39,965 bases of DNA, taken from Chitinophagales bacterium. Lineage in GTDB: Bacteria; Bacteroidota; Bacteroidia; Chitinophagales; JABDMM01. Location of the stretch: assembly GCA_013001465.1 (NCBI GenBank), contig JABDMM010000121.1:1-39965 (forward strand). Reading direction: 5' to 3'. Below are positions 1 through 39,965 of the stretch, one piece after another (within the stretch, counting starts at the first letter, position 1; every line of letters begins with the position of its first letter). A model generated the notes under the pieces. The model saw nothing but the letters and a program-made list of their open reading frames with translations. It did not search any database and had not been told where the DNA came from. The translations under genes were made by a program, and so were the position numbers.

Positions 1-1127
1 TTTGGATTTACTATAGAAACCATAGCGGTAATACTGCCACCGGTTTCTGAAACTGATGCTGACGACATCACAAAATCGAGAAGGATATTATCATCATCGA
101 GGATATCGATAGTGTGCGTACCAAAAAGGATATTAGCGCTATTAGTAGGGTTTGTGAGATTCAGTATAGCTTGCTCTATCGACTCTGCAACATTATCATC
201 GATAATGCTTATAGTTATAAATTGTGACGCTGTTGTCATAGCAGGGAAAGTGATCGTTGTTGGTGATCCTGTAAAATCAGATCCGAATCCTGCAGTTGAA
301 GCACCATCGATGGCAAGATCAACGGAAGTAGGATTTGGTGAAGCGACATCGATCGTAACCTCGATCATAAATGAGCCGGTGTCTTCAGTAACTTCAGAAT
401 CCAGTACATTGAATGAAACAGAAGGATTAGCAGTACCTGTTGTTGCTACAACGTTAATATTATCGAGACCAAACTCATCTCTCGAACCACCTCCTGAAAC
501 ATCAGTTCCAGACCATCGCAAGTACAACATACCACCATTAACCACAGTAACAGGACTTACTGAAGTTGCCATTGGCACTGTAGTAACAGCAGGTGTAAGA
601 TCTGCAGCTTCTGGAGACGTATAATCTAAGGCAGAAACCGGGAAATATGAGACATTGTCAGTTGAGTAAGAGAAGTTAAAAGAGTTAGCTCTGGGCTGAT
701 CGTTGAGTACTAACAGATCGTAAGCGATCGAGAAAGAAGTGATATCAGAACCGGTGTTGTTCACAAGAACCATAGTTAAACTTCCAGGAGTAAAATCTCC
801 ACCAGTTGGTTGTGTCCAAAGACCTGTATCTGCAACGCCATAGCTCAAAGCGTATAAACCACCGCTAAATATTCCGCCGGGAGTAACTCCTCTGGCATAG
901 TCACCGCCAGCATTTGTGCCTCCGTAAACATAGGCATCTGAGAAACCGCCTAAGTCCCAGTCCGTAGAACTAAGTTGGCCAGCAGCAGCAGGATTAGCAA
1001 ATCCGGCACCTGCCCAATCTTGAAAATCAACTACAACAGGAGTTCCTCCAGCGGTGATCGAGATTTGAGCATAAGAAAAATTAATAGTGACAAATAATGC
1101 GATAAGACAAGTAAGTAAACTTTTCAT
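1..1127 (-). CDS. Secreted Calx-beta domain protein (3' end outside window)
   Basis: The frame is open from the ATG at 1127 to the window edge, so about 375 residues of the N-terminal part are seen and the C-terminus is missing. Residues 1-20 form a signal peptide (MKSLLTCLIALFVTINFSYA). A beta-rich region follows that describes one globular jelly-roll-like domain. From about residue 230 there is a Calx-beta module: VSFNVLDSEVTEDTGSF at its start and ILDDDN at its end, with a second module beginning at the edge (ASVSETGGSI). Calx-beta modules are common in large secreted or surface proteins of Bacteroidota, where they act as calcium-binding or adhesive spacers. A T9SS sorting domain is expected beyond the window, but this is inference. 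The box 1154-1161 (TTCATTTG on the minus strand) is one mismatch from the -7 promoter consensus. Confidence 0.85.
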   Translation of the reverse strand, partial: MKSLLTCLIALFVTINFSYAQISITAGGTPVVVDFQDWAGAGFANPAAAGQLSSTDWDLGGFSDAYVYGGTNAGGDYARGVTPGGIFSGGLYALSYGVADTGLWTQPTGGDFTPGSLTMVLVNNTGSDITSFSIAYDLLVLNDQPRANSFNFSYSTDNVSYFPVSALDYTSPEAADLTPAVTTVPMATSVSPVTVVNGGMLYLRWSGTDVSGGGSRDEFGLDNINVVATTGTANPSVSFNVLDSEVTEDTGSFMIEVTIDVASPNPTSVDLAIDGASTAGFGSDFTGSPTTITFPAMTTASQFITISIIDDNVAESIEQAILNLTNPTNSANILFGTHTIDILDDDNILLDFVMSSASVSETGGSITAMVSIVNP

Positions 1128-1354
1128 TTGAAGGGTTTTTAGTTAAAGAGATACAAATGAACTACAGATCTTTTAATGGTAAATTAACCAAAGGGTTAAA
1201 AGAACTGTTAATTGTGAAAGCAAATATAGCACGAAAGTCAGATATTTAAGATGCTAATATATGCTCTTGTAAAAAGGATAATCAATATTACGCTGATTAT
1301 GAGAACCTTATCAAAATTGCGAATAAGATAAAAATTCCCACAATTCTTCAACAT

Positions 1355-2275
1355 TTATATGGATTTGATCAATTCGAGTATATCAAAGGACTTTTCCTTA
1401 CTTTTCACAATGAGCAGCGGAACGTTGCTTTCGGTTTTTGTGAGTTTTTCTGCGATACTCCCAAGAAAAATTGATGTGGCGGGAGTTCTTCCTTTAGCTC
1501 CTATAATTATAAGATCTGCAGTAGTTTTTTTAGCTTGTTTGTTTATCAATAAATGTTCGTGATGACTGTCATCGTGTTGATAGGTGATCTCATAAACAAT
1601 ATCATCCACATCTTTTTCAGCAACATATTTACTAAACTGCTTCATAGCATTTTTCTTCATGATCTCTGAAAATTCTTCTTCAGATTTTCCTGTCGTGTAA
1701 TAACCGGCCGGAAGATGATATATATACAAAAGGTAAATTTTTACACCTTCCTGATTTCTGGCGATCTCTACAGCCTTATCAAACGCCATATCAGAATATT
1801 CCGAAAAATCGATCGGAACTAAAATTTCTTTGAGATTAGTATTTAGTTTTTCAGGGACCATCAACACAGAGTTCATTACTTTACGGGTTAGAACCTGGGC
1901 GATATGTCCGGAACCGTTCGAAACATCTTTGCGCCCCACTACAAGAAGATCTATGTTTTTAACTTTAGTCCAGTGTAGCATTTCATGTATCTCTTCTCCC
2001 TCGGCTACCTTGTAATCTATTTTAAAACCCTCATGGTTATCAAAATTTGATTTTACGGACTCGATCATCTTTCGCTTAACGGATTCGTCTCTGGGTTTGC
2101 CAAGATTTTCAAACTCCACCTTGATCTCATCAGGAACCTCCAGATCTTTCTGAATATTTATGAAATAAATATTCTCAGGTTGGATAAGGTTTGAAATGAA
2201 ACTTGTGTATTTGATCACTTGCTCATCCATGTATGAGAGATCCAAAGCCACCATTATATTTTTATATTGATACAT
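1355..2275 (-). CDS. Tandem universal stress protein (UspA family)
   Basis: A 306-residue cytoplasmic protein with two UspA folds in tandem. The N-terminal copy starts with YKNIMVALDLSYMDEQVIKY. The second starts near residue 148 with LKEILVPIDFSEYSDMAF. The C-terminal copy keeps the nucleotide-binding signature G-x2-G-x9-G-S (GAKG...LGS, about residues 258-272). The first copy has a degenerate loop (VVGRKDVSNGSG) and probably does not bind ATP in the usual way. Family members bind ATP or AMP and help cells survive starvation or redox stress; the specific role is unknown. It lies 48 bp downstream of a second tandem USP gene on the same strand, so the two are probably co-transcribed. Confidence 0.9.
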   Translation of the reverse strand: MYQYKNIMVALDLSYMDEQVIKYTSFISNLIQPENIYFINIQKDLEVPDEIKVEFENLGKPRDESVKRKMIESVKSNFDNHEGFKIDYKVAEGEEIHEMLHWTKVKNIDLLVVGRKDVSNGSGHIAQVLTRKVMNSVLMVPEKLNTNLKEILVPIDFSEYSDMAFDKAVEIARNQEGVKIYLLYIYHLPAGYYTTGKSEEEFSEIMKKNAMKQFSKYVAEKDVDDIVYEITYQHDDSHHEHLLINKQAKKTTADLIIIGAKGRTPATSIFLGSIAEKLTKTESNVPLLIVKSKEKSFDILELIKSI

Positions 2276-2323
2276 GTAGCGTGTTTATATTTTAATTTGA
2301 CCGCAAATAAAATGAAATTTCAA

Positions 2324-3097
2324 TTAGTTTTTCATGTTTATCGTCATTACCGGAATTTCAATTTTCCCGATCATGGCTTCAGCAATTGATCCACTAAAAA
2401 TCCTGGAAGTTTTTTTCCCATAAGTACCGATAGTAAGAATATCAGCTCCAACCTTTTGCACAAAATGCTCAATGCCATCGATGACTGATTTATCAGGAAA
2501 ATCGTGAATATGACATTTAACATCTCCAGCCATCTCCTTAAAATTCCGCATACTTTCCCGCACAATTATTCTTGGCAGATTAAAAAAAGCAGGGGCATCG
2601 ATAGTAAGCAGATGGATCTCTGATTTGAACAGTCTTGCAAAAAACATAACAATTTCGAAAGAGGATTTTGCCTCTGTGTTGAAGTTTGATGCAAAAATTA
2701 TAGAATCGAATTTTGAAATATCAACTACAGAATTTACAACTATCACAGGGCAATCAAGTAGTCTTACCGCTTTTTGTGCCTGAGAACCCAAATTCAGATC
2801 TTCAGCATTTGTCTTACCCTGAGAACCCATAATTACGATACATTCACCTTCGCTTTTTATCATATTCTCCAGAGATAGCATTAACTCACCTTCGACGATC
2901 ATTATCTCTTTTTCGAGGCCTGCCGGTATTTTATGTATCGAGTCTATTTTATTCAGAGCTTCAGCACTGGAGGAATCAGGAGATTTCCGATGCACGATCC
3001 GAACTTTGCATTCCATCAATTTAGCCAGATCAAAAGCCATTTCTGCAGCATATTGTGCTTTTTTAGAAAAATCAGTGGGTACAATTATATTTTTCAT
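2324..3097 (-). CDS. Tandem universal stress protein (UspA family)
   Basis: A 257-residue protein with two UspA domains. The first begins MKNIIVPTDFSKKAQYAAEM and contains a canonical G-x2-G-x9-G-S loop (GSQG...LGS). The second starts around residue 126 and ends with GTYGKKTSRIFSGS, where the spacing between the glycines is one residue short of the canonical nine. It overlaps the stop codon of the upstream 488-residue gene by an ATGA (3094-3097), which indicates translational coupling. The pairing of one degenerate and one intact loop is reversed relative to the neighbouring USP, so the two proteins may be complementary rather than redundant (inference). Confidence 0.9.
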   Translation of the reverse strand: MKNIIVPTDFSKKAQYAAEMAFDLAKLMECKVRIVHRKSPDSSSAEALNKIDSIHKIPAGLEKEIMIVEGELMLSLENMIKSEGECIVIMGSQGKTNAEDLNLGSQAQKAVRLLDCPVIVVNSVVDISKFDSIIFASNFNTEAKSSFEIVMFFARLFKSEIHLLTIDAPAFFNLPRIIVRESMRNFKEMAGDVKCHIHDFPDKSVIDGIEHFVQKVGADILTIGTYGKKTSRIFSGSIAEAMIGKIEIPVMTINMKN

Positions 3098-4560
3098 AGT
3101 TGTTTTATAGGGAGATCGACGTTTGACTCAAACCAAAATTCGAATCTGCACAGTTCAAAACTATTGGCTTCCCATTGAAGTTTCGAATTTTTCGAGCGAA
3201 GATTTTCAATAAGGTCAGATGTATCTTTATAAGCTGATTGAAACTCGAAGCCATGCTGAAACAATGTCTTCAATACTTTATGAATGACCTTATAACGATC
3301 GATATTATCGGTTTTGATCGATCTGAGTAACCTACCGAAATTTTCGTTTCTGAAGGAGAATAATTCTATCTCCCCTTGTTCAATTAGGGTTAGCAATTCG
3401 AGAAGCTTATGTCCCAAGAGCCATCCACTTCTATCTTTAAGTAGCTTGCTGTTTCTTTGGAGAATATCCCAGGTCTCATCATATCTTTCCAGCTTAAAAA
3501 ATACGTTTGCTTTGAAATAGAGCCATTTGGCTTTCATATCTTGAACAGTGTTTAGCTGTCGGTGCTTTAAGGCATTCTCACATATTACAAGGCTTTCTTC
3601 AAGTTCATCCTTGAACAATAAATTCCTGAACAACGAATCCATACTGGAGAGTTCATTCATGAATCCCCTCTTAAAGTTATTCACAGCTTCACGCGCATGG
3701 AATTCTCCCTGGTCATAATTCTCCATATTGGTATAGATGCCCGACATCATATAGTGAATACCCGCGACAGTTGACTGGACGTAAACCGATGGGTTATTTG
3801 TTATCAGATCCATAAACTCTTCTGCAGCAGATAATGCCTTCTTCTGATCACTCTCGATTAACTGATTGATCAAAGCTTTATAATAATCGACCCCGATCTT
3901 GGGAGAATCGGTCTTTTCAAATAGCTTCTTTAAATATTCTATTCTTTGAGAAACATATTCGGTATTCAGCTGCTTCCTCTTCGCGCTGAAACGTGCCGGC
4001 TGCATGATCTCAAAATTGGTAGTATATGCTTTAATATGATCATCCAATTTTTCGTAACTGTCTTCAATGATATCGAGATAGGTAAAGAACTCCTTTGCTG
4101 ATGTCCGTCCAAGATGAGAACATAACAGTTTTGAAATTTGGATCCGCTCGGGATATAATTCAAATTTCTCTGAAATTTTAAGGGCTTTTTTCAATATTTC
4201 AACACCAGGTTTATATGCTCCTCTTTTCATAAGCAACTCACCAGCAGAAAGGTATTTCCGACATTCAAGTGTTGCCTGTACATTAAAGTTTGTCGATTTA
4301 TCGGTGCTATCCTGGTGAAGCAGAATATTTACCATATCATCTTTGAGTCTTTTCTTGAGTTGAGCATAATTGGCATTTGGTTTACAATTCAAGATCCTAT
4401 CGGCAGCTTCTTCATCAGACTTAACAATTCCATTTTTTATCAATGTAAAGAGATGTAGCCTTTTTCTATTTGCTCCATTATAATAGTACTTGTAATGATT
4501 CAATAACAAGGCTGTTTCAGACTTGTTCAGAGCCTCGATCAATCTAACCAACCTCTCCAT
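3094..4560 (-). CDS. Helical TPR-like protein of unknown function
   Basis: A 488-residue, probably cytoplasmic protein with no signal peptide or membrane segment. The composition is almost purely alpha-helical, with Leu/Glu/Lys-rich helix pairs from about residue 100 to 400 (for example SAGELLMKRGAYKPGVEILK and AKWLYFKANVFFKLERYDET) that resemble tetratricopeptide-type repeats. The N-terminal 80 residues (KSETALLLNHYKYY, LHLFTLIKNG) look like a separate helical domain. I do not recognise a named family. It is the first gene of the operon and is coupled by a 4-bp ATGA overlap to a tandem universal stress protein, so a role in stress sensing or as a scaffold is plausible but not shown. Confidence 0.8.
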   Translation of the reverse strand: MERLVRLIEALNKSETALLLNHYKYYYNGANRKRLHLFTLIKNGIVKSDEEAADRILNCKPNANYAQLKKRLKDDMVNILLHQDSTDKSTNFNVQATLECRKYLSAGELLMKRGAYKPGVEILKKALKISEKFELYPERIQISKLLCSHLGRTSAKEFFTYLDIIEDSYEKLDDHIKAYTTNFEIMQPARFSAKRKQLNTEYVSQRIEYLKKLFEKTDSPKIGVDYYKALINQLIESDQKKALSAAEEFMDLITNNPSVYVQSTVAGIHYMMSGIYTNMENYDQGEFHAREAVNNFKRGFMNELSSMDSLFRNLLFKDELEESLVICENALKHRQLNTVQDMKAKWLYFKANVFFKLERYDETWDILQRNSKLLKDRSGWLLGHKLLELLTLIEQGEIELFSFRNENFGRLLRSIKTDNIDRYKVIHKVLKTLFQHGFEFQSAYKDTSDLIENLRSKNSKLQWEANSFELCRFEFWFESNVDLPIKQL

Positions 4561-4678
4561 TATGAATAAGTATTTTTAATATCAATATTTTCTAAATCAA
4601 TGATTTTCATGATTTTGTGGGATTTTATATAAAGTTTTACCATCTTTACTATTGTAGTTTTTAATCAAAGCCACAATC

Positions 4679-4867
4679 ATGGAAGTTTTAATTGCATTGC
4701 TGATATCCTTTGGGATACTATCAGCTGATGAATCAGCATTTGTTGATTCTAACTCGGAGATCATATCGATTTTCCAAGATAACCAAGAAATTTTAGAAAA
4801 ACACAAATTGACCGATGAGGAGAGTTCTGAAATAGCCAGAATCTTCGATTGGAATGAAGAAGGATGA
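4679..4867 (+). CDS. Possible small acidic protein, unknown
   Basis: A 62-residue ORF with a hydrophobic N-terminus (MEVLIALLISFGILSADE) followed by an acidic helical tail (HKLTDEESSEIARIFDWNEE). The shape suggests a small membrane-anchored or exported peptide. The opposite strand also carries a 91-codon ORF over the same bases, but its serine-rich composition looks like a shadow. No recognisable family. A weak -7-like box TACTATTG sits at 4647-4654. It could also be chance coding in an otherwise empty 530-bp gap. Confidence 0.45.
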   Translation: MEVLIALLISFGILSADESAFVDSNSEIISIFQDNQEILEKHKLTDEESSEIARIFDWNEEG

Positions 4868-4916
4868 TACATGAAATATAAATATTAGTTCTTACCTAAA
4901 ATATTACTAAGCCAAC

Positions 4917-4948
4917 TGTGTTAATTTAACTGCCTCTAAATTAACACA
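4917..4948. repeat. AT-rich inverted repeat
   Basis: TGTGTTAATTTA (4917-4928) and TAAATTAACACA (4937-4948) form a perfect 12-bp inverted repeat around an 8-bp centre. There is no T-run beside it, so it is a poor intrinsic terminator on either strand. It could be a regulator-binding site in the gap before the HNH-like gene. The rest of 4561-5088 holds only the small ORF at 4679-4867. Confidence 0.5.
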
Positions 4949-5047
4949 ATATCTTGATTTATTGTAGATTATCAATAATATAGCCTGGATAACTATGTCA
5001 ATTTTTATCCAAATCTTTCCTTTATTAAATATGTAGGAGATCGCATA

Positions 5048-5076
5048 TTTACACCGTATTGAGAATATTTCCTTTG
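5048..5076 (+). promoter_or_regulatory. Candidate Bacteroidota-type promoter
   Basis: TTTA (5048-5051), a 17-bp spacer and TTCCTTTG (5069-5076) approximate the -33 TTTG / -7 TAnnTTTG pattern with one mismatch in each box. It lies 12 bp before the ATG at 5089, giving a very short leader. Confidence 0.4.
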
Positions 5077-5088
5077 TAAAATCCTAAT

Positions 5089-5424
5089 ATGAATACGGCA
5101 GTGAATAAGTATGAAAACCGACGCAAAACTGAAAGCAAGATCCTTGTTAGCCGGGATATGATCGAGAAAGTCTGGGAGAATGGAAGAATCATCAATGGAC
5201 ATGACCCTAATCGCTACAGACAAGATGATTGTGGTGCATGGATAATAAGAGATCGTTACGGTAGCAAAGATTCTTCCTACGGTTGGGAAATTGACAAAAA
5301 TCCAGAAAACAAAAACGGAAGCAGCAATTCAAAGCTTAAACCGATCCAGTGGGAGAACAAAGAATTTAAAAATATTGGAATGAACAACGGTATGGTAAAA
5401 GCCGTAGGACCAAAAAATATATGA
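5089..5424 (+). CDS. HNH-nuclease-like small protein, catalytic His absent
   Basis: A 111-residue protein. Residues 22-70 contain the conserved frame of a small HNH-type family: VWENGRIINGHDPNRYRQDD, CGAWI at 48-52 and YGWEID at 64-69. As I recall this family, WEID is followed by His, which is the first metal/catalytic residue, and then by an NLQPLQWEN-like segment. Here the residue after WEID is Lys70, while the downstream segment KLKPIQWEN (83-91) is preserved. The fold therefore seems kept and nuclease chemistry probably lost. It is a single gene, with its own candidate promoter and a strong terminator. A DNA- or RNA-binding role is possible; the function is unknown. Confidence 0.65.
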   Translation: MNTAVNKYENRRKTESKILVSRDMIEKVWENGRIINGHDPNRYRQDDCGAWIIRDRYGSKDSSYGWEIDKNPENKNGSSNSKLKPIQWENKEFKNIGMNNGMVKAVGPKNI

Positions 5425-5472
5425 TCCATTATGAGATCAAAGTCTAAACCTAACCTATCCTAACCTATCTTC

Positions 5473-5502
5473 GCCTGCAACCTCAAGGTTGCAGGCTTTT
5501 TT
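5473..5502 (+). terminator. Rho-independent terminator
   Basis: GCCTGCAACC (5473-5482), TCAA loop, GGTTGCAGGC (5487-5496), then six T (5497-5502). The 10-bp perfect stem plus T-run ends the HNH-like gene. It also abuts the stop of the convergent response-regulator gene, but has no T-run for the minus strand. Confidence 0.9.
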
Positions 5503-6250
5503 ATTCCTCGATTAGCTGAACAGCACCGATCACCCAAGACTCCGGCGCACTTTCCCCGTGAATGGGCTTAGCAAAGATCTTAACTTTCTTTCCACTCTCC
5601 TTTAAAGTGAATTCTTCTGTTTTCTTCCCTTTATCTGCCGCAGATATGAGTCCTTTTAATGCATCTTCTTCCTTTACAAGTGTTGCAAATTCGACCAATG
5701 CAAAACTCTTTTCCGACAGAGAAGTGTTTAATATAGTATCAAATTTATCGGAGATGATGACCCGCTCTGTATTTTTATCAAACTCGAAATATCCAAGATG
5801 AGCAAGGTCCTGAAGTTCATCTAGCTTATTCTTGCTCGTATTTAACTCCTCACTGTATTGCTTCAACTTCCGACTTAATTGAAATCTTTCGAATGCATAA
5901 CGAATGGATGAGTTTAAAACTTTACTGTCAAAACGTCCTTTTACAAGAAAATCCTGTGCTCCTGCTTTTACTGTCTCAATTCCCATTCTTTCATCCGACA
6001 ACCCGGTAAGAACAATGACCAGGCTATCTGGATATTCATCAAGCAATGAGATCAATGTTTCGATCCCCGAGCTATCCGGTACATGCAGGTCGAGTAGTAT
6101 AATGTCGAAATCACTTTCGGATAGCATGTCTAATGCCTCAGATAATTCCTGTGCATGAGTCAATTCATAATCTTCGGTGTCGAACTCTTCAAGATAGAAC
6201 TTGATAAGAAACGCATCACCAGGATTATCTTCTACCAATAATACTTTCAT
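5501..6250 (-). CDS. Response regulator with C-terminal PAS-like domain
   Basis: A 249-residue protein starting at the ATG at 6250. A longer TTG-initiated frame would begin at 6292 inside the previous gene and is not needed. Residues 1-120 are a CheY-like receiver: MKVLLVEDNPGDAFLIKF with the acidic pair, the phosphoacceptor Asp in IILLDLHVPDSSG, and the conserved Lys in FLVKGRFDS. A short linker helix (KLKQYSEELNTSKNKLDEL) leads to a C-terminal PAS-like domain (LAHLGYFEFDKNTERVIISD). There is no DNA-binding or enzymatic output domain. It is the last gene of a kinase-receiver-receiver operon, 2 bp after the preceding gene, and probably relays or adjusts that kinase through protein contacts. 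Confidence 0.88.
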   Translation of the reverse strand: MKVLLVEDNPGDAFLIKFYLEEFDTEDYELTHAQELSEALDMLSESDFDIILLDLHVPDSSGIETLISLLDEYPDSLVIVLTGLSDERMGIETVKAGAQDFLVKGRFDSKVLNSSIRYAFERFQLSRKLKQYSEELNTSKNKLDELQDLAHLGYFEFDKNTERVIISDKFDTILNTSLSEKSFALVEFATLVKEEDALKGLISAADKGKKTEEFTLKESGKKVKIFAKPIHGESAPESWVIGAVQLIEE

Positions 6251-6252
6251 GT

Positions 6253-6687
6253 TTAATGTTGTGTTTCCGGTAGTTTCACAGAATTGAACCAAAAGCTCTC
6301 TATCAATTTAGTTAGCCTGGCAAATTCATCAAAATCAACCGGTTTTATTATGTAACAGTTTGCATGTAACTTATAACTCTTAATAATATCTCTTTCATTG
6401 TCTGAGGTAGTGAGAATTATTGAGGGAATGATCCGTAGTTCCGGATCATTTTTTATCTCTTCCAATACCTCTAAGCCACTCTTCTTTGGAAGGTTGAGAT
6501 CCAACAATATCAGATCAGGACTCTCGGCTGCAGTAAATTTTCCTCTTTTGAACAAGTACTCCAATGCCTCTTCCCCGTCAACCACTACGTTCAAGGTTGA
6601 ATTGAAATTGCTTTCTTTGAGCGCTTCCTGGGTTAAACGAATATCTCCAGGATTATCCTCGACTAATAATATTTCCGGCACTCTCAT
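6253..6687 (-). CDS. Single-domain response regulator (Rcp1-like)
   Basis: A 144-residue stand-alone receiver. It starts with ILLVEDNPGDIRLTQEAL, has the phosphoacceptor Asp in LILLDLNLPKKSG, the Thr in IILTTSDNERD, and the Lys-Pro pair in CYIIKPVDFDEF. The extended alpha4 region and the motif CYIIKPVDFDEF are typical of the Rcp1-like regulators that pair with phytochrome-type kinases. It overlaps the upstream kinase gene by ATGA (6684-6687), so kinase and receiver are translationally coupled and are almost certainly cognate partners. Confidence 0.92.
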   Translation of the reverse strand: MRVPEILLVEDNPGDIRLTQEALKESNFNSTLNVVVDGEEALEYLFKRGKFTAAESPDLILLDLNLPKKSGLEVLEEIKNDPELRIIPSIILTTSDNERDIIKSYKLHANCYIIKPVDFDEFARLTKLIESFWFNSVKLPETQH

Positions 6688-8186
6688 GTCGCTTTGTTAT
6701 GCATGTCTTTCAATGTGAAATAAAAAGTAGCTCCCTTGCCTTTAACAGAGTCAACCCAAATTCTTCCCTTATGTCTTTCGATGATCCTTTTACATATCGC
6801 CAGACCAATTCCTGTACCATTATATGATTGGCGACTATGAAGTCGATGAAATATCACAAAGATCCTTTCAAAATGCTTCTCGTCTATCCCGATTCCGTTG
6901 TCGTTTATCGAGAACAGATAATCGTCTGATCTTTTTTCACAATTAATATTGATAACCGGATCACCCTCCGATTTGAACTTGATACTGTTCTCTATTAAAT
7001 TCTGAAACAATCGAACGATCTGTATTTGGTCTACAAATAAAGAAGGTAGGTCTTGGCAATCGATAACGACTTTTTCTTTGTCGATCAACCTGGATAGATT
7101 TGCCTCAACTGATTTGATTATATCGTTAAAGTCAGTTTCTATAAATGGATCCTCACTTCGGTTTACCCTTGAATAATTTAAAAGATCATTGATCAGTTCT
7201 TGTAGTCGTTCAACTCCGTCGATGGCATATTTCATGAATTCGTCCAGATCTGTTCGGTTTTCTTCATGAAGTTTTTTCTCAATGATCTGAACGTAACTTG
7301 AGATCATTCTTAAAGGTTCTTGCAAATCGTGCGAAGCAACATACGCAAATTGCTCGAGCTCTTCATTTGATCTTTTGAGTTCCTGTGTTTGTTCTTCCAA
7401 CTCTTCTTGAACATTCTTTATTTCTGTTATGTCTATAAACGATCCTACATAACCCTCAAACTGATCATCGATCATCTTTGGTTTTCCTACACAAAGCATC
7501 CAGCGAAACTCTCCATCATATCTCTTCAGCCGGAATTCGAGCTTAAATTTGCTTCGCTTGGATCGACTTATTTGTAGCATATTATTGAATATCTCTCTGT
7601 CTTCCGGAAATATGTCATCCAGCAATCCTTCTCCTAATTCATCGCTTAACTCTTTGCCAGTAAAATCAAGTAGCGTTTTGTTGAAATAGTAAAATCTGTT
7701 TTGAGTATCCGCCATCCAGATCATCACCGGTGAAGCATCTGCAAGGTTCCTAAATCTATTTTCACTTTCCTGTAAGAGCGTTTCACCTAATTTTTGATCT
7801 GTAATATCCTGAAAGATCTCAAAGGCTCCCTGATATATAGAATTCTCATCAAATATCGGACTGTAACTTACACGAAACCACTTCTTACTGCTAATATCTT
7901 TTTCAAGCTCGATCTCATAGTGATGCGGCTCATGCAGATTGCGCATCCTCAAAATCTTATCCAAAGATGGACCGGTGTTTGAAACTTTGTAAAGTTCTAT
8001 TGGGCTATTACCAAATATAGCAGTGCTTTCACTTTCTGTTAATACAAGAAACTTTCTATTAGCAAACTGGATCTCATCGTTATGATCGACATGAAGAATG
8101 CCTTCATTTAGCTTATTTAATAATTCATGTGAGACTCCCAAAGAAAGCTGGGTATTGGATCTTAGGCCTGGGTTGGACACGTTCAT
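6684..8186 (-). CDS. PAS-PAS sensor histidine kinase
   Basis: A 500-residue soluble kinase starting at the ATG at 8186. The frame extends to a TTG at 8204, but that TTG is the end of a -7-like box (TTAATTTG, 8202-8209), so I prefer the ATG. The order is PAS (about 20-130), PAS (about 140-258), a coiled-coil linker, HisKA with phosphoacceptor His286 in ASHDLQEPLRM, and HATPase_c with the N box (LIENSIKFKS), G1 (NDNGIGID) and G2 (GTGIGLAICKRI). The HisKA type matches the cyanobacterial phytochrome-like Cph1 kinases, although no GAF or chromophore domain is present. No membrane segment is visible, so it senses a cytoplasmic signal. It is coupled to two receiver genes downstream. Confidence 0.92.
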   Translation of the reverse strand: MNVSNPGLRSNTQLSLGVSHELLNKLNEGILHVDHNDEIQFANRKFLVLTESESTAIFGNSPIELYKVSNTGPSLDKILRMRNLHEPHHYEIELEKDISSKKWFRVSYSPIFDENSIYQGAFEIFQDITDQKLGETLLQESENRFRNLADASPVMIWMADTQNRFYYFNKTLLDFTGKELSDELGEGLLDDIFPEDREIFNNMLQISRSKRSKFKLEFRLKRYDGEFRWMLCVGKPKMIDDQFEGYVGSFIDITEIKNVQEELEEQTQELKRSNEELEQFAYVASHDLQEPLRMISSYVQIIEKKLHEENRTDLDEFMKYAIDGVERLQELINDLLNYSRVNRSEDPFIETDFNDIIKSVEANLSRLIDKEKVVIDCQDLPSLFVDQIQIVRLFQNLIENSIKFKSEGDPVININCEKRSDDYLFSINDNGIGIDEKHFERIFVIFHRLHSRQSYNGTGIGLAICKRIIERHKGRIWVDSVKGKGATFYFTLKDMHNKAT

Positions 8187-8282
8187 GTTTTTGGGTTGAA
8201 ACAAATTAATTATGTATTATACGAAAAGGTAAAAATAAGGGTTCATATGAGACTGATTATTAGTAGTTATCAAGGATTCGTT

Positions 8283-8321
8283 AAAAAAAATGACCACTTG
8301 TCTAAAATTGGCAAGTGGTCA
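8283..8321 (-). terminator. Rho-independent terminator of the thioredoxin operon
   Basis: On the minus strand, TGACCACTTG, an 11-base loop and CAAGTGGTCA form a perfect 10-bp stem (8291-8300 with 8312-8321). Eight T follow (8290 down to 8283). It lies 36 bp past the stop at 8357 and closes the operon that begins at 12032. Confidence 0.92.
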
Positions 8322-8356
8322 TCTTCATATCTGTTCAATATTAAATTTCTAAAACA

Positions 8357-8968
8357 TTAATTTTCTGCAGGTTTCCACTTGATCGTACATCCGATTGCTT
8401 TTGTAAAATCTGGATTTGGGACATCGCCATTCTCGAGTGATTCGATCGCATTTTCCACATATGCTTCAGTTACGGCGTCAGCACTTTCAACGCTATTGTC
8501 GATCGCTCCAATATATGCTACTTGAAATTCACCATCCATATTTTTCAATAAGTATACTTGTGGAGTCCTTGTTGCACCATAAGCTTCAGCGATTTCCTGA
8601 GTCTCATCGTACAGATAATCAAAGGGAAAATCAAGCGCATCCGCTCTTTTCACCATTTCTTCATAGGAATCTCCAGGCTTAATACTAACGTCATTAGGGT
8701 TTATCGCAACCACCGGATAACCCATTTCCCGGAATGCATTATCAAGCTCGATCATTCTGTCCTCATACTTGACAACAAAAGGGCAAGTATTGCACGAGAA
8801 TATGAGTATCACTCCTTTATTCTCACCAAAATCACTTAGTGAAACCATATTACCATCGATGTTTTTCAATGTAAAGTCTGGAGCAACATCTCCTACTTTA
8901 ACTACTTCATCAGCAAGATTAAAAGATGATAGCAGTATAACAGCTAGCAGAGAATAGATTGTTTTCAT
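8357..8968 (-). CDS. Secreted thioredoxin-fold redoxin
   Basis: A 203-residue exported protein with a signal peptide (residues 1-19) and a redoxin/AhpC-TSA-type thioredoxin fold (VGDVAPDFTLKNIDGN). The redox centre is C59-N-T-C62 in FSCNTCPFV. The cis-Pro loop is RTPQVYLL. The motif VAINPNDVSIKPGDS matches a family of periplasmic thioredoxin-like proteins seen in Bacteroidota and planctomycetes. The substrate is unknown; thiol reduction or resilience to peroxide are the usual roles. It starts 2 bp after the TlpA-like gene, so both are co-translated from the VWA/AAA+ operon and end at a strong terminator. Confidence 0.88.
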   Translation of the reverse strand: MKTIYSLLAVILLSSFNLADEVVKVGDVAPDFTLKNIDGNMVSLSDFGENKGVILIFSCNTCPFVVKYEDRMIELDNAFREMGYPVVAINPNDVSIKPGDSYEEMVKRADALDFPFDYLYDETQEIAEAYGATRTPQVYLLKNMDGEFQVAYIGAIDNSVESADAVTEAYVENAIESLENGDVPNPDFTKAIGCTIKWKPAEN

Positions 8969-8970
8969 TG

Positions 8971-9459
8971 TTACTTTGTTTTTAAATTTTTAATAATTTC
9001 TTCTAGTTCTTTATAATTCAACGATTGCTCGTAAAATTCGGATTTTTTATTCTTTGCATTGATCACCAGTGTTGCAGGTATACTCCCTGACCATTTAGTA
9101 CTTACTTTATCGATCCAGGAATTGTAGTCCGGTGCGTTTAACAGAATAACTCGCGAATGCAGGTCATGTTTTTCGACAAATGGTTTAACCTTACTTTCAA
9201 GTTCACTTGCAAAGTTTAGATTCACTAATACCACCTTTACATTTTCGTTTGCAAAGTCTCTATTGATACTTTCGAAATAAGGCAACTCTTTCACACATGG
9301 CATACACCAAGTTGCCCAGAAGTTTACGATATATATGCCATCTTCCCAGCTCTCAATTTCCTTATCAAGTGTTGCAAAATCCATCATTTCTACTTTCGGT
9401 TTGGTAGTAGAAATAAAAAACAATGGAACTATCAACAAAACGCTAAAACTCTTCATCAT
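8971..9459 (-). CDS. TlpA-like thiol-disulfide oxidoreductase
   Basis: A 162-residue exported thioredoxin with an N-terminal signal or anchor (MMKSFSVLLIVPLFFIST). The active site is W51-C-M-P-C55 in NFWATWCMPCVKELPYF. The cis-Pro loop is GSIPATLVI. This is the TlpA/ResA type that keeps cell-envelope cysteines reduced, for example during cytochrome c maturation. It overlaps the 3' end of the AAA+ ATPase gene by 17 bp (9443-9459) and is followed 2 bp later by another thioredoxin-fold gene. Two secreted redox proteins coupled to a MoxR/VWA pair is an unusual grouping. Confidence 0.9.
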   Translation of the reverse strand: MMKSFSVLLIVPLFFISTTKPKVEMMDFATLDKEIESWEDGIYIVNFWATWCMPCVKELPYFESINRDFANENVKVVLVNLNFASELESKVKPFVEKHDLHSRVILLNAPDYNSWIDKVSTKWSGSIPATLVINAKNKKSEFYEQSLNYKELEEIIKNLKTK

Positions 9460-10933
9460 TCTCCATTGTGAAAACTGAACTCAATAAATCTTTAAACGAA
9501 ATTCCTGATTCAATAATATTTTTACTGAGCTGAGAAAATTCTGCTAAGCCATGTATAGTAAATTCCATTAAGAACGGGATATCTTCTTTACTTGCATTTT
9601 TAAAATAACTCAACACCAACTTTCTGAGATGTGGGATTTCATTAAATTTCTCCAAATACTTTTTTGATGGCAGATCATTCAACACTTCAACGACATTGCC
9701 TTCTCCAAACCAATTTTTTATTTCAGCATAAGGATCTACTCCCTCCTTTTTCCTTTTCTTCATACCATCCGGGTCCGGTAAATACTTCAGGAACTCTGCT
9801 CTGATCGCTTTACCGATAAGATTTTGTGCAACGATATAGGGACCTTCCTGTTCGCCTTCATATACCAATTCGATCTTTCCTGTTATAGCAGGAATGATAC
9901 CCCAGAAGTCCGACATTCGCACAGCACTGTTCTTTTCACCCAAAATATAACTACGTCTTTCTGCTGCACTAATTAAATTCTCATAAGCAGATATGGTAAG
10001 TCTTGCAGAAACCCCTGACTTATTATCAATATACTCAGAATCCCTTGCCTGAATTGCCACTTGCTCAATGATATTCTTTGCAAGTTCAGGAATATAAACC
10101 ATTGATTTTTGCTCTTCTGTAATCTGCGTTTCTTGTTCTGTTATTGATCTTGAAATCTCTAACGTCTTTGGATAGTGAGTAAGTATCTGGCTCTCAACCC
10201 TGTCTTTTAATGGAGTAACAATAGAGCCACGGTTGGTATAATCTTCGGGATTTGCTGTAAATACGAACTGCATATCCAAAGGTAAGCGCAATTTGAATCC
10301 ACGGATCTGTATGTCACCTTCCTGCAAAATATTAAACAACGCTACTTGTATTCTGGCTTGAAGATCAGGTAGCTCATTGATAACGAAAATATGCCTATTC
10401 GACCTTGGGATCAAGCCAAAGTGTATGACACGCTCATCAGAATAAGATAGTCTTTGGTTAGCCGCTTTGATCGGGTCAAGGTCTCCAATGAGATCGGCAA
10501 CGGAGACATCCGGTGTCGCCAACTTCTCTGAATATCGCTGAGATCTATGGAGCCATTTGATCTGGGTGTCATCGCCATGTTCTTCAATAAGTTCACGTGA
10601 GAATACAGATAATGGATTCAAAGGGTCATCGTTCAATTCAGACCCTCTCACGTAAGGAATATATTCATCCAACAACTCGGTCATCTGTCTGGCAATTCGA
10701 GTCTTTGCCTGACCTCTAAGTCCGAGTAGTATGATATTATGCCGTGAAAGTATTGCTCTTTCGATATCAGGTAGCACTGTGTCGTCGTAACCAAGAATAC
10801 CATCAAATAGCTTTTCTTTACTCTGGATCTTATTTATCAGGTTCTCCCTTAGCTCATCCTTGATGGATCTGGACTGGTATCCGGCCTCTTTTAACTCTCC
10901 GAGAGTCTTGATCTTTTTAGGGTTCAATTTCAT
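9443..10933 (-). CDS. MoxR/ChlI-like AAA+ ATPase
   Basis: A 496-residue cytoplasmic ATPase related to the magnesium chelatase I / MoxR branch. The Walker A is G71-L-R-G-Q-A-K-T78. It keeps the Gly-Lys-Thr frame but has Ala before the Lys. The Walker B-like segment is HIFVINELPDL, followed by the typical ILQEGDIQIRGFKLRLPLDM hairpin and sensor-1 FVFTANPEDYTNRGSI. An AAA lid follows with SARLTISAYENLISAAERR. MoxR ATPases act with a VWA partner as chaperones that insert cofactors or remodel complexes. The VWA gene is 1 bp upstream, which supports such a pair. The client is unknown; the downstream thioredoxins suggest a cell-envelope or metalloprotein target (inference). Confidence 0.9.
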   Translation of the reverse strand: MKLNPKKIKTLGELKEAGYQSRSIKDELRENLINKIQSKEKLFDGILGYDDTVLPDIERAILSRHNIILLGLRGQAKTRIARQMTELLDEYIPYVRGSELNDDPLNPLSVFSRELIEEHGDDTQIKWLHRSQRYSEKLATPDVSVADLIGDLDPIKAANQRLSYSDERVIHFGLIPRSNRHIFVINELPDLQARIQVALFNILQEGDIQIRGFKLRLPLDMQFVFTANPEDYTNRGSIVTPLKDRVESQILTHYPKTLEISRSITEQETQITEEQKSMVYIPELAKNIIEQVAIQARDSEYIDNKSGVSARLTISAYENLISAAERRSYILGEKNSAVRMSDFWGIIPAITGKIELVYEGEQEGPYIVAQNLIGKAIRAEFLKYLPDPDGMKKRKKEGVDPYAEIKNWFGEGNVVEVLNDLPSKKYLEKFNEIPHLRKLVLSYFKNASKEDIPFLMEFTIHGLAEFSQLSKNIIESGISFKDLLSSVFTMENDEEF

Positions 10934-10934
10934 T

Positions 10935-12032
10935 TTATCTCAAATTTTTTCTTCGGTTTTTTTCAAAGTCCTGGAAGACATATTCTCCTAATCCTTTTAA
11001 ACTGGAATAAAATGCCTTGCCTTGGTTAATTTCAGTAAACTCATAAACAAAGTTCTGCAGGTATGGGTCCTTAGCGATCATAAAAGTCGTGATCGGTATC
11101 TTTAATTTTCTGCATTGTCTTGCCAGATTGAACGTCTTATTCATGATCTTCCTGTCCAATCCAAAGCTATTCTTGTAATACTTTCCGTTTTCTTTTAAGC
11201 ACGTTGGTTTTCCATCAGTGATCATAAAGATCTGCTTGTTTGGATTTTTCCTTCTTCGAAGTATATCCATTGCGAGATTCAAACCAGCAACAGTATTTGT
11301 GTGGTATGGGCCAACTTTCAGATATGGAAGATCTCTTACTTCAATTTGCCAAGCATCGTTTCCGAATACGATCACATCCAGGGTATCTTTGGGATATTTA
11401 GTGGTGATCAATTCTGCGAGTGCCATAGCGACTTTCTTGGCAGGAGTGATCCTATCTTCTCCATATAAGATCATACTATGAGAGATATCGATCATCAATA
11501 CAGTTGATGCTCTTGTCTGATACTCTGTTTCTCTTACTTCAAGATCCTGTTCAGTGATCTTGAAATCGCCAATTCCATGGTTGATCTGTGCGTTCCTTAG
11601 AGAGTCGGTCATAGAGATCGAATCTGGCGGATCACCGAATTCAAAAGCACGAGTCTCTGAGGTTTGTTCGGAACCCTGACCGCTGAACTTAGTTTTATGT
11701 GTACCCCTCTTTCCTTTCTTCAGCTTCCCAAAGATCTCATCAAGAGATTTTTTTCTGATGGACTGTTCACTCTTTTTTGTGATTTCCAGATCACCACTTC
11801 CATCGTTTTCCTGAATATATCCTTGTTCTTTGAGATCTTCAATAAAATCACCCATTCCGTAATCATCATTCGTTAACTTATACCCCTTATCCAACTCATT
11901 CATCCACTCCAATGCCTCTGCGATATCACCGGAAGTATATGTGAGCAGTTGTAAGAATATATCCAGTAATCGCTCAAATGGAGACGAAAACTGAGATTCC
12001 GCAATAAACTTTGAAAAGAAATATCCTCGCAT
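10935..12032 (-). CDS. VWA-domain protein, partner of MoxR-like ATPase
   Basis: A 365-residue protein. The N-terminal 150 residues are a charged helical region with basic tracts (GKLKKGKRGTHKTKFSGQG). From about residue 175 there is a von Willebrand A domain whose MIDAS reads D182-I-S-H-S186 in LMIDISHSMILYGED. The Thr loop is GPYHTNTVAGLN and the third MIDAS element is MITDGKPTC. This matches the ChlD/CoxE-like subunits that bind a metal and recruit clients to a MoxR ATPase. It is the first gene of a four-gene operon, 1 bp before the ATPase gene and divergent from the M1 peptidase. Confidence 0.9.
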   Translation of the reverse strand: MRGYFFSKFIAESQFSSPFERLLDIFLQLLTYTSGDIAEALEWMNELDKGYKLTNDDYGMGDFIEDLKEQGYIQENDGSGDLEITKKSEQSIRKKSLDEIFGKLKKGKRGTHKTKFSGQGSEQTSETRAFEFGDPPDSISMTDSLRNAQINHGIGDFKITEQDLEVRETEYQTRASTVLMIDISHSMILYGEDRITPAKKVAMALAELITTKYPKDTLDVIVFGNDAWQIEVRDLPYLKVGPYHTNTVAGLNLAMDILRRRKNPNKQIFMITDGKPTCLKENGKYYKNSFGLDRKIMNKTFNLARQCRKLKIPITTFMIAKDPYLQNFVYEFTEINQGKAFYSSLKGLGEYVFQDFEKNRRKNLR

Positions 12033-12090
12033 TTATCTAAAATAAACTATTCAATGAGAACAGATTTAATGACATAATGTTGAAAGACTT

Positions 12091-12098
12091 TACTTTTG
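12091..12098 (+). promoter_or_regulatory. Bacteroidota -7 promoter box
   Basis: TACTTTTG is a perfect match to TAnnTTTG, 27 bp before the ATG at 12126. A weak -33 element (TTTA) lies 23 bp upstream at 12064-12067. A TTG start at 12096 falls inside this box, which argues against the longer frame. Confidence 0.65.
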
Positions 12099-12125
12099 TG
12101 TTCACAATTAAATTCAATCTCAACA

Positions 12126-14528
12126 ATGAAGTACATAACCCTCATTTATATTTTATCGTTTCTTTCACCTGTCATTTTATTGGCTCAGGACGATTTTTCG
12201 TGCTACATAAAGGATCATAATGGCAGGTCAAGAGAGCATAATGTGGATTTTCAACACATGAAACTTGCCGTTTCCTTCGATCTAAAAGCAGGGAAAGTTA
12301 AAGGTAACGTCTCGTATCAGTTCTCTCCTCTCAGAAAAATAGTGGATACGCTCTTGCTGGATGCGATCGCGATGAATATTCAATCAGTAAAGGTAGATGG
12401 AGCATCAGCAAAATTCAGGAGCACGGATAAATTTCTCATCATATATTTCGATCGATCGCTAAGTTGGAATTCAAATCATAGTTTAGAGATATCATATGAG
12501 GCTACTCCGAAAAAAGGTCTTTATTTCATTGGGTGGAGTGATCCTGCCGGCAAGAGCTTAAAACAGATCTGGACACAGGGTCAGGGTATAGACAACAGGC
12601 ATTGGATCCCTTCCTATGATTACCAAAATGATAAACTCACCACAGAAACTCTGATCACTTTTGATAAGGAGTATACTGTGATCTCCAATGGAGAGCTGCT
12701 GGAAGTAAAGGATGTTTCAGCTGATGAAAAGATATGGCATTATAAAATGACCAAACCCCATGTGTCCTACCTCGTTATGATCGCTGCCGGAGAGTATGAT
12801 CACAAGGTGATGCAAGGTAGTAATGGTGTTGAGATCAAACAATACTATTATAGTGGGATGGAAGAGAAGTTCGATCCAACATACCAATACAGCGTGGAGA
12901 TGATGGATTGGATGGAAGAAGAATTCGGTGTACCATATCCCTGGACAACCTATGCAAATGTGCCGGTTCAGGATTTTATATACGGCGCTATGGAGAATAC
13001 AACTGCCACTATTTTTACAGATTATTACTTACAGGACGAAAGGCAGGCCTTAGAGCGGAATTATGTGGGCACAAATGCTCATGAGCTGGTACATCAGTGG
13101 TTTGGAGATTATATTACTGCATGGAGTGGCCATCATCATTGGTTACATGAAAGTTTTGCAACGCATTATGCTAAAACCTTCAGAAGACACGTCTATGGTG
13201 ATGATCTGTTTAACTGGATCAGATTTCAGGAAGCAAGAAGTGCATTGGCTGCCGGGAAGAGAGACAACCTGCCCGTTGCTCACAGCAAAGCAGGGTCTTC
13301 GAGACATTATCCTAAAGGCAGTCTGGTCATCGATATGATGAAAGATATTGTAGGAAAAGAACAGTTCGATAAAGTTATAGCGCACTTTTTAAAGACACAT
13401 GAATATGGTATGGTTGACTCACATGATTTCTGGCAGGATTTCCTCGATGTCCTCGGTATAAATATCGATTGGTTCTTCGATCAGTGGATCTACCGTGGAG
13501 GAGAACCGCACTATATGGTAACTCAGAAAATATCCAATAGTATGAGCACGCTGATTGTCGAACAGATCCAGGACAGATCTGAGTCTGTTAGGTATTTTAC
13601 AATGCCCGTTGACATTGCCGTTTATTATGAGGGTAATTCTGTAGAAACGACTAAACAGTGGATCAGCGGTCCTATAGACACGATCAATATTCCAAATAAA
13701 GAAAACAAGAAAGTAGCATTCGTTCTCTTCGATGTAAACAATAAAATCCTTAAGAATATCGATTACAGCAACAAATCCGCAAAGGAATGGACAAACCAGT
13801 TGTTGATGGCGGAGAACATGATCGACCGTTACCTGGCTTTGAAAAATCTAAAAGATGAAAAGCCATCTGTTAAAAGAGATGATTATATCGAGATTTTTAC
13901 GAGTGAAAAATTTTATGCTATACGATCTGAAATTGTTGAGCAACTTGCAAAAGACAGCCATAAGAAATCTAAGGAACTTATGCTCAAGGCACTTTACGAT
14001 CCCCATGCTTACGTAAGACGCGCTGTAATTGAAAATATTGATGAAATTGATAAAAAGCATTTAACAGATTATGAAACTGTTCTAAGCGATCCATCATATA
14101 GAAACATCGAAATTGCACTTGTAAATCTGAGTAAATTAACACCAGAAAAGAAAGACGTTTATCTGCAGAAAACCGCTGAGGTGGACGGGTATGATAAGAA
14201 TGTGAGGATAGCCTGGTTAAAAATTGCTATGGATAGTGATAGGAAATATCTTGATGAGTTGATAGAACTTACAGGACCTTCATATGGGTTCAGAGTAAGA
14301 TCTGATGCCATCGATGCAATCAAGAACATTGACGAGTGTAATGTTTATGTATTGAACAACCTGAGCAACGCAATGACACACTTCAACAGAAGACTTAGCC
14401 GTAAAGCCAAAGATGCATTAAAGAATATTTGTGGGATCGAAGATAATCGCTTAAAAGTTGAAAGTTTCTATGAGGAAGGAGAATGGGACGAGGATGAAAT
14501 TGAAGCATGGAAAAAAATATTCAACTGA
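12126..14528 (+). CDS. Secreted M1-family metallo-aminopeptidase
   Basis: An 800-residue exported zinc aminopeptidase. The ATG at 12126 gives a clean signal peptide (MKYITLIYILSFLSPVILLA). The TTG ten codons upstream lies within the promoter. The N-terminal beta-sandwich is followed by the exopeptidase motif G287-A-M-E-N291 and the zinc site H319-E-L-V-H323 with Glu342 after 18 intervening residues, exactly the M1 spacing. After the catalytic domain, about residues 570-790 form helical HEAT-like repeats (DPHAYVRRAVIENIDEID). The enzyme trims N-terminal residues from peptides, here in the periplasm or outside. It is monocistronic with its own terminator at 14541-14576. Confidence 0.95.
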   Translation: MKYITLIYILSFLSPVILLAQDDFSCYIKDHNGRSREHNVDFQHMKLAVSFDLKAGKVKGNVSYQFSPLRKIVDTLLLDAIAMNIQSVKVDGASAKFRSTDKFLIIYFDRSLSWNSNHSLEISYEATPKKGLYFIGWSDPAGKSLKQIWTQGQGIDNRHWIPSYDYQNDKLTTETLITFDKEYTVISNGELLEVKDVSADEKIWHYKMTKPHVSYLVMIAAGEYDHKVMQGSNGVEIKQYYYSGMEEKFDPTYQYSVEMMDWMEEEFGVPYPWTTYANVPVQDFIYGAMENTTATIFTDYYLQDERQALERNYVGTNAHELVHQWFGDYITAWSGHHHWLHESFATHYAKTFRRHVYGDDLFNWIRFQEARSALAAGKRDNLPVAHSKAGSSRHYPKGSLVIDMMKDIVGKEQFDKVIAHFLKTHEYGMVDSHDFWQDFLDVLGINIDWFFDQWIYRGGEPHYMVTQKISNSMSTLIVEQIQDRSESVRYFTMPVDIAVYYEGNSVETTKQWISGPIDTINIPNKENKKVAFVLFDVNNKILKNIDYSNKSAKEWTNQLLMAENMIDRYLALKNLKDEKPSVKRDDYIEIFTSEKFYAIRSEIVEQLAKDSHKKSKELMLKALYDPHAYVRRAVIENIDEIDKKHLTDYETVLSDPSYRNIEIALVNLSKLTPEKKDVYLQKTAEVDGYDKNVRIAWLKIAMDSDRKYLDELIELTGPSYGFRVRSDAIDAIKNIDECNVYVLNNLSNAMTHFNRRLSRKAKDALKNICGIEDNRLKVESFYEEGEWDEDEIEAWKKIFN

Positions 14529-14540
14529 ATTTAATAAAAG

Positions 14541-14576
14541 AAAAAAAGCCACTTCGGGATTGAAGTGGCTTTTTTT
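14541..14576. terminator. Bidirectional Rho-independent terminator
   Basis: An A-run and GCCACTTC (14541-14555), a GGGATT loop and GAAGTGGC plus a T-run (14562-14576) give an 8-bp GC-containing stem extended by A/T pairs. T-runs occur on both strands, so it can end both the peptidase gene and the convergent T9SS gene (stop at 14594). Confidence 0.92.
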
Positions 14577-14593
14577 ATGTTTGAAAGCTGAAT

Positions 14594-16825
14594 CTATTTC
14601 TGAATAATAATTTTATCTGTCAGCGTTCGATTATTTGTATTAACGACGATCTGGTAAACACCACTACTAAGATCTTTGCTGGAGAAGATAATCGAATTGT
14701 TTTCGATTGAATTTTCCATTTTAATAGTTTTCCCGGAAAGATCTGTAACTCTGATCTTGATATTTTCCATATCGATCTCACCACCTAAAGTAACCCTGAA
14801 CATATCTTGCGCAGGATTTGGAGAAACTGTAAGTGTTGCATCTCCTGCTATAATTCCATCTGTTTTAGAAGTAGGTGTTGTAAATTGATCGATACCGCTG
14901 AAAGGACCTGTGGTATATGGACTAAGATCGCATATAGCAAACAATCCCCATGAATAAGTTGTATTAGGTTTAAGCCCGGTAGCATCAAAAAATGAAACTC
15001 CACCACCTGGCACATTGAGTTTAACAACACCACCAGCAGGAGGATTCGATTGTTGGCCAAGAATCTGGTAGCCAATTGCTGCAGGGTGAGGAGTCCAATT
15101 GAGACGTGCAGCATTTGGAAGAACAGGCCCGGATGAAATTGGAGTGACCACACCACAATTTAAAGTGGTAAAGAAAGTAAGCTCCGAATAAGGACCCCAG
15201 ATCGGTACATTATTCACAGCGTCAAAATCACAAGCTGCTCTTATTCTCCATTCATAACTTGTATTCTTAACTAGATCGAACACCTGATATGAAGTAGTAG
15301 AAGGGTTATTGATCTCTATCTTCACATAATTGTTTGGATTTGATCCTGCTGAACCTCCGGAAATTTCATATCCTAAAGCTCCGGGAGTTTGTGACCAGTT
15401 TAACACTGCTTCATAAAGCGTAACATTTGTAGTACTGGTTAAAGGAGATGGACAAGCTGGAGTACTCACTGTTCCAAGATTGGCCCATATCATCCAGTCA
15501 ATTCCTGAAAAGAATCCCCATGTATCAGCTGCGTCAGTTTTACCCCAGGAAGAAAAAGCAGACGTCAATATCGTTGTAGCACCAACAGCTACTGTTCCAT
15601 TCTTGATACTGATCAAATACAGCGAATCTTTTTGCAGACAAAGCCCACCTGGAAATTTAAAAGTATAAAAGAAAACACCTGTATCTGCAGAAATCACAGA
15701 AGAAGTCGCAATAGCAGGAGCTGCACTATCAAGTGTATTGTAAACACATACACTCAATTGTTGTCCAATTTCAGTTACATCAACAGCAAGTGTTACGGTA
15801 ACTGATGTAAGCGTATCCTTTTCTTCCGGGATGTAAAGAGCAGCTAATTCCGTAGTAGCAGTCGCACCAAATATATTGAAAAAGCTGGCTCCTGCTCCTA
15901 ATTGCCAAAGGTCATTACACCAAACCGAATCATTGACAAGCACAAAATCATAAATGGTATCATTCGTGGATGTATCATCAGTAGTTTGGTTATGACTAAA
16001 ACAGTAAGTATACAATCCTGCTGAATCCGTCATCATATTATACGAACCTGCATTTACTGTTACAGACTCATTAACATTGACAGTTCCAACATTAGTTGTT
16101 GTCTGAGAGACTAACACAGATACCGTATCATTGTCTTCGAGATTATTACAAAGTACATCCAATTGCAAATTAACATTAGTGAACGATGTGTTACCATTAT
16201 TTGTCAATGTTGCAAAAGCGGAATCATTGGGAACAACCTGTGAATATGGAAGACAGCTATAACCACTGCCGTAAGATCCGAAAGAAGCTGCTAAATCGTT
16301 AACCGATGCTGCAGGCGTTATTTCGAGCGTGACCATTCCATTTGAAGCTGCATCCCAACCGTCAACAACAATGAAATAAGACTGTCCGGAAACAAATTGA
16401 AAATTAGAAATTCTTGCCAACCAAGGATTGGCATATGAAGGTCCTGAACATGCATCGTCATTACAAGCCACCTCTGTACCAGCTCCAGGGCCTCCAGAAC
16501 TTACAGCTGGGCATGTACCCTGATAGATATACAGCTTGGTATCAAAATCTGTTACTCCGGTAGCTGAACAGGTAGATATATTGACAAACTGAGTTGCAGT
16601 AGCATTATATAAAAATACTGCATCAAACCCACCATCTTCATCAAAAGGAGCATTACAATAAGCATTGTAATCATCTTTAAAAAATGCTGTATTAAAAGTT
16701 GCAGTATAGGGTAAACCCCCAATGATAGTGGCTGATGCACAGTCTTCCCCTTGAGCATTAACATTAAATTGTGATAAGAATAACACTGAACATATGCTCA
16801 AAAGCATTGTAAAGATCTTTTTCAT
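14594..16825 (-). CDS. T9SS-exported protein with fibronectin-like modules
   Basis: A 743-residue secreted protein. Residues 1-24 form a signal peptide (LLSICSVLFLSQFNVNA). An N-terminal pre-peptidase-like beta domain follows (CASATIIGGLPYTATFNTAF ... FIVVDGWDAASNGMVTLEI). The middle region is beta-rich. Two fibronectin III-type modules follow at about 455-550 and 555-650, with repeated frames VLNWSQTPGALGYEISG and RLNWTPHPAAIGYQILG. The C-terminal 80 residues are a type A T9SS sorting domain (VSPNPAQDMFRVTL, DLSSGVYQIVV) ending in DKIIIQK. It is probably cell-surface or released. No catalytic motif is visible, so a binding or adhesive role is likely. Confidence 0.88.
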   Translation of the reverse strand: MKKIFTMLLSICSVLFLSQFNVNAQGEDCASATIIGGLPYTATFNTAFFKDDYNAYCNAPFDEDGGFDAVFLYNATATQFVNISTCSATGVTDFDTKLYIYQGTCPAVSSGGPGAGTEVACNDDACSGPSYANPWLARISNFQFVSGQSYFIVVDGWDAASNGMVTLEITPAASVNDLAASFGSYGSGYSCLPYSQVVPNDSAFATLTNNGNTSFTNVNLQLDVLCNNLEDNDTVSVLVSQTTTNVGTVNVNESVTVNAGSYNMMTDSAGLYTYCFSHNQTTDDTSTNDTIYDFVLVNDSVWCNDLWQLGAGASFFNIFGATATTELAALYIPEEKDTLTSVTVTLAVDVTEIGQQLSVCVYNTLDSAAPAIATSSVISADTGVFFYTFKFPGGLCLQKDSLYLISIKNGTVAVGATTILTSAFSSWGKTDAADTWGFFSGIDWMIWANLGTVSTPACPSPLTSTTNVTLYEAVLNWSQTPGALGYEISGGSAGSNPNNYVKIEINNPSTTSYQVFDLVKNTSYEWRIRAACDFDAVNNVPIWGPYSELTFFTTLNCGVVTPISSGPVLPNAARLNWTPHPAAIGYQILGQQSNPPAGGVVKLNVPGGGVSFFDATGLKPNTTYSWGLFAICDLSPYTTGPFSGIDQFTTPTSKTDGIIAGDATLTVSPNPAQDMFRVTLGGEIDMENIKIRVTDLSGKTIKMENSIENNSIIFSSKDLSSGVYQIVVNTNNRTLTDKIIIQK

Positions 16826-16979
16826 AAGGATAATTTGATTTTGTGAAGAGATAATTAGTCTCTAAAAATAAAAAAAAAGTCTTGATTCAACATAAAAATC
16901 TCAAATAAACATAGTTGAAGTTATTGGTTAGTATCAGTCCTGACATACATCAGGAGCAAACTCAATATAATATATATAA

Positions 16980-17657
16980 CTAATTATCTACTGACTTGAT
17001 AAAATTTTGGGTCTCATTTGCGATCCAATCCATGACTTCTTCTTCAGAGATCCCATCTTTTTTCCGTGTTTTGAAAGAATGATCACCTCCTTCGAGTATT
17101 TTCAAAACGGCCATTCCTTTTAATCCTTTGATGACAGGTTCAAGTAATTCCAGCTTAGCTAAGCTATCTCTGCCTCCCTGAAGGAACAACATGGGTTTGC
17201 TGATGCTCTTTAAATGATCTGCTCTTTCATTGCTATTTCGACCGGGAGCATGAAGTGGGAAACCGAGAAAGATCATTCCCTCAATAGGTAATTCGGTTTT
17301 TGAAGCTGCCTGAGATGTCATCCTACCTCCAAATGACTTTCCTCCTGCCACAACCGGAATTGTAGAATCCACCTGCTTTGCTTTTCCTATGGCGGCCTTT
17401 ACTGTTGCTATGGCAATTTTGGGAGGATCTGGTCTTCTTTTTCCTTTTTCCATATATGGAAATTGATATCTTAATGTTGCGATGTTACGATCAGCAAGCC
17501 TGTTAGCCACTTTCTCCATAAATGGATGATGCATTCCTGCACCAGCTCCATGAGCAAATACATAGACACAAACCGTCTTTTTAGGCATCATTAACAAAGC
17601 ACTAACACTACCGATATTTTCTGATACTTCTATTTGAATTTCCTTTGCTTTTATCAT
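16980..17657 (-). CDS. KANL3/Tex30-like alpha/beta hydrolase
   Basis: A 225-residue cytoplasmic protein starting at the ATG at 17657. The frame reaches a TTG at 17693, but a perfect TAnnTTTG box lies between. The fold shows VYVFAHGAGAGMHHPFM (oxyanion region), the nucleophile elbow G106-K-S108-F-G-G, an Asp in FLQGGRDSLAK and the His in GGDHSFKTRK, completing a Ser-Asp-His triad. The motif FAHGAGAGMHHPFM is typical of the bacterial relatives of KANL3/Tex30 hydrolases. The substrate is unknown. It is monocistronic and upstream of a T9SS gene on the same strand, but separated from it by 155 bp. Confidence 0.88.
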   Translation of the reverse strand: MIKAKEIQIEVSENIGSVSALLMMPKKTVCVYVFAHGAGAGMHHPFMEKVANRLADRNIATLRYQFPYMEKGKRRPDPPKIAIATVKAAIGKAKQVDSTIPVVAGGKSFGGRMTSQAASKTELPIEGMIFLGFPLHAPGRNSNERADHLKSISKPMLFLQGGRDSLAKLELLEPVIKGLKGMAVLKILEGGDHSFKTRKKDGISEEEVMDWIANETQNFIKSVDN

Positions 17658-17680
17658 TGAAAGCAGCTTTGAGTTCAATT

Positions 17681-17688
17681 CAAATATA
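17681..17688 (-). promoter_or_regulatory. Bacteroidota -7 promoter box
   Basis: On the minus strand TATATTTG matches TAnnTTTG exactly, 23 bp before the ATG at 17657. No clear -33 TTTG is seen. It supports the shorter hydrolase start. Confidence 0.55.
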
Positions 17689-17813
17689 ACCAATGCTAAT
17701 CCTTTATCATTGAACCAGCTATCATGATCAATTGTGAAAACTATTATCCTTGGGAATTTAAGTTTTCTACTAAATTATAAATGCTATATTATTTAACCTT
17801 AACGAAAGCTTTT

Positions 17814-17963
17814 ATGCCTACTACTGTTCCAGCGCTTATCCAAGCTAAACGATTAGGCAGCACGATGCGAAAAGATAAATGGTGGTTATATCCTGCTTTT
17901 ATTGTTTTCGGTCTAACATTTTTCCTTAGTTTATGGATTTTGGTCTGCCTTGTTCTAAAGTAA
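17814..17963 (+). pseudogene. Short membrane-protein fragment, possibly truncated gene
   Basis: From the ATG at 17814, 49 codons encode MPTTVPALIQAKRLGSTMRK followed by D-K-W-W-L-Y-P and one hydrophobic helix (AFIVFGLTFFLSLWILVCLV), then a stop. The start resembles, from memory, the N-terminus of a larger Bacteroidota membrane protein in which a basic stretch and R-x-D-x-W-W-x-x-P precede a first helix. Here it ends after that helix. It may be a decayed remnant or a genuine single-span peptide. The rest of 17694-18135 shows no other convincing gene. Confidence 0.35.
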
Positions 17964-18067
17964 TTGTCGTGGTCTGTGCTGTAATTGATAGGACAAAAAA
18001 GAATGCACAACTTGTGAGAATTGAAGATAAATAGTTCATTTTATTAGGGTTTAGCCATTTAAAACTA

Positions 18068-18095
18068 ATCAATTATCAATAAAATGATAAATGAT
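18068..18095 (-). terminator. Weak terminator-like hairpin after the exporter operon
   Basis: On the minus strand ATCATTTATCA and TGATAATTGAT (18095-18085 with 18078-18068) form an 11-bp stem with one mismatch, followed by TAGTTTT. It is AT-rich, so the support is weak, but it sits 40 bp after the HlyD stop where an operon end is expected. Confidence 0.35.
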
Positions 18096-18135
18096 ATATG
18101 TCATAAATCAACAAACCCCGCCAAAGATATCGCCA

Positions 18136-19290
18136 CTAAATCTTCTCCTTAAAGACTTTCTTGAGTAAATATTTATATAATCGCACTCTGTTAAGGATCA
18201 CCTGTCCCTGTACCCCATAACCTCCTTTCAATATTATATTCGGGTTTTCATCTTTAATGTCGACCAGGATATGAAAGTTCTTCTCCTCACTCCTACTTGA
18301 TACATAGGATACATTGCCATTAACTATACCATATACAAAATGGTTGTACTCCTTCAGCTTTAAAATCACTTGCTGTCCGGGTGTTAAGCTCTTCAAGTGA
18401 TAAGGCTGTATGTTTAACTTCGCATAGTATGAGTTCTCCTGCTTCGGATCGATGCGGATCAATTCCATTCCCTTGCTCACAATATTTAAATTAGACGTCG
18501 AGTTAAATACAAATTGCACCTTACCTTCGATTTCAGATGTGATCCACTGATACGAATGATCTTTTTCTTTAAGTATGATCAAACTTTCAAGCTTCTCCTT
18601 ATAAATTTCATTCTCCTTTAGCTTCTGATCGATCTCGAGTACCTCAAATTCTATGTCGAGTATCTGCTTGTTCAAGTCATAATATTCACGCTGAAACTGA
18701 TTCTTCAGAGTAACATACTCATTATTCTTTTGCAGGTATTTCTGGTAAGTCTCCTCAAACTGTACCTGACTTAGGACTCCTTGCTTCTTCAGTTCATTAT
18801 CCCGGTTCATTTTTTCTTTAACCAAATACAACTCCTGCTCTAATGATTCCAATTTCTCACGATTGTTGCGGGATGAAGAACTATGGACTCTTGACTTGGG
18901 GTTTGGAATGAGCCTGATCTGACTTTTCAACTCATCGATCTTCTTCGTGAGGTTACTCTTCAAATAATTCAACGAAGAATCTGCTTGTATCAACGATTCA
19001 AGATCTCGCTCGTCCTGTACCATTTCAGAATTGATCTGACTGTTACGCAGCACGATAAGCGTATCTCCAACACTCACATTCATACCCTCTTTCACCAATA
19101 CCCTTTCAACCACAGCATCAAATGGAGCGATGTAGCTGTTAACAGAATTGGATGCGAGGATCTCACCTTCAGGGATACTAACGGTTTCATTGATCTTTAA
19201 TGTAACAAGAAGTACGACGCTTATGGTTACAAAGAACATGAACATCGCAAACAATATTCGTATCAACTTCAGTTTTACTTGATCTTGCAT
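18136..19290 (-). CDS. HlyD-family membrane fusion protein of peptide exporter
   Basis: A 384-residue periplasmic adaptor. One membrane helix lies at about residues 8-30 (ILFAMFMFFVTISVVLLVTL). A lipoyl-like half-motif follows (YIAPFDAVVERVLVKEGMNV, then GDTLIVLRNS) and a long coiled-coil hairpin at about 90-235. The return lipoyl and beta-barrel strands follow (WITSEIEGKVQFVF, LTPGQQVILKLKEYNHFVYG). This type links an inner-membrane ABC exporter to an outer-membrane channel. No TolC gene is nearby, so the outer-membrane partner must be elsewhere. It overlaps the ABC transporter gene by 16 bp, which indicates a single export unit. Confidence 0.92.
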   Translation of the reverse strand: MQDQVKLKLIRILFAMFMFFVTISVVLLVTLKINETVSIPEGEILASNSVNSYIAPFDAVVERVLVKEGMNVSVGDTLIVLRNSQINSEMVQDERDLESLIQADSSLNYLKSNLTKKIDELKSQIRLIPNPKSRVHSSSSRNNREKLESLEQELYLVKEKMNRDNELKKQGVLSQVQFEETYQKYLQKNNEYVTLKNQFQREYYDLNKQILDIEFEVLEIDQKLKENEIYKEKLESLIILKEKDHSYQWITSEIEGKVQFVFNSTSNLNIVSKGMELIRIDPKQENSYYAKLNIQPYHLKSLTPGQQVILKLKEYNHFVYGIVNGNVSYVSSRSEEKNFHILVDIKDENPNIILKGGYGVQGQVILNRVRLYKYLLKKVFKEKI

Positions 19291-21689
19291 AGCTCTCCTT
19301 TTGTCATTTTATAATGTGCATTATATTGTATTGTTGGGGTATCGATATGAGATGTGATCAGAAATGCTTTATCATTTATTGAATTCAACAACTTTTCGAT
19401 CCTTGTCCTTGATTCACTATCGATACCGATAAATATTTCATCGAGTATGATCATCGAAGCATCAGACATCAAAGCTCTCAACAATAGTATCTTTTTTCTC
19501 TGACCTGAAGAGAGGTTTCTTCCGTTTTCTACCAAGCGGAAATTCAGTTTCTCCGGGTTGGAAACGATGAACTCATAGAAATCGATCGCTTTTGCATATG
19601 CTATCAGTTTCTCCAGATCTATTTTCTTATCAAATGCGATGTTGAAGTGAAGCGAGTCATCGAAAATCGTATCCTCGCCACTGATCATTAAAATGTTCTT
19701 CCGTAAACTGTCCCGTTCGAACATATCATGGTGAATCCCATTATACAATATCGACCCTTCATCCTGATCATACAGCAAACTCATCACCTTGCAGAGTGTT
19801 GACTTACCGCTACCATTCTTCCCCTCTAGAAAAATTTTGTCACCTCTTTTAACAGAAATTGAATTTTGTTTTAAAATAGGTTTCTCCAGGATGTATGCAA
19901 ATTTCACATCGTTAATATCCAGGCTTTCGAAGGCCGAAGCATGGATCTTCTGATGATCCTTCGGTGCATCTTCTTCAGCAATTGCTTTCTTTTCCTGAAA
20001 ATCGAAATATCTATTCACGATCACTTTAAATTCCTGGAGGGATAAATTCTCTTCGAGCAGGTCGTTTAGTGAACCGAATATTTTCGAGCTCAGCGCAATA
20101 AATGCAATGATCTGACCGAGAGTGATCGAATTTGAGATCATCATTTGTCTCGATAATATCACGATGATGGCTAAAATTGTTATTTGAATTATAACTGAAA
20201 CAACGACCGAATTGAAGAGGTCAACATATTTTGATTTCTTCCGAATTTCCAACAAAGTGTTTACCTCCTCTCCTATTTCGTGAGAAGTATATCGTTCCAG
20301 TCCCATCGATTTTACTACCTGGATACCATCTATCTTTTCGATCATCTTAGAATACAAGTTAGCCTTGCTTCTGAAGCGTTGATTTTCCAGATTTTTAATA
20401 ATTGGGGTGAGCACAAAGAACAAAACAGTGAAAACCGCAATTACACCCAGGACGATAAGTGATAGCTTCCAGTTCAGGACAAACAAGATCCCTATCGAAA
20501 AAACTGAGATAACGACATTCACAAAGATCGATGAGAAGAATCTCAGGAAAAAACTCTTGATCTTCATCGAGTCGCTTAGTCTTTCCATCAGATCGCCTCT
20601 TCTGAAGGAAGCGAGATATCTCATGGAATAGTGATTCAGTTTAGCATCGAAAATATTCAGGAAATGTTTATCCAAAGCCAGACCAAGAAAGATAGAAACG
20701 TACTTTCTGAATATCCTGAAAGAGACATTGAACATAAAGAATATACCAACACCAATCGCGAACATGGTCAGCACATCCACTTGATACGTAGGCAGAACTT
20801 CATCGATCAACAACAGATTGATAAATACGGATAAATGAGTAACAAGAGCAGCTACAACCGTAGTAACTAAAAAGATCATCCACAGTTCCTTAAATTCTGA
20901 AGTAATACTGATGAGTTTGCTGAAAATACTCTTGCCCTCGACATTGTCATTGATCTTTAACTTTTTATCATCCGGCTTGTTGACAGACAATAACAATGGT
21001 GTTTCAAACTCAACCTTCTCTCCCAGTAGTTTTAGGTTCTTATGGCTTAGAGGTATCTTTTCATATTGCTGATTAAACAGTAGGTCTTTCAGATATGCAT
21101 TTGCAGCTTTATCATCCTTAAAACCAAATGTTTCTTCTATGTAGGTGAAGTAACTCACCTTGTTAAACATTTCAATGAGGTCTTGCCCCTGGATATTCAG
21201 AGGGATGCTTATTTTTCTTTCACTGAGGACCGCGTTGACCTCGCGTTGTAGCTTTGCTTCAACATCTACAAGATCGATCTCAGCACTGTTCAAATGCGCT
21301 TTCTTACTCAGTTCTGAACTGCTAAGTTTATAGATGCTGCCATCTGAAGGATCATAAATGGTGAACTTCCCTTTCCTATAACCATTGAGTACAATATAAT
21401 GCAGCCCTCTCTTCTGCATGATGGGCACAATTGCAGGGAAAAGACTGGAAATTTCTTTTTCACTCTTATCGAGTACATTCAGATCGACAAGTTTGAAATT
21501 GGTTACAAAACCATTGGAATCGAAAAATTTCTTGATGTCCCCAATACTCGCACCGGATTCGTCGAGTGGGATGTCATTTTCAATATAAGATCGGCTAAGC
21601 TTTACCTTTAGGGCATTACAAACCGTTTTTGCAGCACTTATCGCGCAATCGTTATCACGTAACTGCTGATCAACAACATTTTTAATCAT
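19275..21689 (-). CDS. C39-peptidase ABC exporter (bacteriocin type)
   Basis: An 804-residue half-transporter. Residues 1-130 are a C39 leader peptidase with Gln9, Cys15 (LRDNDCAIS), His97 (GLHYIVLNGY) and Asp113 (IYDPSDG), so the catalytic set is complete, although the usual Gly after Cys is Ala. A linker of about 120 residues precedes the membrane domain at 265-545. The nucleotide-binding domain has Walker A G623-KNGSGKST631, signature LSSGQ (726-730), Walker B IILDE (747-751) and switch His781. The Q-loop Gln is not evident (ILMISGEDT). Such exporters cut the leader at a double-glycine-type site and export the core. The adjacent peptide gene with an Ala-Gly site is the obvious substrate. 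Confidence 0.93.
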   Translation of the reverse strand: MIKNVVDQQLRDNDCAISAAKTVCNALKVKLSRSYIENDIPLDESGASIGDIKKFFDSNGFVTNFKLVDLNVLDKSEKEISSLFPAIVPIMQKRGLHYIVLNGYRKGKFTIYDPSDGSIYKLSSSELSKKAHLNSAEIDLVDVEAKLQREVNAVLSERKISIPLNIQGQDLIEMFNKVSYFTYIEETFGFKDDKAANAYLKDLLFNQQYEKIPLSHKNLKLLGEKVEFETPLLLSVNKPDDKKLKINDNVEGKSIFSKLISITSEFKELWMIFLVTTVVAALVTHLSVFINLLLIDEVLPTYQVDVLTMFAIGVGIFFMFNVSFRIFRKYVSIFLGLALDKHFLNIFDAKLNHYSMRYLASFRRGDLMERLSDSMKIKSFFLRFFSSIFVNVVISVFSIGILFVLNWKLSLIVLGVIAVFTVLFFVLTPIIKNLENQRFRSKANLYSKMIEKIDGIQVVKSMGLERYTSHEIGEEVNTLLEIRKKSKYVDLFNSVVVSVIIQITILAIIVILSRQMMISNSITLGQIIAFIALSSKIFGSLNDLLEENLSLQEFKVIVNRYFDFQEKKAIAEEDAPKDHQKIHASAFESLDINDVKFAYILEKPILKQNSISVKRGDKIFLEGKNGSGKSTLCKVMSLLYDQDEGSILYNGIHHDMFERDSLRKNILMISGEDTIFDDSLHFNIAFDKKIDLEKLIAYAKAIDFYEFIVSNPEKLNFRLVENGRNLSSGQRKKILLLRALMSDASMIILDEIFIGIDSESRTRIEKLLNSINDKAFLITSHIDTPTIQYNAHYKMTKGELCKIK

Positions 21690-21690
21690 A

Positions 21691-22890
21691 TCACTTCGAT
21701 ATTATATCCTTCCAGCGGTCGAAAAACTCAACCGCAGATCTAAATCTATTTTCAGGCTTTTTACTTAAAGCTTTTGATAGAAGGCTTATGATCTCAGTGT
21801 TGACTGTTGTGTGATGTGAATTGAAACTGGGGTTGCTGTTGCGTATGTTGTTTGACAGGTCTTTCCAAGTGATACCTTTGAAGGGCTTTTCATCGAATAG
21901 GATCGAGTAGATCAGCACCGCAAGTTGATAAACCTCAGAACGAAAGTCTGCCTTTTCTTTAACGAATTTAAAGCTGGATTGGTTAAGTTTTTCCGGCGGT
22001 AAATAATGAAGTACTCCTCCGCGTCGAATAATTTCATCTTCCTCCGGTTGAATATGATTCGACATACCGAAATCGATAACCTTTATCTTAAGATCATCAA
22101 GAACAAGAAAATTATGACTGTGAATATCACCATGAACTACACCGGTAGCGTGTAAATATGCTGAAGCTTCAAGCAAATTATGGATCAGTTGGATCTTTGT
22201 ATCGATGGATTGACCCATTTTCAACCACGATGAGATCGTAGAGCCATAGACATACTCCATCACTCCATAGACTTGATCTTCGTTGTTGAAGGCGATGAAT
22301 TGACAAATAAACTCGGAATCGAGTTCTTTCATGATATCAAATTCCTGTTTAAATGCTTGGATCTTTTTTTCTTTCCTGCTACCTAAATAATCCTGCTTCA
22401 GCAGTTTTATGATATGATGTTTCCCATTGTCTGTATTCTTTGCACGATAGATCCAAATGTCTTTTTTACTGCAGATGACATCTTCAATAATATAATTTCC
22501 AATAAGATCACCGATACCAGCTTCAATCTCCTGATGTTTATCTTCGATCTTTGGATCCAGAAGTATTCCTTTTACAAAAAGAGATTTGAAAAAAGCGACA
22601 GCAGTATCCTGTATTGCATGTCTTTCAACATTAGCTTCTTTTGCAAGTACTTCAATTACACTCCCTAAAGAAATTGGATCCTTAAATTGCTGAAGAAAAT
22701 AGGAAATAGACTCATTGATAAAGTATTCCCTGTCTGTTTTCTCATTCATAAGAACAAATCGCCGATCAGGCAGATCCTTACAATTGAGCCACAGATCGTG
22801 ATCATCAAATAAATTTTCCTGCTGAAGATCGACTATTTCAATCCACGGAGATAGTACAAATTTATCTCTGTTAATTTTATACTGGTACAT
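21691..22890 (-). CDS. RRE-like domain fused to Ser/Thr protein kinase
   Basis: A 399-residue protein without membrane segments. Residues about 40-112 resemble a PqqD/RiPP-recognition-element fold: DRRFVLMNEKTDREYFINES, then helices with a typical FKSLFVKGILLDP end. Residues 129-399 are an eukaryotic-like kinase. They contain Lys162 (IIKLLK), alpha-C Glu183, catalytic loop H253-G-D255-I-H-S-H-N260, D273-F-G275 and PPE (298-300). The glycine-rich loop is degenerate (IIEDVICSKKDIWIY). The catalytic residues suggest an active phosphotransferase; HGD rather than HRD is seen in phosphotransferase and lanthionine-synthetase-type kinases. No lyase or cyclase domain is present. It sits 1 bp before the exporter gene and right after the peptide gene. 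I infer that it binds the leader and phosphorylates the Ser-rich core. Confidence 0.85.
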   Translation of the reverse strand: MYQYKINRDKFVLSPWIEIVDLQQENLFDDHDLWLNCKDLPDRRFVLMNEKTDREYFINESISYFLQQFKDPISLGSVIEVLAKEANVERHAIQDTAVAFFKSLFVKGILLDPKIEDKHQEIEAGIGDLIGNYIIEDVICSKKDIWIYRAKNTDNGKHHIIKLLKQDYLGSRKEKKIQAFKQEFDIMKELDSEFICQFIAFNNEDQVYGVMEYVYGSTISSWLKMGQSIDTKIQLIHNLLEASAYLHATGVVHGDIHSHNFLVLDDLKIKVIDFGMSNHIQPEEDEIIRRGGVLHYLPPEKLNQSSFKFVKEKADFRSEVYQLAVLIYSILFDEKPFKGITWKDLSNNIRNSNPSFNSHHTTVNTEIISLLSKALSKKPENRFRSAVEFFDRWKDIISK

Positions 22891-22923
22891 AAAAAAAAGA
22901 GTACATGAAAAGACATGTACTCT
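22891..22923 (-). terminator. Hairpin plus T-run between peptide and kinase genes (attenuator)
   Basis: On the minus strand AGAGTACATG and CATGTACTCT pair (22923-22914 with 22907-22898) around a 6-base loop, followed by eight T (22898-22891). The T-run ends at the kinase ATG (22890). The structure lies 20 bp after the peptide stop. It is a good intrinsic terminator. Since no separate promoter is seen for the kinase, partial read-through would make peptide mRNA far more abundant than kinase and exporter mRNA. Confidence 0.85.
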
Positions 22924-22942
22924 CTGTTTATTTTATATTGAT

Positions 22943-23161
22943 TTAGTTCATGATCACACACTCTTCTTCAAAGAAGTTTTGACTTGTAGTGCTTTTAGAA
23001 CAACTACTAATAGAGCTTATAGACGATTCAGACGACTTAGCACTCTTTTCTTTGTTTTTCTTGTTCTTTTTCTTCTTTTTTCCGGCTCTCAAATCGACAT
23101 CAACGAGTTGATCTATTTTCTCCTCGCTTAGTTCATTAAGAATCTTGTTTAAGTTGATCAT
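22943..23161 (-). CDS. Candidate RiPP-like precursor peptide, Lys/Ser-rich
   Basis: A 72-residue peptide. Residues 1-24 form an amphipathic leader (LNKILNELSEEKIDQLVDVD). A leader-type site L24-R-A-G27 is followed by a lysine/asparagine tract (28-39, nine Lys). Residues 40-60 hold 12 Ser and 2 Thr in 21 positions, with four Ser-Ser-X units at 43-54 (SSESSISSISSC). The tail is acidic (FFEEECVIMN), and Cys54 and Cys68 are the only cysteines. The gene is the first of the exporter operon, has its own promoter, and is followed by an attenuator. The size, leader, Ala-Gly site and C39-exporter context fit a precursor peptide. The core composition is unlike known lanthipeptide or sactipeptide cores I recall. 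Mature activity is unknown. Confidence 0.8.
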   Translation of the reverse strand: MINLNKILNELSEEKIDQLVDVDLRAGKKKKKNKKNKEKSAKSSESSISSISSCSKSTTSQNFFEEECVIMN

Positions 23162-23184
23162 AGTGAAATATTTTAATTATATAT

Positions 23185-23213
23185 AATATAACATACATAT
23201 ATTAAAAAGTCAA
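23185..23213 (-). promoter_or_regulatory. Sigma70-like promoter of the peptide operon
   Basis: On the minus strand TTGACT (23213-23208), a 17-bp spacer and TATATT (23190-23185) match classical -35/-10 boxes. The ATG at 23161 is 23 bp beyond the -10. No TAnnTTTG box is seen. The remaining part of 23162-23373 contains an imperfect palindrome at 23286-23304 and no gene. Confidence 0.55.
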
Positions 23214-23373
23214 GAACAAATTAAAAATATTGAGATATTGAGGACTTGAGTGGGGATATAGCACAACTCAGAATCTCAATTCTTCAATGCTATTATAGCA
23301 TTGGAATACGGTTTTTATCTTACATCCCAGAATGCCGGTTATTTAGCAATAGCATCCCTGTTGTTATTAAGGA

Positions 23374-26300
23374 TCAGTTAACGATAACCCTTTCCGTTGC
23401 GCTCTTATATACACCGGACTGATAAGAGATATAATATACACCTTTCGCCAGGTTTTTTGTGTTAACTCTATAGCGATAGATGTTTGGAATTTCGGTCAAT
23501 TCTACGACCTTAACTCCTCTGGTATCCTGAATTGAGATACTCCCGAGTTCATTGCCTTCCTTCCTGATCTCTATATTGATCTTGTCTTTCGCCGGATTTG
23601 GATAAATATTCAAAGTAGTCAAACCGCCATTAGAACCGAATGCCGGTAGCTTGCTGTTAGGTCCGGTCGTAAATGTATCGATCACTGAATATTGCTGCGA
23701 TTTCAAAGGAAGATTACACACGGGGGTTATTCTCCAAACATAATCCGTATTATTCGCTAAGCTGTTTGCTACATATGATGTTGTAGTTCCGGGAGTGATC
23801 TCCAGTGTTACGATTTTCGTGGCACCCGCTGCAGACCCCTGGATGATATACCCCAATGCATATGGTGTCTCTGTCCATTTCAAAGTTGCAGAGTTTGTGC
23901 TAACATTGTCGGTCCAAATTACAGGAACCTGGCAGGTAGTTGCGAATGTATCCATGCCGGTCCAACCGCTGTTTCCAAATGAACATAATGTCCGTGCCTG
24001 CCATTCAAAATTCTTGTTTGTCTGGATCCCTGTTACCTGGTATGAACTTGTTCCTTGTGCGAAATTAAGATACACAAAGGATGTTATAGCCGGACTTATC
24101 AAGCGACCTCTTATTTCATAGTTTAAAGCATTTGGCATATTGTCCCAATTCAGAACAGCACCAGTTGGGGTAACATTTGTGGTAAATATTGAACTTGGAG
24201 CATTGCAAATTGGAGCGGCCTTTGTAACGCAAATGTCAAAGTTGCCTGACATAGCGCCACCGTCGTTCCATAATTGAATATAGTAGTCACTGCCGGTTGT
24301 CAAACCATTGAGTACATGGTTACCTGCAGCACTATCACTACAATATATTTGGTTACCTGCGCACCCATCATAAACTGCTAAGGACAATCCCGCTGCTGTT
24401 ACATTGGAAATGTTGATCTCTGCACCTGTATCGGTTCCTGAATTAAAGTAATACCAAACATCCCTTATGCTTCCGAATGGGTCACAAGAAGGATTCTGAG
24501 GTGCCTGAAATGCACAAGTATTTCCTCCGGAAGTAGCAGTACAATTGTTATGTTCAGATAAAGGCAGACTAATTGCTCCTAAACACTCATCATTTATTGG
24601 CTGTGGACCGCAAGGTGTGTCACAATTCAGCGTAATGCTAAAGTCTCCTGTGGCATTCTGAAAACCATGTACCAAAATATAATAGTCTGTTCCTACTGTG
24701 GTCTGAAAAGTATACCTGGAGGTATTTATTGCACATCCACTAAAGTCGTCATTCCCGCCGATGCAGTTGAGAATACCGCAGCTTCCGCTAAATATACTAA
24801 TCCTCGTATCGTAATCTGCAAAATTACATGTAGCTACTGTAACATCCATACCCGTTCCACTATGAACATACCAAACTCCGGGAGATGTAATATCCGGGCC
24901 ACAAACACCGCCCATGCTTATTGTCGCATTTACCGTGCTTCCATTAATCGTATCCCCGCAATTTATTGAAGTGGCATTATCACACGAGTCATTAGGTTCG
25001 GGTGGAGGGCTGTTATAGATACAGCTTACATTCAGACTGAAGTTTCCTGTGTTATTACTGTAACCGCTTACTCTTATAAAATAATCTGTTCCAGGCACCG
25101 AAGTCCATGTCACAGATGATTTAAGTCCGCAGTTATCATCATTACCGGTCACGCAAATTAAGCTACCGCAACTTCCGGAATACACATGCATCTTTGTATC
25201 ATAATTAGTGATCCCTCCACATGTATTAACGGTTACAGAACCATCGATCCCCGGAAATCTATACCAGACGCCGGGAGCTGTAGCAGAAGTCACGCAAGTA
25301 ACAGGCAGGTCTATGGTGGTCGAGTTAGTTGTTGAGCCAATATAAAATGAGTCACACTGAATAAGGATCGCATCCGCACACTGGTCGTTCGGAGGCAAAC
25401 CAAACAAAGTATTGAAATTAACAGGACCAATAGTACCACTGACATTGCCTGCACCACAATCTTCAAGTAAATAAGTATCGTAAGATGTTCCGGGGTTCAA
25501 ACCAATGAAGTTTACAGGTGGGCCATTTACACCGGTAATTCCGGAAATGATCGGAATTGCATTATTCCCAACGCCCGGATTTTGACCGGCAGGGACAACT
25601 TCGATATTGTAAGTAGAGTTATTGACCGATAACCAGTCTACTGTGGCAGATGAATCAGTGATCGAGCTAACGGCAAGTCCGCTCGGATCCGGACATAGAT
25701 CTATACAAGAAACAGTTAACTCGAATTCTCCGCTGACACTATTTCCACTAACGTATACAAAATAATCGACCCATGGGATACTTGTAAATGTCACAGAAGA
25801 AGAAAGAGTATCGGCACAAGCGACATTATTGTCATTTCCTGCAACACAACTTAGGCTGCTACAATCTCCCGAATAGACTTCAATTATAGTATTAAAATCT
25901 GTACCTGTATCACAACTTGAAATAGTGAATTGTTCACCATTTCCGGTGATATGATACCAGACACCATTTCCATGAGCAGGGGTCATACATATAGCAGGGC
26001 TTCCGATCGAAGAGCTGTTGATTGTATTGCCATGCATTGTCTGACCACAAACCAAGGGAATAGCATTTCCGCACAGATCGTTCAAAGGAAAACCATCATC
26101 CTTGATGCAACCATTATCCACGATCCCGACAAAGTTCTCGTAATTATCATTTAGTACAGCTTCCACAGAGCTAATACAAATCACCGTGTCTGTCGTTGAA
26201 CTCCAGAACACCCGGACCACACTCTGGTAATGCATGCTTTTTTCAATTACAGAATCAAGGTATGATAAATGTAAAACTGTATTCCCTCCCAGGGAAAATG

Positions 26301-28173
26301 AAGCAGCATCAGGGAATTCTGAGGGTTTTGCCATGCTTACAGCATTGCTGATCGTGATGCCACTAAAATTAAGCTGGTATCCAAGTATCCTCGAAGCAGG
26401 ATTAAGCACTGCAACATCAAGGTATTTAGCACTCCAGTCAACATTGACGATCTTAAATTTCGCGGTATCATTTATATTGAAATACCCCTGTGGAAACTCA
26501 CATTTAGAGGGTGACCCTCCCGGTTTAGAGCATCTGTTAGCAAAAGCGAGGTCCGTTATATTAAGCTTCCCATCTGCGTTAAGATCATTACAGTTGGTCT
26601 GTACTAAACTGTTGTTGATGATCCCATCAAGGTATAAACTGACATCAGAACTTCCGACAACTCCATTAGTATCTATATCACCCGTTATAGTTGAACCGTT
26701 GCAGATACCCAGGCAATCAAACTGAGATGAACCGAGTGTATCGCCTGCACAGTCAACAAATACAGGACAATCATTGACAAGTTGAAACTGAAGGTCTCCG
26801 TTTGTATTATATGACAACCTGATACAGACCTGGGTCCAGTTATTTTTGTAATCTACCTCATGTCTTCCCAATGCGTCAGGATTCTGATCCCAATTAGTAC
26901 GAATCACCAATGTGTATCTTCCGGTATCAACATCGGTAACATCCAACCAGTTACAAGTTGTACTCGATCCATAAATATCGTCGCACCCTGCGCTGATACC
27001 CATATTCGAACACGAAAACTTCGCTGTTCCACCATTTGTACAAGTAACATCCATCACACAGAAACCCATCTTAAAACCAACAGGTAGTTCAAGACCGTTA
27101 TCGTCAAAAAGCACGTAATCAGCATAACCTTTATAGTGTGCATGACCGTGGCAATTGTTCAGGTCAAAGAGATGCGGTGCCGTTGAGGGGCTACCTATAT
27201 AATAATCCTGGGTTCCAATATTTTTTAAGTGTGTAGCAAACTTTAAGACCTTTCGAAGACCTGAGCCGGTCGTACATCCTTCAATGACCTGGCAGGGATC
27301 CGAATTATTGATCTGATCAAGAAAAATAGATGAAACAACAGCATTTCGGTCGATGATCAGATCCGGTCCATCCGGACAATTTGGGTTTGGTGCATATATA
27401 CAGCTATCTGAAATAGTGGCCAAAGGTTCATAGTTACATGCTGTAGGATCCGTACAACCGGTCACCTGGCCCATATACTCTATTAAAAAATTGATCGGGT
27501 TGTTTCCACAGGCATTCGCACTATCGCCAACTCGGATATAATACTCTGTACCTGCATCAAGCGTCGTGTTAAGCAAGGCGTTTATCCCACATTCATTATC
27601 GCCCCAATATATCGCTCCTTCTATCCCATCAGTTATGTTGATGCCTGTACAAACATCATATACCCACAACATGGTATTACAACTATTGCTATCACAAGTC
27701 TTAACAATATAAGTTCCTACTGAATCAGGCTTAAAGGAATACCAGGTCTCACTCTTTGGTGCTGTATGACTCCCTTCTGTAATAGAAATGGGTGATTGAC
27801 AGCTGAATCCCGGAGGACATCCTATATGCCAGTATTCGTTGTTACCAAAATCATATCCTGACCTGGAAATGATGAGGTTGTTGTCATAATAAAGTGAGTA
27901 TCCACCCGGACTAAAGATCCCATCTCCATATGAGTCATAAATATTGAAGACCAGGCACATTGTATCCGGCATACAAAGCGTATCTCCAACAGCCCCACCT
28001 GAAGCGAGAACATTATCATTTGCATCGCGTAAATCCCATGTAGTTTCATTCGGGAATTGATCAGGTGTGATGATGATGATGATTTCAACATTGTTTGCTG
28101 CACACTGAGCACTGATGTTCAGAGATATGAAGCATAGAATGACAATAAAAAAGAACGAAATGGTATACTTCAT
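23374..28173 (-). CDS. Large T9SS protein with lysyl-oxidase-like domain
   Basis: A 1599-residue secreted multidomain protein with a signal peptide at 1-22. Residues 267-453 match the lysyl oxidase fold: C341-H-G-H-A-H346 gives the three copper histidines (342, 344, 346). GFCVMDVTC, SAGCDDIYG and CNWLDVTDV follow the vertebrate order. Tyr442 (VDYKNN) aligns with the LTQ tyrosine. The position of the LTQ lysine (DVKPGNY in human LOX) is Asp416 here (DVDTGRY). A dockerin-like repeat pair follows at about 498-550, then several pre-peptidase-type beta domains (GVWYHITGNGEQFTISSC and relatives), fibronectin-type modules near 1390-1510, and a C-terminal T9SS sorting domain (LNIYPNPAKDKINIEI). Confidence 0.88.
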   Translation of the reverse strand: MKYTISFFFIVILCFISLNISAQCAANNVEIIIIITPDQFPNETTWDLRDANDNVLASGGAVGDTLCMPDTMCLVFNIYDSYGDGIFSPGGYSLYYDNNLIISRSGYDFGNNEYWHIGCPPGFSCQSPISITEGSHTAPKSETWYSFKPDSVGTYIVKTCDSNSCNTMLWVYDVCTGINITDGIEGAIYWGDNECGINALLNTTLDAGTEYYIRVGDSANACGNNPINFLIEYMGQVTGCTDPTACNYEPLATISDSCIYAPNPNCPDGPDLIIDRNAVVSSIFLDQINNSDPCQVIEGCTTGSGLRKVLKFATHLKNIGTQDYYIGSPSTAPHLFDLNNCHGHAHYKGYADYVLFDDNGLELPVGFKMGFCVMDVTCTNGGTAKFSCSNMGISAGCDDIYGSSTTCNWLDVTDVDTGRYTLVIRTNWDQNPDALGRHEVDYKNNWTQVCIRLSYNTNGDLQFQLVNDCPVFVDCAGDTLGSSQFDCLGICNGSTITGDIDTNGVVGSSDVSLYLDGIINNSLVQTNCNDLNADGKLNITDLAFANRCSKPGGSPSKCEFPQGYFNINDTAKFKIVNVDWSAKYLDVAVLNPASRILGYQLNFSGITISNAVSMAKPSEFPDAASFSLGGNTVLHLSYLDSVIEKSMHYQSVVRVFWSSTTDTVICISSVEAVLNDNYENFVGIVDNGCIKDDGFPLNDLCGNAIPLVCGQTMHGNTINSSSIGSPAICMTPAHGNGVWYHITGNGEQFTISSCDTGTDFNTIIEVYSGDCSSLSCVAGNDNNVACADTLSSSVTFTSIPWVDYFVYVSGNSVSGEFELTVSCIDLCPDPSGLAVSSITDSSATVDWLSVNNSTYNIEVVPAGQNPGVGNNAIPIISGITGVNGPPVNFIGLNPGTSYDTYLLEDCGAGNVSGTIGPVNFNTLFGLPPNDQCADAILIQCDSFYIGSTTNSTTIDLPVTCVTSATAPGVWYRFPGIDGSVTVNTCGGITNYDTKMHVYSGSCGSLICVTGNDDNCGLKSSVTWTSVPGTDYFIRVSGYSNNTGNFSLNVSCIYNSPPPEPNDSCDNATSINCGDTINGSTVNATISMGGVCGPDITSPGVWYVHSGTGMDVTVATCNFADYDTRISIFSGSCGILNCIGGNDDFSGCAINTSRYTFQTTVGTDYYILVHGFQNATGDFSITLNCDTPCGPQPINDECLGAISLPLSEHNNCTATSGGNTCAFQAPQNPSCDPFGSIRDVWYYFNSGTDTGAEINISNVTAAGLSLAVYDGCAGNQIYCSDSAAGNHVLNGLTTGSDYYIQLWNDGGAMSGNFDICVTKAAPICNAPSSIFTTNVTPTGAVLNWDNMPNALNYEIRGRLISPAITSFVYLNFAQGTSSYQVTGIQTNKNFEWQARTLCSFGNSGWTGMDTFATTCQVPVIWTDNVSTNSATLKWTETPYALGYIIQGSAAGATKIVTLEITPGTTTSYVANSLANNTDYVWRITPVCNLPLKSQQYSVIDTFTTGPNSKLPAFGSNGGLTTLNIYPNPAKDKINIEIRKEGNELGSISIQDTRGVKVVELTEIPNIYRYRVNTKNLAKGVYYISYQSGVYKSATERVIVN

Positions 28174-28222
28174 TTTATAGATTTTCTATTTAACTATTTT
28201 CAGACTGGTTTGTTAGAAGATA

Positions 28223-28254
28223 CAAAGATAATATTTCTTAATATGAATTTCCAA
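28223..28254 (-). promoter_or_regulatory. Bacteroidota-type promoter of the lysyl-oxidase-like gene
   Basis: On the minus strand TTG (28254-28252), a 21-bp spacer and TATCTTTG (28230-28223) match the -33/-7 pattern. The -7 box is perfect and lies 49 bp before the ATG at 28173. Confidence 0.65.
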
Positions 28255-28409
28255 TGACATTTGTCATTCTTACTGAAATATTTTCATTAAACATTTTCAG
28301 ATATTGAGAAAACTTCAATCGAAATTGATATCACCATGCTTTTATTCATTGGATCTACGACAAAAAAAATCAGATTGTTGAAATTTAATCAGTTTGGTGA
28401 TCATAGTCA

Positions 28410-28440
28410 TTGTATTTATCTTATTCAACGTCTAAATTTG
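28410..28440 (+). promoter_or_regulatory. Bacteroidota-type promoter of the ankyrin operon
   Basis: TTG (28410-28412), a 20-bp spacer and TAAATTTG (28433-28440) match the -33/-7 consensus. The ATG at 28491 lies 50 bp downstream. The longer frame from the TTG at 28410 begins in the -33 box and is rejected. Confidence 0.7.
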
Positions 28441-28490
28441 TTTCATACATTAATATAATACCAATATATAACTATTTCAATGCATTGGGG

Positions 28491-29036
28491 ATGATTAGGT
28501 GTTTTTTAGTAATAGTTTCCTGTTTAATGCTCTTTCGATCTAGTGCACAGGAGGGTACGGATGAAGATATATTCCAATTAGCAAGAATTGGTGATACCAT
28601 AGCCATCGAACACCTTAGGTCCATTGATCCGGATACTGTTAATGCAGTGAATAAATACGGACATACACCTCTTATATTGGCATCTTATCATGATCAAAAA
28701 GAAACAGTAGCTTATCTCATCCGTAATGGAGCTAATGTAAATTATACATTTATGCAAGGTTCTGCAATTCACGGTGCAGCTTTTAAAGGATATACCGATG
28801 TTGCCAGGATCCTGCTTAGCAAAGGGATCAAAGTGAATGTTCCGGATAATAACGGATCAACTCCATTGATCTATGCTACGCTATTTGGCCATAATGAAAT
28901 TGCAAAGCTCCTTTTTACAGAAGGAGCGGATGTTCATATGAAGGATAAATCAGGGAGCTCGGCATTAGATTATGCCCGATCGCTTGAGAATGAAGAGCTA
29001 CTCCGGATATTTGAGATAAAAAATAACAAGAGATGA
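28491..29036 (+). CDS. Exported ankyrin-repeat protein
   Basis: A 181-residue protein starting at the ATG at 28491, which gives a signal peptide (MIRCFLVIVSCLMLFRSSAQ). Four ankyrin repeats follow. Recognisable frames are VNKYGHTPLILASYHDQKET, GSAIHGAAFKGYTDVARILL, NNGSTPLIYATLFGHNEIAK and GSSALDYARSLENEELLRIF. Ankyrin arrays mediate protein contacts; this one would act in the periplasm. In other bacteria small periplasmic ankyrin proteins support redox or catalase function, but no such partner is here. It overlaps the next gene by ATGA (29033-29036), so both are made together. Confidence 0.9.
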   Translation: MIRCFLVIVSCLMLFRSSAQEGTDEDIFQLARIGDTIAIEHLRSIDPDTVNAVNKYGHTPLILASYHDQKETVAYLIRNGANVNYTFMQGSAIHGAAFKGYTDVARILLSKGIKVNVPDNNGSTPLIYATLFGHNEIAKLLFTEGADVHMKDKSGSSALDYARSLENEELLRIFEIKNNKR

Positions 29037-30619
29037 ATATGAAATTTATTACAGTACTACTATCAGTTGTTTTTACTTTTTTCTGGTCCGGAATCTCTGC
29101 TCAGACCTATTCCGGCTATAAAGTGGTAGATCAGGCAACAAACATGACAATATCAATAACTGTCGATCCGACAGCTGATACCGTGCAGATCATTATGACA
29201 GGCCCGGATTCTGTTTGGTATTCTTTTGGATTTGGAGGAAATACAATGTCAAACTTGTACAGTTTCATTATTACAGGAGCAGGTGAGATTACCGAAAGAA
29301 AATTAGGAAATCATACGGCAGGAGTAAAGCTCATCTCTTTTCTTAAAGACAGTTCATATGTAAGCTCAGGAGGTATGGCCACCGCTATAGTTTCCAGGCC
29401 TGTAAACGGTCTGAACGCAGACTATTTTGACTTTCCTGCTGCTGCAGTCACTTTTCCGATCGTATGGGGTGTAGGAGTGAGTAGTTCTTTGGGGTACCCT
29501 CATCCAAACCGGGGAGCTTCTACCATCAAACTAACCGAAGACTGCATCCCTACTGATTCGAGTTTTTCTGCTGTCTCGTGTGATTCTTATTGGTCTCCGG
29601 GAGGTAAACTACTGACATCCACAGGCTTGTATTCTGATACGCTCTTAAATGCAGATGGATGTGATAGTATATTGCAGATCGATCTGACAATATTGAACAG
29701 CTCGTTAGATACCATTCAACCTGTTGTATGCGACAGTTTTATATCACCTGCCGGAAACACCTGGACGATCAGCGGTTTGTATATGGATACTTTGGTCAAC
29801 CATGTTGGATGTGACAGCATCATTGTGATCGATCTGCACGTGAACTACAGTACATCTTCCTCGATCAATGAGATAGCCTGTGACGAATATGTGTCACCCA
29901 GCGGTAATCACATTTGGAGTCAGACCGGAATTTATAATGACACCACGATAAACAGCGACGGATGCGACAGTATTATAACAGTGAACTTAACAATAAACTC
30001 GAGCAGCAGTGATACAGTTTCTCCGCAGGTATGCGAAAGCTATTTGTCTCCCGGAGGAAACCATATATGGACAGCTAGCGGAACATACTATGATACTCTT
30101 ATAAATTCAGCAGGCTGCGACAGTTTTGTAACGATCATGTTAACCATCGATACAGCAGATGTTTCAGTAGGTCAAATTAACGAAGTACTAACCGCCACAT
30201 CGAACCTTGCGACATTCCAGTGGCTTGATTGCGATAATGCCTTTACACCCATAGCAGGAGCTACTTCTGCAACATTTACAGCCACAGCAAATGGTAACTA
30301 TGCAGTCCAGGTTATACAGAATACCTGTACAGATACTTCTTCATGTTATTCCGTAACAACTGTAGGAATAAATACTGACTGGGATCCGGGAGTTACCCTA
30401 CATCCGAATCCTACACAAGACAATCTGTTTATAGACCTCCAAAGATCATTCAAAGATGTTAGAGTGATCCTCATGGACGTCGATGGTAAAGTGATAGACA
30501 AAACACACGCAGGTACTACTGATGAGGTTTTTATGAAAATGGATGTCAGTTCGGGGGTTTACATTGTGAAGTTGATCACCGATCAGGGTTCGATCATGTT
30601 CAGGGTTGTCAAACAATGA
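29033..30619 (+). CDS. T9SS protein with DOMON-like domain and Cys-paired repeats
   Basis: A 528-residue secreted protein; the second ATG at 29039 gives an equally good signal peptide (KFITVLLSVVFTFFWSGISA). Residues about 25-180 look like a DOMON domain: DTVQIIMTGPDSVWYSFGFG, then NTMSNLYSFII and a late HPNRGASTIKL strand. DOMON domains bind heme or sugar. Next come four repeats of about 47 residues with two cysteines each, in the pattern C-D-S-Y-x-S-P-x-G-N ... G-x-Y-x-D-T-L-x-N-x-x-G-C-D-S (about 185-370). The C-terminus is a T9SS sorting domain (LHPNPTQDNLFIDL, DVSSGVYIVKL). It is translationally coupled to the ankyrin protein upstream. Confidence 0.85.
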   Translation: MNMKFITVLLSVVFTFFWSGISAQTYSGYKVVDQATNMTISITVDPTADTVQIIMTGPDSVWYSFGFGGNTMSNLYSFIITGAGEITERKLGNHTAGVKLISFLKDSSYVSSGGMATAIVSRPVNGLNADYFDFPAAAVTFPIVWGVGVSSSLGYPHPNRGASTIKLTEDCIPTDSSFSAVSCDSYWSPGGKLLTSTGLYSDTLLNADGCDSILQIDLTILNSSLDTIQPVVCDSFISPAGNTWTISGLYMDTLVNHVGCDSIIVIDLHVNYSTSSSINEIACDEYVSPSGNHIWSQTGIYNDTTINSDGCDSIITVNLTINSSSSDTVSPQVCESYLSPGGNHIWTASGTYYDTLINSAGCDSFVTIMLTIDTADVSVGQINEVLTATSNLATFQWLDCDNAFTPIAGATSATFTATANGNYAVQVIQNTCTDTSSCYSVTTVGINTDWDPGVTLHPNPTQDNLFIDLQRSFKDVRVILMDVDGKVIDKTHAGTTDEVFMKMDVSSGVYIVKLITDQGSIMFRVVKQ

Positions 30620-30810
30620 TACATATGATCAATCCTAAATTTCTCCGGGCTTGAATTATCAAGCAGCTAAAACTTGTTGATCAGACATCGTATCCGGCAT
30701 GCATTGTTTAGGATAATCTGTATCAACTCAATGTGCTTCTGGGCTGAATTCCGGGTAGCTGCATTGGTATTGGTTCGGATTGATAATTTTATCCGGGAAA
30801 AAAGAAAACC

Positions 30811-31980
30811 TTAATACACCATTAACTTACCGGAATAAAAGACATCATCATTAAATACTGAATACAGGTATAAACCATTTACAAAGTCATCCCTGTGTAT
30901 TTCAACTTTATATGATTCAGTTTCTGCAATTGTCATTACGATCTTTCCGGAAAGATCCATTATCGTAATAGAATATGGTTGTTCACTTTCGGGTAGCGAA
31001 ATTACAGCTGAACTAGCCATCGGGTTCGGATTGATAGATACCGAATTTTCAACGGATACTTTTGCAATTTGCTCTGTAGTAGAAAAGCTCTGTATGCTCG
31101 AAAAACCGGAGTAATCGTTTGGAGCTGCTGAACACTTCGTCCTCACTGCCCATTGAAAAGTTGTCGAAACAGGTAGGCTGGTAGCATTATAAGAAGTAGT
31201 TGTAATATTATTGATAGGGATCTTAACTATGGGCCCACCAATTTCTCTTCCCCATAATTCATAACCAACTCCTCCCTTTTGAGCCCAGTTAAGAGTGGCT
31301 GAACTCGATGTGATATTTGTTGTACTTGCCGGATTTGGAGGTACGCAATTTGTCGTTGTAAAAGAGATAATAGCTGTTTTAGCAAGTCCGGAAGTGGAGC
31401 AGTCAGTAAAAACTCTCCATTCATAAGTAGTACCCGGTGCGAGTCCGCTGGCATTCAAAGTGGTATTTGTGCTTCCGGATATGTTATAATCTGTAAATGT
31501 ACCGCCGGCAATTCGTCCTTTTAATAAATAGTTGCAAGAACAGTTGATCTGACTCCAATTGAGTGTTGCTGTCGTATTAGTGATATTGGTAGTTGTTGCG
31601 CTTGTAAAACCACTAACTGTTATGCTCGAAGTCATACTTGAGCTGAAAGAGCCATCTATATAATCATTCGCAATAATAGTATAGCTGGCCGCATCTAATT
31701 TGCTGAAATTTTTACTGACCGAGTAAGGTGTTAAGACAGGAATACCTATTCCATCGCTGGTAATATAAATATTGATGGTGATCGTATTACCCGATATACT
31801 CTTATTTGAGCTTTGAATGATATAGTTTGATCCAGGCAAATCACCGTTAACAGTTATGCTGAAGTTATTACAAACTGAAGGAGAATTATTTGATTTCGAG
31901 ATACTGTTAATATAAGCGGAAGCTGATAAACAAGTAAAAGTTAAAACGAGGAGGAATAGAGATCGACAGAAAATTTTCAT
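30811..31980 (-). CDS. T9SS-exported fibronectin-type protein
   Basis: A 389-residue secreted protein with a signal peptide (LFLLVLTFTCLSASA). An N-terminal beta domain (residues 25-125) is followed by two fibronectin III-type modules. Their frames are TATLNWSQINCSCNYLLKGR and SATLNWAQKGGVGYELWGRE, each ending in a TTYEWRV-like strand. A T9SS sorting domain ends the protein (VSINPNPMASSAVISLPE, ending KLMVY). The modules resemble those in the proteins at 14594 and 23374. No enzymatic motif is visible. The 190-bp gap to the convergent upstream gene and the 233-bp gap after its start hold no other gene. Confidence 0.87.
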   Translation of the reverse strand: MKIFCRSLFLLVLTFTCLSASAYINSISKSNNSPSVCNNFSITVNGDLPGSNYIIQSSNKSISGNTITINIYITSDGIGIPVLTPYSVSKNFSKLDAASYTIIANDYIDGSFSSSMTSSITVSGFTSATTTNITNTTATLNWSQINCSCNYLLKGRIAGGTFTDYNISGSTNTTLNASGLAPGTTYEWRVFTDCSTSGLAKTAIISFTTTNCVPPNPASTTNITSSSATLNWAQKGGVGYELWGREIGGPIVKIPINNITTTSYNATSLPVSTTFQWAVRTKCSAAPNDYSGFSSIQSFSTTEQIAKVSVENSVSINPNPMASSAVISLPESEQPYSITIMDLSGKIVMTIAETESYKVEIHRDDFVNGLYLYSVFNDDVFYSGKLMVY

Positions 31981-32073
31981 TCGATGAATTTTAGATTACG
32001 GAATAGCATCCAGAAGACAGATATGGACTTTTATAAATATAACTAAAATTCCTTTTAACAGTACTTTATTTTT

Positions 32074-32114
32074 ACCGCAGAGGACGCTGAGGTCAATCAC
32101 AGAGGGCGCAGAGT
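32074..32114. repeat. CGCAGAG-type intergenic repeat, copy 1
   Basis: ACCGCAGAGGACGCTGAGGT (from 32074) and later CAGAGGGCGCAGAG carry the same core as the inverted repeat at 33985-34044. It is intergenic and non-coding. The gap 31981-32213 holds nothing else that I can identify. Confidence 0.6.
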
Positions 32115-32213
32115 CTATTGTGATATGCGATTTCATCTAATGATATATAAGAATTGAAATCGGGATTTGAGTTTTGGGAGTGTAAACGTTGGGGTTCGGA
32201 AATTCTATTGATA

Positions 32214-32630
32214 TTAGTACTGATCGAGAAGATATTTAATCAGGTCGGTTGTTGTCACAATACCAACAATGTGACCATCCTCTTTAACCGGTAACGCATG
32301 ATATTCTGCTTGTGATAAAATCTCAGCAACATCTTGAATGCTGTCATTGGAATTTACAGACTTAGGATTAGCAGTCATGACCTGTTCTACTGAAAGCATG
32401 TTCAATACTGCTTCATCAACTCCATCCTGATTATCAAACAAAGCTCCAAATGTAAGGCGGTTGATATCTGTGCTGCTAATAATTCCAACAACATCTTCCC
32501 CTTCAATTACTGGAATGTGACGAATGTGATTACTTCTAATAATATTAACTACGTCACGTAAATCATCTGTCTTACTGATCGATTTAATATCTCTGGACAT
32601 GATTTTTGAAACGGGTTCTCTCTTCTTCAT
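32214..32630 (-). CDS. Tandem CBS-domain protein
   Basis: A 138-residue cytoplasmic protein made of two CBS motifs. The first covers about residues 7-60 (VSKIMSRDIKSISKTDDL, IRHIPVIEGEDVVGIISSTD). The second covers about 82-138 (VEQVMTANPKSVNSNDSI, YHALPVKEDGHIVGIVTTTD). A CBS pair binds AMP, ATP or SAM and acts as an energy sensor. The partner is unknown. It is monocistronic. Confidence 0.92.
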   Translation of the reverse strand: MKKREPVSKIMSRDIKSISKTDDLRDVVNIIRSNHIRHIPVIEGEDVVGIISSTDINRLTFGALFDNQDGVDEAVLNMLSVEQVMTANPKSVNSNDSIQDVAEILSQAEYHALPVKEDGHIVGIVTTTDLIKYLLDQY

Positions 32631-32856
32631 TTTTTATCGTTTTGTATAAATCTGTTAAAATTCATCATTTACTCAGATGATAATTACCATTAAAAAACCG
32701 CAATTTAACATCTTTAAATCAAATTACACTAGGCTTGATAATAGGCAGAGATTTTCATCAGAGGCCTATAATAATTTATATCAGAAGGTAAAGAGATAGA
32801 GTACCACCTTACCTTCTCAAAACCGACCAGCCCAAAACTAATGAAAAGAAAAAGAG

Positions 32857-32930
32857 TGATCCCGTCAGGACTCGAACCTGAAACCTGCTGCTTAGAAGGC
32901 AGCTGCTCTATCCAGTTGAGCTACGAGACC
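32857..32930 (-). tRNA. tRNA-Arg (anticodon UCU)
   Basis: The minus strand reads GGTCTCGTAGCTCAACTGGA at the 5' end, the anticodon arm CTGCCTTCTAAGCAG with anticodon TCT, and the T arm GGTTCGAGTCC. The acceptor stem pairs GGTCTCG with CGGGATC (two G-U pairs), discriminator A. Total 74 nt; CCA is not encoded. It reads AGA and AGG codons. Confidence 0.95.
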
Positions 32931-33014
32931 ATTTTTACTGATCTCTTCGTTCTTTCGAACGGGTTGCAAAGATAAAAAATTCCAATAATTAACGCTTTCT
33001 TATGACGCTTATAT

Positions 33015-33914
33015 TTACTCTTCTCTAACAGTCATTCCAGTCGGTCTCTTTTTGCTATGCTTCCAGCGTTTATGTGACCATAACCAATATTCAGGAGCAG
33101 CGTTGATATCTCTCTCCAGCATTTTATTATACCTGAATACAATATCCCCATCTCCTTCTTCTGTGGGATTTTCTGTGATCAACTCTAATTTACTTTCATA
33201 TATTCCTCGCTTAACCTTCTTGCAGCTATAGTACACAACAGGTAAATTATACTTCCTTGCTAATTTTTCAAGTCCGTATAATACCGGTGTGTCCTGATTA
33301 AGAAACTTCATCCAAAATGAACGCTCAACATTGTGTACACTTTGATCTGCCAATATCAGACAACAGAATGGTTCTCCATTTTCTGTCTGCTCTTTGAATT
33401 TCTCACGCACATTATTTGCATTCCAGATTTGAGTTCCAAGTCTGGATCTTCGCTTATCCATGACCTTTCCAAAAGAACGATTCGAGATCTTCTTTCCTAT
33501 CCCGCTGCCAAGATGTTTAAACTGCTTGTTTATAGTTACAACGAGATACTCCCAATTGTTATAATGCCCACCAACCAGAATCACCGACTTCCCTTCGTCA
33601 TAATATCGATTGATCAATTCCGGGTTGGTGAATGAGTACTTCCTGAGCAAAGTTTTTTCTGAGAGTACAAGCATCAGGTATCCTTCAATGAGGAGGTCGA
33701 TGATGTGATGATGAAATTTCTTTCTTATGTGCTTTATTTCTTCACCCGATAGTTCTGGAAATGATGCTTTGAGGTTTTTCGTGATAACTTCTCTTCTGTA
33801 TCGGCCTATTGTAATGATCAGAAAGTATAAGATGGGATGTTTTATTTTGTAGAGGAAGAATTGATTCACTTTTCCGATTGGACGAATAAGATAGTTGTAA
33901 ATGGCGTTGCTCAT
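33015..33914 (-). CDS. LpxL/HtrB-type lysophospholipid acyltransferase
   Basis: A 299-residue membrane-associated acyltransferase starting at the ATG at 33914. A TTG at 33935 lies within a perfect -7 box and is rejected. A hydrophobic helix near residues 25-37 anchors the protein. The catalytic motif is H117-Y-N-N-W-E122 in GGHYNNWEYLV, the H-x4-D/E signature. Typical downstream elements follow: LILADQSVHNVER, FLNQDTPVLYGLEKLARKYN and PVVYYSC. Family members add a secondary acyl chain to lipid A or another lipid. The substrate here cannot be fixed from sequence. It is monocistronic, and the tRNA-Arg gene lies downstream. Confidence 0.9.
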   Translation of the reverse strand: MSNAIYNYLIRPIGKVNQFFLYKIKHPILYFLIITIGRYRREVITKNLKASFPELSGEEIKHIRKKFHHHIIDLLIEGYLMLVLSEKTLLRKYSFTNPELINRYYDEGKSVILVGGHYNNWEYLVVTINKQFKHLGSGIGKKISNRSFGKVMDKRRSRLGTQIWNANNVREKFKEQTENGEPFCCLILADQSVHNVERSFWMKFLNQDTPVLYGLEKLARKYNLPVVYYSCKKVKRGIYESKLELITENPTEEGDGDIVFRYNKMLERDINAAPEYWLWSHKRWKHSKKRPTGMTVREE

Positions 33915-33932
33915 CTTGTAATTTACCTCAGG

Positions 33933-33940
33933 CAAATATA
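33933..33940 (-). promoter_or_regulatory. Bacteroidota -7 promoter box
   Basis: On the minus strand TATATTTG matches TAnnTTTG exactly, 18 bp before the ATG at 33914. No clear -33 is seen. It explains the spurious TTG start. Confidence 0.6.
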
Positions 33941-33984
33941 AAGTATCTGCGCGCTCTATGTTTGAAATTACTAAACATCCAAAA

Positions 33985-34044
33985 TTTTACCGCAGAGTGC
34001 ACAGAGGTTAAACGCAGAGTCCTCTGTGCACTCTGCGGTTAAAA
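33985..34044. repeat. CGCAGAG-type inverted repeat, copy 2
   Basis: CCGCAGAGTGCACAGAGG (33990-34007) is perfectly inverted as CCTCTGTGCACTCTGCGG (34021-34038), flanked by TTTTA and TTAAAA. The 13-base centre contains a further CGCAGAGT. There is no T-run beside the stem, so it is more likely a mobile-type intergenic palindrome than a terminator. The related partial copy is at 32074-32114. Confidence 0.75.
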
Positions 34045-34062
34045 ATCCAACCTCCAAGAACC

Positions 34063-34710
34063 CTAATGCCCACTCACCAAACCCGGAAACCGCTTCTTAA
34101 ACTTCTCAAGCCTCGGTTTAGATACTCCCACTATATATCGCTGATTAGGGTTTCTTGCTTCAAAGTCCTGATGATATGCTTCAGCTTTATAGAATTTCTC
34201 CAACTCCTTGATCTCCGTAACGATTGGTTTCTTATAGATCCCGGATTCAGAAATCGCTTTCTTCTTCATTTCTGCTATTTCTTTCTCTTCCGGAGTGCTG
34301 TAAAATATGATCGATCGGTATTGCGGACCAAAATCCGGTGACTGCCCCACAGTGGTCGGGTCTTGTGAACCATAAAACACATCGATCAATGTGGCAAAGG
34401 ATACTTTATCTGGATCATAGTACACTTCAACTGCTTCTGCGTGTGTCGTTCTACCTCCTGCTACCTGATCGTAGGTTGGATTCTTTTGTTCTCCGCCGGC
34501 ATATCCGGATATCACTTCTTCTACTCCTGTCACGCTTTCGTATATCGCTTCTACACACCAAAAGCATCCGCTGGCAAAGTAGGCTTTGCTGTAGCTAGAT
34601 AATTCCTGAGTAGTATTCTTTTCTTTGATGCCCTCTTCCTGAGCGGTTTGTTCACATGCTTCTCCCAATATCATCGATAGAGAAAACATGATGTATAATA
34701 CGAATTTCAT
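34063..34710 (-). CDS. msrA: Exported peptide methionine-S-sulfoxide reductase
   Basis: A 215-residue MsrA that repairs methionine S-sulfoxide in proteins. The active site is G48-C-F-W-C52 in FASGCFWCVEAIYESVTGVE, followed by SGYAGGEQKNPTYDQV and the HAEAVEVYYDP segment. The N-terminus is a signal peptide (MKFVLYIMFSLSMILGEA) with Cys19, so it acts outside the cytoplasm, possibly as a lipoprotein, though the lipobox is not canonical. There is no C-terminal resolving cysteine; only Cys19, 49 and 52 exist. It lies 45 bp downstream of the desaturase gene and is preceded by a perfect hairpin abutting the start codon. Confidence 0.95.
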   Translation of the reverse strand: MKFVLYIMFSLSMILGEACEQTAQEEGIKEKNTTQELSSYSKAYFASGCFWCVEAIYESVTGVEEVISGYAGGEQKNPTYDQVAGGRTTHAEAVEVYYDPDKVSFATLIDVFYGSQDPTTVGQSPDFGPQYRSIIFYSTPEEKEIAEMKKKAISESGIYKKPIVTEIKELEKFYKAEAYHQDFEARNPNQRYIVGVSKPRLEKFKKRFPGLVSGH

Positions 34711-34735
34711 AGCTTGTTTTTTGGGTAAACAAGCT
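34711..34735 (-). promoter_or_regulatory. Hairpin directly before the msrA start codon
   Basis: On the minus strand AGCTTGTTT and AAACAAGCT pair perfectly over 9 bp (34735-34727 with 34719-34711) around a 7-base loop, and the ATG follows at once. There is no T-run, so it does not look like a terminator. It could limit msrA translation in the desaturase-msrA transcript. Confidence 0.6.
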
Positions 34736-34755
34736 GAAGATAAAAAGAGTTTAGT

Positions 34756-35559
34756 CTAGACTCGTTTAGCTACTTTCTCTTCAACCTCTAAAGAAGGTCC
34801 GGGTACTGTGGTTTTCAGATTAACCGTTACCGGCTTCTTGAGCTTCACAATTCCGAGGAAGTTGAATACTTTGATGATCTGATAAGTGATATCGATCTCA
34901 TGCCATCTGATCCCACCAAAATTTGCTCTACTACCATATTTGTGATGATTGTTGTGGTAATTCTCTCCCAATAGAAGAAAATCAAACGGTAGTGAATTCG
35001 TACTGGTATTTTTTAACTCAAAGTTTCTATAGCCGAAAATGTGACTGAACCAGTTTACAATAGCCCCCTGAATCGGTGCCATAACTAAGTGAATCGGCAA
35101 AAGTAACCATTGCCACCACGCTGTAGCAAGAAAAGCGTAAAGTGCGATTATAGCAAACGCATAGAACAATCGTGAATACCATGTATCCGCAATTTTCTCA
35201 AATGCATGCCATTGAACCGCTCCGGATGTGAACTTCTCATCAATATCGATCTTCTGATAGTTGATGTTATTGTAGCGGGTTCTTGTCTGCCACATCATTT
35301 CAAAAACATTCTTTGAAAACTTTGGTGAATGCGGATCATCTTTGGTATCAGCAAATGCATGATGCATTCTATGCATGACTCCATAACCATATGCACTTAG
35401 ATAATTAGAACCTAAGGTCATCCACGTCATGATATAGAAAAATTTCTCCCATCCTCTGCTCATAGTGAATTGCTTATGAGACGCATAGCGATGTAGAAAA
35501 AAGCTATGAATGAAGATTGTCAGGTACCAGTGGACTATGAAAATTATTACTATTGCCAT
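34756..35559 (-). CDS. Delta-9-type acyl desaturase
   Basis: A 267-residue integral membrane di-iron desaturase. The histidine boxes are H23-R-Y-A-S-H28, H63-R-M-H-H67 and H202-N-N-H-H206. Membrane segments are visible at residues 1-22, about 38-58, 131-148 and 150-172. It introduces a double bond into a saturated acyl chain (acyl-CoA or lipid linked) and would adjust membrane fluidity in the cold. The third box is N-x-H-N-N-H-H, typical of this bacterial branch. It precedes msrA on the same strand and may share its transcript. Confidence 0.92.
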   Translation of the reverse strand: MAIVIIFIVHWYLTIFIHSFFLHRYASHKQFTMSRGWEKFFYIMTWMTLGSNYLSAYGYGVMHRMHHAFADTKDDPHSPKFSKNVFEMMWQTRTRYNNINYQKIDIDEKFTSGAVQWHAFEKIADTWYSRLFYAFAIIALYAFLATAWWQWLLLPIHLVMAPIQGAIVNWFSHIFGYRNFELKNTSTNSLPFDFLLLGENYHNNHHKYGSRANFGGIRWHEIDITYQIIKVFNFLGIVKLKKPVTVNLKTTVPGPSLEVEEKVAKRV

Positions 35560-35614
35560 TTTTAAACTATTCCTTTTCTAACATGACTTCAAAAAAAGAA
35601 AAGTGTGACAGAAA

Positions 35615-36226
35615 TCAGAAGTTTTTTTTCAGCTTAGAGACATAATCAGAAATATGTCCGCCGATAGTGGCTTTGAGGAAGGCCGGATAGGTTTTATTGT
35701 ACTCGCTTTTATCTAGATCAAATTGAAGTTTATCGCTTTTCATCTTTGCTTTGGCTCTTTGAAAAATCTTTCTCGAATTTTCAGCTTTGGTTTCGATCAC
35801 TTCGCTCACTTCCTCATACGAGAACTTGAACATATCACGCAAAACAAAGACAGCCTGCTCTTTATGATTCAATTTCCGCATCATTTCTGCAAACTTCGCC
35901 TTCATATCTTGCTCGAGATCTTTCACCAATAATGAGAAATTATACTGATATTCGGATGCAGCTTCGGACAAGTACTCCATTCGAGTGCTATTTTCCCTCT
36001 TTAATCTAGCGAGATAATCTATACAAGCATTTTTCACCGACTTTACCAGATAGGCTTTATGATTACGAATCTTTTGCCAGTCGGTACTAAGCCAGTTCAT
36101 AAACGCATCCTGAGTAAGATCTTCAGCCTCTTCTTTTGTCTTAACAAATTTAGACGCTACAGAAATCAGAAGAGGATGATATTTTGAAAATATTAATTCC
36201 GGGTTGATAATACTTCGTTTAGCTAT
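35615..36226 (-). CDS. Sigma-70 family RNA polymerase sigma factor, non-ATG start
   Basis: The conserved frame runs upstream of the first ATG (36100). It reads SIINPELIFSKYHPLLISVA and then SKFVKTKEEAEDLTQDAF, which is region 2.1-2.2 of an ECF-like sigma factor. No ATG, GTG or TTG lies in frame between 36100 and the in-frame stop near 36300. I place the start at ATA (36226, IAKRS...), giving 203 residues; this is an inference. Region 2 spans about residues 8-85 and region 4 about 113-165 (NHKEQAVFVLRDMFKFSYEE). The ATG at 36100 would drop most of region 2. Either initiation is at a rare codon, or the gene is 5'-damaged. Confidence 0.75.
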   Translation of the reverse strand: MAKRSIINPELIFSKYHPLLISVASKFVKTKEEAEDLTQDAFMNWLSTDWQKIRNHKAYLVKSVKNACIDYLARLKRENSTRMEYLSEAASEYQYNFSLLVKDLEQDMKAKFAEMMRKLNHKEQAVFVLRDMFKFSYEEVSEVIETKAENSRKIFQRAKAKMKSDKLQFDLDKSEYNKTYPAFLKATIGGHISDYVSKLKKNF

Positions 36227-36308
36227 GTAAAGGTACGAATTAATCGAATTTTGGTCAGAAAAATGACCGCTTTTTAATGTTGAATGTATATTTATCTATT
36301 TTCGTTCC

Positions 36309-37007
36309 ATGACACTGGAACCCGCTATTCATCCAAGCTGGAAGGAGGAGTTATCCGAGCAATTCTCAAAACCATATTTTCTTCAGATAAAAAAAACACT
36401 ACTTGAAGAAAAAAAACAGGGAATTTTAATCTATCCACCTGGAAATCTGATATTTAATGCTTTCAATTTAACTCCATTCGATGAGGTTAAAGTGGTGATC
36501 ATTGGTCAGGATCCATACCATGGCACGGGCCAGGCTCATGGTTTAAGTTTTTCAGTTCCTTTCGACACTAAAGCTCCCCCTTCATTAAAGAATATCTTTG
36601 CTGAATTACACGATGACCTTCAACTCGAAATTCCCGGTCATGGAAATCTGACTTCCTGGGCTAAACAGGGTGTTCTACTGCTCAATGCAATTCTTACAGT
36701 TCAAGCGAGCAAGGCTGCCTCACATAAACATATTGGTTGGGAAGAGTTTACGGATGGTGCAATAACCAAGCTTAGCGAAAAGAGAGCAGGCCTTGTATTT
36801 CTTTTATGGGGTAAATTTGCTGAAGCTAAAAAAACACTGATCGATGAGAATAAACATTATGTGCTCACCGCTCCTCATCCATCGCCATTTTCTGCTCACA
36901 GCGGTTTTTTTGGATGTAAACACTTCTCTAAAGCAAATGAAATTCTACAACACGAAGGTTATAATCCAATCGATTGGCAACTACAAACGAAGGCGGTAAG
37001 CGAATAA
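36309..37007 (+). CDS. ung: Uracil-DNA glycosylase
   Basis: A 232-residue family 1 UDG that removes uracil from DNA in base-excision repair. It has the catalytic water-activating loop G66-Q-D68-P-Y-H71, the uracil-binding LLLNAILTV (123-131) and the DNA-intercalation loop H190-P-S-P-F-S195 ahead of GFFGCKHFSKAN. The length fits the family. It ends inside the 3' end of the convergent 849-residue gene (27-bp overlap, 36981-37007). The divergent sigma factor is upstream. Confidence 0.97.
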   Translation: MTLEPAIHPSWKEELSEQFSKPYFLQIKKTLLEEKKQGILIYPPGNLIFNAFNLTPFDEVKVVIIGQDPYHGTGQAHGLSFSVPFDTKAPPSLKNIFAELHDDLQLEIPGHGNLTSWAKQGVLLLNAILTVQASKAASHKHIGWEEFTDGAITKLSEKRAGLVFLLWGKFAEAKKTLIDENKHYVLTAPHPSPFSAHSGFFGCKHFSKANEILQHEGYNPIDWQLQTKAVSE

Positions 37008-39530
37008 TCCATCTTTATCCGTTGCAAGCAACACTGATTCCTTTGTGCTGGCAATATTACTCACCGTAAATGGTGGATTGGCCTTCATAGGAAAATCCTC
37101 CACAAAATTTCCTTCGAAATCCATCAGTAATATCTCTCCTCTTTCTTTTGAGTAGATGCCGATATATGGAACCCCTCCAAGATCAAATGTTTGGATCGCT
37201 TCAAATGTTGGAAATGGTGTCGTGTAATTTCTTTGACCTTCAGTTAAAATTTCATTGATTGCCAACTCTCCGGCGCTCATATTGATCAAATATTCCTTCT
37301 CATTTCTCATCGAAAAGGCAACTGGCAGTGAGTCGGAGTAAGCAACGCTACTATCGATGGTGATCTTTGCTTCCGATGTAAAGAAAAACAGTCCTTTGTC
37401 GCTGGTAGTAACACCCGTAAACTTTCCATCCTTAATAGTGTAATGAAAAGGTTGATGAAATTTGCATCTGCTGTTAATGGGCGCTAATCTGGACTCACCT
37501 TTTCTATTGAACATCATTATTGTCCCTTCCTTGTTCGCAGCAATGAGCCAATCTTTTTGTCCTACAACAATATGCTGAAGGGGAAATGCCAACTCTCCAC
37601 AACCTTTCTTAGGGTTCCAACCCGGAAGTGGTCTGCCATCTTTGTAATATCCATAAATATTACCATTCTCACCGGCAATGAAAATCCTATATGCTGATCT
37701 TAAGTCATACTCCACAAGCGTAGCTCCACCTATTGGTTTTGAACTTAACTGTATCGGATAAGGAGCTACATTGTCACCACTCCTATCGAGAAGATACATC
37801 AATGAATCTGTTGTGAACAGCATCTGTAGTTTGCCATTGTTTAGAAAATCCAGTTGATGAACGTCGCCGATAATTTTTCCATCGATCTTTTTATCCCAAA
37901 GTATATCACCATCCTGTCCGATTAGATAAATATTATCCGCTCCATCCTGAACAAAAGCTTCTTGTTCTTTTGAATTGTGATTTGTAACAAGATGAACGCT
38001 GTTCAAGACAGAGTTTTTCATTTTTGCTTTCCACAATAGCTCGTCTACAGAGAAGATAGATTCACCGCTCTTCTGTATAACGATATTAGAATAAACCTCT
38101 TTTCCTGATCTGGAATACTGGATCCCAATCTTAGCGGGAGGTATGGATCTCCAGAAACGGTCTGAATATTTCAAAGCTCTTTCCGGATTGAAATAAAAAT
38201 AACTACTGGCAAAGTCTCCTAAATAGGACGAAAAGGCTTCATACTTCGGGTTATATTTTAATACCTGATTACTTTCATACAAATCGATAAGTTTGTTCAT
38301 TCCAGCGCTATTGTTAGCGATCACAAGGATATCATCAATTAAGATGAACTCTTTAGGATCGATGTTTATGAATTCATTAGGAAAGATCCTATTAATAAAG
38401 TGAGCATAATTGGCTGAGTAAATGGTGTATTGCTTATATTGTCTGGGTGTATCGTCATTGTTGATCGAATTGAGTTCCATCAGATCTTCTTCAGCCATGT
38501 TTTTGTCGTCTATAGCTACCATTAGGAATGCAGATTTTTCAATGGCAGCACTAAACGTTTCTAATGCGACATGGGCATACAAACCATCCATCCAATTCTT
38601 GAAATATCCAAATTCCTCGACCTTCATCCGAATATCATCGACCTGTCCAATTTGAACAAAGCAACTGCTGGATGGAATAAGTTTATTGAGATCACTAATT
38701 CTGCTTTCAGCTTTTAGGCTGTCTGCTCGCTTATTCCTGCTCAGTGTTTTACCAAAAAGACTGATGGCGTTATTGTTGGTGTAAATATTTAATATGCTTA
38801 TATCCGCAAATGATGAGATACTCTTTTTCAAAAAGTCGAACTCATCTTCAATGAGAATTGGAAAGAAAGTAGAAAGGTGCTCGTGAAGAATAAGTACCGT
38901 AACCTCTTCGTCGGCAGACACTTCGAGTTCAGAACTAAACTGATTGCTTTCAAATGAATATACTCTTTCCTTAAGTGCAATAACAGAAGCTTCTACCGGT
39001 ACGGAAGAGAATGAAATGGACATGATCTCTTTCTCCTGAAAAATCTGAATTTTAAAATCTTTATTTTCAAGCTCAAGGATCTGTTCATTTCGAAATTCGC
39101 TTTTTGAGATCTTAAAGCCTTCCTCCCTAAAATACTTGAGCGCAGTTTCAGAATAAATATCAAGCTTAGGATAAGATGTGAGATATAAAAGATCATAATC
39201 ATTAGCACCAGTAGCCATCACAACGGTAATGATCTCTGCATTGAGGTTACCCTCACCGAGTTTGAAAAGGCTTTTTAGAGTAGTGAACTGAAACTCAAAT
39301 CGCTCCATGATCTCCGTTTGCATCATGTAATCATTGCCTTTAAGTTCTTCAACTAATTTCTCAGCAGATGCTGTAGTTTTGAAAGAAAGTATGATAGGTG
39401 ATGCAGCAGGAATAGCTGTTATCAATGATGAATTGATTGCTGTATCATTTTTCAGTTTGAAATAACTAAAAGAAACAGTGACAAGCAATAAGCAGGTTAA
39501 AACTAAAATTAAACTATATCGGTAATTCAT
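36981..39530 (-). CDS. Large membrane-anchored protein with propeller-like C-terminus, unknown
   Basis: An 849-residue protein with one N-terminal signal anchor (residues 5-24, YSLILVLTCLLLVTVSFSYF). The first 500 residues are a mixed domain (AIPAASPIILSFKTTASAEK) that I cannot assign with confidence, though it resembles the DUF3352-type envelope proteins. The C-terminal part (about 530-849) has short beta-propeller-like strands with quinoprotein-type phrases: IYLIGQDGDILWDKKI, DGRPLPGWNPKKG, GTIMMFNRKG, LLATDKDGLFAYRLRL. It probably faces the periplasm. It is monocistronic and overlaps ung convergently by 27 bp. Confidence 0.85.
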   Translation of the reverse strand: MNYRYSLILVLTCLLLVTVSFSYFKLKNDTAINSSLITAIPAASPIILSFKTTASAEKLVEELKGNDYMMQTEIMERFEFQFTTLKSLFKLGEGNLNAEIITVVMATGANDYDLLYLTSYPKLDIYSETALKYFREEGFKISKSEFRNEQILELENKDFKIQIFQEKEIMSISFSSVPVEASVIALKERVYSFESNQFSSELEVSADEEVTVLILHEHLSTFFPILIEDEFDFLKKSISSFADISILNIYTNNNAISLFGKTLSRNKRADSLKAESRISDLNKLIPSSSCFVQIGQVDDIRMKVEEFGYFKNWMDGLYAHVALETFSAAIEKSAFLMVAIDDKNMAEEDLMELNSINNDDTPRQYKQYTIYSANYAHFINRIFPNEFINIDPKEFILIDDILVIANNSAGMNKLIDLYESNQVLKYNPKYEAFSSYLGDFASSYFYFNPERALKYSDRFWRSIPPAKIGIQYSRSGKEVYSNIVIQKSGESIFSVDELLWKAKMKNSVLNSVHLVTNHNSKEQEAFVQDGADNIYLIGQDGDILWDKKIDGKIIGDVHQLDFLNNGKLQMLFTTDSLMYLLDRSGDNVAPYPIQLSSKPIGGATLVEYDLRSAYRIFIAGENGNIYGYYKDGRPLPGWNPKKGCGELAFPLQHIVVGQKDWLIAANKEGTIMMFNRKGESRLAPINSRCKFHQPFHYTIKDGKFTGVTTSDKGLFFFTSEAKITIDSSVAYSDSLPVAFSMRNEKEYLINMSAGELAINEILTEGQRNYTTPFPTFEAIQTFDLGGVPYIGIYSKERGEILLMDFEGNFVEDFPMKANPPFTVSNIASTKESVLLATDKDGLFAYRLRL

Positions 39531-39556
39531 CGAGCAATCGCTTATGGTTAATAACT

Positions 39557-39564
39557 CAAAATTA
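39557..39564 (-). promoter_or_regulatory. Bacteroidota -7 promoter box
   Basis: On the minus strand TAATTTTG matches TAnnTTTG exactly, 26 bp before the ATG at 39530. No convincing -33 is seen at the usual distance. Confidence 0.5.
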
Positions 39565-39655
39565 AGGAAGCCTGCAATGTTAAAACAGGCAATGCTTCAA
39601 CGTAAAATTTGTGGAAATACCTATTTATAATACAATTTTCCAGTTTTCAGTTATT

Positions 39656-39720
39656 GGGATTTTGAGATTTTGGGATTGGGGGATTTTGGGATTGGGGATT
39701 TTAGGAATTGGGGATTTTAA
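39656..39720 (+). repeat. G-run tract with G-quadruplex potential
   Basis: Repeated GGGATTTT / GGGATT units give G-runs at 39672-39674, 39678-39682, 39688-39690 and 39694-39697 with loops of 3-5 bases. This meets the simple G3+N1-7 rule. Additional runs flank it. No gene is in 39531-39965. The bases 39721-39823 carry AGAGATTAAGAG-type repeats. Confidence 0.6.
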
Positions 39721-39823
39721 TTGTAGATGTAGACATTTAGAGATTTGTGATCAAGAGATTAAGAGATTAAGAGTGGTCGGGATCGAAGATTTCTATTTTG
39801 GGATTATCGATTTACATTATAGT

Positions 39824-39965
39824 GATCAACCAGTCAACTAATCAACTAATCAACCAGTCAACCAGTCAACCAATCAACTAATCAACTAATCAACCAATCA
39901 ACTAATCAACTAATCAAATAAACAACTAATCAACTAATCAACCAATCAACGAATCAACTAATCAA
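39824..39965. repeat. 8-bp tandem repeat (minisatellite)
   Basis: About 17.7 units of A-R-T-C-A-A-C-Y run to the window edge in register. Variation is almost confined to position 2 (A/G) and position 8 (T/C, once G). One pair of units is degraded (AATCAAAT AAACAACT, 39912-39927). The length is not a multiple of 3, so it is not coding. The array continues outside the window. Confidence 0.9.

Follow-up and report, generated by a model that had tools for sequence, protein, structure and literature searches.

Within the window, the whole stretch of 39,965 nucleotides analysed here, an operon lying entirely on the minus strand encodes a leader peptide, a terminator-like hairpin, a fusion of a PqqD/RRE-like domain with a Ser/Thr kinase, a C39-peptidase ABC exporter and an HlyD adaptor, in that order (Table 1). 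An earlier note on this DNA had proposed the same order, which was borne out by the open reading frames (ORFs) and by Pfam matches of the products (Pkinase, 2.5e-32; ABC_membrane, 4e-26; Peptidase_C39, 1.8e-14; HlyD_3 in Table 1). The tight spacing it described for the last three genes also held, with a 1-bp gap between kinase and exporter and a 16-bp overlap between the exporter and HlyD ORFs.

Table 1. Features of the minus-strand operon, in positions of the window
Feature	Position	Strand	Basis and remarks
Promoter-like hexamers 5' of peptide gene	23185..23213	-	Weak, consensus match only
Precursor peptide, 72 aa	22943..23161	-	ORF; leader model; SSx repeat; leader = residues 1-27, AG end; core = residues 28-72
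Leader-coding part, 27 aa	23081..23161	-	Resembles leaders of other loci (alignment A3, 11 leaders)
Terminator-like hairpin and T run between peptide and kinase genes	22896..22925	-	12-bp stem; shuffle test
PqqD/RRE-like domain fused to Ser/Thr protein kinase, 399 aa	21691..22890	-	Pfam; catalytic residues
N-terminal stretch holding PqqD/RRE-like domain	22516..22890	-	Pfam match, residues 45-110
C39-peptidase-containing ABC exporter, 804 aa	19275..21689	-	Pfam; peptidase Q, C, H and D all present
HlyD-type periplasmic adaptor, 384 aa	18136..19290	-	HlyD_3 2.4e-10; TIGR01843 7.1e-21, below cut-off

The hairpin between the peptide and kinase genes was stronger than all 200 mononucleotide shuffles (0/200 as strong) in a scan written for this analysis, and strong hairpins occupied the same junction at 9 of the 12 loci described below. 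It is likely to be an attenuator, as the earlier note had suggested. A promoter scan returned 22 sites in the region against 18.2 expected, no better than shuffles.

Recurrence of the cassette and its precursor peptides

The RRE-kinase fusion occurred at 12 or more loci in at least 11 genomes, all of one bacterial order. The larger searches scored no more than four or nine candidates per genome, so some loci may have been missed; the genome samples overlap between searches, so counts are not additive; and the distribution data cover the sampled phylum. Among viral contigs, one search gave no match and another gave two weak kinase-domain matches, while a scan of genome contigs with a single sequence picked up nothing beyond one weak match to the kinase domain, in Lentzea. 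Upstream of the kinase, and on its strand, all 12 loci carried between one and five short peptide genes, and the pairing of kinase and peptide genes on which the earlier note depended was thus present throughout. The C39 exporter followed the kinase at eight loci; at L010, L039 and L041, no C39 exporter adjoined the kinase.

The leaders ended in GG or AG in 17 of 17 peptides, the cut between leader and core having been assigned from this very motif. When a leader model built from the other 11 loci was run against 834 six-frame segments, only the window peptide matched well (E 4.6e-11; the runner-up reached 0.55). Leave-one-out models ranked a locus's own peptide first at 10 of the 12 loci, showing that the leader is conserved; the earlier note had asked for a conserved peptide. 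The leaders of L010 and L039 were missed, and their peptides were assigned only from position, a GG-ending leader and composition. Some start codons were our own choice: for L009, L010 and L038d, the peptide was taken to begin at an inner Met. A search through 199 genomes from a single family gave ten matches to the leader at E <= 4.1e-7, all in five of the seven genomes with the kinase cassette, and none at this threshold in genomes of that family without it; since the positives were training sequences, only the absence of matches elsewhere is informative. This search and the leave-one-out score rule out a chance ORF for the window peptide. One extra weak match (6.6e-4) lay within a 367-aa frame. 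A conserved leader with a variable core beside an enzyme gene, the general mark of a RiPP, was found at 12/12 loci.

The cores are of low complexity and mostly hydroxyl-rich, built of (SSx)n, KT/RT, KS/G or SR repeats. In the window, a Lys block is followed by SSESSISSISS, and the motif SS[EVIL]SS[EVIL]SS is shared with three loci from another family, with no occurrence in 64,085 background residues. The combined Ser, Thr, Lys and Arg richness of the window core was equalled by 5 of 11,262 background segments cut to its length; for Ser and Thr alone, 289 did so, and the window's own Ser/Thr excess is therefore modest. Across loci, Ser plus Thr was higher in core than in leader at 12/12 (p = 0.0005) and higher in family cores than in nine control GG-leader cores (p = 0.003), whereas Lys plus Arg was not significantly higher than in the controls (p = 0.068), all three p-values treating related loci as independent. 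The controls came from 12 scanned TIGR04149 loci, after the exclusion of L058, L059 and L063, none of which had a usable ORF, and of one plus-strand ORF of L064 and one duplicate (L060/L069). Some cores are not Ser/Thr-rich (L010, 0.10; L038b, 0.10; L038d, 0.15). Three of the 17 (L007, L036 and L040) hold no Lys or Arg and also lack Cys, with Ser/Thr numbering 17-21. Two Cys occur in the window core, and several cores of L038, where five precursors accompany one kinase, share a Cys-rich end.

Serine codons were counted in 13 of the 17 cores (L008a and L038b, c and d were left out). Both TCN and AGY types were present in 11, with six of each in the window core, a mixture that suggests selection for Ser itself; we accordingly rejected nucleotide slippage as the origin of the Ser runs. 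The Lys-rich half of the peptide was not conserved, given the cores without Lys or Arg and the comparison with controls, and 'Lys/Ser-rich' was discarded as a family hallmark. The likeness to silaffin-type polyampholytes drawn in the earlier note hence fits only part of the family, leaving aside L007, L036 and L040. Silaffins, caseins and SR proteins are eukaryotic and depend on other secretion and kinases; their Ser-rich, Lys/Arg-containing or phospho-cluster-like low-complexity repeats resemble the cores described here.

The RRE-like kinase and the exporter

The N-terminal domain had been read in the earlier note as PqqD/RRE-like. When these domains were scanned alone, no Pfam family but PqqD recurred among them (9 of the 12 members at E <= 1, the best at 1.5e-4); the remaining three had no PqqD match even at E <= 1, and full-length scans recovered PqqD in only 4 of 12 members at E <= 0.01. 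The window protein stayed below the 23.4-bit gathering score, whether scanned at full length (9.6e-4, 19.9 bits) or as the N-terminal domain alone (E 1.9e-4, 22.1 bits). Against the PDB, the N-domain profile matched best a chain that is not an RRE (4dmo, E 0.0076), with RRE chains at 0.12-1.2. AlphaFold models from single sequence were of low confidence (pLDDT 36.4 at full length, 48.6 for the N-terminal 125 residues). In a Foldseek search with the N-domain model, RRE chains (PqqD, lasso) ranked 1, 3, 4, 8 and 11, all at non-significant E-values (>= 0.36), so this fold list is only supportive.

Pkinase (PF00069) matched 12/12 fusion proteins, and K162, E183, HGD 253-255, N260 and D273 were invariant in all of them (the L046 row starts a few codons inside the likely start). 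Its glycine-rich loop looks degenerate in sequence. Among kinase models PknB fitted best (2.1e-31), ahead of LanL (1.4e-13) and LanKC (1.7e-12), and the best solved sequence matches include the signalling kinases StkP and PknB.

Each of the eight kinase-adjacent exporters carried Peptidase_C39 and the active-site Q, C, H and D. Searching 11 genomes at E <= 1e-40 recovered eight full-length exporters (E <= 5.6e-188), each beside an RRE-kinase, and a ninth match to the ABC part only. This search was incomplete: the exporter of L008 in G097 (6721-8922; Peptidase_C39 2.5e-36) was missed, and further C39 exporters may lie elsewhere in G383 and G467. Kinase and exporter identities were correlated over eight loci (r = 0.94; 0/5,000 permutations), although the two trees disagree on the placement of the window and L037. 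At L009, the longest frame was taken for the exporter, which overlaps the kinase by 122 bp.

A candidate route to linear phosphopeptides

From the genes observed, their co-occurrence, the conservation of both leader and catalytic residues, and the composition of the cores, we propose, with a probability of about 0.7, that a kinase guided by an RRE adds phosphate to the core at several positions and that the C39 exporter cleaves the peptide and sends it out as a linear phosphopeptide. Transcripts of the peptide gene would be in excess because the terminator-like hairpin precedes the kinase gene. The RRE-like domain would bind a leader of ~22-30 residues, and the fused kinase would phosphorylate several Ser/Thr of the core; the exporter would then cut after AG or GG, and the core would leave through HlyD and an outer-membrane channel. 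As the operon holds no lyase or cyclase gene, modification most likely ends at phosphate esters.

The earlier note had seen neither a lyase nor a cyclase, and our searches agree. The four operon products include no OspF-like or HopA1-like lyase, their only matches to LanL and LanKC models falling in the kinase region. LanC (PF05147) had no match in the window's genome (92% complete), nor in 10 of the 11 genomes with the kinase overall; G097 carries it on another contig. We thus rejected membership of the lanthipeptides. In class III, IV and V systems (LanKC, LanL, CaoK/CaoY), as described in PMC10604976 and PMC9486802, a kinase also phosphorylates Ser/Thr of a precursor with a leader, but a lyase is present and thioethers are formed; the present enzymes differ from them in the RRE-like domain, and PMC10604976 states that no class II-V core polypeptide has an identifiable RRE.

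The closest published kind is, on the account in PMC13381572 (Nat Commun 2026), the Linear Polyphosphorylated Peptides (LPPs) of Bacillota, against which the earlier note's 'distinct class' must be set. There, an RRE-guided kinase acts on a RiPP precursor alongside an ABC transporter, with no macrocyclase described; mass spectrometry showed a linear phosphorylated intermediate, the final structure being left undetermined in that work. The two differ in kinase, peptidase and leader. LPP systems combine an HprK-like kinase with a separate RRE and rely on a SpI-type leader peptidase together with an NTP transferase, whereas in the present cassette a kinase of the protein-kinase fold (Pkinase) carries the RRE-like domain as a fusion, the C39 exporter is the presumed leader peptidase, leaders are of GG/AG type, and neither a SpI-type peptidase nor an NTP transferase was found among the window's operon products. 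LppK places all phosphates on one residue, Ser3, and most cores here offer many hydroxyl residues. Leader ends and exporter active sites recall the double-glycine peptides exported by PCATs (reviewed in PMC10885120), which need no kinase. The PCAT hydrophobic pattern at -4/-7/-12 fits L009, L010, L039 and L046 and is shifted by one residue in 7 of 17 leaders (L007, L036, L041 and four of L038).

Phosphorylation could instead be the first half of a dehydration, the phosphate then being removed, by the kinase or by a lyase whose gene lies elsewhere, to give dehydroalanine or dehydrobutyrine, with or without thioethers. LanM elimination does occur in the kinase active site (PMC9486802), our lyase search covered operon products rather than whole genomes, and the Cys of the window and L038 cores, like the LanC-bearing relative described below, would suit such chemistry. 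We nevertheless hold it to be unlikely, given the operon products without lyase or cyclase matches, the near absence of LanC, the Cys-free cores rich in Ser/Thr and the better fit of the kinase to PknB than to LanL or LanKC. Slightly less probable still is that the domain performs another ATP-dependent transfer, such as AMPylation, or modifies a single site per peptide as in LPPs. The degenerate glycine-rich loop and the example of RosX, described as a kinase-fold cyclase without canonical catalytic residues, lend this some weight, as does the single Ser used by LppK; the catalytic residues and Pkinase match kept in all 12 members speak against another transfer, and Ser/Thr repeats along whole cores suggest many sites. 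The idea that the kinase is a regulator or immunity factor, co-regulated with an unmodified secreted bacteriocin or signal, has its similarity to StkP and PknB in its favour. This seems improbable for a kinase with an RRE-like domain in an operon whose products include no other modification enzyme; Ser/Thr is enriched in core rather than leader, and the kinase-peptide pair persists at the three loci lacking an adjacent exporter.

Returning to the multiply phosphorylated linear peptide, the cassette seems to represent a branch of the ribosomal peptide natural products that has not been described before. Somewhat short of even odds, we would go further and place it in a separate RiPP class, in which RRE-kinase fusions yield heavily multi-phosphorylated linear (SSx)n, (KT/RT)n, KS/G and SR-repeat peptides exported whole, bacterial counterparts of caseins, silaffins and SR proteins that would probably act on metals, minerals or surfaces. 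Binding of these through phosphate-rich repeats is a guess. If so, modification would stop at phosphorylation, instead of passing through it to dehydration, in a second RiPP lineage unrelated to the first, and its substrate would be low-complexity Ser/Thr repeats rather than one site. The kinase would be compact and leader-guided, with substrates that differ widely even within the single array of L038.

The same tentative proposal includes an ancestry shared with a lanthipeptide-type RRE-kinase-LanC enzyme, minus lyase and cyclase. Such a fusion, a distant relative, is encoded in G490 (L042:2826-5183), from the same bacterial family as G377. Its N-terminal domain is homologous to that of the family (A4 profile, E 1.2e-6), residues 1-128 matching no Pfam family at E <= 1, and it shares the kinase. 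It adds a LanC domain (6.8e-35) and a neighbour that is weakly HopA1-like (E 0.0066); no precursor gene was identified on its 6,167-bp contig. This fusion ties RRE-kinases to peptide Ser/Thr chemistry, and the presence of kinase-only and kinase-plus-cyclase forms in one bacterial family makes the divergence of the pathways testable.

Operon architecture and distribution

The four-gene operon proposed in the earlier note was borne out by the ORFs, by their spacing (1 bp between kinase and exporter, a 16-bp overlap between exporter and adaptor) and by their Pfam domains, and the cassette architecture is confirmed and conserved across related loci in other genomes (L numbers below, with suffix letters for individual peptides). 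Overall, we found at least 12 loci encoding the fusion of an RRE-like domain to a kinase, in 11 genomes and all within one order; the other fusion loci are 25–33% identical to the window kinase. Since the genome samples overlap and a limited number of candidates per genome was scored, all counts are lower bounds: a single-sequence search recovered the fusion in at least five of 396 genomes of the order (the window's own counted), and profile searches in at least seven of 199 genomes of one family (eight loci, E <= 7.3e-106), at least two of 195 of a second and at least one of 20 of a third. The collection searched held no further genome of the window's family. Among the candidates scored in 395 genomes of the phylum, only the window's own genome gave a full-length match, with 12 others matching in the kinase domain alone; among those scored in 395 genomes of the class, only the window's own passed E 1e-60.

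One to five short peptide genes lie upstream of the kinase, on the same strand, at all 12 loci. A C39 exporter (Pfam) directly follows the kinase at eight loci. The exporter search of the 11 genomes gave nine matches, of which eight were full-length, and each of these eight adjoins the kinase fusion. The kinase has no adjacent exporter at L010, L039 and L041; at L008 it sits at a contig end, and genes upstream of the peptide-kinase pair encode a C39 exporter of a second type, different from the window's, and an HlyD-domain protein. The window, L009, L036, L037 and L046 have a confirmed HlyD. An outer-membrane efflux protein is encoded at L007, L009, L036, L037, L040 and L046, and none was seen adjoining the window operon. 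Kinase and exporter identities were correlated (r = 0.94; none of 5,000 permutations as high), and the two trees disagree on the placement of the window and L037.

The window peptide and kinase genes are separated by a 12-bp hairpin and a T run. Strong hairpins (>=10 bp) with a T-rich tail occupy this position at nine of the 12 loci, where at most one in 200 shuffles was equally good, and are missing at L038, L040 and L041. This arrangement fits a peptide made in excess over the enzyme.

Features of the window and of related loci
Feature	Location	Strand	Length (aa)	Description
Window operon	18136-23161	-		ORF analysis
Precursor peptide	window	-	72	first gene of operon
Kinase fusion	21691-22890	-	399	Pfam Pkinase 2.5e-32; PqqD 9.6e-4 (below gathering score)
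C39-ABC exporter	window	-	804	Pfam Peptidase_C39 and ABC domains
HlyD adaptor	window	-	384	Pfam HlyD_3
Upstream protein	23374-28173	-		lysyl oxidase domain (1.7e-26), type IX sorting domain
Downstream protein	14594-16825			type IX-sorted, fibronectin type III domain
Exporter and HlyD-domain protein	L008:6721-8922 and 9879-11888
Precursor array	L038:5280-7337			five tandem precursors
Small peptide ORF	L037:11187-11465			contains GG
G490 fusion	L042:2826-5183		785	RRE-like domain, kinase, LanC (6.8e-35)
G490 neighbour	L042:5189-6121			weakly HopA1-like (E 0.0066)
LanC-like protein	L056:1240-2529			stand-alone, genome G097

The kinase and its N-terminal domain

All 12 fusions match Pkinase (Pfam), and the best-matching solved structures include StkP and PknB. 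Lys162, Glu183, HGD253-255, Asn260 and Asp273 are invariant throughout, and presumably play the roles assigned to such residues in protein kinases in general.

The N-terminal domain is very probably an RRE, as predicted from several comparisons. Searched alone against Pfam with a cut-off of E <= 1, it hit PqqD in nine of the 12 members, and no second family recurred. Of ten weakly matching NCBIfam families, six carry PqqD or RRE in their names, with no E-value better than 0.0054. The top PDB match to its profile was an acetyltransferase (0.0076); a PqqD family protein, TfuB1 and PqqD scored E 0.12–1.2. A low-confidence model shows strands followed by three helices, for which Foldseek placed PqqD/lasso RREs at ranks 1, 3, 4, 8 and 11, none significant.

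Precursor peptides

Leaders of the kinase-linked peptides end in GG or AG at all 12 loci, and 11 aligned leaders gave the consensus MITLxxIIxxLxEEKIxKVVxAG. A leader model trained with the tested locus excluded ranked a kinase-linked peptide top for 10 of the 12 loci, with E <= 1e-4 for nine of them and 0.005 for L008; it missed the L010 and L039 peptides. Away from the L037 kinase, a small peptide ORF has an acidic Asn/Asp-rich core.

The cores are low-complexity sequences, such as SSSSSSSSTTSVSSESSVSSVSSESTVEA (L007), STSSESSVSSVSSESSLSSESTSDEDPMV (L036), KHGKTKTRTKTKTKTRTRTRTRKHGTKYY (L009) and the Ser/Arg/His repeats of the L038 array (SSSSRSHSSSSRSHSSSSRS). The L038 leaders are nearly alike and their cores range from Ser/Arg/His repeats to poly-Arg; three of the five carry, towards the C terminus, WYCCNG or a similar Cys/Trp/Tyr-rich motif. 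The window, L007, L036 and L040 cores share SS[EVIL]SS[EVIL]SS, a motif that did not occur once in a background set of 64,085 protein residues.

Of the Lys/Ser-rich composition described earlier for the window precursor, the serine part held for most of the family and the lysine part is not conserved: median Ser+Thr was 0.32 versus 0.17 in nine control GG-leader cores (p = 0.003), whereas Lys+Arg alone showed no significant excess over these controls (p = 0.068), and the L007, L036 and L040 cores contain neither residue. The excess was stronger for Ser+Thr+Lys+Arg (p = 0.00014). Ser+Thr was higher in core than in leader at all 12 loci (p = 0.0005); the L010, L038b and L038d cores, not rich in Ser/Thr, are exceptions to a uniform rule. 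Of the 13 cores in which codons were counted, 11 use both TCN and AGY for serine (six and six in the window), a mixture that speaks for selection on serine itself.

Predicted product and genomic surroundings

From sequence, a phosphopeptide would be the best reading of the pathway's product. Less probably, the phosphate would later be eliminated, giving dehydroalanine or dehydrobutyrine. This route stays alive because, in the accessible part of PMC9486802, class V lanthipeptides use a kinase with a HopA1-like lyase and LanM elimination occurs inside the kinase site. G490, a genome of the same family as seven kinase-bearing genomes, encodes a larger relative (2.3e-44 in the 199-genome profile search). 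The N-terminal domain of this protein had no Pfam match and matched the profile of the 12 with 24.2 bits (E 1.2e-6), against no more than 5.6 bits for any of 500 shuffles, and the kinase tree split the 12 fusions and G490, on a long branch, from 15 ordinary kinases (support 0.997). The protein is apparently a lanthipeptide synthetase with an RRE-like domain, and its domain content places the RRE-kinase in a lanthipeptide-like setting too; its HopA1-like neighbour had no NCBIfam match. The window's kind probably lacks the later enzymes: LanC was missing from 10 of the 11 kinase-bearing genomes searched, and no lyase matched among the products of the window operon. The LanC-like protein of G097 lies on a contig other than the kinase's.

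A linear phosphorylated RiPP pathway of the kind that the phosphopeptide reading implies has one published precedent, reached by an unrelated route. In the portion of PMC13381572 available, the Linear Polyphosphorylated Peptides (LPPs), the closest published system, use a separate RRE and an HprK-like kinase, with all phosphates on Ser3, whereas here the RRE-like domain is fused to the kinase. Titles and abstract openings among the matches listed from the open-licence PMC literature describe no cassette of this kind, and the word "kinase" does not occur in the main text of either the RRE-Finder paper (PMC7470986) or a structure-based RRE paper (PMC12710340). Within the parts available, the kinases mentioned for Bacteroidales RiPP clusters are histidine kinases (PMC10352776), and class II–V lanthipeptide core enzymes are given as lacking an identifiable RRE (PMC10604976). 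There is a real chance that the window-type cassette is a RiPP class of its own.

The window spans an entire contig, and within it the genes flanking the operon encode proteins with a Por_Secre_tail sorting domain (Pfam), in keeping with Bacteroidota. The gene directly upstream of the peptide gene, on the same strand, encodes a large protein that is predicted to be secreted and carries a lysyl oxidase domain, a domain found in none of 10 large neighbours scanned at other loci; together with the Lys-rich window peptide, it could allow cross-linking. Downstream of the operon lies the gene for the fibronectin type III protein.
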